This document shows positions 1 through 40,228 of a DNA stretch of 40,228 nucleotides, piece after piece. The notes beneath the pieces were generated by a model. That model was not told the DNA's origin and did no database searches. It saw only the letters and a program-made list of their open reading frames with translations. The stretch's first letter is position 1, and every line of letters starts with the position of its first letter. Source of the stretch: Oscillatoria sp. CS-180 (GTDB taxonomy: Bacteria > Cyanobacteriota > Cyanobacteriia > Phormidesmidales > Phormidesmidaceae). Location: contig NZ_JAQMUB010000074.1 in NCBI RefSeq assembly GCF_028330965.1, positions 1 to 40,228 on the forward strand, given 5' to 3'. Both the position numbers and the translations under genes were made by a program.

Positions 1-648
1 ATCAATAACTCGCCCACCACTCTGAAAGCCTTCTAGGAACTGAATAACGGCGAAGCAGAGCACGCCCAAAAAGCCGAACATCGTGATCTGTAATCGGGTC
101 AGCGTATCCCCAACAATCGTCAGGAGGCGGGCAATCAGCCAGCCCACACCGAAGGGGATGGGCCGAAAGAAGTCTGCCCCCATGCGATGAAAGTTGATCG
201 GCGGCTGATTAATCGCCATCTCGGTGAAGATGCCCGAGTAGATCTGGGCCGACTCCAAAAACATGATGAATAAGATGCTCACAAAAAACCAAAAGGCAAT
301 GAAGCCAGTCACCGCATAAACCTTGTTTTTATGACCAATGAAGCGCTGAATCCACTTCCAGACAAGGAACCCCGTTGGGAGCCAGAGCAGCCAGCTCATC
401 ACCCTGGGACTCAACTCGTACAGCACCAGCGCCAGTACGAGAATGGCGCATGAAATGTAAATGCCAGGATGCTTAATCTGGATGTCGGTTAACCCGCCCA
501 TCCAGCCAGATGCTTCGTCGGGGTTGGGGTTGCCGCGATCTCGTTGCGATTGGAAGGGGTTAAATTGGCGCTTCTTGCGATTACCCCCCCCGTCCTGATT
601 GAACAAGTCAGCGATTTTGGTCCGGCCTCGCTTTGAACGGGTTGTCAT
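1..648 (-). CDS. multi-span membrane protein, C-terminus beyond window edge
   Basis: The gene starts at ATG 648-646 behind a clear GGAGG ribosome site and stays open to base 1, so only the first 216 residues are visible. The first ~35 residues are basic and Asn/Gly rich (cytosolic). At least three hydrophobic stretches follow: a pair around residues 60-90, one around 105-125, and more near the window edge. I do not recognise the family. Its neighbour at 665-1351 also has a single membrane segment and a coiled coil, and lies just 16 bases upstream in the same direction, so the two are probably co-transcribed. Paired membrane genes like these are common in transfer or envelope clusters of cyanobacterial plasmids, but nothing here proves that role. 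Confidence 0.75.
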   Translation of the reverse strand, partial: MTTRSKRGRTKIADLFNQDGGGNRKKRQFNPFQSQRDRGNPNPDEASGWMGGLTDIQIKHPGIYISCAILVLALVLYELSPRVMSWLLWLPTGFLVWKWIQRFIGHKNKVYAVTGFIAFWFFVSILFIMFLESAQIYSGIFTEMAINQPPINFHRMGADFFRPIPFGVGWLIARLLTIVGDTLTRLQITMFGFLGVLCFAVIQFLEGFQSGGRVID

Positions 649-664
649 GACTGTACCTCCAGGG

Positions 665-1351
665 TTATTCAGGGTTAAGTAACTGAGGGCTGTTGAGTAT
701 GGCGGGGGTTGCTTCGGGCGAGTCCGTCAGGGACAACTCCCCAACAAACGAGCGTTTAGCCCCACTCTTCCAGCCAATCTGATCGGCGTAGCGTTGGTTC
801 ACCAGATCGGCCTCAGTCGCCTTGGCAATGTCGGTAATCATGCCCAGCTCGTTAATGTCAGGCGTGTCAGGGTCGTCCGCCATAATCACGCCCGTGACGC
901 CTCGGTCATCACAGACGATTTGATTGGGCGGCAAGATCTGACCGTTACTGATGTCTCGGTAAACGGTGTTGGCGGTGAGGGCCACCACCTGCAGCGTGTC
1001 TTCCTCGTCGTAGCCTTCGCCCATCAGCGATGCCTGAGTCAGCATCGTGCAAAGCCCCTCATAGCGGTCGTGGGCTTTTTCAGCCTCCGCCAGTCGCTCC
1101 TCCTTCTCCAGTTCGCGCTCAAGTTGATTGACCTGAGCTTGTTTCTCGGCTTGTTTGGCCTGGGCGGTCAACTGTCTCAGGGTGACTTGCTCTGGTGAGC
1201 GGTAGTGAACAGTGCAAATCGCGCCCACACTGACGCCTGTGACGCCGATCAGGAGGGGAACGACGGGGAAGTTGCCTTCGGCTCCAGCTCGCCCTGCCTC
1301 CGCCCGACGATTGGTCTTGGGTTTCTTGGATTTCCTCTGTAGTTGTGCCAT
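665..1351 (-). CDS. single-pass membrane protein with coiled coil, unknown function
   Basis: A 228-residue protein. The ATG at 1351-1349 is preferred over an upstream in-frame start because GGAG lies eight bases before it. Residues 1-25 are Lys/Arg rich, residues ~27-47 form one hydrophobic segment, and residues ~54-100 are a Gln/Glu/Lys/Ala-rich coiled coil. The C-terminal half is soluble and acidic, with no recognised motif. The topology suggests an anchored scaffold or pilot-type protein with the C-terminus on the far side of the membrane. It is followed closely by the membrane gene at 1-648. The family is not recognised. Confidence 0.75.
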   Translation of the reverse strand: MAQLQRKSKKPKTNRRAEAGRAGAEGNFPVVPLLIGVTGVSVGAICTVHYRSPEQVTLRQLTAQAKQAEKQAQVNQLERELEKEERLAEAEKAHDRYEGLCTMLTQASLMGEGYDEEDTLQVVALTANTVYRDISNGQILPPNQIVCDDRGVTGVIMADDPDTPDINELGMITDIAKATEADLVNQRYADQIGWKSGAKRSFVGELSLTDSPEATPAILNSPQLLNPE

Positions 1352-1397
1352 TCCTGCTCCTTTGGCTTGGACTACTAGCTGGCGGATAGGGCTTCCC

Positions 1398-1610
1398 TCA
1401 CTCCGCAAGGTGCTCGTTCAGGCAGTTAATCGCGGTATCAATGCCAGCGGCAGCGGTTTGGACGTTGGGGACTTGCAGGCCCTCGGTCAGACAGTGTTCG
1501 AGATAGCCCAGTTCGATGACTAGGCGTTTTACGGACTCTCGGAGACGGCGTTGGTGAGCCGCGCGATCTTGGGCAAAGGGGGTTGGGGTTTCTAGGATTG
1601 TTGTCGTCAT
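1398..1610 (-). CDS. small protein, unknown function
   Basis: A 70-residue protein with start at ATG 1610-1608 and AGAGGA upstream. It has an MTTTILETP-like N-terminus, an Arg-rich helix around residues 15-35 and a Leu/Ala helical tail. It lies 58 bases downstream of the 66-residue gene in the same direction, so the small genes 2090 to 1398 probably form one transcript. A 13-residue minus-strand frame at 29875-29916 occupies the equivalent place next to the second copy of the module and may be its truncated counterpart. No function is recognised. Confidence 0.6.
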   Translation of the reverse strand: MTTTILETPTPFAQDRAAHQRRLRESVKRLVIELGYLEHCLTEGLQVPNVQTAAAGIDTAINCLNEHLAE

Positions 1611-1668
1611 AATGGATTCCTCTGATTGAAAGATGGATAGGACTGACGATTTCCAGGGTCTCAAGCCG

Positions 1669-1869
1669 TTACGGACTGCGGAGGATCTTGATGGTGAGCT
1701 TGATGCAGGCCGTAATGATGTCGAGTACGTCAGCGGCAAGCTCATTGATGCGAGGGTGAATGCTTTCCTCCGTGCGCTCCAGTTCGACATACTGGTTTGA
1801 TAATTTGTTCATGCTTTCGATAACTCGGCGCTGGGCTGGGTTGTCGGGAGGGCTGGCAGGTGAGGTCAT
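1669..1869 (-). CDS. small helical protein of the duplicated module (left copy)
   Basis: A 66-residue, mainly helical protein whose start follows CTAGGAGGATATCTC, a strong ribosome site. Its paralogue at 29945-30148 shares the same ribosome site and the features PP-N--QRR, LER, R-NE-AADV-DI, IKL-IK-L. The family is unknown. It is encoded directly after the 69-residue gene (11-base gap), in the same order as in the right copy. Conservation of sequence, order and spacing in both copies argues that it is a real gene. Its size and context would suit a small regulator or a partner of the neighbouring HTH protein, but that is a guess. Confidence 0.7.
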   Translation of the reverse strand: MTSPASPPDNPAQRRVIESMNKLSNQYVELERTEESIHPRINELAADVLDIITACIKLTIKILRSP

Positions 1870-1880
1870 GAGATATCCTC

Positions 1881-2090
1881 CTAGCGGGTGTTGGCAGGGA
1901 TGACGGGGACCGTTGAGGCGGTTGAATCAGGCAGTTGGCCTAGGCAGGCTGCGATCTCTTGAGTGCGTCCATACTTGCGAGTCAGGGCGTTGCCCACTGC
2001 ACCAAGGCCGTAGCGATCGCAGAGGTCTTGAAGGGTCGTCTCAAGATCAAGGGCTTGGGTCGATTGAGGTTGGGTGAGAGTTGTTGTCAT
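1881..2090 (-). CDS. small conserved protein of the duplicated module (left copy)
   Basis: A 69-residue protein with the core LCDRYGLGAVGNALTRKYGR followed by a conserved LGQLPDST. The paralogue at 30160-30354 keeps LCDRYGIGAVGNALARKYGR and LGQLPDST, the strongest conservation of the whole module, and both genes carry a HIP1-like site in the RYG codons. The AVGNAL-RKYGR core looks like a short helix-turn-helix or a protein-binding helix pair. It lies downstream of the HTH gene (97-base gap) and upstream of the 66-residue gene, all on the minus strand. Function unknown. Confidence 0.7.
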   Translation of the reverse strand: MTTTLTQPQSTQALDLETTLQDLCDRYGLGAVGNALTRKYGRTQEIAACLGQLPDSTASTVPVIPANTR

Positions 2091-2186
2091 GGCTTTGAGA
2101 AGCGTGATCTCGGCAGGGGTAGGGCAACAGAAGAAGTCCCAAAATCGATAGCGGTAGCAAAGCGAACATGATGATGGAAGTCGCTG

Positions 2187-2738
2187 TCATCCAGACGTTT
2201 CCAGCTTTTTCCCGGTATGCTTTCCCAGCGCTGCGGTCGCATCCCCCATCGCGTTTGCCTTCATCGTGGCCACAGTTTGCTGGATATCTGCGACAGCTCC
2301 CAGCATTTCCGTAACGGCAAAGTCAGACAACAGTGAATCGGCACGCTGAGCGGTTCGAGCCGTATGGGCTTCCACATCGGCAGTGGTTTGAGCGGCATCC
2401 ACGAGATTGAATTGCAGGCGTTCTGCCGCAGGTAAGCTGGCGTGGCGCAGCGCGAGAGAACTGCGGGTCGGGGCAATCACAGTCTGGGTATCAGGGCCGT
2501 CGATCAGTTCGACTTCGATGCTGTCTTCTTCGGTAATCTCCGTCACTGGAATTTTGGGAGCCATCTCCGCAATCTGGCTGACCTCATCTTCGGAATAGAG
2601 CGTGCGACGGCCATCGCTCGGATCTGGAGTTCCGAAACGTCTCCCAATCTGTTTCTCGACTTTGCGGCGGTACTTGTTGACGGCCTGGACTGTACAGCCC
2701 AGACGCTTAGCAATATCAGCAGTTGAATACATGGGCAT
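2187..2738 (-). CDS. HTH DNA-binding protein with helical C-terminus (left module)
   Basis: A 184-residue protein starting at MPMYSTADIAKRLGC. The N-terminal ~45 residues read as a MerR/excisionase-type helix-turn-helix (STADIAKRLGCTVQAVNKYR) followed by a wing, and the rest is a long Ala/Thr/Gln-rich helical region suited to oligomerisation. I prefer this start to one 72 bases upstream because the intervening DNA is made of 11-bp iterons (2742-2805), which are more likely operators than coding sequence. The right-hand counterpart, interrupted by an insertion sequence, has the same plan: HTH first, helical region, and a C-terminal ALAEMG/NAMGDA-like segment ending in KK. Autoregulator or centromere-binding protein are both plausible. 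Confidence 0.65.
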   Translation of the reverse strand: MPMYSTADIAKRLGCTVQAVNKYRRKVEKQIGRRFGTPDPSDGRRTLYSEDEVSQIAEMAPKIPVTEITEEDSIEVELIDGPDTQTVIAPTRSSLALRHASLPAAERLQFNLVDAAQTTADVEAHTARTAQRADSLLSDFAVTEMLGAVADIQQTVATMKANAMGDATAALGKHTGKKLETSG

Positions 2739-2741
2739 TTT

Positions 2742-2805
2742 TTCTGAATCGGTTCTGAAACGATGCAGCGGTTTCTGAAAGGGTTCGGAAACGTTTCTGA
2801 ATCGT
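2742..2805. promoter_or_regulatory. five 11-bp iterons upstream of the HTH gene
   Basis: Five copies of TTCTGAA-type 11-mers start at 2742, 2753, 2773, 2784 and 2795, in a 2 + 3 arrangement separated by 9 bp. The consensus is TTCTGAAwCGn, with one copy TTCGGAA. The 11-bp phase puts successive sites on nearly the same helical face. They abut the start of the HTH gene and lie in the divergent promoter region, so they are likely its binding sites. The right-hand module has iterons of the same length and a different sequence. Confidence 0.7.
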
Positions 2806-2826
2806 CTCATTAAAGTGATAACATAA

Positions 2827-2912
2827 TCAGGTACAATTCAGGCAATATTCAGTCAATAATGCTAGAAGTTTACTTGTGGAGATTTTCCTCATGGCTTCAG
2901 GTACGATTCAGG
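2827..2912. repeat. 16-bp direct repeat, 70 bp apart
   Basis: TCAGGTACAATTCAGG (2827-2842) recurs as TCAGGTACGATTCAGG (2897-2912) with one mismatch. The first copy is upstream of the 118-residue gene and the second overlaps its first codons, so a bound protein could sit on both sides of its start. Confidence 0.6.
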
Positions 2913-3247
2913 GCAAAATGGACACCATAGAGATGTGTCTGAAGAATTCTGGAGAGCCTATGCCCCGTCGAGAGCGGTTCAGTATTTCTCCAATTGGTGA
3001 GTATTATCGCGACTTGCTCGAGATAGATGCTTGGATCAATGCCCGCACCGCATCAGCGCAGGCAAACAGCTTGTTATGCGCCAAATTGCAAGAAAGAGAG
3101 ACCCGTATCAAAGAGCGAGTTGCTTATCTTGCAAAAAAGCGAGGTATTACCGCAGATGAAATGTGGGTTCAAATCTTAAAGGGGGATGCCGAGGATCTTA
3201 GTCCAGGCGAAATTGTAGACTATGCCAACAGCAATCTTGATGATTAA
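2891..3247 (+). CDS. small helical protein, divergent from the HTH gene (left module)
   Basis: A 118-residue protein. ATG 2891 is chosen because GGAG lies nine bases upstream. The second half (GEYYRDLLEIDAWINARTA..., then a Lys/Glu helix, then KKRGITADEMWVQILKGD) aligns by eye with the 89-residue gene at 33102-33371, which has GLYDYWRL, ERNWEKHETR and EKGISPEEMFLRY in the same order. Both genes are divergent from the HTH gene of their module. The size and helical plan resemble small ribbon-helix-helix or adaptor proteins of plasmid maintenance systems, but no motif settles it. Confidence 0.65.
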   Translation: MASGTIQGKMDTIEMCLKNSGEPMPRRERFSISPIGEYYRDLLEIDAWINARTASAQANSLLCAKLQERETRIKERVAYLAKKRGITADEMWVQILKGDAEDLSPGEIVDYANSNLDD

Positions 3248-3628
3248 TCTCATCTGACCGCAAGCCAGACTTTCCAATTTCCAAGAAGATAGTCCATCGA
3301 AGATATGAACGATGACATTACGCTTCAGTAACCCCGAACTCAATGTCGGTCAGTTTGAATCCTTGAATGCATTCCACCTTTAAGTTAAGGACAGTCTGTA
3401 AGCTTGCTCAGCCAGCAGAATAGGCCCGTAACCGTCAGCAAAGTTCTTCACGCTGATTTGGACTATTGGTTTTCGAACAACTTCCTCATTGCTTCTAATC
3501 GCCATGCATCTCATTGGTGATAGGCTCGCTTGCGCTGGACAGAGACTCTACATGGAACCAACGGATTTCCAGAACTCGCGAGTCCTAGACCAATCTTTTC
3601 TTTCACCTGACAAAACAGGAGAACTTTC
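3248..3628. other. intergenic stretch without a supported gene
   Basis: 381 bases between the small module gene and the broken gene at 3629. I see no conserved frame, RNA gene or mobile element. The last ~15 bases hold the ribosome site (AGGAGAACTTTC) of the downstream gene. Confidence 0.5.
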
Positions 3629-4105
3629 ATGAACATCACGCAATTGATCTTTTTGCGACCCAGAGAAACCTCTCCGACCTACAAAGATGAAGGCCACTCT
3701 CTTGAAATCGGTCTTATCCCTTTGCAGCTAGGCGATATCCGCCGTTGGGACGATAAAGCCTAGCAAGTCGCTCACGTCGAAACCTACTCCGCCTCAACGG
3801 AGACCCACAACACCTTCCATTTGGCGATACTGACTCCCGATGGAAACCTGGACAACCTTCGATCTCTTCGAGTGGGGGACTCCCGCTCAATGTCTCTCTA
3901 CCTCAGCCGCGAAGACTTCGCCCTCACTTGGCCTGATCCCTCCGAGTGTCTGCCAGAGGTGGGCGATGAAGCGCCTCCACTGGAGGGCTGGCAGGTGGAG
4001 CGAATGCAGGAATTTGTGGGCGATCGCACCGATGCCCTCTACGATCTCGTCCTCATCTGCTGGTGTGTTTCTATCAGGGATGAAGCAGACCAAACAGCTG
4101 CCTGA
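3629..4105 (+). pseudogene. module gene broken by an in-frame TAG (left copy)
   Basis: The frame starts MNITQLIFLR at ATG 3629 and is clearly homologous along its whole length to the intact 157-residue gene at 33707-34180. Codon 45, a Trp (TGG) in the intact copy, is TAG here (3761-3763). The remaining ~113 codons are still well conserved (SLEIGLIPLQ, VGDSRSMSLYLS, DFALTWPDPSECLP, EGWQVERMQEFVGDR), so the stop looks recent. A shortened product from an internal ATG at 3821 is possible. Family unknown. Confidence 0.8.
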
Positions 4106-4117
4106 ATGCTGTTCAAA

Positions 4118-4134
4118 GTACTTTTCAAAAGTAC
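4118..4134. promoter_or_regulatory. 17-bp perfect palindrome
   Basis: GTACTTTTCAAAAGTAC is perfectly self-complementary around C4126. It lies 13 bases after the broken gene, at the left border of the defence island. No T-run follows, so it is more likely an operator-type site than a terminator. Role unknown. Confidence 0.4.
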
Positions 4135-4399
4135 CTGCTCAGCCTTCAATCAAGCCTGATGGGCGATAGGCGGCTAATTTACCCATTAGTCTTCTTGCAG
4201 CAATCAACTAGCAAAAGCCCTCTCATTGTTGACGATGCTCGCTGACAGACGGCGTCTCATACTAAATCGTCATCGTCAATTGCGATAGTTTTCTAAAAGT
4301 TCAATCGCCACCAGTCTCGAAAAACAACGACGACTACAAACTGAGATTGCGGCAGCTACACGTAGAAAACGGTCGAAGCTTTCCATATAGGATGAGTAT

Positions 4400-5548
4400 T
4401 TACAAAAGTGCCTGAATATTCATAGCTGCCTCTTGAATGATAATTGCTGCGTGATTAACATCCGCATAAGTTGTGAATTTACCGAGACCGATGCGGAGTG
4501 AGCCTTCAATAATATCTTCATTAAGATTTATAGCACGTAGGACATGAGAGGGTGCCTCAACTCCGGAGGAACAGGCAGAACCTGTAGAGATGGCTAGCTT
4601 ACGTCGGACTCTGGCAATAATGGCGCTGTTGGGAATTTTAGGAAGAGAAATGTGTAGGTTTCCGGCAAGACGATTTTCTTGGTCGCCGTTCACGACAAGC
4701 CCCGGAATTTTTTCGATCAAAAGTTTTTGGAAGATATCGCGCTTCCCGCCAATAATTCTCTCATCTTCTTCCATCTCGATCTCTCGTAATCGACACGCTT
4801 CGCCCATGCCAACAATGCCAGGAAGGTTCAGCGTGCCTGAGCGTAGCCCTCCCTGATGTCCACCTCCGTAGAGTAACGGTTCTAAGGGATGTCCTCGTTT
4901 GACAACTAAGGCTCCAATGCCTTGGGGGCCGTAAAATTTATGGGCAGAGATAGAAAGCATGGTGATGCCCCAATCCTGGAAGTGAATAGGGATTTTACCG
5001 ACAGCTTGCGAGGCATCGCATAAGAAGGGAACGTCGTAGATTTGAGCGATGTGGGCAATTTTATCGATGGGATAAATAGTGCCAACTTCATTATTGGCGG
5101 CCATGATACAGATGAGGTGAATGCCGCTGGCACAGGATTCCTCTAACTGGGCGAGATCGATGTGAGCTTGGGCATCTACTGGGAGGATTGAGAGCTTGAC
5201 GCGACCTTGGTCTTGCAGGACAAAACAGGTGTCAAGGACAGCTTTGTGTTCGACGACAGAGAGTGCAATATGTGGATGAATGCCTTTGTTTTCCAGGTAC
5301 TGAATGGTTCCTTGAATCGCGAGGTTGATGCTTTCGGTAGAGCCAGAAGTAAAGATAATATTGCGGGGGGCAGCTCCCACCAAATCAGCCACATATCGCT
5401 TTGCTACTGTGACAGCAGCTTCGGCTGCATCGCCAATCTCGTGATCAGTACTGCTAGCATTGCCGAAGCCATCAGTCATAGCCCATAGGACTTTCTGGGC
5501 AACGCGAGGATCAACAGGTGTGGTGGAATGATAATCGAGGTAGATCAT
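4400..5548 (-). CDS. dndA: cysteine desulfurase, DndA/IscS-like
   Basis: A 382-residue class V aminotransferase-fold enzyme of full length for the family. It would use PLP to remove sulfur from L-cysteine and carry it as a persulfide. Visible residues: His101 (VVEHKAV), PLP-binding Lys204 in ISAHKFYGP, and the persulfide Cys326 in STGSACSSG. The HQGGLRSGT motif also fits. In phosphorothioation systems this enzyme feeds sulfur to the DndC/BrxP-type protein, which is present here at 19990-20787. It lies at the left end of the island on the same strand as the main operon but is separated from it by the plus-strand gene at 5715, so it needs its own promoter in 5549-5710. The symbol is given by context; an IscS/NifS housekeeping role cannot be excluded. 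Confidence 0.9.
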   Translation of the reverse strand: MIYLDYHSTTPVDPRVAQKVLWAMTDGFGNASSTDHEIGDAAEAAVTVAKRYVADLVGAAPRNIIFTSGSTESINLAIQGTIQYLENKGIHPHIALSVVEHKAVLDTCFVLQDQGRVKLSILPVDAQAHIDLAQLEESCASGIHLICIMAANNEVGTIYPIDKIAHIAQIYDVPFLCDASQAVGKIPIHFQDWGITMLSISAHKFYGPQGIGALVVKRGHPLEPLLYGGGHQGGLRSGTLNLPGIVGMGEACRLREIEMEEDERIIGGKRDIFQKLLIEKIPGLVVNGDQENRLAGNLHISLPKIPNSAIIARVRRKLAISTGSACSSGVEAPSHVLRAINLNEDIIEGSLRIGLGKFTTYADVNHAAIIIQEAAMNIQALL

Positions 5549-5652
5549 CGAATACTAGATAGTGGACAATTACGATTTGTGCTTTTCCAATAAGCAATTC
5601 AAAAAACATTTATCTTAGATTTTTTTGATGATTGAATATACTCGTTAGAGTA

Positions 5653-5715
5653 GTGAACCATAAAATTAGAGCATATGATGAAGCATACCTTAAAGAGTTA
5701 GAGAAACTGCAGTGA
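5653..5715 (+). CDS. possible 20-residue leader peptide
   Basis: The GTG 5653 frame encodes a short charged helix (NHKIRAYDEAYLKELEKLQ) and stops with TGA at 5713-5715, whose last base is the A of the ATG of the next gene (TGATG). Such a stop-start overlap is typical of translational coupling. It could equally be the tail of a decayed small gene. No conservation test was possible. Confidence 0.3.
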   Translation: MNHKIRAYDEAYLKELEKLQ

Positions 5716-6884
5716 TGGAAGGAGTATTTGCGGCTCTAGATCGCTTCTTTATTGACATTATTGGGACTATTATTCCAGGAAGCATTCTCATTCTAGGAAT
5801 TTGGGTGATTCTGGATCAGCCAAATTTATTCGGCTCGACTCAGCTTTTCCCAATAGGTGATGTGTCGGGATGGATACTATTGATTGCCATTTCTTACATT
5901 ACAGGCCATGCTGTTTCAAGTATTGGAAAGGGATTAACCAGTTTCATTATTGAGCCGTCCTTTCAAAAACTATTTAAAGTATGCCCCACTTTTTCCACAT
6001 ATTTCAGTTTTATCAAGTCAGGCAAAGAGTTAAGGGAGCAGATTGAACGGCGCGCAGATTTTTCTGGCTTTGTTAGTAAGATTTCAAGGAGATTCCCATC
6101 ACTAAGCGATTTTCCAGAAAGTGAGAAGGGCTTTGGCTTTTGGAGAAATCTGGCTCTATCGACATCGACGGATAACTCTCTCGTTTATCGCTTCGTTTTC
6201 ATTTCTTTATTGAACTTAGGAATTGCTACAGACCTAATTTTAATTGCTCTGTTATGGGCACTTTTAATCGCACTTCAGAAAGTTGGCATGGTCTCAAGTG
6301 TTCAAACGATGAACTGGGTGATATGGATTGCTCTCCTCTTCATGTCGCTTCCATTTCTAGAGAGATACTATCAGTTTCATAGGCGTTCTCTTCAGATACC
6401 ATTTTCTATGGCTTTTATTGCTCTCAGTAACGAAGCAGAAAAAGAGGATCGTTTGGCTGAAATTGGCAAGCAGACCGGAACCCCTGCTGGGAAGGCAACC
6501 GTTTATCTGGCTGGTGGGTTTTGTTCAGATTGGCAGGACCGAGTGAAGTTAGCAGTGCCTGAGTTTGAATATATAGACCCCAGACAACATAACTTGACGG
6601 ATCCTGTCGAATATACATTGTGGGATTTGGAAGGAGTTGCCCAGTCACATATAGTTTTTGCATATTTGGAAAACGCAAATCCTGGGGGATATGCTCTGGC
6701 TTTAGAGTTGGGTTACGCTAAAGCACTAAGCAAAGTCGTCATCTTTATAGATGAATGGGCAAGCTCAGAACATGAACAAGCAAAATACATTGATATGCTA
6801 AGAGCTGCCTCTATGAAAGTGTTTAGCTCTCTAGAGGAAGGGATTGATTTTTTGGAGGTGCTTTCTAAGCTTTATCGAAGGTAG
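5715..6884 (+). CDS. membrane protein with nucleoside 2-deoxyribosyltransferase-like domain
   Basis: A 389-residue protein from ATG 5715. Hydrophobic segments lie at about residues 12-33, 52-70, 158-187 and 200-215. A cytosolic domain at ~262-350 begins TVYLAGGF--DWQDR, contains an Asp/Ser helix (WDLEGVAQSHIVFAYLE) and ends with GGYALALELGYAKALSK, which matches the nucleoside 2-deoxyribosyltransferase fold. Glu331 of ELGYA is in the place of the catalytic glutamate. Enzymes of this fold cleave N-glycosidic bonds of nucleosides or nucleotides. It is divergent from the desulfurase and convergent with the brxL-like gene (15 bases between ends). A membrane-tethered nucleotide-cleaving effector would suit a defence locus, but that is inference. 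No SLATT motif was identified with confidence. Confidence 0.75.
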   Translation: MEGVFAALDRFFIDIIGTIIPGSILILGIWVILDQPNLFGSTQLFPIGDVSGWILLIAISYITGHAVSSIGKGLTSFIIEPSFQKLFKVCPTFSTYFSFIKSGKELREQIERRADFSGFVSKISRRFPSLSDFPESEKGFGFWRNLALSTSTDNSLVYRFVFISLLNLGIATDLILIALLWALLIALQKVGMVSSVQTMNWVIWIALLFMSLPFLERYYQFHRRSLQIPFSMAFIALSNEAEKEDRLAEIGKQTGTPAGKATVYLAGGFCSDWQDRVKLAVPEFEYIDPRQHNLTDPVEYTLWDLEGVAQSHIVFAYLENANPGGYALALELGYAKALSKVVIFIDEWASSEHEQAKYIDMLRAASMKVFSSLEEGIDFLEVLSKLYRR

Positions 6885-6899
6885 TTCGGCTGAGTTTTC

Positions 6900-8348
6900 T
6901 CAACAACTCTCCACCAAGATATCGCGACCAAATTGATGAAATTCATCGTCGAGGGTGTACTCAGAGTCACGTATAGCTTGTCGAAGTTTGCGGGCTGGTT
7001 TGAGGCAATCCCGTTCGTAATCCATCAATGTGAGGTCCAAATGGGGATAGAGAATTTTCAGGAATCCAGCAGCGGATTTGAGGATAGCGTTTTGGTCACG
7101 AGCGGAGGCGCTTTGATCAAACTGGGTGTGGTTTTGAGCGTAGGTGAAGTAGCGGTTGTCGCGGCGAAGGCTAAGGAGGGCCTCACCGAAGAAGTCCATC
7201 TTGAGGCCAACTTGAGATGCAGCCATGTCGCGGGTAAACTTGGGAATCTCCCAGCCGGGAATAATACCAGCGAAGCGATCTAACAAAGCGGTTTCAGAGA
7301 AAAAGCTGGGAAGATCGACAATCAAGTTATCTGGGTTTTTAGGTTGCAAGCGACCGTCTAGCTCGATGTTGGCAAGCAACATCAGTGAGCAGTCACTAGA
7401 GATTTCTTGGTAGCCACCACAATTAAATCGGTTACTAGCAAGATACGTTTTCAAAGGCCCAATCGCTTCATCAGGGTTATCAAAAGTCAGGCTCTGAACT
7501 TCATCTAAAACAACGACATCATGGCGACCGAGAATCCCGACCTCACGGGTTCTAGCGTTGAAGAACAGTTGAGCACGAGAAACTTTGCCACCGCTGACGA
7601 GGGAGACCTTACTGCTGATATTTTCGTAAACATAGCTTTTGCCAGTACCCTTGGGAGCTAGTTCCATTAGATGGTAGTTAGCTTCAACGAGCGGAAGTAA
7701 ACGTGCCAACATCCAGGTTTTGGCATCAAGGGTATATCTAGGGTGATCTGGGTTGTACCCCATAGAGCAAAACATGAGGTCGCGCCATTCATCAGTGTTG
7801 AACTGTTGGCGGCATTCAGCATAGGCTCCCAGGTCAACGTTGGAGCATTGAAAGGGGTCGAAATCAATTACTTCGGGGGTACCATCTGGCAACAACCCTA
7901 GGGAAATTTTGCCCCATACTCCTTGCCGTAGCAGCATTTCGTGGCGCTCAATAAGGTCTGTGGGGATGGCGCACTTATTTAGGCTGAGGACGGGAATTTG
8001 TGCTTCAGGATCAGGAATAGCACCTTTCCCCTGCTCAAGCTTGACCCGGACTTTGAGCAGAGCAATGAGTTTATATATATCACCTTGAGTCAGTTTGAAG
8101 TTGATGACGTTGGCATCGTCCTTACGAGGAAAGGCTTTGCTCACAAAGGCATTGATTTTTTCTGCTTCAGCCGTTGACAGCGCTCCACTACCGGGGACTA
8201 CTTTGTCAAGCAGCCACTCGGCAACAAAGCTGGGTACTCCTGCCCCAGTAAGGCCACTGGATGGTAAGCGAGCCTTATCGATACTGAGGTTACCGAAGAC
8301 TTCACGGACACGATCGCTGTTATAAACAGAGCTATTCAAAGAAGTCAT
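6900..8348 (-). CDS. brxL: BrxL-like AAA+ ATPase, short form
   Basis: A 482-residue protein. ATG 8348 is preferred over an upstream GTG because GGAG lies ten bases before it. It has an N-terminal BrxL-type region, Walker A in LAPKGTGKSY (~231-239), Walker B VVVLDEVQSL (~278-287), and an AAA+ C-terminal part with FSETALLDRFAGIIPGWEIP, characteristic of BrxL/Lon-like ATPases. BrxL acts on DNA in BREX exclusion. This protein stops soon after the ATPase module, and only 15 bases separate it from the convergent neighbour, so the C-terminal Lon-like region of longer BrxL proteins is absent. Its start overlaps the pglZ-fusion stop by 17 bases, so it is translationally coupled and last in the operon. 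Confidence 0.8.
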   Translation of the reverse strand: MTSLNSSVYNSDRVREVFGNLSIDKARLPSSGLTGAGVPSFVAEWLLDKVVPGSGALSTAEAEKINAFVSKAFPRKDDANVINFKLTQGDIYKLIALLKVRVKLEQGKGAIPDPEAQIPVLSLNKCAIPTDLIERHEMLLRQGVWGKISLGLLPDGTPEVIDFDPFQCSNVDLGAYAECRQQFNTDEWRDLMFCSMGYNPDHPRYTLDAKTWMLARLLPLVEANYHLMELAPKGTGKSYVYENISSKVSLVSGGKVSRAQLFFNARTREVGILGRHDVVVLDEVQSLTFDNPDEAIGPLKTYLASNRFNCGGYQEISSDCSLMLLANIELDGRLQPKNPDNLIVDLPSFFSETALLDRFAGIIPGWEIPKFTRDMAASQVGLKMDFFGEALLSLRRDNRYFTYAQNHTQFDQSASARDQNAILKSAAGFLKILYPHLDLTLMDYERDCLKPARKLRQAIRDSEYTLDDEFHQFGRDILVESC

Positions 8349-11300
8349 CAAGTCCGCTCTCCAATCCACTGCTAAAGATCTGCTTCACTTCAATGACTGA
8401 ATCTTGATCCAATTCAGCCGTTCCCATTTCAGCATTTTGATACTGGAATTCGAGTTTGCCTTTCAAAAGTAGAGCGTTGCCATCGTGAGTGGGTGGCAGC
8501 TCTGGCCAATTTGGAGTTTCGATATCGAAGGTTTGAGTTTCTTTCGGACTGACAGTTCCAATGAGTTCGGTACCTTGCTGAAGGCCCTTTATTTGATTGA
8601 CGACGAGTTTGAGGTCAGCAATTGCGACGGAGTTGGGATTATCAATCTCAACTTTGAGAATGCCCGCTTCGCTAGGTCGGCCTGAGCCGGAACATTTAAC
8701 AATAACAGGCAGGCGTTTGACTAATCGTGTCAGCACAGAAAAGCCGATGACGACTTCTTCTGGATAGAGACCACCGTGACACCCCACGATGCTTTTGTCG
8801 TCGGCATAGCTGAAGGAACTAAAGCTATCAGAGCCTCGAATAACACTGATGTCGTGGGGTAGATCAAAACGTTCTTTGTCGAGAACTACAAGTTGTGGAT
8901 AATCAGCTTTACCAATCGCCATTCGCCCCTTCATTTCCAAATCTTCGGACAATGATGGCAGTTTGTTGGATCTACCCATAAGTTGACCATGGTCACTTGC
9001 AACGACGACTCGTAAGGTTTCTCTTTGAGGATGCAGATCTACAAAGCGTAAAATATCTTCGGTGATCGTTCGTAACTCTCTAGGTCGCTGAACTTTATAG
9101 AGTTCTTCCCAATCCACTTCATCATGGAAAAGTTTGTCAAAGCGATCAGTGTCCCAACAATAGAGTTGTCGGTTACCGGATAGAAGATCCTCTTTTAACC
9201 GTTGTTGTTTGACATCATGGTCCGTATAACGCTTACCGTTTTGAGTCAGTAAATCATTGGCTATGAAGCCTTCGCCAGCACTAGGTTTCCATGAGCTATG
9301 ACCTGGACGACGCTGGCTGTATAAGCTCCACTTAGCGTATTCCGTTTTAGTCGGCAGGATGCTAAATCGAGGCTCCAAATTGCGCTCCAGTTGCAATTGC
9401 TTTTGCTCAGTGAGCAAGTCTAAAAGCACTTGATGATCAAGCCAACCTAATCCATCTACGACTACCCAGAGTACAGGCCCTTGAGAGCAGAGTTCTTGAA
9501 CATGATGGCTGACGTTATAGTTGAGCCAAGAACTGGAAACAGCATCAACGATTAAGTTGGGATAGTGCTTGAGTATCCATTCCTCGAAGCTGGCAGCGAG
9601 GCGATCGCAAACTTTTTTCTCTAATGGCAAATTCGTGCTTTTGGTTTCCCATCGCCGCAACGGTAAGTATTGATCTGTCACCCATTGCAAAGCGTCTGAA
9701 GTAGAAGCATCTAAACATAGTGGTTGGGGTTCAGGGGGACGCTGATACTGCGTCAGTTCTTCGTACTGCGGATAAGCGATGTAACCTTTGAGGTGCTTTT
9801 GGCGCTCCGATGTAATGAAATCAGGATGCTGCTGAAGGACTTTATACGCAGTTTCGGCAACTCTTTTCGAAGCTGGTTGCGTATTGAAATTTAAATTGTC
9901 AAGAATTCTTCCATGGGTGCGGTAAAGTTCACGTTCCCAAAAAGCTTCGAATTCGGCTTTCAATGACAAGGGGACATCTAGGAACGGATAGGAACCGAGT
10001 TCACTCAGTTTAGAATCGGCAATGCCAAGCCACTGCTTGAGGAGTTGTTGCTTGTCGGTAGTTTGATAGTAGGAAGTCAAAGCGGACTTAGGACACTGAG
10101 CCTGCCAAGCTTTCTCTAGAGCGCAGGCTTCTTGAGGAACTTCAATCGCCAACCACTCTGCCAGATTTTCGATAGAGGGAGCATCTTTCCAAATACTCGG
10201 ATCACTCTTGGTTAATTCAGCGAGCAAATTGGCAACGGAGTTTGTCTCGTATCGTTCTAAGTGCATCACAACCGCTAAACACTGTTCTTTAGTCCAATCG
10301 GTTGGGATGTTTACGGGGCCTAACAGTTCAGCAAGCCTTTCATGCGGCAAACGTTTGATTTCAGCAATTTGATGAGTCCGGTTCCAGCCCCGCAACCACT
10401 CTTCTGCCCAATTGCATAGCGCCTTACCACGCACCCAATAGGGCGTATTGCTAATGCCAAAATGACGCATCCAGTCCGCTTCGGTGTCGATGACAGTATA
10501 CCTGCCGGTATCGGGGGGGTAGGCTTTGGAAGGATCTAAGACAATTGGTTTTTCGGCATTAGGGGAAGCTTGCTGTTCCGAAGCGGGCAATTCAAATAGA
10601 TTGAAGGCGATGTCAGGAAATGATTTTTCTGGCTCTGCCGCAACAGCAGGCTTAGGTCTAGCGATAGGAGCAACTAAAGGTAGCTCATCGGGCTGTATAG
10701 GTACGGTCTCAATCGGAGCCGTATTGACAATGGGTTGCTCATCAACAAGCTGAACAGGAATGTCCTCTGGTTCTGGTTCTATCAGCTCTTCAGGAAGAAC
10801 AGTTCGTTCTTCTGAGGTGACCTCAATGGTGTCAACCTCAACATCCTCAGATATTGATTCTTGGGGAGAGATGATGTAATTGAGAGCTTCAAGAAACTCG
10901 GTAGCTGAAGAAAAACGATCGCTCCGTTTAGGCGCAATGGCTTTTTTCAGGAAGTCCACAAGTCCTTCGCTCAGGCTTTCACACCCTTCAAATACTCGTG
11001 GGTCGTGACACCTCTCGCCAAGCTGCGGTTGAGCCCCACCAAAGGGATATTCTCCTGTAATGAATTCATACAGAGTAATGCCCAAGGCGTATAAATCGCG
11101 ATCGACTCTTTGCTCAGTGGAAGGGGTCGAGGTTGGTCTCAGATCAGGGGGAAGATAGCGACGAGTTCCTGCGGTGATAGCAGCTTCGTCTGCCTCAGCA
11201 ACAGCGACATTGAAATCAATAATCTTGATTCCTTCAACCGTTAGGAGAAGATTAGAGGGCTTGATGTCTTGGTGGTAGAACCCATGCTGATGCAGGTGAA

Positions 11301-13101
11301 GAATACCTAATAAAATTTGCTGAGCAAATTCCAAAACCTCATCTGTAGTCAGTCGTTGTTCCTGAAGGACATGTTCAAGGTCTTGACCGTCAAGATATTC
11401 AAAAACAATGAATGGTGTATCGTCAAAATCAGTCAGCCTATCAGCCCAGATCACATCAACAATGTGAGGGTGCTTAGGAATTTTCCGAAGCAATGCATAT
11501 TCTTGTTGAACTCGTTCAAAAAGAGAACGGCGATCGCGAGTAACAAGCTTTATTACACAGTGACTTTTTCCAAAAGTATCAAAGACTTTATAGGCGACAG
11601 CAAAGCTTCCCGGTTTACCTAATCGCTGCACGACACGAAATCGGTTGTCTAAAACTGTTTCGGCTGGCAGATCTCTTAAGTCTGGCTTTGGCAAACTAAT
11701 GAGCGGTGTCAAAGCTCTAAGAGCCTCATCAGCATTTTGAAAGCGGCTCTTAGCATCAAAAGCACATAACTTTTGTAGCCACTGATCGAACCCTGGATTT
11801 AAGTCAGGATTCAGTTCAGCGACGGATTGAGGTAGCTGTGACTCGCGTTCGTAGAGATCATGAACGTCTTGAAAGGCAACTTGACCTGTCAGCAATTCGT
11901 AAAACACCAACCCGGCTGAAAACAGGTCGGACTGAATGCTAGCTTGGGAAGGATCTTGATGGCACTCAAGTGCTTGATAAGCAGAAAACTCTTCTAGTTC
12001 TTCTGCAATATCTGGAGCAATAGTGCTAGTTCGATTAGTGATGCGAGCGTAGTCAAAACTCGTAAGTTTAGCTTGTCTCTCAGTCGTGACAAAAACGGTA
12101 TCGGGAGTGATATTTCGGTGAATAACGCCATGCTTATGAGCATGTTCTAAGCCATGTAGAACATCCCGCATAATGTTGAGCCTTTCTTCAGGATTGAGGT
12201 CAGCCTGTTTAATGCACTGACTGAGTGCTTGACCAGGGATATCTTCATAAACAATGACTAATCCCTCACTATCAGAGCTTTCAAAGGGTGACTCTTGAAA
12301 CCCTAGAATATTTGGATGGGGAGGAATTTGATGAACTGCAATAAAAGCTGTACTAATAATTTGAAAGGTCCTCTGTCTCTCCTCAGGCTCAAGAAACAGA
12401 TCAACTTTGTAGACTCTAAGCCGTGACTTTAGGCCACTGACGCCAAAGGTCGTTTTCTTAGCACGGTACTCTGCATAGCGATCCGTACTACCCAATGACT
12501 CTTCAATCTCCCAATCTCGATAAAATTTCGGAACTCGGTTGGCCTGACTACGGCCTTGGATGGCCTTATCAACAATTGAGATATAACGACGAATATCGCT
12601 CGTGAACCGCGAGGGAATTCGAGTGTGGTCTCTGAAGAAATTAATTCCCTTTTTGTCGAGGTAAACAACTTTTTCAAGCTCTCGCTCGTGCCCAGGTCGG
12701 GGAATGATATCGGCGTTATCAGCCGTCAGCAAAACTGCTTCACCAACCCATACCTTATCAAGCTGGGCTCTGAGCGCTCTATTGATATCCAGGATGGCAC
12801 TCTTCAAAACTTTAGAGTGCTTTCGCAGTTTTTTCAGGGGCGAAGGGTAATACTGACTCCGCCCCGGATACCACTTATCCCGGTCAATATTAACTGTGCC
12901 ATGTACCCCTTTAACATCGATCGCGTAGACACAGTGAGGAGTCAGCAGGATGATATCAACCTCATAGGGCTCATCCCCCTGCATGATTTCCAGATTGGTA
13001 TAGAGCGTGTAATTCTCATCAGGTAGATGTTCACGCAGGTAGACGATCGCTAGTCGTTCTGATTCGTTTTCTGGTTGTCCGAACGGAATAACTTTTGCCA
13101 C
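8332..13101 (-). CDS. pglZ: NERD-pseudokinase-kinase-PglZ fusion protein
   Basis: A 1589-residue protein from GTG 13101 (GGAGG seven bases upstream). Residues ~10-110 are a NERD nuclease-like domain with YEVDIILL and AIDVKG (D49, D62, K64). Residues ~195-470 are a kinase fold with HRN instead of HRD and SFD in place of DFG, so probably inactive. Residues ~487-745 are a second kinase with Lys518 (VIKL), HQD612-K-SN and DFN631, likely active though non-canonical. An acidic/proline-rich linker (~745-860) leads to a helical part and a PglZ domain with VVVDGLG (1213-1219) and VASDHG (~1367-1372). NERD plus tandem kinase is the plan of PglW, so PglW and PglZ functions are joined in one chain. It overlaps the brxC-like gene by 52 bases. 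Confidence 0.85.
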   Translation of the reverse strand: MAKVIPFGQPENESERLAIVYLREHLPDENYTLYTNLEIMQGDEPYEVDIILLTPHCVYAIDVKGVHGTVNIDRDKWYPGRSQYYPSPLKKLRKHSKVLKSAILDINRALRAQLDKVWVGEAVLLTADNADIIPRPGHERELEKVVYLDKKGINFFRDHTRIPSRFTSDIRRYISIVDKAIQGRSQANRVPKFYRDWEIEESLGSTDRYAEYRAKKTTFGVSGLKSRLRVYKVDLFLEPEERQRTFQIISTAFIAVHQIPPHPNILGFQESPFESSDSEGLVIVYEDIPGQALSQCIKQADLNPEERLNIMRDVLHGLEHAHKHGVIHRNITPDTVFVTTERQAKLTSFDYARITNRTSTIAPDIAEELEEFSAYQALECHQDPSQASIQSDLFSAGLVFYELLTGQVAFQDVHDLYERESQLPQSVAELNPDLNPGFDQWLQKLCAFDAKSRFQNADEALRALTPLISLPKPDLRDLPAETVLDNRFRVVQRLGKPGSFAVAYKVFDTFGKSHCVIKLVTRDRRSLFERVQQEYALLRKIPKHPHIVDVIWADRLTDFDDTPFIVFEYLDGQDLEHVLQEQRLTTDEVLEFAQQILLGILHLHQHGFYHQDIKPSNLLLTVEGIKIIDFNVAVAEADEAAITAGTRRYLPPDLRPTSTPSTEQRVDRDLYALGITLYEFITGEYPFGGAQPQLGERCHDPRVFEGCESLSEGLVDFLKKAIAPKRSDRFSSATEFLEALNYIISPQESISEDVEVDTIEVTSEERTVLPEELIEPEPEDIPVQLVDEQPIVNTAPIETVPIQPDELPLVAPIARPKPAVAAEPEKSFPDIAFNLFELPASEQQASPNAEKPIVLDPSKAYPPDTGRYTVIDTEADWMRHFGISNTPYWVRGKALCNWAEEWLRGWNRTHQIAEIKRLPHERLAELLGPVNIPTDWTKEQCLAVVMHLERYETNSVANLLAELTKSDPSIWKDAPSIENLAEWLAIEVPQEACALEKAWQAQCPKSALTSYYQTTDKQQLLKQWLGIADSKLSELGSYPFLDVPLSLKAEFEAFWERELYRTHGRILDNLNFNTQPASKRVAETAYKVLQQHPDFITSERQKHLKGYIAYPQYEELTQYQRPPEPQPLCLDASTSDALQWVTDQYLPLRRWETKSTNLPLEKKVCDRLAASFEEWILKHYPNLIVDAVSSSWLNYNVSHHVQELCSQGPVLWVVVDGLGWLDHQVLLDLLTEQKQLQLERNLEPRFSILPTKTEYAKWSLYSQRRPGHSSWKPSAGEGFIANDLLTQNGKRYTDHDVKQQRLKEDLLSGNRQLYCWDTDRFDKLFHDEVDWEELYKVQRPRELRTITEDILRFVDLHPQRETLRVVVASDHGQLMGRSNKLPSLSEDLEMKGRMAIGKADYPQLVVLDKERFDLPHDISVIRGSDSFSSFSYADDKSIVGCHGGLYPEEVVIGFSVLTRLVKRLPVIVKCSGSGRPSEAGILKVEIDNPNSVAIADLKLVVNQIKGLQQGTELIGTVSPKETQTFDIETPNWPELPPTHDGNALLLKGKLEFQYQNAEMGTAELDQDSVIEVKQIFSSGLESGLDDFFE

Positions 13102-16100
13102 CAGCCTTCCTCCGATTTACCTGACAAATCTGCTTCTGTCTGATCAACGAGATATCGTTCTAGATGTTTGTAAAGAGCTTGCCGCTGTGAACGAGGAAGC
13201 TGTCTAAACATCGTGATGATTTGATTACCTGAATGCTTGTTTTGTTCGTCGAGGCACTGACGTTCAATTTCAAACAAGACTTTTTGTTCTGCCGTGTTTA
13301 AGAACTCAACGTACTCGTCTCGTGAATCGTGAATTAACTTCAAGACTTCACTAGCAAGATCATATTTCTTGCTCTCGCGCATGGCATTAAGCATTTGAGA
13401 AGTTTTGTCATTGAGCGATTGGAGCCAAGAGCGAGCATGTTCTTGCTTTTCAATAAGAAGTTTCTGCCGCCGTTTGCTAAGTTCCTCCAGCGCAGTACTA
13501 ATCCGATCTTGAATTCCCTGAGATATGCCCTCAGAAGAATTTTGCCAGGATATCAATTGGTCAATCTGGCGGTTGCAGGCATCAAGATTGGCAGCTTTAG
13601 CCATATCTAGTAAGGGCATCAAACGCACAAGCGTTTCAATCTCGGCAGTTAATGCTTCTACTCGTTCCGATTCATCAGAGTTGGCATAACAAAATGACTG
13701 CTTTAAGAGGGTTTGTTGTAGTTTGCGAACTTCTGTAGGAGTTGAGGCATAGGTTAACTGCTGCTCAATTTGTGTCAGGTCACGTTGGTAAGTATCAATT
13801 TTCTGCTTTGTTTGCTCTTCCAAACGATTTAGACGGTTTTCGTGGAAGCGCTCTGGATACCTGAGTAAGTCTTCTGACTGGGCGAGATCTTCCAGGATTT
13901 CGTTACAAGCAGCAATACCATCCGCCTGCTGATATCGATTTTCCAGTTTGTCTAGGGTTTTTAGGTCACCTTGGATATCGTCAATAGCTGCCCCGATCGC
14001 TTGATAAGCTTCAGATTCAGAGGAATCCCTAAAAGCAGCTTCTAACCGGGCGTGGGATAGCTGTAATCGATTTAAGACTTCACTTGTGTTAACAGTCGCT
14101 AGTTGCTCTCGTAGGGCGTTCAAGTTTTGTTTATGGCTGTTGATTTTGTCCTGACAAGCTTGAAGAATCTGGCTGATCTCTGCTTGAAACTGCTCAGGAA
14201 AATGTAGATTAGCCTGCAGCATTTGTATCTGGGCAAGGGACTCCTCGCAGGCATGAATTGAGCTGTTCTGATTGGGTCTTAACTGCTGAATCTCCTTGAT
14301 AGTTTGCTTATCTTCAGCCTGCTTTCTTTGAGTATCCGCCTGCTGCCTCAGGGTTTCTGCCTGAGCTTCTAATTCTCCTAGGCTTTGAGTGAGACTGGTT
14401 TTAATCGCTGCAAATTCATCAGTTTCTTCTAAAGCAGAAATTGCTCTCTGAAGTGATTCTTTTCTATTCTCATAAAGCTCTAGTCGTGAGAGCTTACGAT
14501 CGCAGATTTGTTGGAACCGCTTAGTAATTTGCTCGTTACCTTGGGTCTTGAATCCCTCTAAAGGCTCTTGGTATTTCCGCAATAGTTCTGCATCGTCAAC
14601 GGGGGTGAATTCGAATCCCTTCAGCTCTTGATAAGCCTGGAAAGCTTCAACAATTCTGGCATCCGGTAAATCTCGGAGTCGCTGGAGAGGCTGACGGGCA
14701 ATATCGAGTTCTGCCTTCAGGAGTTTTTCAGTTTGACTCTTGTCTTCAATGCCTTTAAGTTCACGATTCAGACTATCGTTTAAGCGATCTAATCGCTCAC
14801 GGCTTTTGGGATCAGTAAAGCGATCGCGGTGTTTCGCCGTCTCTTGCAGCAAAGCAACAATTTGGCTCTGAGTTGTAGCACTGGTCAACCGCTCTTCCCA
14901 GGCGTCTAGTTTTTGATTCAGCTCTCGGTACTGCCGATCAATGTCTTGAAGCAAAAGCTGAACCTCGTCGGCTTCGGCTTTTTCAGTTGGGATGTGTTGC
15001 CGGATAGCCTCAATCTCGCCGATCACCCGAGTAAAATCGGCCTGACTGGAGTAGTCATTAAGCGGCTGAGCGATCGCTTGAGCGGCCTCTAGCAATTGCT
15101 GGATGCGGGCATTTTCCTCAAGGGAACCGCGTACCCGTTCTGCTACTTTCAGCGCATTTTGCAAAATCTCTTGCAAATGCTCCGGCAGATCCGACGTTTG
15201 TTGGAAGGTGTTGATCAGATTCTGGAGATTTGCTTGATAGGTACTGCAAGCTTCAGTAGTTTCCAGGGTTTCTGAGCGCAAGCTCACTTGCTCGGTGTAT
15301 TGTTCGATGCGGGTAGCGATCGCCTGACTAGCCGCATCATGACGAGAGCGCTGCTCGGTAGTGAGTCGTACAGAAATGACGTCAGAATTTAGAGAATAGC
15401 TCGGCAGCGGTTGCTTAAGCTGCTGATACAAATTAAGGAGCGTTTCAATCTCAGCATCATCGGTCAAAGCCTCGGTTGATTCAACCGGTTGGAACCAAGC
15501 AGTGATGGGTTCTAAGGCTGCTTCGACTTTTTCTTTAATACGTTGGACGCCTGTTACCTCCCCAGGTTCTGCCTCATTTGATTGTAGGAAATTATTCGCC
15601 TTCTCCAAATATTCTTGAACCTGGTTTAGGTCTAATGGAGGTGTAGGTAATTCAGGAACATCTATTCCTTTTCTTCGAATTAATTTTGCCTTGCATTTAA
15701 CAATCCAAGTATTAACAAACTTCTTAGGATCTTTAAATAAATCGCTGTCTGGGTTTGCCCATTCTTTAAGTGAAAGTGTTTTAACTTTAACAAGCTGATT
15801 ACTGCTAGTGACTAGTTCAGGGCCTTCCAGTAAGACTTCCTTGCGATGATATGCCAACCACGCGGCTAGAATGACTGAAAAATTATATTCACTGTATCCA
15901 TAAGGAGGTGAAGATAATTTCTCCCATATTTTTATTAAAGGAAATTTTTGTTCAGACTGCTCACCTAAATCTGTAAAAGCCGATATTTCTTCCCACGCGG
16001 CCTTCACCTGAATATTTGTAGGCTCTTTAGGAATGTAGCTCTTCCGAGTTCTTCTTAAAATGCCCCACTCTTCTACGTAAACACTATCAACAACAGTCTT

Positions 16101-18575
16101 ATAGAATTTTTGTGTTGGCAGTGTTTGAGGTGAAAGGGTATTAGAAAGTAGCTGTGTGGCAACAGTACCTACAATAAGCTTACCCGTATTATGGTCAGAA
16201 CGGAGTTTATCAATACCTGCAACTGTTGGCACTAAAGGGAACATTTCTTCGAGCATAGCACTGACAAACAGAGCTACATCGCTTTGTTGAGTTGAATTTT
16301 TCCGGAACTTATTTAGAGTCTGCTCGCTAACAATACAGTGATGAGTATATGATTTGATAACCTTCAGGATTGTTGTGTTGATTTGTTCTTCCCAACGTTG
16401 CTCAAGTTGGTCACAAGCAGCTGATCCCCACATTCTCTTACGCGCTGGATCTATATTTCCTAGTTCTTCTAGTTGAAGCTTAATTCTCGGTAAATCTCCA
16501 ACTCCTAATGAAGGGATTGCAACAACCACCTTTTCTTTATAAGGAGAAGCTTGCAGAGCGTCGTTAATAACTCTACGTAAATCTTGTATTTCCTCTATTG
16601 ACTCCGCAATCACACAAAGCACCAGCCCTCTTTGATTCGTAAGTTTTCCAGGGCTTGATAATTTTCTTAGAACTTGGTCAATACCGATAAATTGAAGTTC
16701 AAATTGCCAATCCTCATATCGCAAACCATGTGTTTTAACAAAATCAGTGCCAGCAACACACTTGCTTTTCAAGAAAAAATTCATTCTGGCTGTGCAATGT
16801 GCAACAACGCTAGATAAGTGAGTAGGCTGATTACGCGTTAGGTCTTGGATTTCGTCTTTGATGCCTGATGGAGATATACCTTCCCAAAAACGATATAACT
16901 TAATTTCAGGTTTGTAGGAGATGAGTTCGCGGGTATTCATCAAACTATGCAGGGCTACTTTCATGCGGCTTTCGGAAATCCCTGCTAGCGCTCCGAGGAG
17001 CTCTTCATGGTTATCGCGATCGTCTTTTGTCAGCTTTTGGCCACTGCTTGAGTAGAGGAATAATGCTTTGAGTGCTTTCAGCTCATCGGGATTATTAGAG
17101 CCCAATACGACTTTTTCGGCCTCTTCATAACGTTTATAGATGCCTTCATTTGAAAAGTCTTTTCTGAAAAAGTCAAAAAGTTGGATGGCATGAATATAAT
17201 TAAGTCTTTCTCCTACGTCTTCAACAGGAGTTTCCTCAATAAATTTTTTAACGTGCTTTTTAATGAATTGAATGGCCGTACGATCTTGGGTAAAGCTGAG
17301 ATTGCACAGTAGATATGCAGCAATTGGATGTATGGGGAAACAACCTTTTGAGAGATGAGTATAAAAATACTCTAGGGTCCAGCCCCGTTGTTTGTAGGTT
17401 TTAATGCGTTTTTCAAAAGCATCACGGGCTGAAGACAGTAAGGTATCATCCCAACGATGAAGAAATTCTTCCCATTGCGATGTTCTTTCTTTTTGGGTCA
17501 GCATGTTGTCGATGACGAGCTCTAGGCTGGATGCTGGACCATCGTACGTGCTCTCTTCGGGGGCTAAGCGAGTTGCAATTTGTTCATAGTTTTTCTGAAC
17601 GCTTGGCGATATCCCCGTAGTTTTCGAAGGGTGGATCTGAGTGAAGCTGAACAATGCGATCTTGCTTTTGTATTCAGGAAGTGCGCAAATGTTAGTGATG
17701 TTTTGCAAGGCGGTGCCACCCGCTCCAATTTGATCGGCTGCCCAGGATTGCAGGTAATACCGCATCTCATCGAACAGGATGAGGATACCGCTGAACCGGG
17801 CATTTTCGCCAGAGCACAGATTATCTAGCAGATCGCGGAGGATGGCTTCAACGTTGATGTCGTGCTGAAAGTCGGGGGTGACATTGGAAACATGACGGCA
17901 GACATCTTTGACAGCGCGAATAACGCCGGGATTATTTTTCTGAAGCTGTTTGATCAGGCTGTTGACATCGCCATCGGGATTATCCAGCCTTTCCAGATAG
18001 GCATCGGCCTTGGCTTTATTTTCTGGGCTGAGTCCTTCCAGATAGTTCAGCGGTTCGCGGCACATGTGGGTGGCGATCGCGTTATCGACCCCAGCCGCTG
18101 CCAATTCATCAATCACCACTTGCAAGAACTGCTTGCGGATATCGCCGCCTTTGTCCCCGCTGAGACACAGCACTAGGTGAGGTTTTTCCTGGCGTTGTTT
18201 GTAGCTCTTGATTTTTTCGGCAATGACTTTGGAAGAACCGGAAGTCGCTTTATCGACCTGATCGACAATGCCGTGGACTTCTGGGCTATTGGCGGGTTTG
18301 CCGAAGAAGTTGGCGAGTACGACGGCGAAGTGAGATTTACCCTTACCGTACTGCTGAATCATCATGTGGACGTTCGGCTCGTTGCGGCTGTGGTAGCTCT
18401 CTTTGAGGCGATCGAGAATGCCGACGGTCGATAACTCCGGCTTCTTCGGGTCGTAGTTGAAGATGAAACTGTCGCAGAGATCTTGGTTCGTCTCTGGGTC
18501 GTCCATCATATCAAAATTGACAGCGTTGGCGACGTTTCCTTTTTGGTTAACTTCGACGAGTTCTTTGAGGAGCAT
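13050..18575 (-). CDS. brxC: BrxC/PglY-like giant P-loop ATPase with coiled-coil tail
   Basis: A 1841-residue protein, longer than typical BrxC (~1200). The N-terminal ATPase has QQYGKGKSHFAV (74-85) as Walker A, with Gln where the first Gly is usual, and Walker B ILILFDE (264-270). Residues ~300-1000 follow the BrxC/PglY plan (FSFTQIHPS, HPIAAYLLCNL, KDEIQDL). From ~1000 to 1740 the chain is almost unbroken Gln/Glu/Leu coiled coil, ending in a basic tail. BrxC is an essential ATPase of BREX and a partner of PglZ, encoded directly downstream with a 52-base overlap. Base composition drops visibly in the middle (about 15600-17300) compared with its 5' end. A clear ribosome site is not seen before ATG 18575. 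Confidence 0.8.
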   Translation of the reverse strand: MLLKELVEVNQKGNVANAVNFDMMDDPETNQDLCDSFIFNYDPKKPELSTVGILDRLKESYHSRNEPNVHMMIQQYGKGKSHFAVVLANFFGKPANSPEVHGIVDQVDKATSGSSKVIAEKIKSYKQRQEKPHLVLCLSGDKGGDIRKQFLQVVIDELAAAGVDNAIATHMCREPLNYLEGLSPENKAKADAYLERLDNPDGDVNSLIKQLQKNNPGVIRAVKDVCRHVSNVTPDFQHDINVEAILRDLLDNLCSGENARFSGILILFDEMRYYLQSWAADQIGAGGTALQNITNICALPEYKSKIALFSFTQIHPSKTTGISPSVQKNYEQIATRLAPEESTYDGPASSLELVIDNMLTQKERTSQWEEFLHRWDDTLLSSARDAFEKRIKTYKQRGWTLEYFYTHLSKGCFPIHPIAAYLLCNLSFTQDRTAIQFIKKHVKKFIEETPVEDVGERLNYIHAIQLFDFFRKDFSNEGIYKRYEEAEKVVLGSNNPDELKALKALFLYSSSGQKLTKDDRDNHEELLGALAGISESRMKVALHSLMNTRELISYKPEIKLYRFWEGISPSGIKDEIQDLTRNQPTHLSSVVAHCTARMNFFLKSKCVAGTDFVKTHGLRYEDWQFELQFIGIDQVLRKLSSPGKLTNQRGLVLCVIAESIEEIQDLRRVINDALQASPYKEKVVVAIPSLGVGDLPRIKLQLEELGNIDPARKRMWGSAACDQLEQRWEEQINTTILKVIKSYTHHCIVSEQTLNKFRKNSTQQSDVALFVSAMLEEMFPLVPTVAGIDKLRSDHNTGKLIVGTVATQLLSNTLSPQTLPTQKFYKTVVDSVYVEEWGILRRTRKSYIPKEPTNIQVKAAWEEISAFTDLGEQSEQKFPLIKIWEKLSSPPYGYSEYNFSVILAAWLAYHRKEVLLEGPELVTSSNQLVKVKTLSLKEWANPDSDLFKDPKKFVNTWIVKCKAKLIRRKGIDVPELPTPPLDLNQVQEYLEKANNFLQSNEAEPGEVTGVQRIKEKVEAALEPITAWFQPVESTEALTDDAEIETLLNLYQQLKQPLPSYSLNSDVISVRLTTEQRSRHDAASQAIATRIEQYTEQVSLRSETLETTEACSTYQANLQNLINTFQQTSDLPEHLQEILQNALKVAERVRGSLEENARIQQLLEAAQAIAQPLNDYSSQADFTRVIGEIEAIRQHIPTEKAEADEVQLLLQDIDRQYRELNQKLDAWEERLTSATTQSQIVALLQETAKHRDRFTDPKSRERLDRLNDSLNRELKGIEDKSQTEKLLKAELDIARQPLQRLRDLPDARIVEAFQAYQELKGFEFTPVDDAELLRKYQEPLEGFKTQGNEQITKRFQQICDRKLSRLELYENRKESLQRAISALEETDEFAAIKTSLTQSLGELEAQAETLRQQADTQRKQAEDKQTIKEIQQLRPNQNSSIHACEESLAQIQMLQANLHFPEQFQAEISQILQACQDKINSHKQNLNALREQLATVNTSEVLNRLQLSHARLEAAFRDSSESEAYQAIGAAIDDIQGDLKTLDKLENRYQQADGIAACNEILEDLAQSEDLLRYPERFHENRLNRLEEQTKQKIDTYQRDLTQIEQQLTYASTPTEVRKLQQTLLKQSFCYANSDESERVEALTAEIETLVRLMPLLDMAKAANLDACNRQIDQLISWQNSSEGISQGIQDRISTALEELSKRRQKLLIEKQEHARSWLQSLNDKTSQMLNAMRESKKYDLASEVLKLIHDSRDEYVEFLNTAEQKVLFEIERQCLDEQNKHSGNQIITMFRQLPRSQRQALYKHLERYLVDQTEADLSGKSEEGWWQKLFRSDNQKTNQND

Positions 18576-18661
18576 AACGGCCTGTAGAACGGTTGAGATG
18601 TATCAGCAAAAGGGATGAAGGGGGAACAGGGAGGGGGGAACTTGCCCGAAGCAAGCCAAGG

Positions 18662-19099
18662 CTAGGTCGGAACCCGCAGAATCCGATTTTCGGGCCAGTT
18701 GGGCGGCGCGAGAGGCTGGGGTAACAAAACCCATAGGAGGCTTTCGAGCTTGCGGGTCTTTTCCAGGTTTTGCCAAAAGAGGGTGACTTGCCCTCCGGCT
18801 TTGACGCGCAAGTAGGTAACAAGGGTATCTAGCCCTTCGAGCAGTACGACCGGACGAGAGGAGTCGCGGCAAATATCTTTGATGGCGGCGAGTTCTTCAT
18901 CAATGGCGTAGTGCAGATTGAGAAACTTGTCGTCCGGATCAATCCGCTGAACGAGGTTTTCGCGATAGTTCACCTGCTCGGCGTTGTTGTAGTAAGCCAG
19001 TTGCCACAGCTCTTGCTTAGTGGGCGCATCCCAGATCAGCAGGTGAGCCTGATCATCCGGACGGGCGTCTTTGAGGGGCAGGCTAGTGGTTGTGGTCAT
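18662..19099 (-). CDS. small protein between DUF4007 and brxC, possible BrxB-like
   Basis: A 145-residue protein from ATG 19099, overlapping the upstream DUF4007-like gene by 17 bases. It has the rhythm of a small alpha/beta fold: an aromatic N-terminal part, then SRPVVLLEGLDTLVTYL (strand-turn-helix), then VTLFWQNLEK and LLWVLLP. There is no Walker A motif. BREX loci often carry a small RecA-fold-like protein (BrxB) near brxC, and this might be a diverged equivalent, but similarity is not strong enough to name it. 86 bases separate it from the brxC-like start. Confidence 0.65.
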   Translation of the reverse strand: MTTTTSLPLKDARPDDQAHLLIWDAPTKQELWQLAYYNNAEQVNYRENLVQRIDPDDKFLNLHYAIDEELAAIKDICRDSSRPVVLLEGLDTLVTYLRVKAGGQVTLFWQNLEKTRKLESLLWVLLPQPLAPPNWPENRILRVPT

Positions 19100-19916
19100 A
19101 GGCTTGCTCCAGCAACTCTAGGGGGCTATCCCAACGGGGCAGGATTTGGAAGGGCGGCACTTCGCGCCGTTGTTCTATAATTCCCAAAACTTCGAGGGCG
19201 TTAAAGCGCTCTTGCAGAGTATCGGTGGAGATGCCTAAGGCGGCGGCTAAGCTAAGTTTGTGGCTCAAAATCGCTTCGGTGAGCACCGAGGTTTGGCCAA
19301 GATAGTCGCGTTCCCAAATTTTGGCGAGAAAGTAACCCGTTAAGTATTCGTTGGGCTGCCACCCCTGACCGGAGATGTAGTCGTCACTTTCAGTGTAGAG
19401 ATACCGACTGCCGGAAAGGGCATAGGTTTCGGTGTAGGCGCGAAGGAGGATTTTGAGGTTTTTGGTCAGCTTTTTGGTGGTCTCTTCGGGGAAGACGGTG
19501 CTGGCATAGCCGACCAGTTCATCGTGGGTGAAGCTGCGATGGTCGGGCAAGAAGCTATAAATGAACCAGGTCCAGCCCCCCCAATCAGCGGGATTGTCGG
19601 GCGGGGTAGTGAGACCGTTGTCGCCAAAGCTGAGGTAGAAGTGCATAAACCAATCGGTAAGAGGCGACTCAAGGTAGGGGTCTTTTTCAAGAATGAGGAC
19701 ACCCTCTGGGCTCAGTTTGTCGTCTTGCACCAGTCCGGCTCGAATTGCCCAACTTTTAATCCGTAGAACCTTTTCATTTCCCAGACCAGTTCTATCCATC
19801 AGCCCTTGGCGGCTATCTTTAAGCCCTTGTTCCTCTTGTGCAGCTTGAAGGATCTTGAGAACATCCTCTTTTTTAAGTGCAAACGTGCCGTGGAAACTGA
19901 GCTGTAAACCAGACAT
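19083..19916 (-). CDS. DUF4007-like protein, second copy
   Basis: A 277-residue protein from ATG 19916; an upstream in-frame TTG is less likely. It opens with LSFHGTFALKKEDVLKIL and has GLGNEKVLRIKSWAIRAGLV at ~44-63, matching the H-TF...GVGKNMVRSIRYWC-A pattern of the DUF4007 protein at 26644-27570. The middle part has DWFMHFYLS and WTWFIYSF, also usual in the family, and the C-terminus ends as a winged-helix-like segment. DUF4007 proteins are recurrently found next to PAPS-reductase-type phosphorothioation genes, and here brxP is directly upstream (73-base gap). Likely an accessory or DNA/protein-binding component; no catalytic residues are seen. Confidence 0.75.
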   Translation of the reverse strand: MSGLQLSFHGTFALKKEDVLKILQAAQEEQGLKDSRQGLMDRTGLGNEKVLRIKSWAIRAGLVQDDKLSPEGVLILEKDPYLESPLTDWFMHFYLSFGDNGLTTPPDNPADWGGWTWFIYSFLPDHRSFTHDELVGYASTVFPEETTKKLTKNLKILLRAYTETYALSGSRYLYTESDDYISGQGWQPNEYLTGYFLAKIWERDYLGQTSVLTEAILSHKLSLAAALGISTDTLQERFNALEVLGIIEQRREVPPFQILPRWDSPLELLEQAYDHNH

Positions 19917-19989
19917 GAAATTTTTCTCAGATTGATGGGGCAAAAACTGAAGCAGCTGTTAGTTATAGAGATTATTTTTCCCACTAGAA

Positions 19990-20787
19990 CTAATAACTAC
20001 ACATCAGACACGGCATTAAATCATCTTCCTCATCGAGAACAGTTTCTAAAGCTTCTGCCAGGGGCTTGTTAGGAGATTCTTTCGCTTTTCTGAACATCGC
20101 TTTTTCATGATCGGCAATGATCTGCTCTTTTCTAGCTATAAGTTCTAAAAGAGTCTCACCATCAGTCCATGTATACTGACGACCATCCTTGTGATTTTGC
20201 TCGTACTCAAGAGCTTTTTTGAATAAATCAGGATGTTCTTCAGAAAGTCTTACCCATTCATATTTGCGCTGAAAGAAGCAGAAGTAACAGCCTGATCTTG
20301 TTCTCCAACTATAATATTTTGGTAAGCCAATACTACTGTCCTCAAGAAGCCTATAAACACCCTCAAGAGTAATACCGTGATCTTTGAAAGGAAAAACAGC
20401 TTTTATATTATTTTTTGTCGATACATACCCTGAACGGTCTTCATCCGCTCTGATAGCTACATAACTGATTGCTTCATCTTCCCCAACAAACTTCTCCAAG
20501 GGTCTGATCTTCATCTGCTCTGTACACCATCTTCTTTTAGGTGATGGTAAATATCCGCTATGGAGAGCCAGCCAATGATCGAAGTCCCTCTCGGCAGAGA
20601 GATAATGGATATTGACCCCTAATCTTGCTTTGATGCGGTCTAAATATTCATAAGTTTCTGGAAGTTCTCTATGAGTATCACAGAAGAAATATTCCATATT
20701 TGGGATCTCTTTATGGAGCAGTACAGCGAGTGCCGTACTGTCTTTGCCGCCAGAGAGACCCATGATGTGACGCACTTGTTTACTCAT
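19990..20787 (-). CDS. brxP: PAPS-reductase/DndC-like sulfur-transfer protein (BrxP)
   Basis: A 265-residue N-type ATP pyrophosphatase of the PAPS reductase family. The PP-loop LSGGKDSTAL is at 11-20, FFCDTHRELPETYEYL follows at 34-49, and RRWCTEQMK (Cys88) precedes IRADEDRSGY. RSGCYFCFFQRKYEW gives Cys167 and Cys170, and the extreme C-terminus PCLMCSY gives Cys260 and Cys263. These cysteines could hold an iron-sulfur cluster as in DndC. In phosphorothioation this class activates the DNA phosphate with ATP and inserts sulfur delivered by a cysteine desulfurase (4400-5548 here). In type 4 BREX the gene is named brxP. No dndD or dndE is visible, which favours BREX-4 over a classic Dnd assignment. 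Confidence 0.88.
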   Translation of the reverse strand: MSKQVRHIMGLSGGKDSTALAVLLHKEIPNMEYFFCDTHRELPETYEYLDRIKARLGVNIHYLSAERDFDHWLALHSGYLPSPKRRWCTEQMKIRPLEKFVGEDEAISYVAIRADEDRSGYVSTKNNIKAVFPFKDHGITLEGVYRLLEDSSIGLPKYYSWRTRSGCYFCFFQRKYEWVRLSEEHPDLFKKALEYEQNHKDGRQYTWTDGETLLELIARKEQIIADHEKAMFRKAKESPNKPLAEALETVLDEEDDLMPCLMCSY

Positions 20788-20850
20788 GCTCCGATTATGG
20801 CTTAACTTCTAAATGATCTAGGGGAAAAGTGTCCGTACAGTTTATCGAAC

Positions 20851-21675
20851 TTAAGACTCAGGCAAGCATTTAACTTGCCACTGTAAGGGCACCAGCAGAA
20901 AAGAATTGGCTTTGATTGCCCCTCGGTAAATTTTGAATTGATAGGTCTCTTGGTGAAGATTGATTTCATAGACTAAGGCCAATAAATATCTGTCATTGTT
21001 ATCGATAGAAAACTGACGATCGCCCTCTGACAACGTGAATGATGGAGCTAATTTTTGAGTGCCTATCACTTTCACAAAAGCGATAGGCTCAGTCGCAGAA
21101 CCGACTATCACATCAAACCCTGGTGTATTGTAGGGCTGCTGCGTGATTTTGGCCTCCGGGTATTGCTGCTGTAGGTGCGTCACCGCCATCCGCATGGCAA
21201 ACTCTTCCACCGCGATGTCATCGGCTTCGGCTGGGCTATGGAACTGCTGATACTGCTCTCCTCTTTTGGCTAGCTCTAGCACTCGATAGTGGCGCAGGGT
21301 TTCTGGTTCATCCAGCGACCCAGATGCGAGCCGTCGCTGAATCCAGCTCAGAATCGCCTCTTCGCAGATAGTCTGGGCTTGGGTCACAGCCTCGGTATCT
21401 GACAAATCAAACGGCAGCGTGAACGCTTGGCGAGTTTTGTCGTAATCCAGGATTTCGTGAGTATCAACCAGCGTAAGCTTGGGATTTTTCATCAAAATCC
21501 GATCCCAATGCTCTAGTCCCACCTCGTCATAGCCCCCCAGGGTCCGGGCCAAGTCAGTCCGGGTCGCAAAGCCGCCGTGCGTCAGCAGGTGCAAAATCAC
21601 CACGGGCTGATACACCGCCTGCATCGACATCTGGTTTTCCAAGAAGTCCAGCAGTTCAGCAATGGGGCGCATCAT
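20851..21675 (-). CDS. DUF3883-like protein with winged-helix N-terminus
   Basis: A 274-residue protein. Residues ~1-80 look like a winged helix (VVILHLLTHGGFATRTDLARTL). Residues ~150-260 follow the DUF3883 pattern: a helix with VEEFAMRMAVTHL, then PGFDVIVG, a central strand, LSEGDRQFSIDNNDRYLLALVYEI. DUF3883 has a PD-(D/E)xK-like core usually read as G-D...-(I)EVKGT; here the strand is FVKVIGT, so both the acidic residue and the lysine are replaced and the domain is probably catalytically dead or a DNA binder. Encoded between the zinc-ribbon gene (19-base gap) and brxP, on the same strand. Recognition of DNA state would fit its position. Confidence 0.65.
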   Translation of the reverse strand: MMRPIAELLDFLENQMSMQAVYQPVVILHLLTHGGFATRTDLARTLGGYDEVGLEHWDRILMKNPKLTLVDTHEILDYDKTRQAFTLPFDLSDTEAVTQAQTICEEAILSWIQRRLASGSLDEPETLRHYRVLELAKRGEQYQQFHSPAEADDIAVEEFAMRMAVTHLQQQYPEAKITQQPYNTPGFDVIVGSATEPIAFVKVIGTQKLAPSFTLSEGDRQFSIDNNDRYLLALVYEINLHQETYQFKIYRGAIKANSFLLVPLQWQVKCLPES

Positions 21676-21694
21676 CCATCCAGCTTCTTGTTAC

Positions 21695-22003
21695 TTAGTC
21701 CCACAACATATGTAAGTCGCTGTTGCGGGTCATGCCAACACCACATTTAGGACATGGATGTTCGCTTTTCCAGAGATGAACATCTCGCCCCTCACAATCA
21801 GGACACCGACCAAGCTGTGCATCGTAATCAGGATCACCTGTTGGTCCTTCTTCGCCAAAGCGCCCAATCAGCACATCCACTAAATGTTTGCAGTCTTGGC
21901 AAACCATCGTTTGAACGACAGCCATCATGCCAAAGTCCCGTCCACCAGATACCACAGCGGAATGGCCACAGTCGGGACACTCAAAAGCAAACTTCGACCC
22001 CAT
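21695..22003 (-). CDS. double zinc-ribbon protein
   Basis: A 102-residue protein with four CxxC knuckles: Cys9/12, Cys35/38, Cys67/70 and Cys84/87. They pair into two zinc ribbons joined by an acidic linker (EEGPTGDPDYDA). No catalytic motif. It sits in the operon between the Uma2-like gene and the DUF3883-like gene, and such ribbons commonly bind nucleic acid or act as protein adaptors. A housekeeping origin is possible, since similar small cysteine-rich proteins occur as stand-alone cargo in cyanobacterial genomes. Confidence 0.75.
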   Translation of the reverse strand: MGSKFAFECPDCGHSAVVSGGRDFGMMAVVQTMVCQDCKHLVDVLIGRFGEEGPTGDPDYDAQLGRCPDCEGRDVHLWKSEHPCPKCGVGMTRNSDLHMLWD

Positions 22004-22150
22004 TTCAATCTATCCGGCTATTGATACAGTTCGTAATGGTTTCTGCACCGTCCTAGTCAACATGCCCAATGACAACGGCAGACACTCAGCAAAAACACGG
22101 AGTGTTACGCTTCTTAATGCTGAATTGTCACTAAGGGAAAGCTATCGAGT

Positions 22151-22846
22151 TCAAACTTCAGGTTCAACACCTAGTGCTCTTAATTGTTCAGCAAGGCGAG
22201 CCGCCTTCGCTTCTGCCTGGGATGCCGCTTCTTCTGGTGTGGGAACCATTTTCCCCGAGGCTTGGAAATAGCGAAGTACACCGTCCTGTACGCCTACAAA
22301 CAAGTCCAGTACCTCGCTCCAAAGCCAGCCAGCTTCATTGAGCGTAATCTCGACGTACTGTTGCCCCATCAGCCGATAGCCTGCCAATTCCAACGTGTCT
22401 GGCGAAAACCAGAAATATTCTGGGGTGCGGAAACGGTCTTGATACAGCGTCTTTTTGAGCGTGCGATCGACCTGAGCCGTCGCAGGCGAGAGTAATTCAA
22501 TAATGAGATCAGGATATTGTCCGCCCTCTTCCCAAACCACCCAAGACCTGCGGGGCCGCTTTTCTGTTTGTTTCACGAGGAAAAAGTCTGGACCTCGAAA
22601 GTCGCGATTCTTGAGCTGTTCGCGGCTGAAATAAATAGTGAGATTCGCACCAATAAAGAAGTCCTCACGTCCCTGCCACAACCACTCCAAGCAACCTACC
22701 AATAGGGCCAGCTGAGCATAATGCAGCGAACTTTCCATCTCGGGCTCGTTACTCTCTAGTTGGGTAGCGTCTGGCATCAAATCCGCCAGTTGTTGAGCAG
22801 TCAGGGACATCACTTCAACCTCATTAGCGTTTTCTAAAACCCTCAT
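22151..22846 (-). CDS. Uma2-family (DUF820) endonuclease-like protein
   Basis: A 231-residue protein whose ATG overlaps the stop of the 79-residue gene (ATGA). The PD-(D/E)xK-like core is recognisable: GPDFFLVK (~86-92), YPDLIIELLSP (Asp113, Glu117), Lys131/132, then TPEYFWFSPDTLELAGYRL. A short Ala/Glu helix ends the chain. Uma2-like genes are numerous in cyanobacteria and usually of unknown function. It is followed by ~147 bases before the zinc-ribbon gene, so this pair may be a later insertion into the defence operon. A nuclease role in the island is possible but unproven. Confidence 0.8.
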   Translation of the reverse strand: MRVLENANEVEVMSLTAQQLADLMPDATQLESNEPEMESSLHYAQLALLVGCLEWLWQGREDFFIGANLTIYFSREQLKNRDFRGPDFFLVKQTEKRPRRSWVVWEEGGQYPDLIIELLSPATAQVDRTLKKTLYQDRFRTPEYFWFSPDTLELAGYRLMGQQYVEITLNEAGWLWSEVLDLFVGVQDGVLRYFQASGKMVPTPEEAASQAEAKAARLAEQLRALGVEPEV

Positions 22847-23082
22847 TCCTCGTCAATCAAATGGGTAATTGGCTGCTGCGATAAATTTTTAGGGCCTTCT
22901 ACGCAGCCGATTAAATTCCCTGCGGCTGCAAACACCGAACTTTCTTCATCTGGTTTTACTGCCTCTGTCTGTGAAGGGGCTGTTAACCGCCGGGATAAAA
23001 ACTCGATGAAGTCAAAAACCTCTCGCTGTTTTTCAAGGGGCAAGCCCCGAAACTTGGAGATTACTGCTTCTTCAAGCGTCAT
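22843..23082 (-). CDS. DUF2281-like small protein, antitoxin-like
   Basis: A 79-residue protein. ATG 23082 is chosen because AGGAGGAGCC immediately precedes it; longer versions starting inside the ATPase gene lack such a site. It begins MTLEEAVISKFRGLPLEKQR and continues with EVFDFIEFLSRRL, the pattern of small DUF2281-type proteins that are often upstream of toxin or Uma2 genes. It overlaps the stop of the ATPase gene by 11 bases and the Uma2 start by 4, so all three are translationally coupled. Confidence 0.7.
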   Translation of the reverse strand: MTLEEAVISKFRGLPLEKQREVFDFIEFLSRRLTAPSQTEAVKPDEESSVFAAAGNLIGCVEGPKNLSQQPITHLIDEE

Positions 23083-26000
23083 GGCTCCTCCTGACAGTAC
23101 CTTGAGCAACCTTGCACCCATCATTGGGTGAAACTGCATTGTCTCCCTTTGATTCTGCCTCATCAAATAGCCGTTCAGTCAGACGAGTCAATAAGGCTTG
23201 CTGTAACTGCGGGTCAGGACATTGCTGCAAAAGCTGCTCAATGAGGGGATCGACCTTGGCCTGGTGTTCATGATCCGCCCAGACCATTTTGTTGATTTCT
23301 GTGCCATCGGGGCGAGTCACGGTAACCCGTCGCGCTTCAAAGCCACCTTTGCTGGTCGCCTTCACCGAAGCCTGTAGCGCTTCTAAATTCTTAAACCGGC
23401 GCGACAGATCACTCAGGCTGAGCTCAAAGCGAGTGACATCCTCATCCGTCCAAGATTCAGCAGGCTTGTCCGCGATGACCATCACCACAGCCTCTAGCCA
23501 GGGGCGATCGCTTTTTCCTTCATCCGCTGCGGCTCTGGCGAAACGGTTCAGACTCGCCTCCACACAGTTACCCAACAGCCGACTGGCGCGAAACTGGAGG
23601 TCAGAGCGGAGCTTCGTGCGATCGCTATGCACGCCAAAGGCACTGTAGAGCAAATCCTGACACTCATTGAGCAGAGTGTCATAGGCGGCGTTGATTTCCC
23701 GTAGCGCCTCGACTAGCTGCTCTCGGAAGATGCGGGCTGTGCTGCCGTCATCGGCCTCTGAAATCACGATGGGTTGCAGTCCACAGGCTTCTGGCAGGGC
23801 CTTGAACAGCAGATCATCTGGCTCCTGGGTGTAAAGCAGGGTTTGTAAGACGGAACGGGCGCGATCGCTCATCCGACGCGTCTTGAGGGTGTAGTTTGGC
23901 AACTTCCGCACAAACTGAATTAGCGGCTTCACCACCGATAAGACCGTCAGGTTACGGGCTCCTGTTCGACCTCTGGGCTTCGTCACCCCGCCGCGCAAAA
24001 TGGCCTCCAATTCCCGGAAAACCTGTCCCCGCACGCCGGTCACGTCAATATGCTTCACCGAGAACCGAGACGGATCTTTCACCAACAGCTCGAAATGCTC
24101 TGGCCCCAAGACCGGAACAAAGGTGCCGTCCTTGTACACACTAACCTCGTCAGCATAGACCCACAAAACCGCTGCGAGCATCACCGGAATCGCCCCCTGC
24201 TTCATACCGTAGGGCGGTGCCTCCAGGTGTTGGTAAAGCCCGTCCAAAGATTGGGGCTTGCCGTTGGCTTGCAGGCAGAACTGGGCGATCGCCTCCCAAA
24301 TTTGGGTCAGGTCAGATCCCCCCTGCCCCCCCTTCAAAAGGGGATCGGCATTCTTGGTCTTTCCAATGGGCGGATAAAAGCCCCATCCCCCTTGCTCCTG
24401 ACGGTGAATCCCCGTTTGTTCCAGCAGAGAATAGTACATCGCCACTTCTGGGCCATAGCCCTGCAAGCCCAACCGTTCCTGGTCGGTTTGCTCCAACATG
24501 GCCTCAATCAACACTCGTCGCGCCTTGGCTCCCTGGGAGGTGAGATGGCGGCGATTGATCAACTCATTCCAGAGAATGGGCGTTTGGGGATAGGTGCGAT
24601 CACATACCGTAGACAGCAGCGCATTGAAGCTGGTCAGGCTGCTGATTTCCGTCGATTTGCCCTCGACCCAGCAGGCATTGTGGTGAGTGCCAAAGTTGAA
24701 TGCCTGCACGAGAGTCTCATCCAAGAGCTGCTTGAGCTGCACCCGTCGATGACGAACTTCCCGCGCGGCCACCTTATCCGTTTGCAAGGCACTTTCCTGC
24801 TGCTGAATCTGGCAGAGGGCGCGATACTCCTGCGATCGCACCCGCAACAAAGACAGATTGGCGGCGGCAATCACGACTAGCGGCTTGCCATCCGTGGTTT
24901 GGGCAGGAACCGTTGCGGGTGGTTGCTCATGCAGCCAGTAGGCGATTGCCCCATCGCAGTCCGGCTGGGTACAGGCTAAATTCTCTAAATCAGTGGTCGT
25001 GTCCAAATAATGCCGTTCAAAATAGCGCAGAGTACCCGTGCGATAGCTGTGGCGCTGAGCCACCAGCGGCTTGAGGGGATACGTGTCCCTCAGTAAGTCC
25101 GCCAGGGGTAGGGTGTCTTTGTCGATGTAGGTGCGGATGGTGCTCTCCACATCAAAATCTGACCCTTCCCAAAGCCGCAATTCGTCTAGGGACTGACGAT
25201 AGGTGACAATGCCCTGCTGATGGCACACTACATTTATCTGCTGCTCCCAAGCCGCTAGTACTTCATCATCATCGGGGAGATCCACCAGGGCGAATTTGAC
25301 CAGAGATCGCGTCGCTCGCAGCAACCCGGTGCTGGTAAGCAAGTTCAGCAAACCAATAGTTTTCAGCAGCGCCACGGTTTCTCCGCCCCGATGCTTGGCA
25401 TCTGCCACCAGAGTTTGAATCTCCAGCCACCGCTGCAAGCCCGGACGCGATCCCATCCCAGCGCCCAAAGACTCTACAAAGTAGTCATAGAGGTGGTGCA
25501 GTTTCAGCGTTGGCAGCGAATCGTCCCGTAGCTCGGCAGTTTCTAGAAACTGCTGAAAGGCGTAGGGTTCCGCACTGGTGAGGAACGTGAACAGGGAGCG
25601 ATCGTTCTGAGCGTAGCGGATGCAGAGTTCCGGGAGAACCAGGGAGGCGATCGGATGGAGCGGATATGTCGCTTCTAACAGCTTGGACGACACGTCGGCC
25701 AGATCTCCTGACTCCCGCAGAATCTCACACCACTGCTCGGTCCGCTTGTGAACCGGAAAAGTCAGCGTCTCGGCTTGGGTGCGGTTAATGGCTTGCCCCA
25801 TCAGTCGCAGCATTTGCTGAGAGGATTCGGTAAACGGAATGTCCTCAAACCGCCCCTGAATCTTGGCCCACTCATTTTTTTCTAGCGAGGCTAACCGTTG
25901 TCCGTAATCTTCAAAGGCTTGGTGTAACAGTCCGAAGATATAAAAGCGGGTGCCCTTTTTCCGCGAGAGTTCCGCTAACTGCTGGAGCAGATAGAGGTCA

Positions 26001-26644
26001 GCGGTGGCCTGGTTTTGGGTAGCATACTCCAGCGATTTGCCCAGCTCATCCACAATCAACACGATGTCGGTATCGACTGTCTCAGCGAGCTGCTGAATCG
26101 TCTGAAGCACATCACGATCGCTAAACTGCGGGGGGCCAAACTCAATTTCCGTTGCCCAATCCGTCAGTATTTTAGAAACTTCAGGCTCTTGTCCTCTTTT
26201 CCAGTACTGATCAGAAGCATTGTTCAAGGCCCGCACCAGAGTGGCCCTCAACGGTTCTCGTTGGGCAGTTGCCACCGCTCGAAATAGCCCCTGCTCCGGC
26301 AGTTTCTTTTGTAGTGCCTCAAACTCGGGGCTCTCCAAATGTAGGCTCTGCTGGGCAACGTCCAAGGCGATTTGCCGCGCTGGGCTATGGGCAGGACCCA
26401 GCAAACTGGTCAAAAAATGAGCAAACGCCGACTTCCCTGTGCCATAGACCCCAGTTAGCGTCCAAGCGGTCGTGCGCTTACGGCCAAACATGGAAGCCAC
26501 AATCCGCCTTAGGGCATCCACGGCTCGCTCCGTGAGGATGTAACCTTCCACCGCATCCGGTATGTCAAAATCACGCTCTATATTGACGGAGCGAGCATAT
26601 CGACGATTGACCGACAGGAGTTCAGATAAAGATTGAGTCGTCAC
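23072..26644 (-). CDS. large P-loop ATPase, BrxC-like (second copy)
   Basis: A 1190-residue protein from GTG 26644. Walker A GVYGTGKS is at 65-72 and Walker B IVLIVDELGKS at 194-204. The region after it (FYIFGLLHQAFEDYG, YPLHPIASLVLPELC, RYAQNDRSLFTFL) follows the BrxC/PglY family plan, as does the middle part containing PPYGMKQGAIPVMLAA (~860). Size is normal for BrxC. The GTG start shares one base with the DUF4007 stop (TAGTG), so the two are coupled. Around residue ~770 a short PLLKGGQGG stretch comes from an interspersed DNA repeat. A second BrxC-like ATPase in one locus is unusual; it may serve a separate sensing step. Confidence 0.78.
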   Translation of the reverse strand: MTTQSLSELLSVNRRYARSVNIERDFDIPDAVEGYILTERAVDALRRIVASMFGRKRTTAWTLTGVYGTGKSAFAHFLTSLLGPAHSPARQIALDVAQQSLHLESPEFEALQKKLPEQGLFRAVATAQREPLRATLVRALNNASDQYWKRGQEPEVSKILTDWATEIEFGPPQFSDRDVLQTIQQLAETVDTDIVLIVDELGKSLEYATQNQATADLYLLQQLAELSRKKGTRFYIFGLLHQAFEDYGQRLASLEKNEWAKIQGRFEDIPFTESSQQMLRLMGQAINRTQAETLTFPVHKRTEQWCEILRESGDLADVSSKLLEATYPLHPIASLVLPELCIRYAQNDRSLFTFLTSAEPYAFQQFLETAELRDDSLPTLKLHHLYDYFVESLGAGMGSRPGLQRWLEIQTLVADAKHRGGETVALLKTIGLLNLLTSTGLLRATRSLVKFALVDLPDDDEVLAAWEQQINVVCHQQGIVTYRQSLDELRLWEGSDFDVESTIRTYIDKDTLPLADLLRDTYPLKPLVAQRHSYRTGTLRYFERHYLDTTTDLENLACTQPDCDGAIAYWLHEQPPATVPAQTTDGKPLVVIAAANLSLLRVRSQEYRALCQIQQQESALQTDKVAAREVRHRRVQLKQLLDETLVQAFNFGTHHNACWVEGKSTEISSLTSFNALLSTVCDRTYPQTPILWNELINRRHLTSQGAKARRVLIEAMLEQTDQERLGLQGYGPEVAMYYSLLEQTGIHRQEQGGWGFYPPIGKTKNADPLLKGGQGGSDLTQIWEAIAQFCLQANGKPQSLDGLYQHLEAPPYGMKQGAIPVMLAAVLWVYADEVSVYKDGTFVPVLGPEHFELLVKDPSRFSVKHIDVTGVRGQVFRELEAILRGGVTKPRGRTGARNLTVLSVVKPLIQFVRKLPNYTLKTRRMSDRARSVLQTLLYTQEPDDLLFKALPEACGLQPIVISEADDGSTARIFREQLVEALREINAAYDTLLNECQDLLYSAFGVHSDRTKLRSDLQFRASRLLGNCVEASLNRFARAAADEGKSDRPWLEAVVMVIADKPAESWTDEDVTRFELSLSDLSRRFKNLEALQASVKATSKGGFEARRVTVTRPDGTEINKMVWADHEHQAKVDPLIEQLLQQCPDPQLQQALLTRLTERLFDEAESKGDNAVSPNDGCKVAQGTVRRSHDA
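24315..24346. repeat. interspersed cyanobacterial repeat inside the ATPase gene
   Basis: A C/G-run element (GATCCCCCCTGCCCCCCC followed by TTCAAAAGGGGATC) is read in frame as DPLLKGGQGGSD on the minus strand. The same PLLKGGQGG-type peptide is a known signature of short dispersed repeats in cyanobacteria. It adds ~11 residues in a loop just after the GGWGFYPPIGK segment. Confidence 0.6.
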
Positions 26645-27570
26645 TATACCGCAACCCTTTGAGCAGTAAAATATTCATCCAGAATGGCTTCGGCCATGGC
26701 ATTTGGCTTGCTATCGTATTGCAACTGTTGCAATCCAGCGCTGTCTGAAATGTAGAGGTTCTCGCGCTGACGGGCGACCTGCTCGATCGCTTCGGCGATC
26801 GCTGCCTCCGACAGCTTAAATGCCCGTCCGGGGCTTCCTGGCAAGTGCGCCAAGCGCGAAATCCCCATCGCTGAACTTTCATTCTCAGAGGCGTGAGCAA
26901 ACTCCAAGCAGGCTGCCACCACGATCTCGGCAGGGAGCGTTTCCTTAGAACCGACTTGAAACTCATAGCGCCGCCCATCCCCCACGCTGTAGAGCAACCG
27001 CAACTCTGCAAATGGACAGTCGATGGAATCTTCCGTTGGCCCCTTTTTGCTCTCTTGCTCCGCATACATCCGCAAAATACAGCTCACATCCTTTTTCAAG
27101 GACGAGTCTGCCGTCTTACCACTGAACCCTTCGGCATATTCCCGCAGATCCTCTAGCAAGTTTTCTGCGGTGAATTCCGTTACCAAAAATTGGTCAAAGG
27201 CAAAGGCCCAGGCAGTTGCGGCGCAGGGTTCCTTCAACAGGTTCCAGTGCAATAGCCAAAGACTGGCGGGGTTTTCCAAAAACGGATCCCAACCCTCGTC
27301 ATCGAGCAATTGTTGACCAAAGTTTGTAGGAAAGCTCTGGCGATCCATCTCTTCCAATACTTTGAAAGCTCCGCACCAATAGCGAATGGAGCGTACCATG
27401 TTCTTTCCCACCCCCAGCAGCACAGGCGCATCTTCCTGCAAGAAAATGTTGGGATCACTCACGGCTAAGTCATAGCCTTTCTTCAGCCAGCCAAACCGAG
27501 GATGGAAAGTTTCGTGGCGAGCAAAAATAGCAGTGGGTTTTGGAGGTGCTTTGACCGATGATTTCGCCAT
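26644..27570 (-). CDS. DUF4007 protein, first gene of the defence operon
   Basis: A 308-residue protein with the family signature: ARHETFHPRFGWLKKGYD (~17-34) and LLGVGKNMVRSIRYWCGAFK (~51-70). FLENPASLWLLHWNLL follows near 115, then a helical half with CPFAELRLLY and RFKLSEAAI-type segments. The family is a recurring partner of PAPS-reductase phosphorothioation proteins. It is the promoter-proximal gene of a run of about twelve minus-strand genes and its stop overlaps the start of the ATPase by one base. No enzymatic residues are visible. The presence of a second DUF4007-like gene at 19083 suggests specialised partners for two sub-complexes. Confidence 0.85.
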   Translation of the reverse strand: MAKSSVKAPPKPTAIFARHETFHPRFGWLKKGYDLAVSDPNIFLQEDAPVLLGVGKNMVRSIRYWCGAFKVLEEMDRQSFPTNFGQQLLDDEGWDPFLENPASLWLLHWNLLKEPCAATAWAFAFDQFLVTEFTAENLLEDLREYAEGFSGKTADSSLKKDVSCILRMYAEQESKKGPTEDSIDCPFAELRLLYSVGDGRRYEFQVGSKETLPAEIVVAACLEFAHASENESSAMGISRLAHLPGSPGRAFKLSEAAIAEAIEQVARQRENLYISDSAGLQQLQYDSKPNAMAEAILDEYFTAQRVAV

Positions 27571-27856
27571 CTAATAAACAGTTCAAAAGTATTACTTAAT
27601 TATGTCGATGCCCCGTCGAAATCTCCAGACTGAAAGTCAAAAACATTTCAGCGCAGATCTTCATCTGGGAGCGGTTTATGTAACAAACACTTACTCACCC
27701 TACTGATAGAGTCTTCGCTTGTATAGTTACACTAAATATTGATTTACGGTTGTGGTCGAACCCGGTTACGCTTTCCGGTTACGCTTTGGAAAAGGTTGAG
27801 ATCCGATAGCATGGGGCGCATTAGCCTAACAGGTGTAAAACTCTTAACCGCAGTCT
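27571..27856. promoter_or_regulatory. divergent promoter region of the defence operon and the methyltransferase gene
   Basis: 286 AT-rich bases between the minus-strand operon (DUF4007 first) and the plus-strand methyltransferase gene. Both promoters must lie here. I do not see a convincing -35/-10 pair to place. The clear structure is a 13-bp tandem repeat, CCGGTTACGCTTT, at 27762-27774 and 27775-27787, about 70 bases before the methyltransferase start, which looks like a double operator. Confidence 0.6.
27762..27787. repeat. 13-bp perfect tandem repeat, candidate operator
   Basis: CCGGTTACGCTTT occurs twice back to back with no mismatch in the divergent control region. It could be the site of a regulator acting on one or both transcripts. 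Confidence 0.65.
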
Positions 27857-29872
27857 ATGGCCAGGGTATCCACTCAAACGCAGTCCTATGTTGAGCTGTG
27901 CAAACGCAGTGCAGTCGGTAAGCTGCTGCCAGATGCCTTGTACGTTCACGTCTCTGCCCTCGGTACCCTGCATTCGGAATTACAAATTTTAGAACAGCAG
28001 GCAAGAACGGCAACGCCTCAAGCCCAAAATGCAACCCTTGTTAAGTTCAGTTTCAATAAGCCTCAAATCGTCTATCTGTTTTACCCAGATTTTGATGCTG
28101 ACGCCCATCCGGCCCTGCAGAGCAGTATTCAAGTCAATCTCAAGACACTAGAAGCTGGAGAGCGGGACTACAGTACAACCGATAATCCCCCGGTGCTACA
28201 TCGCAAAGAAACGTTTGTTACTCCTGACTATCCCTACTACGACACCTTTACTTGGCTGACAATGCAAGAGGAAGTCCTGGGGTTGCTAGAGGACTCACGG
28301 GGAATCGGGTTCTGCAATGCTTGGGAACAGCGGCTGCGCGATCGCACCCTCGTCATCCACGACCACTACCTGGCCTGCCCCATTCAAACCGGCACGAAGC
28401 CAACCCAAGCGAAACCCAAGATTCAGCGGCATAAAGCTGCGATCGCCCGCGTTACCGCCTCCAAACCCGTCCGCCTCGCCGTCGAAGCCGGACTCTTTCC
28501 CTCCAACACCACCTACTTCGACTACGGTTGTGGTCATGGTGCCGACATTGAGTACATCAAGCGACTGGGCCTCACCAGCGTGGGCTGGGATCCCTACTAT
28601 CGCCCTGATGAAGACCACCTGTCTGCCGATGTGGTGAATCTGAGCTATGTCATCAACGTCATCGAAGACACCGCCGAGCGACGCGAAGCCCTGCTCAATG
28701 CCTGGAACCTGGCTCAGAAGGTCCTGATTGTCGCTGCCCAAGTTTTGATCGACGATCGCACCCGTGGCGTCATTGCCTATGGCGACGGCATTATCACTAG
28801 CCGCAACACCTTCCAGAAATACTACGAGCAGGAAGAGCTGAAGTCCTACATCGACCAGGTGTTAGGCGTTGATTCCATTCCCGTTGCTCTCGGCATCTAC
28901 TTCGTTTTTCGTGATGAAGCCCAGGCCGAAGTCTTCCGCGCCTCCCGCTTCCGCTCCCGTACCACGGCTCCCCGCATTCGCCTCAAGGTCAACAAGTTCG
29001 AGGAATGCCGCGAGCTGCTGCAACCGCTGATGGATTTCTACACCGATCGCGGTCGCCTGCCTGCGGTGGAGGAACTCGACCAGGATGCTCTGAGGCCACT
29101 GCAGGCAGAGTTTGGCAGCATCAAGCGAGCGTTCAAAGTCATCCTGAAAGCCACCGATGCGGGAGAGTGGGATGCCATCTCCGACAAACGCCGCAACGAC
29201 CTGATGGTGTATCTTGCCCTCAGCCATTTCGGCAAACGCCCCAAGTTCAAAGATCTTTCCCCCACCATTCGCACCGACATCAAGGCTCTTTTCGGTAGCT
29301 ACCAGCAAGCCTGCACCGCCGCTGACCTGATGCTGATGAGCTTAGGGCGCACAGAGCTGCTCGAAGAACGGTGTCGTCAGAGTGCGATCGGTCAGCAACG
29401 CCCCAATTCCCTGTGGGTGCATGTCTCCGCGATCGATCAACTCGACCCGCTCCTGCGGCTGTACGAAGGCTGTGCCTCCCGCACCATTGGCCGACCGGAA
29501 GAAGCTACGGTGGTGAAGTTCCACGTCCAGAAGCCTCAGATCACCTATCTATTCTATCCCGGCTTTGACAAGGAACCGCACCCAGCATTGCACACCAGTA
29601 TGGCGATCTCCCTCCGTGATTTGCACGTCCGCTACCGCGACTACGAACAGGATAATCCACCGCTAGTACACCAGAAAGATCAGCTAGTGACAGAGGACTA
29701 TCCAGGCCATGCCAAATTCACCAAGCTAAGTCAGCAAGAGCGTAAATGGGGTTTGCTAAAAGACGTCAAAGCTATTTTTGATCGTCGGGGCTGGGAGCGA
29801 TGTTTAACTGAGCACGGAGCAGAGTTGCGAGGGCATCGGGTCGTGCGACGTAGGGATGCAGATAAGCCTTAG
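27857..29872 (+). CDS. DNA phosphorothioation-associated putative methyltransferase
   Basis: A 671-residue protein of the family named for its association with dnd genes. A class I SAM-binding motif FDYGCGHGAD lies at 221-230, followed by VGWDPYYRPD (acidic loop) and DVVNLSYVINVIED. The outer parts are a repeat: residues ~11-160 (KLLPDALYVHVSAL, VKFSFNKPQIVYLFYPDF, HPALQSSI, DNPPVLHRKETFVTPDYP) return at ~500-655 (RPNSLWVHVSAI, VKFHVQKPQITYLFYPGF, HPALHTSM, DNPPLVHQKDQLVTEDYP). Its substrate is not established. It is divergent from the operon and shares the control region 27571-27856. Many HIP1 sites fall inside it, unlike the AT-richer desulfurase and brxP genes. Confidence 0.87.
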   Translation: MARVSTQTQSYVELCKRSAVGKLLPDALYVHVSALGTLHSELQILEQQARTATPQAQNATLVKFSFNKPQIVYLFYPDFDADAHPALQSSIQVNLKTLEAGERDYSTTDNPPVLHRKETFVTPDYPYYDTFTWLTMQEEVLGLLEDSRGIGFCNAWEQRLRDRTLVIHDHYLACPIQTGTKPTQAKPKIQRHKAAIARVTASKPVRLAVEAGLFPSNTTYFDYGCGHGADIEYIKRLGLTSVGWDPYYRPDEDHLSADVVNLSYVINVIEDTAERREALLNAWNLAQKVLIVAAQVLIDDRTRGVIAYGDGIITSRNTFQKYYEQEELKSYIDQVLGVDSIPVALGIYFVFRDEAQAEVFRASRFRSRTTAPRIRLKVNKFEECRELLQPLMDFYTDRGRLPAVEELDQDALRPLQAEFGSIKRAFKVILKATDAGEWDAISDKRRNDLMVYLALSHFGKRPKFKDLSPTIRTDIKALFGSYQQACTAADLMLMSLGRTELLEERCRQSAIGQQRPNSLWVHVSAIDQLDPLLRLYEGCASRTIGRPEEATVVKFHVQKPQITYLFYPGFDKEPHPALHTSMAISLRDLHVRYRDYEQDNPPLVHQKDQLVTEDYPGHAKFTKLSQQERKWGLLKDVKAIFDRRGWERCLTEHGAELRGHRVVRRRDADKP

Positions 29873-29874
29873 AA

Positions 29875-29916
29875 CTAGGCAGTGCAATAGTGGGCTAGGG
29901 TAGCAATTGTGGTCAT
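29875..29916 (-). pseudogene. possible truncated start of a module gene
   Basis: A 13-residue frame (MTTIATLAHYCTA) with AGAGGA upstream, located where the right module would continue into a counterpart of the 70-residue gene 1398-1610 (MTTTILETP). Only the first residues and ribosome site resemble it. The remnant would mark the right end of the defence island. Weak evidence. Confidence 0.25.
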
Positions 29917-29944
29917 AGGTCAGGTCCTCTTTGCGTAAGTACTG

Positions 29945-30148
29945 CTACGAGACAGGTTCGAGGACTTTGATAGCGAGTTTGATATAGGCCGTTGTAATGT
30001 CAATAACATCAGCGGCGATCTCGTTGGTGCGATCGCTGGTGCCTTCGTCTATGCGCTCTAGGTCGCTCACCTCGATGGTTAGGCGGTTAACGCTATTTAG
30101 AAGGCGGCGTTGGGTTGAGTTTTCCGGGGGGAGAGCTGATGGGGTCAT
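29945..30148 (-). CDS. small helical protein of the duplicated module (right copy)
   Basis: A 67-residue paralogue of the gene at 1669-1869. It shares PPEN--QRR, DLER and R-NEIAADVIDI, IKLAIK-L, and the ribosome site CTAGGAGGATTTCCC is nearly the same as in the left copy. It lies 11 bases after the 64-residue gene, the same gap as in the left module. Function unknown; the conservation of sequence, order and spacing argues for a real gene. Confidence 0.7.
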   Translation of the reverse strand: MTPSALPPENSTQRRLLNSVNRLTIEVSDLERIDEGTSDRTNEIAADVIDITTAYIKLAIKVLEPVS

Positions 30149-30159
30149 GGGAAATCCTC

Positions 30160-30354
30160 CTAGTGTGGGTTGGTAGGGATAACTGAGGTGGTTGAATCGG
30201 GCAGTTGGCCTAGGTAAGCCGCGATCGCTTGAGTGCGACCATACTTGCGAGCCAGTGCATTGCCGACTGCGCCGATGCCGTAGCGATCGCATAGAGCCTG
30301 AAGTTCTTGGTCTAGTTCAGTGGCGAAGTTCTGTTTGGTAGTTGTCGCTGTCAT
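30160..30354 (-). CDS. small conserved protein of the duplicated module (right copy)
   Basis: A 64-residue paralogue of the gene at 1881-2090, with LCDRYGIGAVGNALARKYGR and LGQLPDST kept. The N-termini differ (MTATTTKQNF here). The conserved core may be a small DNA- or protein-binding helix pair. It follows the broken HTH gene and precedes the 67-residue gene, as in the left copy. Confidence 0.7.
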   Translation of the reverse strand: MTATTTKQNFATELDQELQALCDRYGIGAVGNALARKYGRTQAIAAYLGQLPDSTTSVIPTNPH

Positions 30355-31051
30355 TTCGGTCTCCGTTCTGGTGAAAAGACAGAATTGCGAAAAGAATTGC
30401 CGAGGTGGCGATCGCGAGTAAAAGAACAGCCAATTTGCTTTGCCTCGAAGGTGCTGAATCCCTTAAGTCACCTCCTTCTTGTTGTGGGCTGCCTGTTCCT
30501 TTGGGTCGGCAGCGACCACCCCCATTTCCGCTAGGGCATTAGACTTGAAAGCTTCAACCGTGTGGTCAATCTCGGTGAAGGCTTTTTGAACTCGTGCTCT
30601 GGCATATCTAGAGAACAGGTCATCCAGGTTTTCAACCTGAGTGGCAATGTCCTCTTGCATGAGGGCTAATTCTCCATCAGCCGCCGCCTGATCAAACTCT
30701 GAAAATGTGGCTGCGATCGCAGTTGGGCGACGTCTGACCAGTGCCCCTCCTCGTTGAACGCCCGTATAGTCAGAGTTTCTGCTCGTTGCCTGGGCAGGCT
30801 GGCTAGGGGCAGTCAAGGGGTATTCCAGGCTCGGATTGGACTGAAACACCGCTTTGATATAGCCAATGCGATCGCCTTTTTGGATGAAATGCGCTGCCTT
30901 CTTTAATTGTTCAAAGCCTTGCTGAGTAAGACTTCCATTAGGTTCTATTACAAGTGAAGGCTGTTTTCTGAAAGCCTCTAACACGGAAAAGAACTCGAAC
31001 GGCTTGGTAGCCCCGTGATTTCAATCCGGGGTGGAAAAGCCAACGGCGAAT

Positions 31052-31474
31052 TTATTCGCCATGATGAGGGTCATTGATATAAGCCTCAATCCTGGCGGTT
31101 GTTACCGCTCCGGTCGTGTCGTAGAAGTAACTTCTAGGCCAAAGGCTGGGCAGCTTGCAGAGGTGTGGAAACTCCTGCCTGAGTAATCGAGACGAACGGC
31201 CCTTAAAGGCTTTGGCGATTTCGTGAATCGCCGTGTTGCTAGCGTGTTCAACCAATACATGAACATGGTCGGGAGCGACTTCTAGGGCTCTAATCAGCCA
31301 CCCTTTTTCAGTCGCGACTTGATTCAGAATCGTCGCCAGCCTGGTCTTAACAGCGCCTTTCAAAACAGGCTTTCGCCGCTTCGGGATCCAAACTAAGTGG
31401 ACGTTAGCCAAACCAACCGCCCTTGCCGTTCTGCGATACTTTTCGGATAGCTTTCTCATGTAGACATTTAGCAT
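31052..31474 (-). CDS. tnpA: TnpA Y1 transposase, IS200/IS605 family
   Basis: A 140-residue single-strand transposase of normal length. The HUH motif is DHVHVLVEH (His70, His72) and the catalytic tyrosine is Tyr132 in IEAYINDPH. It would cut and rejoin one DNA strand at the hairpin ends of the element. It appears intact, so the element may still be mobilised by it. Encoded on the opposite strand to tnpB, with 29 bases between the two starts. Confidence 0.9.
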   Translation of the reverse strand: MLNVYMRKLSEKYRRTARAVGLANVHLVWIPKRRKPVLKGAVKTRLATILNQVATEKGWLIRALEVAPDHVHVLVEHASNTAIHEIAKAFKGRSSRLLRQEFPHLCKLPSLWPRSYFYDTTGAVTTARIEAYINDPHHGE

Positions 31475-31503
31475 ATTATCGACAACAATAGTATACTTGT
31501 CCT

Positions 31504-32814
31504 ATGGCTAAACCTTTTGTGGCGCAAGTTAATCGACTGCCTGAGTGCCCGGACTTAGGGGCAGCATTAGAGTATCTGTGCAGAGAGTCCAACAAGCTCT
31601 ACAACTGCACGGTATATCTAGCCCGACAGCTTTATTTTAAGGAAAACAAACTCTCGAATGGGCGCTGGTTGTCCACTCAGATGAAACGCAATCCCCACAT
31701 GAAAGCGCTCTATACCAGTGCGGCACAGCAAACCTGCATTAGCGTGGGTGAGGCATTTAAGAGCTTCAAGGAGCTGCTGAAGCTTTGGCGGAAAGGCGAG
31801 CTGCCGGAAAGACCAAAGCCGCCTAACTATCGAACGTCAGATGGACTGTTTCAAATCAGCTACCCAAAACGCTGGTTAAGCCTAGTGGATGGTCAAGTCA
31901 GGGTGCCAATGGGGACGGCTTGCAAAGTCTGGTTCGGCTTGCCTGAAATCTTTCTGCCCTTCCCGAGCAACCTGGATTGGGGCAAGGTCAAAGAGCTTCA
32001 GATTGTGCCCCGTGCGGGGTATTTCGACGCAGTTTGGATCTGCGAGGGAAAGCCTGTAGAGCCTGTCGCTCTTGACCCTGAAAAAGCCTTGTCGATTGAC
32101 CCCGGCTTAGATAACTGGCTGACTTGCACAGACAGTCTAGGAAATGCATTCATCGTTGACGGCAAGCATCTAAAGTCTCTGAACCAGGGGTACAACAAAC
32201 GGGTTGCCAACATTAAAGAGGGCAAGCCTCAAGGGTTTTGGTGCAACCTGCTAGACCGCATCACGGGCAAGCGAAACCGTTAGATGCGAGATGCGGTCAA
32301 TAAAGCGGCTCGGACGGTCATCAATCACTGCCTAGAGAACAACATTGGCACTCTAGTTTTTGGCTGGAATAAAGGGCAGAAAACTCGCTCCAACATGGGT
32401 CGCAAAGGGAATCAAAAGTTTGTCCAGGTGCCGACTGCTCGACTGAAAAAGCGGATTGAACAACTCTGTGAACAATCCGGCATTCGTTTTATAGAACAGG
32501 AGGAGAGTTATACATCTCAGGCTTCAGCGCTAGACCTGGATGAGATTCCCGTTTACGGTGAAAAACCCGAAGGTTGGAAGTCGTCTGGAAAGCGTGTGAA
32601 GCGCGGTCTTTATCGTTCTGCCGATGGTGAAACCATCAATGCAGACTGTAACGGTGCCTGGAACATTGGCAGAAAAGCAAACGTAGTCGGAATGCAAGGC
32701 AAACCGAGTAGAGGGCGTTTGACTAGCCCTAAGCGTCTGAGGTTATGGGATCTGCCGCATGTCGATCCTATCAGAAGTGCTGAAACTCCTTCCGGGGAAT
32801 CCCCGCGTCTTTAG
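31504..32814 (+). pseudogene. tnpB: TnpB RNA-guided nuclease, interrupted by an in-frame TAG
   Basis: Homologous over ~436 codons to IS605-type TnpB, but codon 260 is TAG (32281-32283) inside TGKRNR|MRDAVNKAAR, a segment continuous in the family. RuvC motifs remain on both sides: Asp199 in LSIDPGLDN before the stop, Glu in FIEQEESYTSQAS and Asp in INADCNGAWNI after it. The usual zinc-finger cysteines are missing in the second half. Each part alone lacks a complete active site, so the nuclease is probably inactive unless the stop is read through. Confidence 0.8.
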
Positions 32815-32850
32815 ACCGGGGAGTAGTCAAAAGCTTCTTGTAAATCTTGA
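32700..32850 (+). ncRNA. probable omega RNA at the element right end
   Basis: IS605-type elements produce a guide RNA from the 3' end of tnpB through the right-end hairpin (CCCCG 32801-32805 with CGGGG 32817-32821). The element border is at 32830, so the guide would begin with AAGCTTCTTGTAAATC, that is, sequence of the interrupted HTH gene. The limits given are approximate. Confidence 0.4.
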
Positions 32851-32961
32851 CCGAGGATTCAGATTTCCCAAGTGTTTGGCTAGCCTGTGCAATGCTGTAA
32901 GTCTTGTCATGCAATTGTTCCATTGCTTTAGTTGTACCCGAATTGTTCTTTCAATATCAGC

Positions 32962-33041
32962 TAGTCATTATCCAGTCATTGACCGGTCATTACCTAGTCC
33001 TTGACACATCATGCATGACATGTCATTAATATGTCAAGGAC
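32962..33041. promoter_or_regulatory. four 11-bp iterons plus a 10-bp inverted repeat (right module)
   Basis: TAGTCATTATC, CAGTCATTGAC, CGGTCATTACC and TAGTCCTTGAC follow one another without gaps at 32962-33005. The last overlaps GTCCTTGACA (32997-33006), whose exact inverted copy TGTCAAGGAC is at 33032-33041. The array lies between the divergent HTH gene and the 89-residue gene, as in the left module, but its sequence is unrelated to TTCTGAA. Confidence 0.75.
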
Positions 33042-33101
33042 CAATGCATGACGAAGCATGTAAACTTGACTCAGCAGATTGAAAACTGGTGAGTCGCCCA
33101 A

Positions 33102-33371
33102 ATGGATTGGAAAAGCATGGAACTACCCAAACCCAAGAATCCAAGGCCACAGGCTGGCGAACTAGGACTGTATGATTACTGGCGACTTGTAGTGGCGGCT
33201 AAGTTGGTTAAAAAGTCTGTGGCGGCTATGCTGCAAACCGCTGTCATTACTTACCTGGAACGAAACTGGGAAAAGCATGAAACAAGGCTCACCCTGGAAG
33301 CTAATGAGAAAGGAATCTCACCAGAAGAGATGTTTTTGCGCTATGTGAACGAAGATGGTGATAAGAGCTGA
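33102..33371 (+). CDS. small helical protein, divergent from the HTH gene (right module)
   Basis: An 89-residue protein with a Pro/Lys-rich start and then helices (LYDYWRLVVAAKLVKKSVAA, ERNWEKHETR, EKGISPEEMFLRYVNED). It aligns by eye with the C-terminal part of the left-module gene 2891-3247, which ends AKKRGITADEMWVQILKGD. Its upstream region holds the TCATT iterons and an inverted repeat. Function unknown; an adaptor or small regulator working with the HTH protein is possible. Confidence 0.65.
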   Translation: MDWKSMELPKPKNPRPQAGELGLYDYWRLVVAAKLVKKSVAAMLQTAVITYLERNWEKHETRLTLEANEKGISPEEMFLRYVNEDGDKS

Positions 33372-33706
33372 GTCCTTGAAAAACACTTAGTGTCGCGATT
33401 GTTGAAGTGAATAGCCTCCCTTCGTCTCAGTCTCAGATTTGCCTGCAACGAGAGGCCAATCAGCAGAACCGCAATGAATTCCGCACGGCAATTCGAAGCT
33501 TACTAGATAGTCTGAGGACAACCGCAATCGCTCATAAGCATCAAGCGATCCGCTAAGCGACAGATTTTGACCCGCAAGAATGGCCCGCTCGCCATCACCC
33601 ATTCAGCAGTGAGGCTCGATTTGCAGTACCAATTTTCAGCTCCTTTGAGCCGCTATAAGTAGGCTTCCCCTTCATTAACCCACTTATGCATTGAGAGAAG
33701 CTATCC
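33372..33706. other. intergenic stretch without a supported gene
   Basis: 335 bases between the two plus-strand genes of the right module. A short minus-strand frame exists but has no support. No RNA gene or repeat was recognised. Confidence 0.5.
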
Positions 33707-34180
33707 ATGAACATCAATCAACTCATCTTTCTGCGTCTCCGAGAAACCTCTCCAACCTATAAAGATGAAGGCCACTCTCTCGAAATCGGTCTTATCCCCT
33801 TGCAGCGAGGCGATATCCGCCGTTGGGATGAGCAGACATGGCAAGTCGCTTACGTCGAATCTTATTCTGCCTCAACCGAAACGAACAACAGTTTCCATTT
33901 GGCGGTGTTGACGCCAGATGGTACCATCGCCAATCCAATTCCGCTTCGGGTGGGCGACTCCCGCTCAATGTCCCTCTACCTGAGTAGTGAAGACTTTGCT
34001 CTCACTTGGCCTGATCCCTCCGAGTGCCTGCCGGATGTAGGGGATGAAGCGCCTCCACTGGAGGGCTGGCAAGTAGAGCGGATGCAGGAGTTTGTGGGAG
34101 ATCGCGCCGATGCTCTCTACGATCGCGTCCTTATCTGCTGGTGTACTCCTATCGGTGTTGAAGCAGACCAAGCCGCCTGA
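33707..34180 (+). CDS. conserved module protein, intact right copy
   Basis: A 157-residue protein, intact version of the broken gene at 3629-4105. It reads MNINQLIFLRLRETSPTYKD, then SLEIGLIPLQRGDIRRWDEQ, a middle with HLAVLTPDG and VGDSRSMSLYL, DFALTWPDPSECLP, and EGWQVERMQEFVGDRADALY. The alternating strands and the WQV-Y-E motif suggest a small beta-rich fold. No known family was recognised. It is the last gene of the duplicated module; 58 bases separate it from the coiled-coil gene downstream. Confidence 0.75.
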   Translation: MNINQLIFLRLRETSPTYKDEGHSLEIGLIPLQRGDIRRWDEQTWQVAYVESYSASTETNNSFHLAVLTPDGTIANPIPLRVGDSRSMSLYLSSEDFALTWPDPSECLPDVGDEAPPLEGWQVERMQEFVGDRADALYDRVLICWCTPIGVEADQAA

Positions 34181-34238
34181 GTTGGTGACCGGGGGGGATT
34201 TAGAATGTTGGATAGAACTTGGAGAGTGAGACGCCAGC

Positions 34239-34562
34239 ATGACCAATAGCAGCAGCAATGAGCGGCTTGATCGAATTGAAGCGCAGCAAGAGGCGAATAC
34301 GCAAGCAATCTCAGCTCTAGCCACAGCTATCACAGATGAACGTATCCAACGCGCAGAGGACTACAACGAACTGAGAGGCGCGATCTCGGACACCAACCAA
34401 AATGTTGCTCAGATGGCGAGGGCAATGGGGCAGTTCTCTCAAACCGTGGCTCAGCTTTCAGAAGACGTGCGATCGCTCACGGCTGAGATGGATCAACTCA
34501 GGGCGATGATGATGACGCATCTACGAGAGCAGCATGGCAATAACGGAGAGGTGGAAGGCTGA
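34239..34562 (+). CDS. coiled-coil protein
   Basis: A 107-residue protein almost wholly made of heptad-like Gln/Ala/Leu/Met helices: ERLDRIEAQQEANTQAIS, ATAITDERIQRAEDYNEL, then AQMARAMGQFSQTVAQLSED and LTAEMDQLRAMM. There is no signal peptide or membrane segment. This style of small coiled-coil gene is frequent in cyanobacteria, often near mobile elements, and its role is unknown. It lies right after the module and has no copy in the left module. Confidence 0.7.
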   Translation: MTNSSSNERLDRIEAQQEANTQAISALATAITDERIQRAEDYNELRGAISDTNQNVAQMARAMGQFSQTVAQLSEDVRSLTAEMDQLRAMMMTHLREQHGNNGEVEG

Positions 34563-34685
34563 GCCTAGGCGTACGCTTCGTTCTAGCAGGGCTGTCGATA
34601 ACCTGCTCTCGATTGCTAGGGAATACTCTTGATTTTTACGAGGCTATTTTGTTCCCTAACAATCAAAAAGCTTAAGGACGAGGCT

Positions 34686-34790
34686 GTTTCCGTCCCATTT
34701 CGGGGCAATGAGAGTTGAACGATATCGTAGAACACGAATCATTCAGGGCGGATACGTTTCCGTCCCCTCACGGCCTTGAGGCATGACTCG
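34686..34790. CRISPR. degenerate CRISPR-like repeat pair with one spacer
   Basis: GTTTCCGTCCCATTTCGGGG at 34686-34705 continues to a GTTGAAC end at 34720, a 35-base unit with the palindrome and terminal AAC typical of cyanobacterial repeats. After exactly 35 bases (34721-34755) GTTTCCGTCCCCTCACGG starts again at 34756 and then degenerates. The unit and spacer lengths (35/35) fit an array. No cas gene is near. It may be the relic end of an array cut off by the transposase insertion. Confidence 0.4.
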
Positions 34791-34811
34791 CAGAAACGAC
34801 AATAACGGCTC

Positions 34812-35570
34812 ACTCGCTTTCACACTGTTCACCAGCTCAAGCATAAAGGTCGCTCTCTAGTCGAGATCGCTTAGCAGACCAACCTCAGTGTTCGCACCGT
34901 CCGCCGCTTTCTTAAATATCAGCAGTTTCCCGAACGCAAAGTTTGCCGTGACCAGGGATTCAGTCCTCAGTTGCAACCCTTTCAAGCACTACTGGAAAAC
35001 GATTGGCAGCAAGGGGAACGCAATGGACGAGAACTCTTTCGGCAGCTTCAAGCCCAGGGGTATCCGGGCAGCTACCGCACGATCGCTCGTTTCCTGCAAC
35101 GCTTACAACAACCCACTCAAATACCACATCAGTCTAGGAATATCTCAAAACCGAGGCGGCGCTTTAGAAAACGCTCTAAACCCACACCCAGGCAGGCCGC
35201 TTTCCTCGTTCTCAAACAACCGGACAAGCTCTCTCATAAGCAGCAGCAACAATTGTCTCAATTACGCCAGCAGCCTACTTTCTCGCTCCCTCTTCAACTC
35301 GCTCAGGACTTTATCAATATCGTCAGGCAGCGGCAGGGAGAACGCTTTGATAGTTGGTTGCATCAGGTTGATGGCTCCCTTAGCAAGCCGCTCATCGCTT
35401 TTGCCAACAGTCTTAAGGGGGATTATGACGCCGTCTTCACAGCACTCTCCTCTCACTTCAGCAATGGTCCCACTGAAGGCCACATCAACAAACTCAAATT
35501 CATCAAACGCCAAATGTTTGGCAGAGCCCCCCCGCAACTGCTGAGTCGTCGGTTCCTTCTCGCTCATTAA
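34812..35570 (+). pseudogene. ISL3-family transposase remnant
   Basis: The frame reads TRFHTVHQLKHKGRSLVEIA, then TAG (34872-34874), then QTNLSVRTVRRFLKYQQFPE and onward to a stop at 35568-35570. The C-terminus has FSNGPTEGHINKLKFIKRQM and then FGRA, the ISL3 DDE end with its Glu. The N-terminal zinc ribbon and the first catalytic Asp residues are missing. No intact ends were found. It is a decayed insertion sequence. Confidence 0.75.
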
Positions 35571-35686
35571 TACTATATCCATATCTTTCTCATTTAGAAG
35601 AAAGATATGAATCGGCGTGGCTGAATTACTCAGAACCTTACCCTCGAACAGCACAAGCTCTCCTTACATCCCCAAAACTCCCTTCT

Positions 35687-35917
35687 CTAACTCCACAGCT
35701 CCTTCCATATCCACCTGGAATCAACATCCTTCACCAAGGAGAAAGAACCTTTTAAAGGATTAATTTCGCGTCGGATAATGAGGGCTGACGAGTCATCCGT
35801 GTCGGCTGGTACGTCTGGTCGTCCCACCCGTTGGCATTCTTCTTTACGCTTCAAATCGAGGCGAATTTTGTGATGCAAGGAGGCTTCCAAGCGAGTCGTC
35901 ACTTGCCGCAGTATCAC
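35687..35917 (-). CDS. short frame, doubtful gene
   Basis: A 76-residue minus-strand frame. The open stretch without a good start extends upstream to about 36022 (KQQELTAAHRDRLRRDL, then VDVILRQVTTRLEAS). The composition is protein-like (charged amphipathic helix), so it may be the remnant of a longer gene. It has no recognised family and sits between the ISL3 remnant and the beta-propeller gene. Confidence 0.2.
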   Translation of the reverse strand: MILRQVTTRLEASLHHKIRLDLKRKEECQRVGRPDVPADTDDSSALIIRREINPLKGSFSLVKDVDSRWIWKELWS

Positions 35918-36034
35918 GTCTACAAGGTCTCGCCGCAGCCGATCTCGATGCGCTGCCGTCAGCTCTTGCTGTTTGGAGGGTTCAAAATCGCCCTGCTTGC
36001 AAGTTCTTAAGATTTCGTTTGCAGGTTACTACAA

Positions 36035-37108
36035 CTATTCTTCTTTCAATGAGGGGGCGCGAAAGGTCTGTAATGTTAGATTTTGGGAAAGCAGCGCAAA
36101 AAATTCAGAATCTCGCGACCAAGCCACTTCGTCATAGCGCTGGTTAGCGAAGAAAAGGTGCTGGAGTTCAGCTTCTCGATTCCAAACGGCTATTCCACTC
36201 AAGCGGCGGAACGGTGAGGGGATAAGCCGTCGAAAGCCGCGCGCCGAATAACGGTTGCTTCTGACTTCCAGAACCAGTTGACTATTGGGTGAAAAGGCTA
36301 AATTGCCAACGTCATCGAGGACTTTGAGGTCAGATTCTAGCGGAAATTGCGCTCCACTTGGTTGAACAATTCCGTCCCGATCGAATCTCGTTCCATCAGG
36401 AGCAAGGGCATATCTTCCGCCATGAAAATCGGCTGCACGAGGGAATTTATAGTTACCATTTGAGTCAGATAAGCTTGTGTAGTTTCGATTATCTAGATCG
36501 TAGAGGACACTACCACACTGCAATGATCTACTATCAGCAGTAAAATCGAGTTGAGATATACAATTATTAACCAAGTTTTCATCGTCAGGATCTCCTCTAG
36601 GAAATTCTTTGACAATCTGCCCATCTGAGGTCTGTTGTACTAATAACCGATTTTCACCCTCACCCATGCCGTAGCTGGCTGCTAGTTGACCGTCTGGAGA
36701 CAGAGCAATCTCGACGGTTCTTGCGCCAGTATCGTCGCCATCTTGCCAGACGGCTCGAACGTTGCCCTTGATCGCTCGTATCTCACGAATGAGGGTACCG
36801 TTGCGAGCGTCAAACAGGGCAAGCACGGCATAGTAACGATTTTGTCCAGAGGAATCTTGACGAACTCCTCCCAAACCCACCAATACCGTATCTGCTCCGG
36901 TGGAAAGATCAAATGATCTGAAGTTTACTTGCACAGTGTCTTCCTCGAAGCCCAAAGCTTGAGTTTGCAGACGCACACTAGCGACGCAGCCACTCTCAGT
37001 CTCCCATCGGCCACAAGGCCAGTACATCATTCGAAGGGCGATCGCTGTGCCAACGCCAACACTCAGAATGCAGCTAGCACCAAGAAACCAGCGAATTGGG
37101 TACTTCAT
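36035..37108 (-). CDS. exported beta-propeller-like (WD40-type) protein
   Basis: A 357-residue protein with an N-terminal hydrophobic segment (residues ~7-27), likely a signal anchor or signal peptide. Repeated strand groups of the kind found in beta propellers follow: VEIALSPDGQLAASYG, LDFTADSRSLQCG, LAFSPNSQLVLEV and VAWSRDSEFFALLS. Cys pairs near residues 32 and 41 could form a disulfide. It would act outside the cytoplasm, but its ligand is unknown. It is not part of the defence locus. The start is at ATG 37108. Confidence 0.75.
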   Translation of the reverse strand: MKYPIRWFLGASCILSVGVGTAIALRMMYWPCGRWETESGCVASVRLQTQALGFEEDTVQVNFRSFDLSTGADTVLVGLGGVRQDSSGQNRYYAVLALFDARNGTLIREIRAIKGNVRAVWQDGDDTGARTVEIALSPDGQLAASYGMGEGENRLLVQQTSDGQIVKEFPRGDPDDENLVNNCISQLDFTADSRSLQCGSVLYDLDNRNYTSLSDSNGNYKFPRAADFHGGRYALAPDGTRFDRDGIVQPSGAQFPLESDLKVLDDVGNLAFSPNSQLVLEVRSNRYSARGFRRLIPSPFRRLSGIAVWNREAELQHLFFANQRYDEVAWSRDSEFFALLSQNLTLQTFRAPSLKEE

Positions 37109-37199
37109 TCACCTTAGAAGTTCATTACGACCTATCCTAGACGGCCAGAATCGAAATCGCTCAAAATGCATTCCATCGTCAGATCGGCTAGGACAGATA

Positions 37200-37748
37200 G
37201 TACTAAGCTTTAAACCCGGCTCAGGTTGGCAAGCCCATGAAGAAGACGCCTTTGACCTAAGCCAATTTCAGATTGACTGGTCGCAGCAAATCGTGAAGTG
37301 TCCCAAGGGGAAATCGAGTCGCTCCTGGAAAGCGGGATGTGACAGCTATGACAATCCGGTTATCCCTGTCCAATTCAACGGGCGTGACTGGACTCCTTGC
37401 AAAGCGCGTTCCCGTTGTACGAAGTCGAAACGAGCGCCCCGCGAAGTCACGTTGAAGCCCTTTGAAGCCTACCAAGCTCTGCAGCAAGCGAGAGACCGGC
37501 CAGCCACTGAGACTTTTCAGCAGGACTTTGCCATTCGAGCGGGTGTTGAAGGCACGATTTCGCAAGCGGTGCGAGGATTTGATGTGCGTCAGTGTCGGTA
37601 TATCGGCTTGGCTAAAACCCACCTCCAGCACGTCATCACGGCTGCCGCGATGAATGTGGTGCGCGTCGTCAACTGGCTGGAAGGGGTGCCGCTGGCTAAA
37701 ACCCGTCAGTCACATTTCGCGAAGCTGGCACCCATTAAAAGCGGATAG
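37200..37748 (+). pseudogene. IS1182-family transposase C-terminal fragment
   Basis: The frame contains FDLSQFQIDWSQQIVKCPKG and KSSRSW, CKARSRCTKSKR, GVEGTISQAVRGFDVRQCRY, GLAKTHLQHVITAAAMNVVR, VNWLEG and SHFAKL, the end of IS1182-type transposases. The N-terminal half with the first catalytic residues is missing, and the frame merges upstream with unrelated sequence. An 8-bp inverted repeat AGAGAAAA/TTTTCTCT (37747-37776) directly follows. Confidence 0.75.
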
Positions 37749-38104
37749 AGAAAATGCTTCACTCTGATTTTTCTCTCAGCGATTCGCCAACAGTATCGGA
37801 TCGTTGCCATACCCCGATTACGCCCAAAAGAAGTGGTTGCATGGTGTTTCGGCATGATAACGGGTCTCGCGAAGGCTCCGGCAAGGGTGTTATCGGAAGC
37901 TAGGGAGTGGTCGTCGGATGAAAGGTGTGTGGAGAGTGCGAAGGCGATCGCATCATTTTTGGATGAGCCCGGTGAAACGCCTAAAAGAGTGCATGTCTCT
38001 GGATAGGGTGCCGATAATGCCTTCACCTGCACGTAGCGGAGAGAATCACGCAGTTGAGGAGCCGATCAGACTGAACTGGTTTGAACCGATTGAAGTCGCT
38101 CTAA
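37749..38104. other. intergenic stretch without a supported gene
   Basis: 356 bases after the transposase fragment. It begins with the 8-bp inverted repeat and then has open frames on both strands with no recognisable similarity. One plus-strand stretch (about 37790-38005) has plausible codon use but no credible start. Confidence 0.45.
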
Positions 38105-38599
38105 TTAACTGACACCGGCATAGATTTCTTGAGCCGCGATCGCAGCCAGTTGTTGCCAATCTTCGCTCGTGAAAACCTGACGGAACCAGCTAATCGTTTG
38201 AGCCCGAACCGGGGCTTGCTCGGAGGGAGTTTTCTGCTCGATTTCGCTCAAGAGGGCCTGCAGCCAAGCTGCTTGCTCTTCGGTCGCACTTTGCAGATGA
38301 TGTCGCACGATCTGACGGGCCTGGGTGTAGGTTTTCTCAAAGCTCAACCCCAACTGCCAGGTGGACATCCACTGGTGCAGCTCAGCAAACAAAACCGATT
38401 GCAGTCGTACCTGCTGGAGCTGGTCTGGGGTGACCGCCTGAGGGCTCATGGCATACTCTCGCAAGAGTAGACCCGCTTCTACATACCCCCCGCACTCTTT
38501 TTCAATTTGGGCAGTCTCTTCGAGCCAAGCCGGATCTTGGCAAAGGTCCATGATATTGCCGGTCTCAGCCAACTGTTTTGCTAATCGGTCTTCATCCAT
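38105..38599 (-). CDS. helical protein of unknown function
   Basis: A 164-residue protein from ATG 38599 (AGGAG ten bases upstream). An alternative ATG at 38632 overlaps the stop of the acetyltransferase gene (ATGAGTAA) and would give 175 residues. It is soluble, helical and Gln/Leu/Trp rich: CQDPAWLEETAQIEKECGGY, LFAELHQWMSTWQL and SWFRQVFTSEDWQQLAAIAA. The family was not recognised. Its coupling to the acetyltransferase suggests that they work together. Confidence 0.65.
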   Translation of the reverse strand: MDEDRLAKQLAETGNIMDLCQDPAWLEETAQIEKECGGYVEAGLLLREYAMSPQAVTPDQLQQVRLQSVLFAELHQWMSTWQLGLSFEKTYTQARQIVRHHLQSATEEQAAWLQALLSEIEQKTPSEQAPVRAQTISWFRQVFTSEDWQQLAAIAAQEIYAGVS

Positions 38600-38624
38600 T
38601 GCGTCATGGCTCCTGAAAGGAGAA

Positions 38625-39194
38625 TTACTCATCTGCGTTGGCGAAGCCGTCCCGGAGGGACATCGCTCCGTATTCAAAGTATACTAAGCCCTCTTTTTCA
38701 GGGTCAGCGTCATAGTCCGGCATCTGTAAACGACGATAAAAGCCTTCCGCTCCAGGCAATGAATGCAAGCCGACGCGGCCACCGTACCCCAAGGCGAGGC
38801 TCCGGCGACGGGCAAACATCAGTAGCCACCGCCCCACGCCGTAGTAAAACGGCGGGCGCTCTAAGGCAAAGCGATTCCAGGGGGCCGAGGACAAGGCTTC
38901 CACATACACGAGCGGGAAACGCTCTGGTAAATGCGAGCGATGCCATTGCGTTTCCATAAATATCAGCCCTTGAGTCAAAAAATCAGCTTCTAGGGCATAC
39001 GCTTCGTAACGGGCTTCACGCTGCGATTGTCGCAGCTTATAGTCCCACATCCAGGCGGCATCCGGTTGGTCGGTCGCCACCAACATTGTCTGCCAGAGAG
39101 TTTGGAAGTCACGCCAATGGCGTTCTTGCATAGCACAGATACGGCCTTCCACAGGCTGGCCGTCTCCACTCAGCAAGGTAATCGTTTCTTCCAC
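38625..39194 (-). CDS. GNAT-like acetyltransferase
   Basis: A 189-residue protein. The C-terminal part has the fold pattern of GNAT enzymes: VYVEALSSAPWNRF, GVGRWLLMFARRRSLALGYG (CoA-loop-like helix), GRVGLHSLPGAEGFYRRLQM and YFEYGAMSL. The VGLHSLPGAEGFYRR motif is the usual GNAT end. The acceptor is unknown. It probably forms a two-gene transcript with the 164-residue gene downstream (overlap or coupling at 38625-38632). Confidence 0.75.
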   Translation of the reverse strand: MEETITLLSGDGQPVEGRICAMQERHWRDFQTLWQTMLVATDQPDAAWMWDYKLRQSQREARYEAYALEADFLTQGLIFMETQWHRSHLPERFPLVYVEALSSAPWNRFALERPPFYYGVGRWLLMFARRRSLALGYGGRVGLHSLPGAEGFYRRLQMPDYDADPEKEGLVYFEYGAMSLRDGFANADE

Positions 39195-39407
39195 AAGGGT
39201 CTGCGTGAGTGTCGCTATTGAGTATAGGTGTTCTACCCAAGGGTGAGAGCGAGAAATTGATTTGGGAGCAGGCGAGCGTGAGTCTGGTAGGGTTTGTCGT
39301 GTGATTCACGGTTTAGAGAACGACAAATACAGCAGGTGGCGGATGGCGGCAGTGGAGACTTACCGCGATCGCTACAAGAGGCGGTGCTGAGGGCCACTGA
39401 GGCGGAT

Positions 39408-39860
39408 TTAAGGGCAGTGGGGTGTATTCTCAGGCTCGTAGATCGCTTCCAGAATCCGGCGCGTCTGCTCTTGCACGATTTTGTCCTCCGTGCAGCTAAT
39501 GCCCAGAGGACGAACACTGCCATCTTCTTTCGGAATCTCGATCAGGCGCACCGGCTGCGGCTGGTACGACATCTGATAGAGGCGACGGTGCAGATCCTGG
39601 AGATTTAACTCCAAGTTGGCCTCGTACGCAGCCTTGCTGACGCCATCGACGCCCAATGCCTTCCGGCCAGCCAACGACTCGTAGCAGGCTCGCAGGTTCC
39701 CCACACTGTAATGGTGCATCAGCGCTGTGAAGGGCGCTGTCGGTTCCCGCTGAGCCCGACTTGCTATCCGTTCAATTCCCGTTGCCGCCGTAGCTCCACC
39801 TCTGCGTGTGGTCGGCGTTGCCCTTGAACGGTTGACTTGATCTGTCCCGCTTCGCTCCAT
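39408..39860 (-). pseudogene. group II intron reverse transcriptase, 5' fragment
   Basis: A 150-codon frame from ATG 39860. RT-0/RT-1 segments are clear: KALGVDGVSKAAYEANLELN, LQDLHRRLYQMSYQPQPVRL and IEIPKEDGSVRPLGISCTED, then KIVQEQTRRILEAIYEPE. The reading then leaves the family (NTPHCP) and stops, so YADD, domain X and the endonuclease are missing. The gene cannot give an active enzyme. Confidence 0.85.
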
Positions 39861-40157
39861 GGGCGTTACTCCATTTCCTCACTACTATCAGGACATCCGA
39901 CTTCCCACAGACCTTCAGGCTTCCTCCCGGTTTACTGGTTGTGCTGCCTTACCCTCCACTGGAAGGAGTCGATGGGATCTCCCGAGTTCCCGACTCTGCC
40001 TTGAAGACGTGCCACGGTCTCTGACCCCGGTGGACCCTCAAGAGCCATGGCCATTGGCTCCGTCGGTATTGCCTTCCGTGTTTTGGACCTAACTTTTCCT
40101 ACTAAGTCCTCAAGCCTATAGCGGGCAGTGCCCGTAGCCAATAAAGGCAACTCCCAC
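39420..40157 (-). mobile_element. truncated group II intron
   Basis: The 5' RNA part runs from about 40157 (GTGGGAG, the intron start) down to the reverse transcriptase start at 39860. It includes the domain I type segments that are often mis-called as a ~70-residue protein. The 3' part (most of the RT gene and domains V and VI) is lost at about 39425. Bases 40158-40228 would be the 5' exon side. Confidence 0.7.
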
Positions 40158-40192
40158 TAAAGTTAAGTGCATTGATATCCAGGGAGCATCGG

Positions 40193-40228
40193 ATGATGGC
40201 AGAGCGTTATGAGCAGAATTTTGGAACC
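40193..40228 (+). CDS. possible start of a gene running off the window
   Basis: ATG 40193 (or 40196) follows AGGGAG by about ten bases and encodes MMAERYEQNFGT up to the edge. The frame is too short for a family call. Confidence 0.25.
   Translation, partial: MMAERYEQNFGT

What the first reader, a model, noticed from the sequence alone, without database searches (positions are those of the whole stretch)
8332..13101. PglW-like and PglZ-like proteins fused in one chain
One 1589-residue frame carries NERD, a pseudokinase (HRN, SFD), a second kinase with Lys518, HQD612 and DFN631, an acidic/proline linker and a PglZ domain with VVVDGLG and SDHG. In other BREX types the NERD-kinase protein (PglW) and PglZ are separate. 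A fusion implies that they act together at fixed ratio and that phosphorylation may control PglZ in cis.
Basis: partly seen in the sequence, partly recalled or inferred. Interest (0 to 1): 0.8.

Follow-up and report, generated by a model that had tools for sequence, protein, structure and literature searches.

The report
Kinase-nuclease module fused to PglZ
In some cyanobacteria a DNA-cutting protein of a phage-defence system (PglZ) carries an extra nuclease and protein-kinase unit on its front end; related bacteria have the same operon without that unit, or without the cutting part, which suggests that the protein is a docking platform with exchangeable weapons.

Summary
The minus strand 8332-13101 encodes one 1589-residue chain: NERD, pseudokinase, kinase, acidic/proline linker, PglZ. 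It is not an assembly accident: the junction lies in one open frame in 8 of the 32 cyanobacterial genomes in which the PglZ half gave a match. Four, the window included, keep both halves intact (1552-1593 aa; the other three are 42-55% identical to the window). Constraint is strong on every domain and weak on the linker.

The operon occurs without the fusion. In 17 further genomes, and on plasmids of Pseudanabaena and Thermomicrobium, the slot before BrxL holds a PglZ without the module. The front module resembles MAD6 of MADS more than PglW. PglZ and BrxL trees reject one clade of fused loci, so gains or losses recurred.

The most striking new result: four genomes without the kinase, and one with it, keep PglZ's N-terminal module and tail but lack the catalytic core; two of these five loci may be decaying.

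Control of PglZ by phosphorylation in cis is possible but untested. Verdict: a new variant of type-4 (phosphorothioate) BREX. The text I could read describes iSTAND-PglZ fusions, not this one.

The parts
8332..13101 (-). Fusion protein, 1589 aa: NERD - pseudokinase - kinase - linker - PglZ
12730..13068 (-). NERD (PD-(D/E)xK-type nuclease-related) domain, residues 12-124; D49 and D62-x-K64 conserved
   Evidence: Pfam; motif kept in 8 of 8 fused copies; dN/dS 0.07 against L001
11692..12531 (-). Pseudokinase, residues about 191-470 (HRN for HRD, SFD for DFG)
   Evidence: HRN in 7 and HRH in 1 of 8 fused copies; dN/dS 0.05
10870..11658 (-). Predicted active Ser/Thr kinase, residues about 482-744: K518, E534, HQD 610-612, DFN 629-631
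   Evidence: Pfam 198 bits; these residues in 8 of 8 fused copies; kinase folds in a model of low to moderate confidence
10552..10866 (-). Acidic/proline linker, residues about 746-850, with FxLF motif at 833
   Evidence: dN/dS 0.52
10321..10545 (-). PglZ N-terminal module (proposed docking module), residues about 853-927
   Evidence: present in fused, standalone and core-less forms
8722..9474 (-). PglZ catalytic core, residues about 1210-1460: D1216, T1251, D1370/H1371, H1442
   Evidence: dN/dS 0.06
8332..8721 (-). PglZ C-terminal region (beta-sandwich by literature) and tail FSSGLESGLDDFFE
   Evidence: shared with core-less forms
6900..8369 (-). BrxL (overlaps the fusion's end by 38 bases)
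   Evidence: TIGR02688 442 bits, cut-off 329; Pfam
13050..18575 (-). Large ATPase-type protein, 1841 aa, BrxC/SspC-like (weak); overlaps the fusion's start by 52 bases
   Evidence: SspC 55 bits; BrxC wHTH 23.5 bits, below cut-off 27
18662..19099 (-). 145-aa protein of the five-gene cassette, no Pfam match
19083..19943 (-). Second DUF4007 protein (BrxA-like by literature), 286 aa
   Evidence: Pfam 45.6 bits
19990..20787 (-). PAPS-reductase-family protein (BrxP/SspD-like)
   Evidence: Pfam 54.5 bits
20851..21675 (-). NO VEIN C-terminal domain protein
   Evidence: Pfam 25 bits, cut-off 22.1
22151..22846 (-). Uma2 putative endonuclease
   Evidence: Pfam 79 bits
23072..26644 (-). SspC-like ATPase, 1190 aa
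   Evidence: PADLOC SspC 1478 bits
26644..27570 (-). SspB / first DUF4007 protein
   Evidence: PADLOC SspB 401 bits; Pfam 337 bits
27857..29872 (+). DNA phosphorothioation-associated putative methyltransferase
   Evidence: TIGR04096 836 bits, cut-off 150
4400..5548 (-). Class-V aminotransferase / cysteine desulfurase-like protein
   Evidence: Pfam 222 bits; found near BrxL in several relatives
5712..6884 (+). Nucleoside 2-deoxyribosyltransferase-like protein, also in L001
   Evidence: Pfam 30.3 bits, cut-off 30

Best explanation
Shown: a NERD-pseudokinase-kinase cassette, of the kind known from PglW, DndF/SspF and MAD6, sits in front of PglZ inside a phosphorothioate (type-4-like) BREX operon. 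PglZ's small N-terminal module and its C-terminal tail are the constant part; the kinase cassette and the nuclease core vary between genomes. Inferred: the N-terminal module docks the protein on the ATPase/BrxL restriction complex, as residues 1-98 of type-I PglZ bind BrxB, and through it BrxC. On infection that complex is remodelled; the kinase, held off by its pseudokinase partner, phosphorylates itself, the linker or a complex partner, and this frees the two nuclease activities (NERD as back-up, PglZ as the main cutter). The fusion thus brings a second effector and a switch to a complex that otherwise carries PglZ alone.
For: One frame with all domains; four intact fusions, the window included. 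NERD and kinase catalytic residues kept in 8 of 8 fused copies, and PglZ core residues in the 4 of 4 intact ones. dN/dS (one pair, window against L001) 0.05-0.11 in NERD and both kinases and 0.06 in the PglZ core against 0.52 in the linker. Same operon with standalone PglZ. N-module and tail, or a tail-like end, kept where the core is gone: G328, G705, G726 and G484 without kinase, G116 with kinase. Literature: PglZ 1-98 mediates binding to BrxB and was crystallised with BrxB and BrxC 1-551 (PMC13326643, passages); T538A ablates type-I PglZ nuclease activity, costs about 3 logs of defence, yet defence 'remained impressively active' (PMC12205998, passages); K677A removes PglW autokinase activity, and that lysine is required for Pgl function (PMC4365076, passages).
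Against: No phosphorylation, nuclease or phage assay of this protein was found. Homology of the N-module to residues 1-98 of type-I PglZ was not shown; only position and persistence match. The predicted structure of the PglZ half failed (pLDDT 32). iSTAND is the usual N-terminal partner of type-4 PglZ (PMC12839542), and I could not test for one here. Of the four intact fusions only the window and G712 sit in a cassette whose five genes all read intact. In G439 the large ATPase lacks its first 274 residues and neither DUF4007 nor the 145-aa gene is on the contig; in G550 the ATPase frame is interrupted. Core-less forms may be remnants: G116's PAPS gene has a stop inside and its DUF4007 and 145-aa genes were not found upstream, G484's ATPase gene is split, and the ATPases of G705 and G726 match only the first 1313 of 1841 residues. 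Against decay, dN/dS of three core-less genes is 0.32-0.49, near that of two intact PglZ pairs (0.32, 0.37). The kinase has DFN for DFG. The loss of about 3 logs with T538A shows that PglZ catalysis matters in type I.
Confidence: 0.48

Rival explanations
1. Co-delivery only: the NERD-kinase cassette is a second, independent suicide effector that rides on PglZ's docking module. The kinase phosphorylates host proteins to stop growth and does not regulate PglZ.
For: G116 keeps cassette plus N-module without the PglZ core, so the cassette need not have PglZ as its target. Fused N-terminal domains of DndF are read as co-effectors in PMC10853773 (passages). Many PD-T4-6 kinase models match, which may only reflect the shared kinase fold.
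Against: Pseudokinase plus kinase are kept in all 8 fused copies, which suggests a regulated switch, though a regulated suicide kinase would look the same. G116 may be decaying.
Confidence: 0.35
2. Phosphorylation in cis switches PglZ on or off.
For: One chain with a kinase, a low-complexity charged linker and a nuclease; the 121-residue linker holds 13 Ser/Thr in the window.
Against: The linker is the least constrained part (dN/dS 0.52) and is only 39 residues in G459's fused copy, which is itself truncated later; relatives have PglZ with no fused kinase.
Confidence: 0.12
3. The fusion is an assembly or gene-decay artefact joining two genes.
For: L001/G387 has a broken frame in the PglZ part; G459's fused copy is truncated at 968 aa; G116 and G440 are cut by contig ends.
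Against: Four intact frames of 1552-1593 aa in four genus codes and three family codes; low dN/dS on both sides of the joint.
Confidence: 0.02

Closest known systems
Type-4 (phosphorothioate) BREX, PglZ with N-terminal iSTAND (PMC12839542)
   Same: PAPS reductase, DUF4007, PglZ, BrxL and cysteine desulfurase in one locus; PglZ there also carries an N-terminal fused partner (292 of 457 taxa in that paper)
   Different: Here the fused partner is NERD-pseudokinase-kinase; DUF4007 is separate from the PAPS reductase and present twice; an SspB-SspC pair is present besides the large ATPase
PglW of type-2 BREX/Pgl
   Same: Same NERD - inactive kinase - active kinase order (PMC12839542)
   Different: PglW continues into wHTH and iSTAND domains and is a separate protein from PglZ; PglW model far below cut-off (245 of 990 bits)
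MAD6 of MADS
   Same: Closest front half by score and in the tree made; a locus with mad6, mad7, mad5 and mad2 matches is in a genome of the same genus, G170
   Different: After the kinases MAD6 shows a weak AAA match or an SspF-like half (92 bits), no PglZ; its neighbours there include a DNA methylase
DndF/SspF with N-terminal NERD and kinases (PMC10853773)
   Same: Same cassette in phosphorothioate-linked loci; G004 has it before SspG and SspH matches and after genes of SspB/C/D size
   Different: Cassette joined to the DndF/SspF core, not to PglZ; distant in the tree

Membership tests
Type-4 BREX | PAPS-reductase-family protein (BrxP) | tested here: met
   19990-20787, PF01507 54.5 bits, cut-off 22.5
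Type-4 BREX | DUF4007 protein, often fused to the PAPS reductase | tested here: met
   Two separate copies, 26644-27570 and 19083-19943; not fused
Type-4 BREX | BrxL | tested here: met
   TIGR02688 442 bits, cut-off 329
Type-4 BREX | PglZ | tested here: met
   Below the Pfam and NCBIfam cut-offs, but PorX-PglZ profile match 1.3e-8 and invariant active-site residues
Type-4 BREX | BrxC-type ATPase | tested here: inconclusive
   1841-aa protein: weak BrxC wHTH and SspC matches only; a clear SspC is also present
Type-4 BREX | Cysteine desulfurase (56% of taxa in PMC12839542) | tested here: met
   4400-5548, aminotransferase class V
Type-4 BREX | Phosphorothioate in the host's DNA | not testable with these tools
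   Needs chemistry on the strain's DNA
PglW (type-2 BREX) | NERD-pseudokinase-kinase front half | tested here: met
PglW (type-2 BREX) | Full-length PglW model above cut-off (C-terminal wHTH and iSTAND half) | tested here: not met
   245 of 990 bits, match ends at residue 742; PglZ follows instead
MAD6 (MADS) | NF047741 above cut-off | tested here: met
   657 bits, cut-off 460; but an SspF-type protein also passes, so the model is not specific
MAD6 (MADS) | MADS partners (methylase, MAD5, MAD7, MAD8) beside it | tested here: not met
   The two adjacent proteins match BrxL and, weakly, SspC in PADLOC, no MAD family (6 window ORFs scanned with PADLOC, the rest with Pfam only)
PglZ/alkaline-phosphatase-type nuclease | Thr corresponding to PorX T272 and the metal-binding residues | tested here: met
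   T1251, D1216, D1370, H1371, H1442 (T272 matched by counting in the alignment); PorX T272/H500 correspond to PglZ T538/H741 (PMC12205998, passages)

The most novel reading that the evidence does not exclude
The PglZ slot of these systems is an adaptor with exchangeable weapons. A docking module of about 75 residues plus a C-terminal tail are constant; the NERD-kinase cassette and the PglZ nuclease core are gained and lost independently, and all four combinations occur (the kinase-without-core cell rests on one genome, G116). Some of these BREX systems would then restrict phage with NERD/kinase, or with no PglZ catalysis at all, so PglZ's nuclease is not the universal effector.
Probability: 0.42. 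Interest if true: 0.76.

Novelty: new variant of a known kind. Interest (0 to 1): 0.62.

Why it matters
Which BREX protein stops the phage, and what switches it on, is still open. This gene family offers a natural two-by-two set (kinase with/without, nuclease core with/without) on one operon type, so the roles of the kinase and of PglZ catalysis can be compared on natural proteins. It also adds PglZ to the partners of one portable NERD-kinase cassette, beside PglW (literature) and the DndF/SspF and MAD6 proteins (literature), which points to a general switch-plus-effector. NCBI's MAD6 model passes on the four fused chains scanned besides the window's, so annotation could name them MAD6 and hide the PglZ half.

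Tried and rejected
Artefact: rejected by independent intact copies. Joining of two neighbours that stand apart in sister loci: no such partner in the six non-fused genomes searched with the front half. Single origin with plain descent: PglZ and BrxL trees reject one clade of fused loci (AU p 0.0098 and 0.0012), though well-supported branches alone force only 1 and 2 changes and long branches are present; the front-half tree does not reject it (p 0.13). Repeated loss or module transfer is the simplest reading. Two standalone PglZ (G478, G701) keep a piece of the linker with the FxLF motif, which favours loss but could also be ancestral. Viral contigs: 45 pattern matches, none a relative. Structure: the PglZ half failed (pLDDT 32.2) and was not searched; the front half reached 55, and the 50 Foldseek rows shown are all kinases, which adds little to the sequence result. 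No primary MADS paper stood in the listings; three listed papers that contain the word (PMC12904381, PMC12322248, PMC11842806) were not opened. The type-4 BREX paper of Yuan et al. is not held; nothing of it was read.

Other phyla were not surveyed: phylum searches need a genome handle, which I had only for cyanobacteria. The 386-, 63-, 291- and 388-genome sets overlap, and in three of them only the best 2 or 3 candidates a genome were scored; 32 distinct genomes had a match. The front-half search scored only 4 candidates a genome and may miss relatives.
Full report
What is there. The window lies in G000, contig 14. The minus strand carries SspB/DUF4007, SspC, Uma2, NO VEIN, PAPS reductase, a second DUF4007, a 145-aa protein, a 1841-aa ATPase-type protein, the fusion and BrxL; a cysteine desulfurase lies beyond. 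The fusion overlaps the ATPase gene by 52 bases and BrxL by 38. A phosphorothioation-associated methyltransferase (TIGR04096) is divergent at 27857-29872.

The fusion is real. NERD and kinase pass Pfam's cut-offs; PglZ is just under (20.9, or 23.1 when the part is scanned alone, of 25). Pfam PglZ matched 7 of the 9 members of A1 at E <= 0.01, and the A1 profile found the PglZ domain of PorX structures at 1.3e-8, with the D, T, DHG and HGG motifs aligned. A1 includes a Thermomicrobium protein that its record names 'PglZ domain family'.

How common it is. With the PglZ half as query, matches came in 8 of 386, 4 of 63, 16 of 291 and 28 of 388 genomes (the sets overlap), 32 distinct genomes in all. 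Eight carry the module in frame with at least the start of PglZ: G000, G439, G550 and G712 intact (1589, 1593, 1552, 1567 aa); G387/L001 with a broken frame in PglZ; G440 cut by a contig end; G459's second copy truncated at 968 aa; G116 without the PglZ core. Four (G328, G705, G726, G484) are core-less without kinase. Seventeen further genomes have a PglZ without the module, counting G604 (very divergent), G002 (one stop) and G555 (broken); G459 has such a copy too. Three are left: G352 (decayed), G446 (fragments), G698 (a doubtful E=3.7e-4). The architectures rest. In plasmids, 3 of 3 matching records are without the module.

The operon occurs without the fusion. Pseudanabaena (plasmid L029) has the order SspB-SspC-PAPS-DUF4007-145aa-ATPase-PglZ-BrxL-desulfurase with a 740-aa PglZ; Thermomicrobium (L031, another phylum) has the same order with a 726-aa PglZ, though the gene in the 145-aa place (166 aa) did not match. 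The five-gene core DUF4007-145aa-ATPase-PglZ slot-BrxL also occurs without phosphorothioation genes next to it, for instance beside dxr in L092 and gyrB in L075. Of the four intact fusions, the window and G712 have all five genes intact; G550 has them all (with two DUF4007 copies) but an interrupted ATPase frame; G439 has a shortened ATPase and no DUF4007 or 145-aa gene on its contig.

Gain and loss. In the BrxL tree (29 rows, 6 fused) the fused loci need 4 changes and one clade is rejected (AU p 0.0012); in the PglZ tree (25 rows, 5 fused), 3 changes and p 0.0098. Starred branches alone force only 2 and 1 changes, and long branches are present in both. In the tree of the front half (13 rows) one clade of fused modules is not rejected (p 0.13); the three MAD6 rows fall among the fused rows, away from the SspF type. 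Read together: one cassette, related to MAD6, joined PglZ and was later lost in several lines, or was passed between PglZ genes. G478 and G701, without the module, still begin with the FxLF piece of the linker seen in G712 and the window.

Are the parts kept working? Between the window and L001 (one pair), dN/dS is 0.07 (NERD), 0.05 (pseudokinase), 0.11 (kinase), 0.52 (linker), 0.19 (N-module), 0.20 (helical part), 0.06 (PglZ core; its synonymous divergence is high, 0.64) and 0.21 (C-terminal part). Catalytic residues of NERD and kinase are kept in 8 of 8 fused copies; the pseudokinase lacks the HRD aspartate in 8 of 8.

The unexpected part. Three genomes (G328, G705, G726) have intact 215-219-aa genes in the PglZ slot that keep the N-module and the C-terminal domain with its tail but have no helical part and no catalytic core; G484 has 130 aa with N-module and a tail-like end. 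dN/dS among the three is 0.32-0.49, near two intact PglZ pairs (0.32, 0.37). G116 has NERD-kinases, N-module and tail-like end, no core; its protein is split over two contigs, so the joint inside the kinase is inferred, but kinase end to N-module lies in one frame. Thus kinase with or without, and core with or without, all four occur. Against a functional reading: G116's PAPS gene holds a stop and its DUF4007 and 145-aa genes were not found upstream, G484's ATPase is split, and the ATPases of G705 and G726 lack the C-terminal part. Literature gives a reason to take it seriously: residues 1-98 of type-I PglZ mediate its binding to BrxB and were crystallised with BrxB and BrxC 1-551 (PMC13326643, passages); a nuclease-dead PglZ loses about 3 logs of defence but 'remained impressively active' (PMC12205998, passages).

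Mechanism. PglW's kinase lysine is needed for autokinase activity and for Pgl function (PMC4365076, abstract and passages), the nearest experimental precedent that I found for the kinase here. I infer docking by the N-module, release or activation by the kinase, and two nuclease payloads. Control in cis is one way among several. The linker is weakly conserved, and short (39 residues) in G459's truncated copy, which does not favour it as a precise switch.

Phosphorothioate link. A strong BrxP/SspD relative occurs in 4 of 18 cassette-bearing genomes searched (G352, G664, G116 with a stop inside, G550); in 6 others (G382, G718, G478, G484, G623, G705) the only match was weak (E 1e-4 to 1e-3), and 8 had none, among them the intact fused G439. 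In G382 and G718 the weak match, in frames of 536 and 571 aa, lies within about 6 kb of the cassette. Genomes whose fetched loci already showed an SspD were mostly not in this set, so 4 of 18 is not a prevalence. What protects self DNA in the 8 without a match is unexplained.

Compared with print. PMC12839542 (abstract, sections 18 and 34, passages) describes iSTAND-PglZ fusions in type 4 and the NERD-kinase-kinase order in PglW and in a subset of DndF. In the text that I read, and among the papers listed by searches (most of them not opened), I found no NERD-kinase-PglZ fusion and no core-less PglZ. Its supplement was out of reach, so the fusion may be listed there.

Noticed in passing
L092:6479-7138, L093:9847-10503, L027:1601-2248, L082:2286-2678: Core-less PglZ: short open genes with only the N-module, tail and (in three of four) the C-terminal domain, between the large ATPase and BrxL.
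   Followed up: partly
window 13156-16842 (large ATPase gene): Against Leptolyngbya L001 this stretch is 73% identical (13576-15909) or not aligned as DNA, while the neighbouring stretches are 86-91%: a mosaic, as in specificity genes.
   Followed up: no
L075, L092, L093, L096-L098: The five-gene cassette DUF4007-145aa-ATPase-PglZ-BrxL occurs with no adjacent PAPS or SspC match, beside dxr in L092 and gyrB in L075.
   Followed up: partly
window 18662-19099: The 145-aa protein, without Pfam match, was found in 24 of the 34 loci searched (and in L072); a possible counterpart of BrxB, untested.
   Followed up: no
window 19083-19943 and 26644-27570; 13050-18575 and 23072-26644: Two DUF4007 proteins and two SspC/BrxC-like proteins (one weak) in one operon: it looks like an Ssp modification set joined to a BREX restriction set.
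   Followed up: partly
L105:4309-13500 (genome G170, same genus as the window): A MADS-like locus (PADLOC matches to mad2, mad5, mad6, mad7) whose mad6 is related to the fusion's front half.
   Followed up: partly
L106:299-18762: Genes of SspB/SspC/PAPS size followed by an SspF protein with NERD and two kinases, then SspG and SspH.
   Followed up: partly
window 31052-32814 and 34971-35570: IS200/IS605-type transposase genes and an ISL3-type transposase match lie to the right of the defence operon.
   Followed up: no
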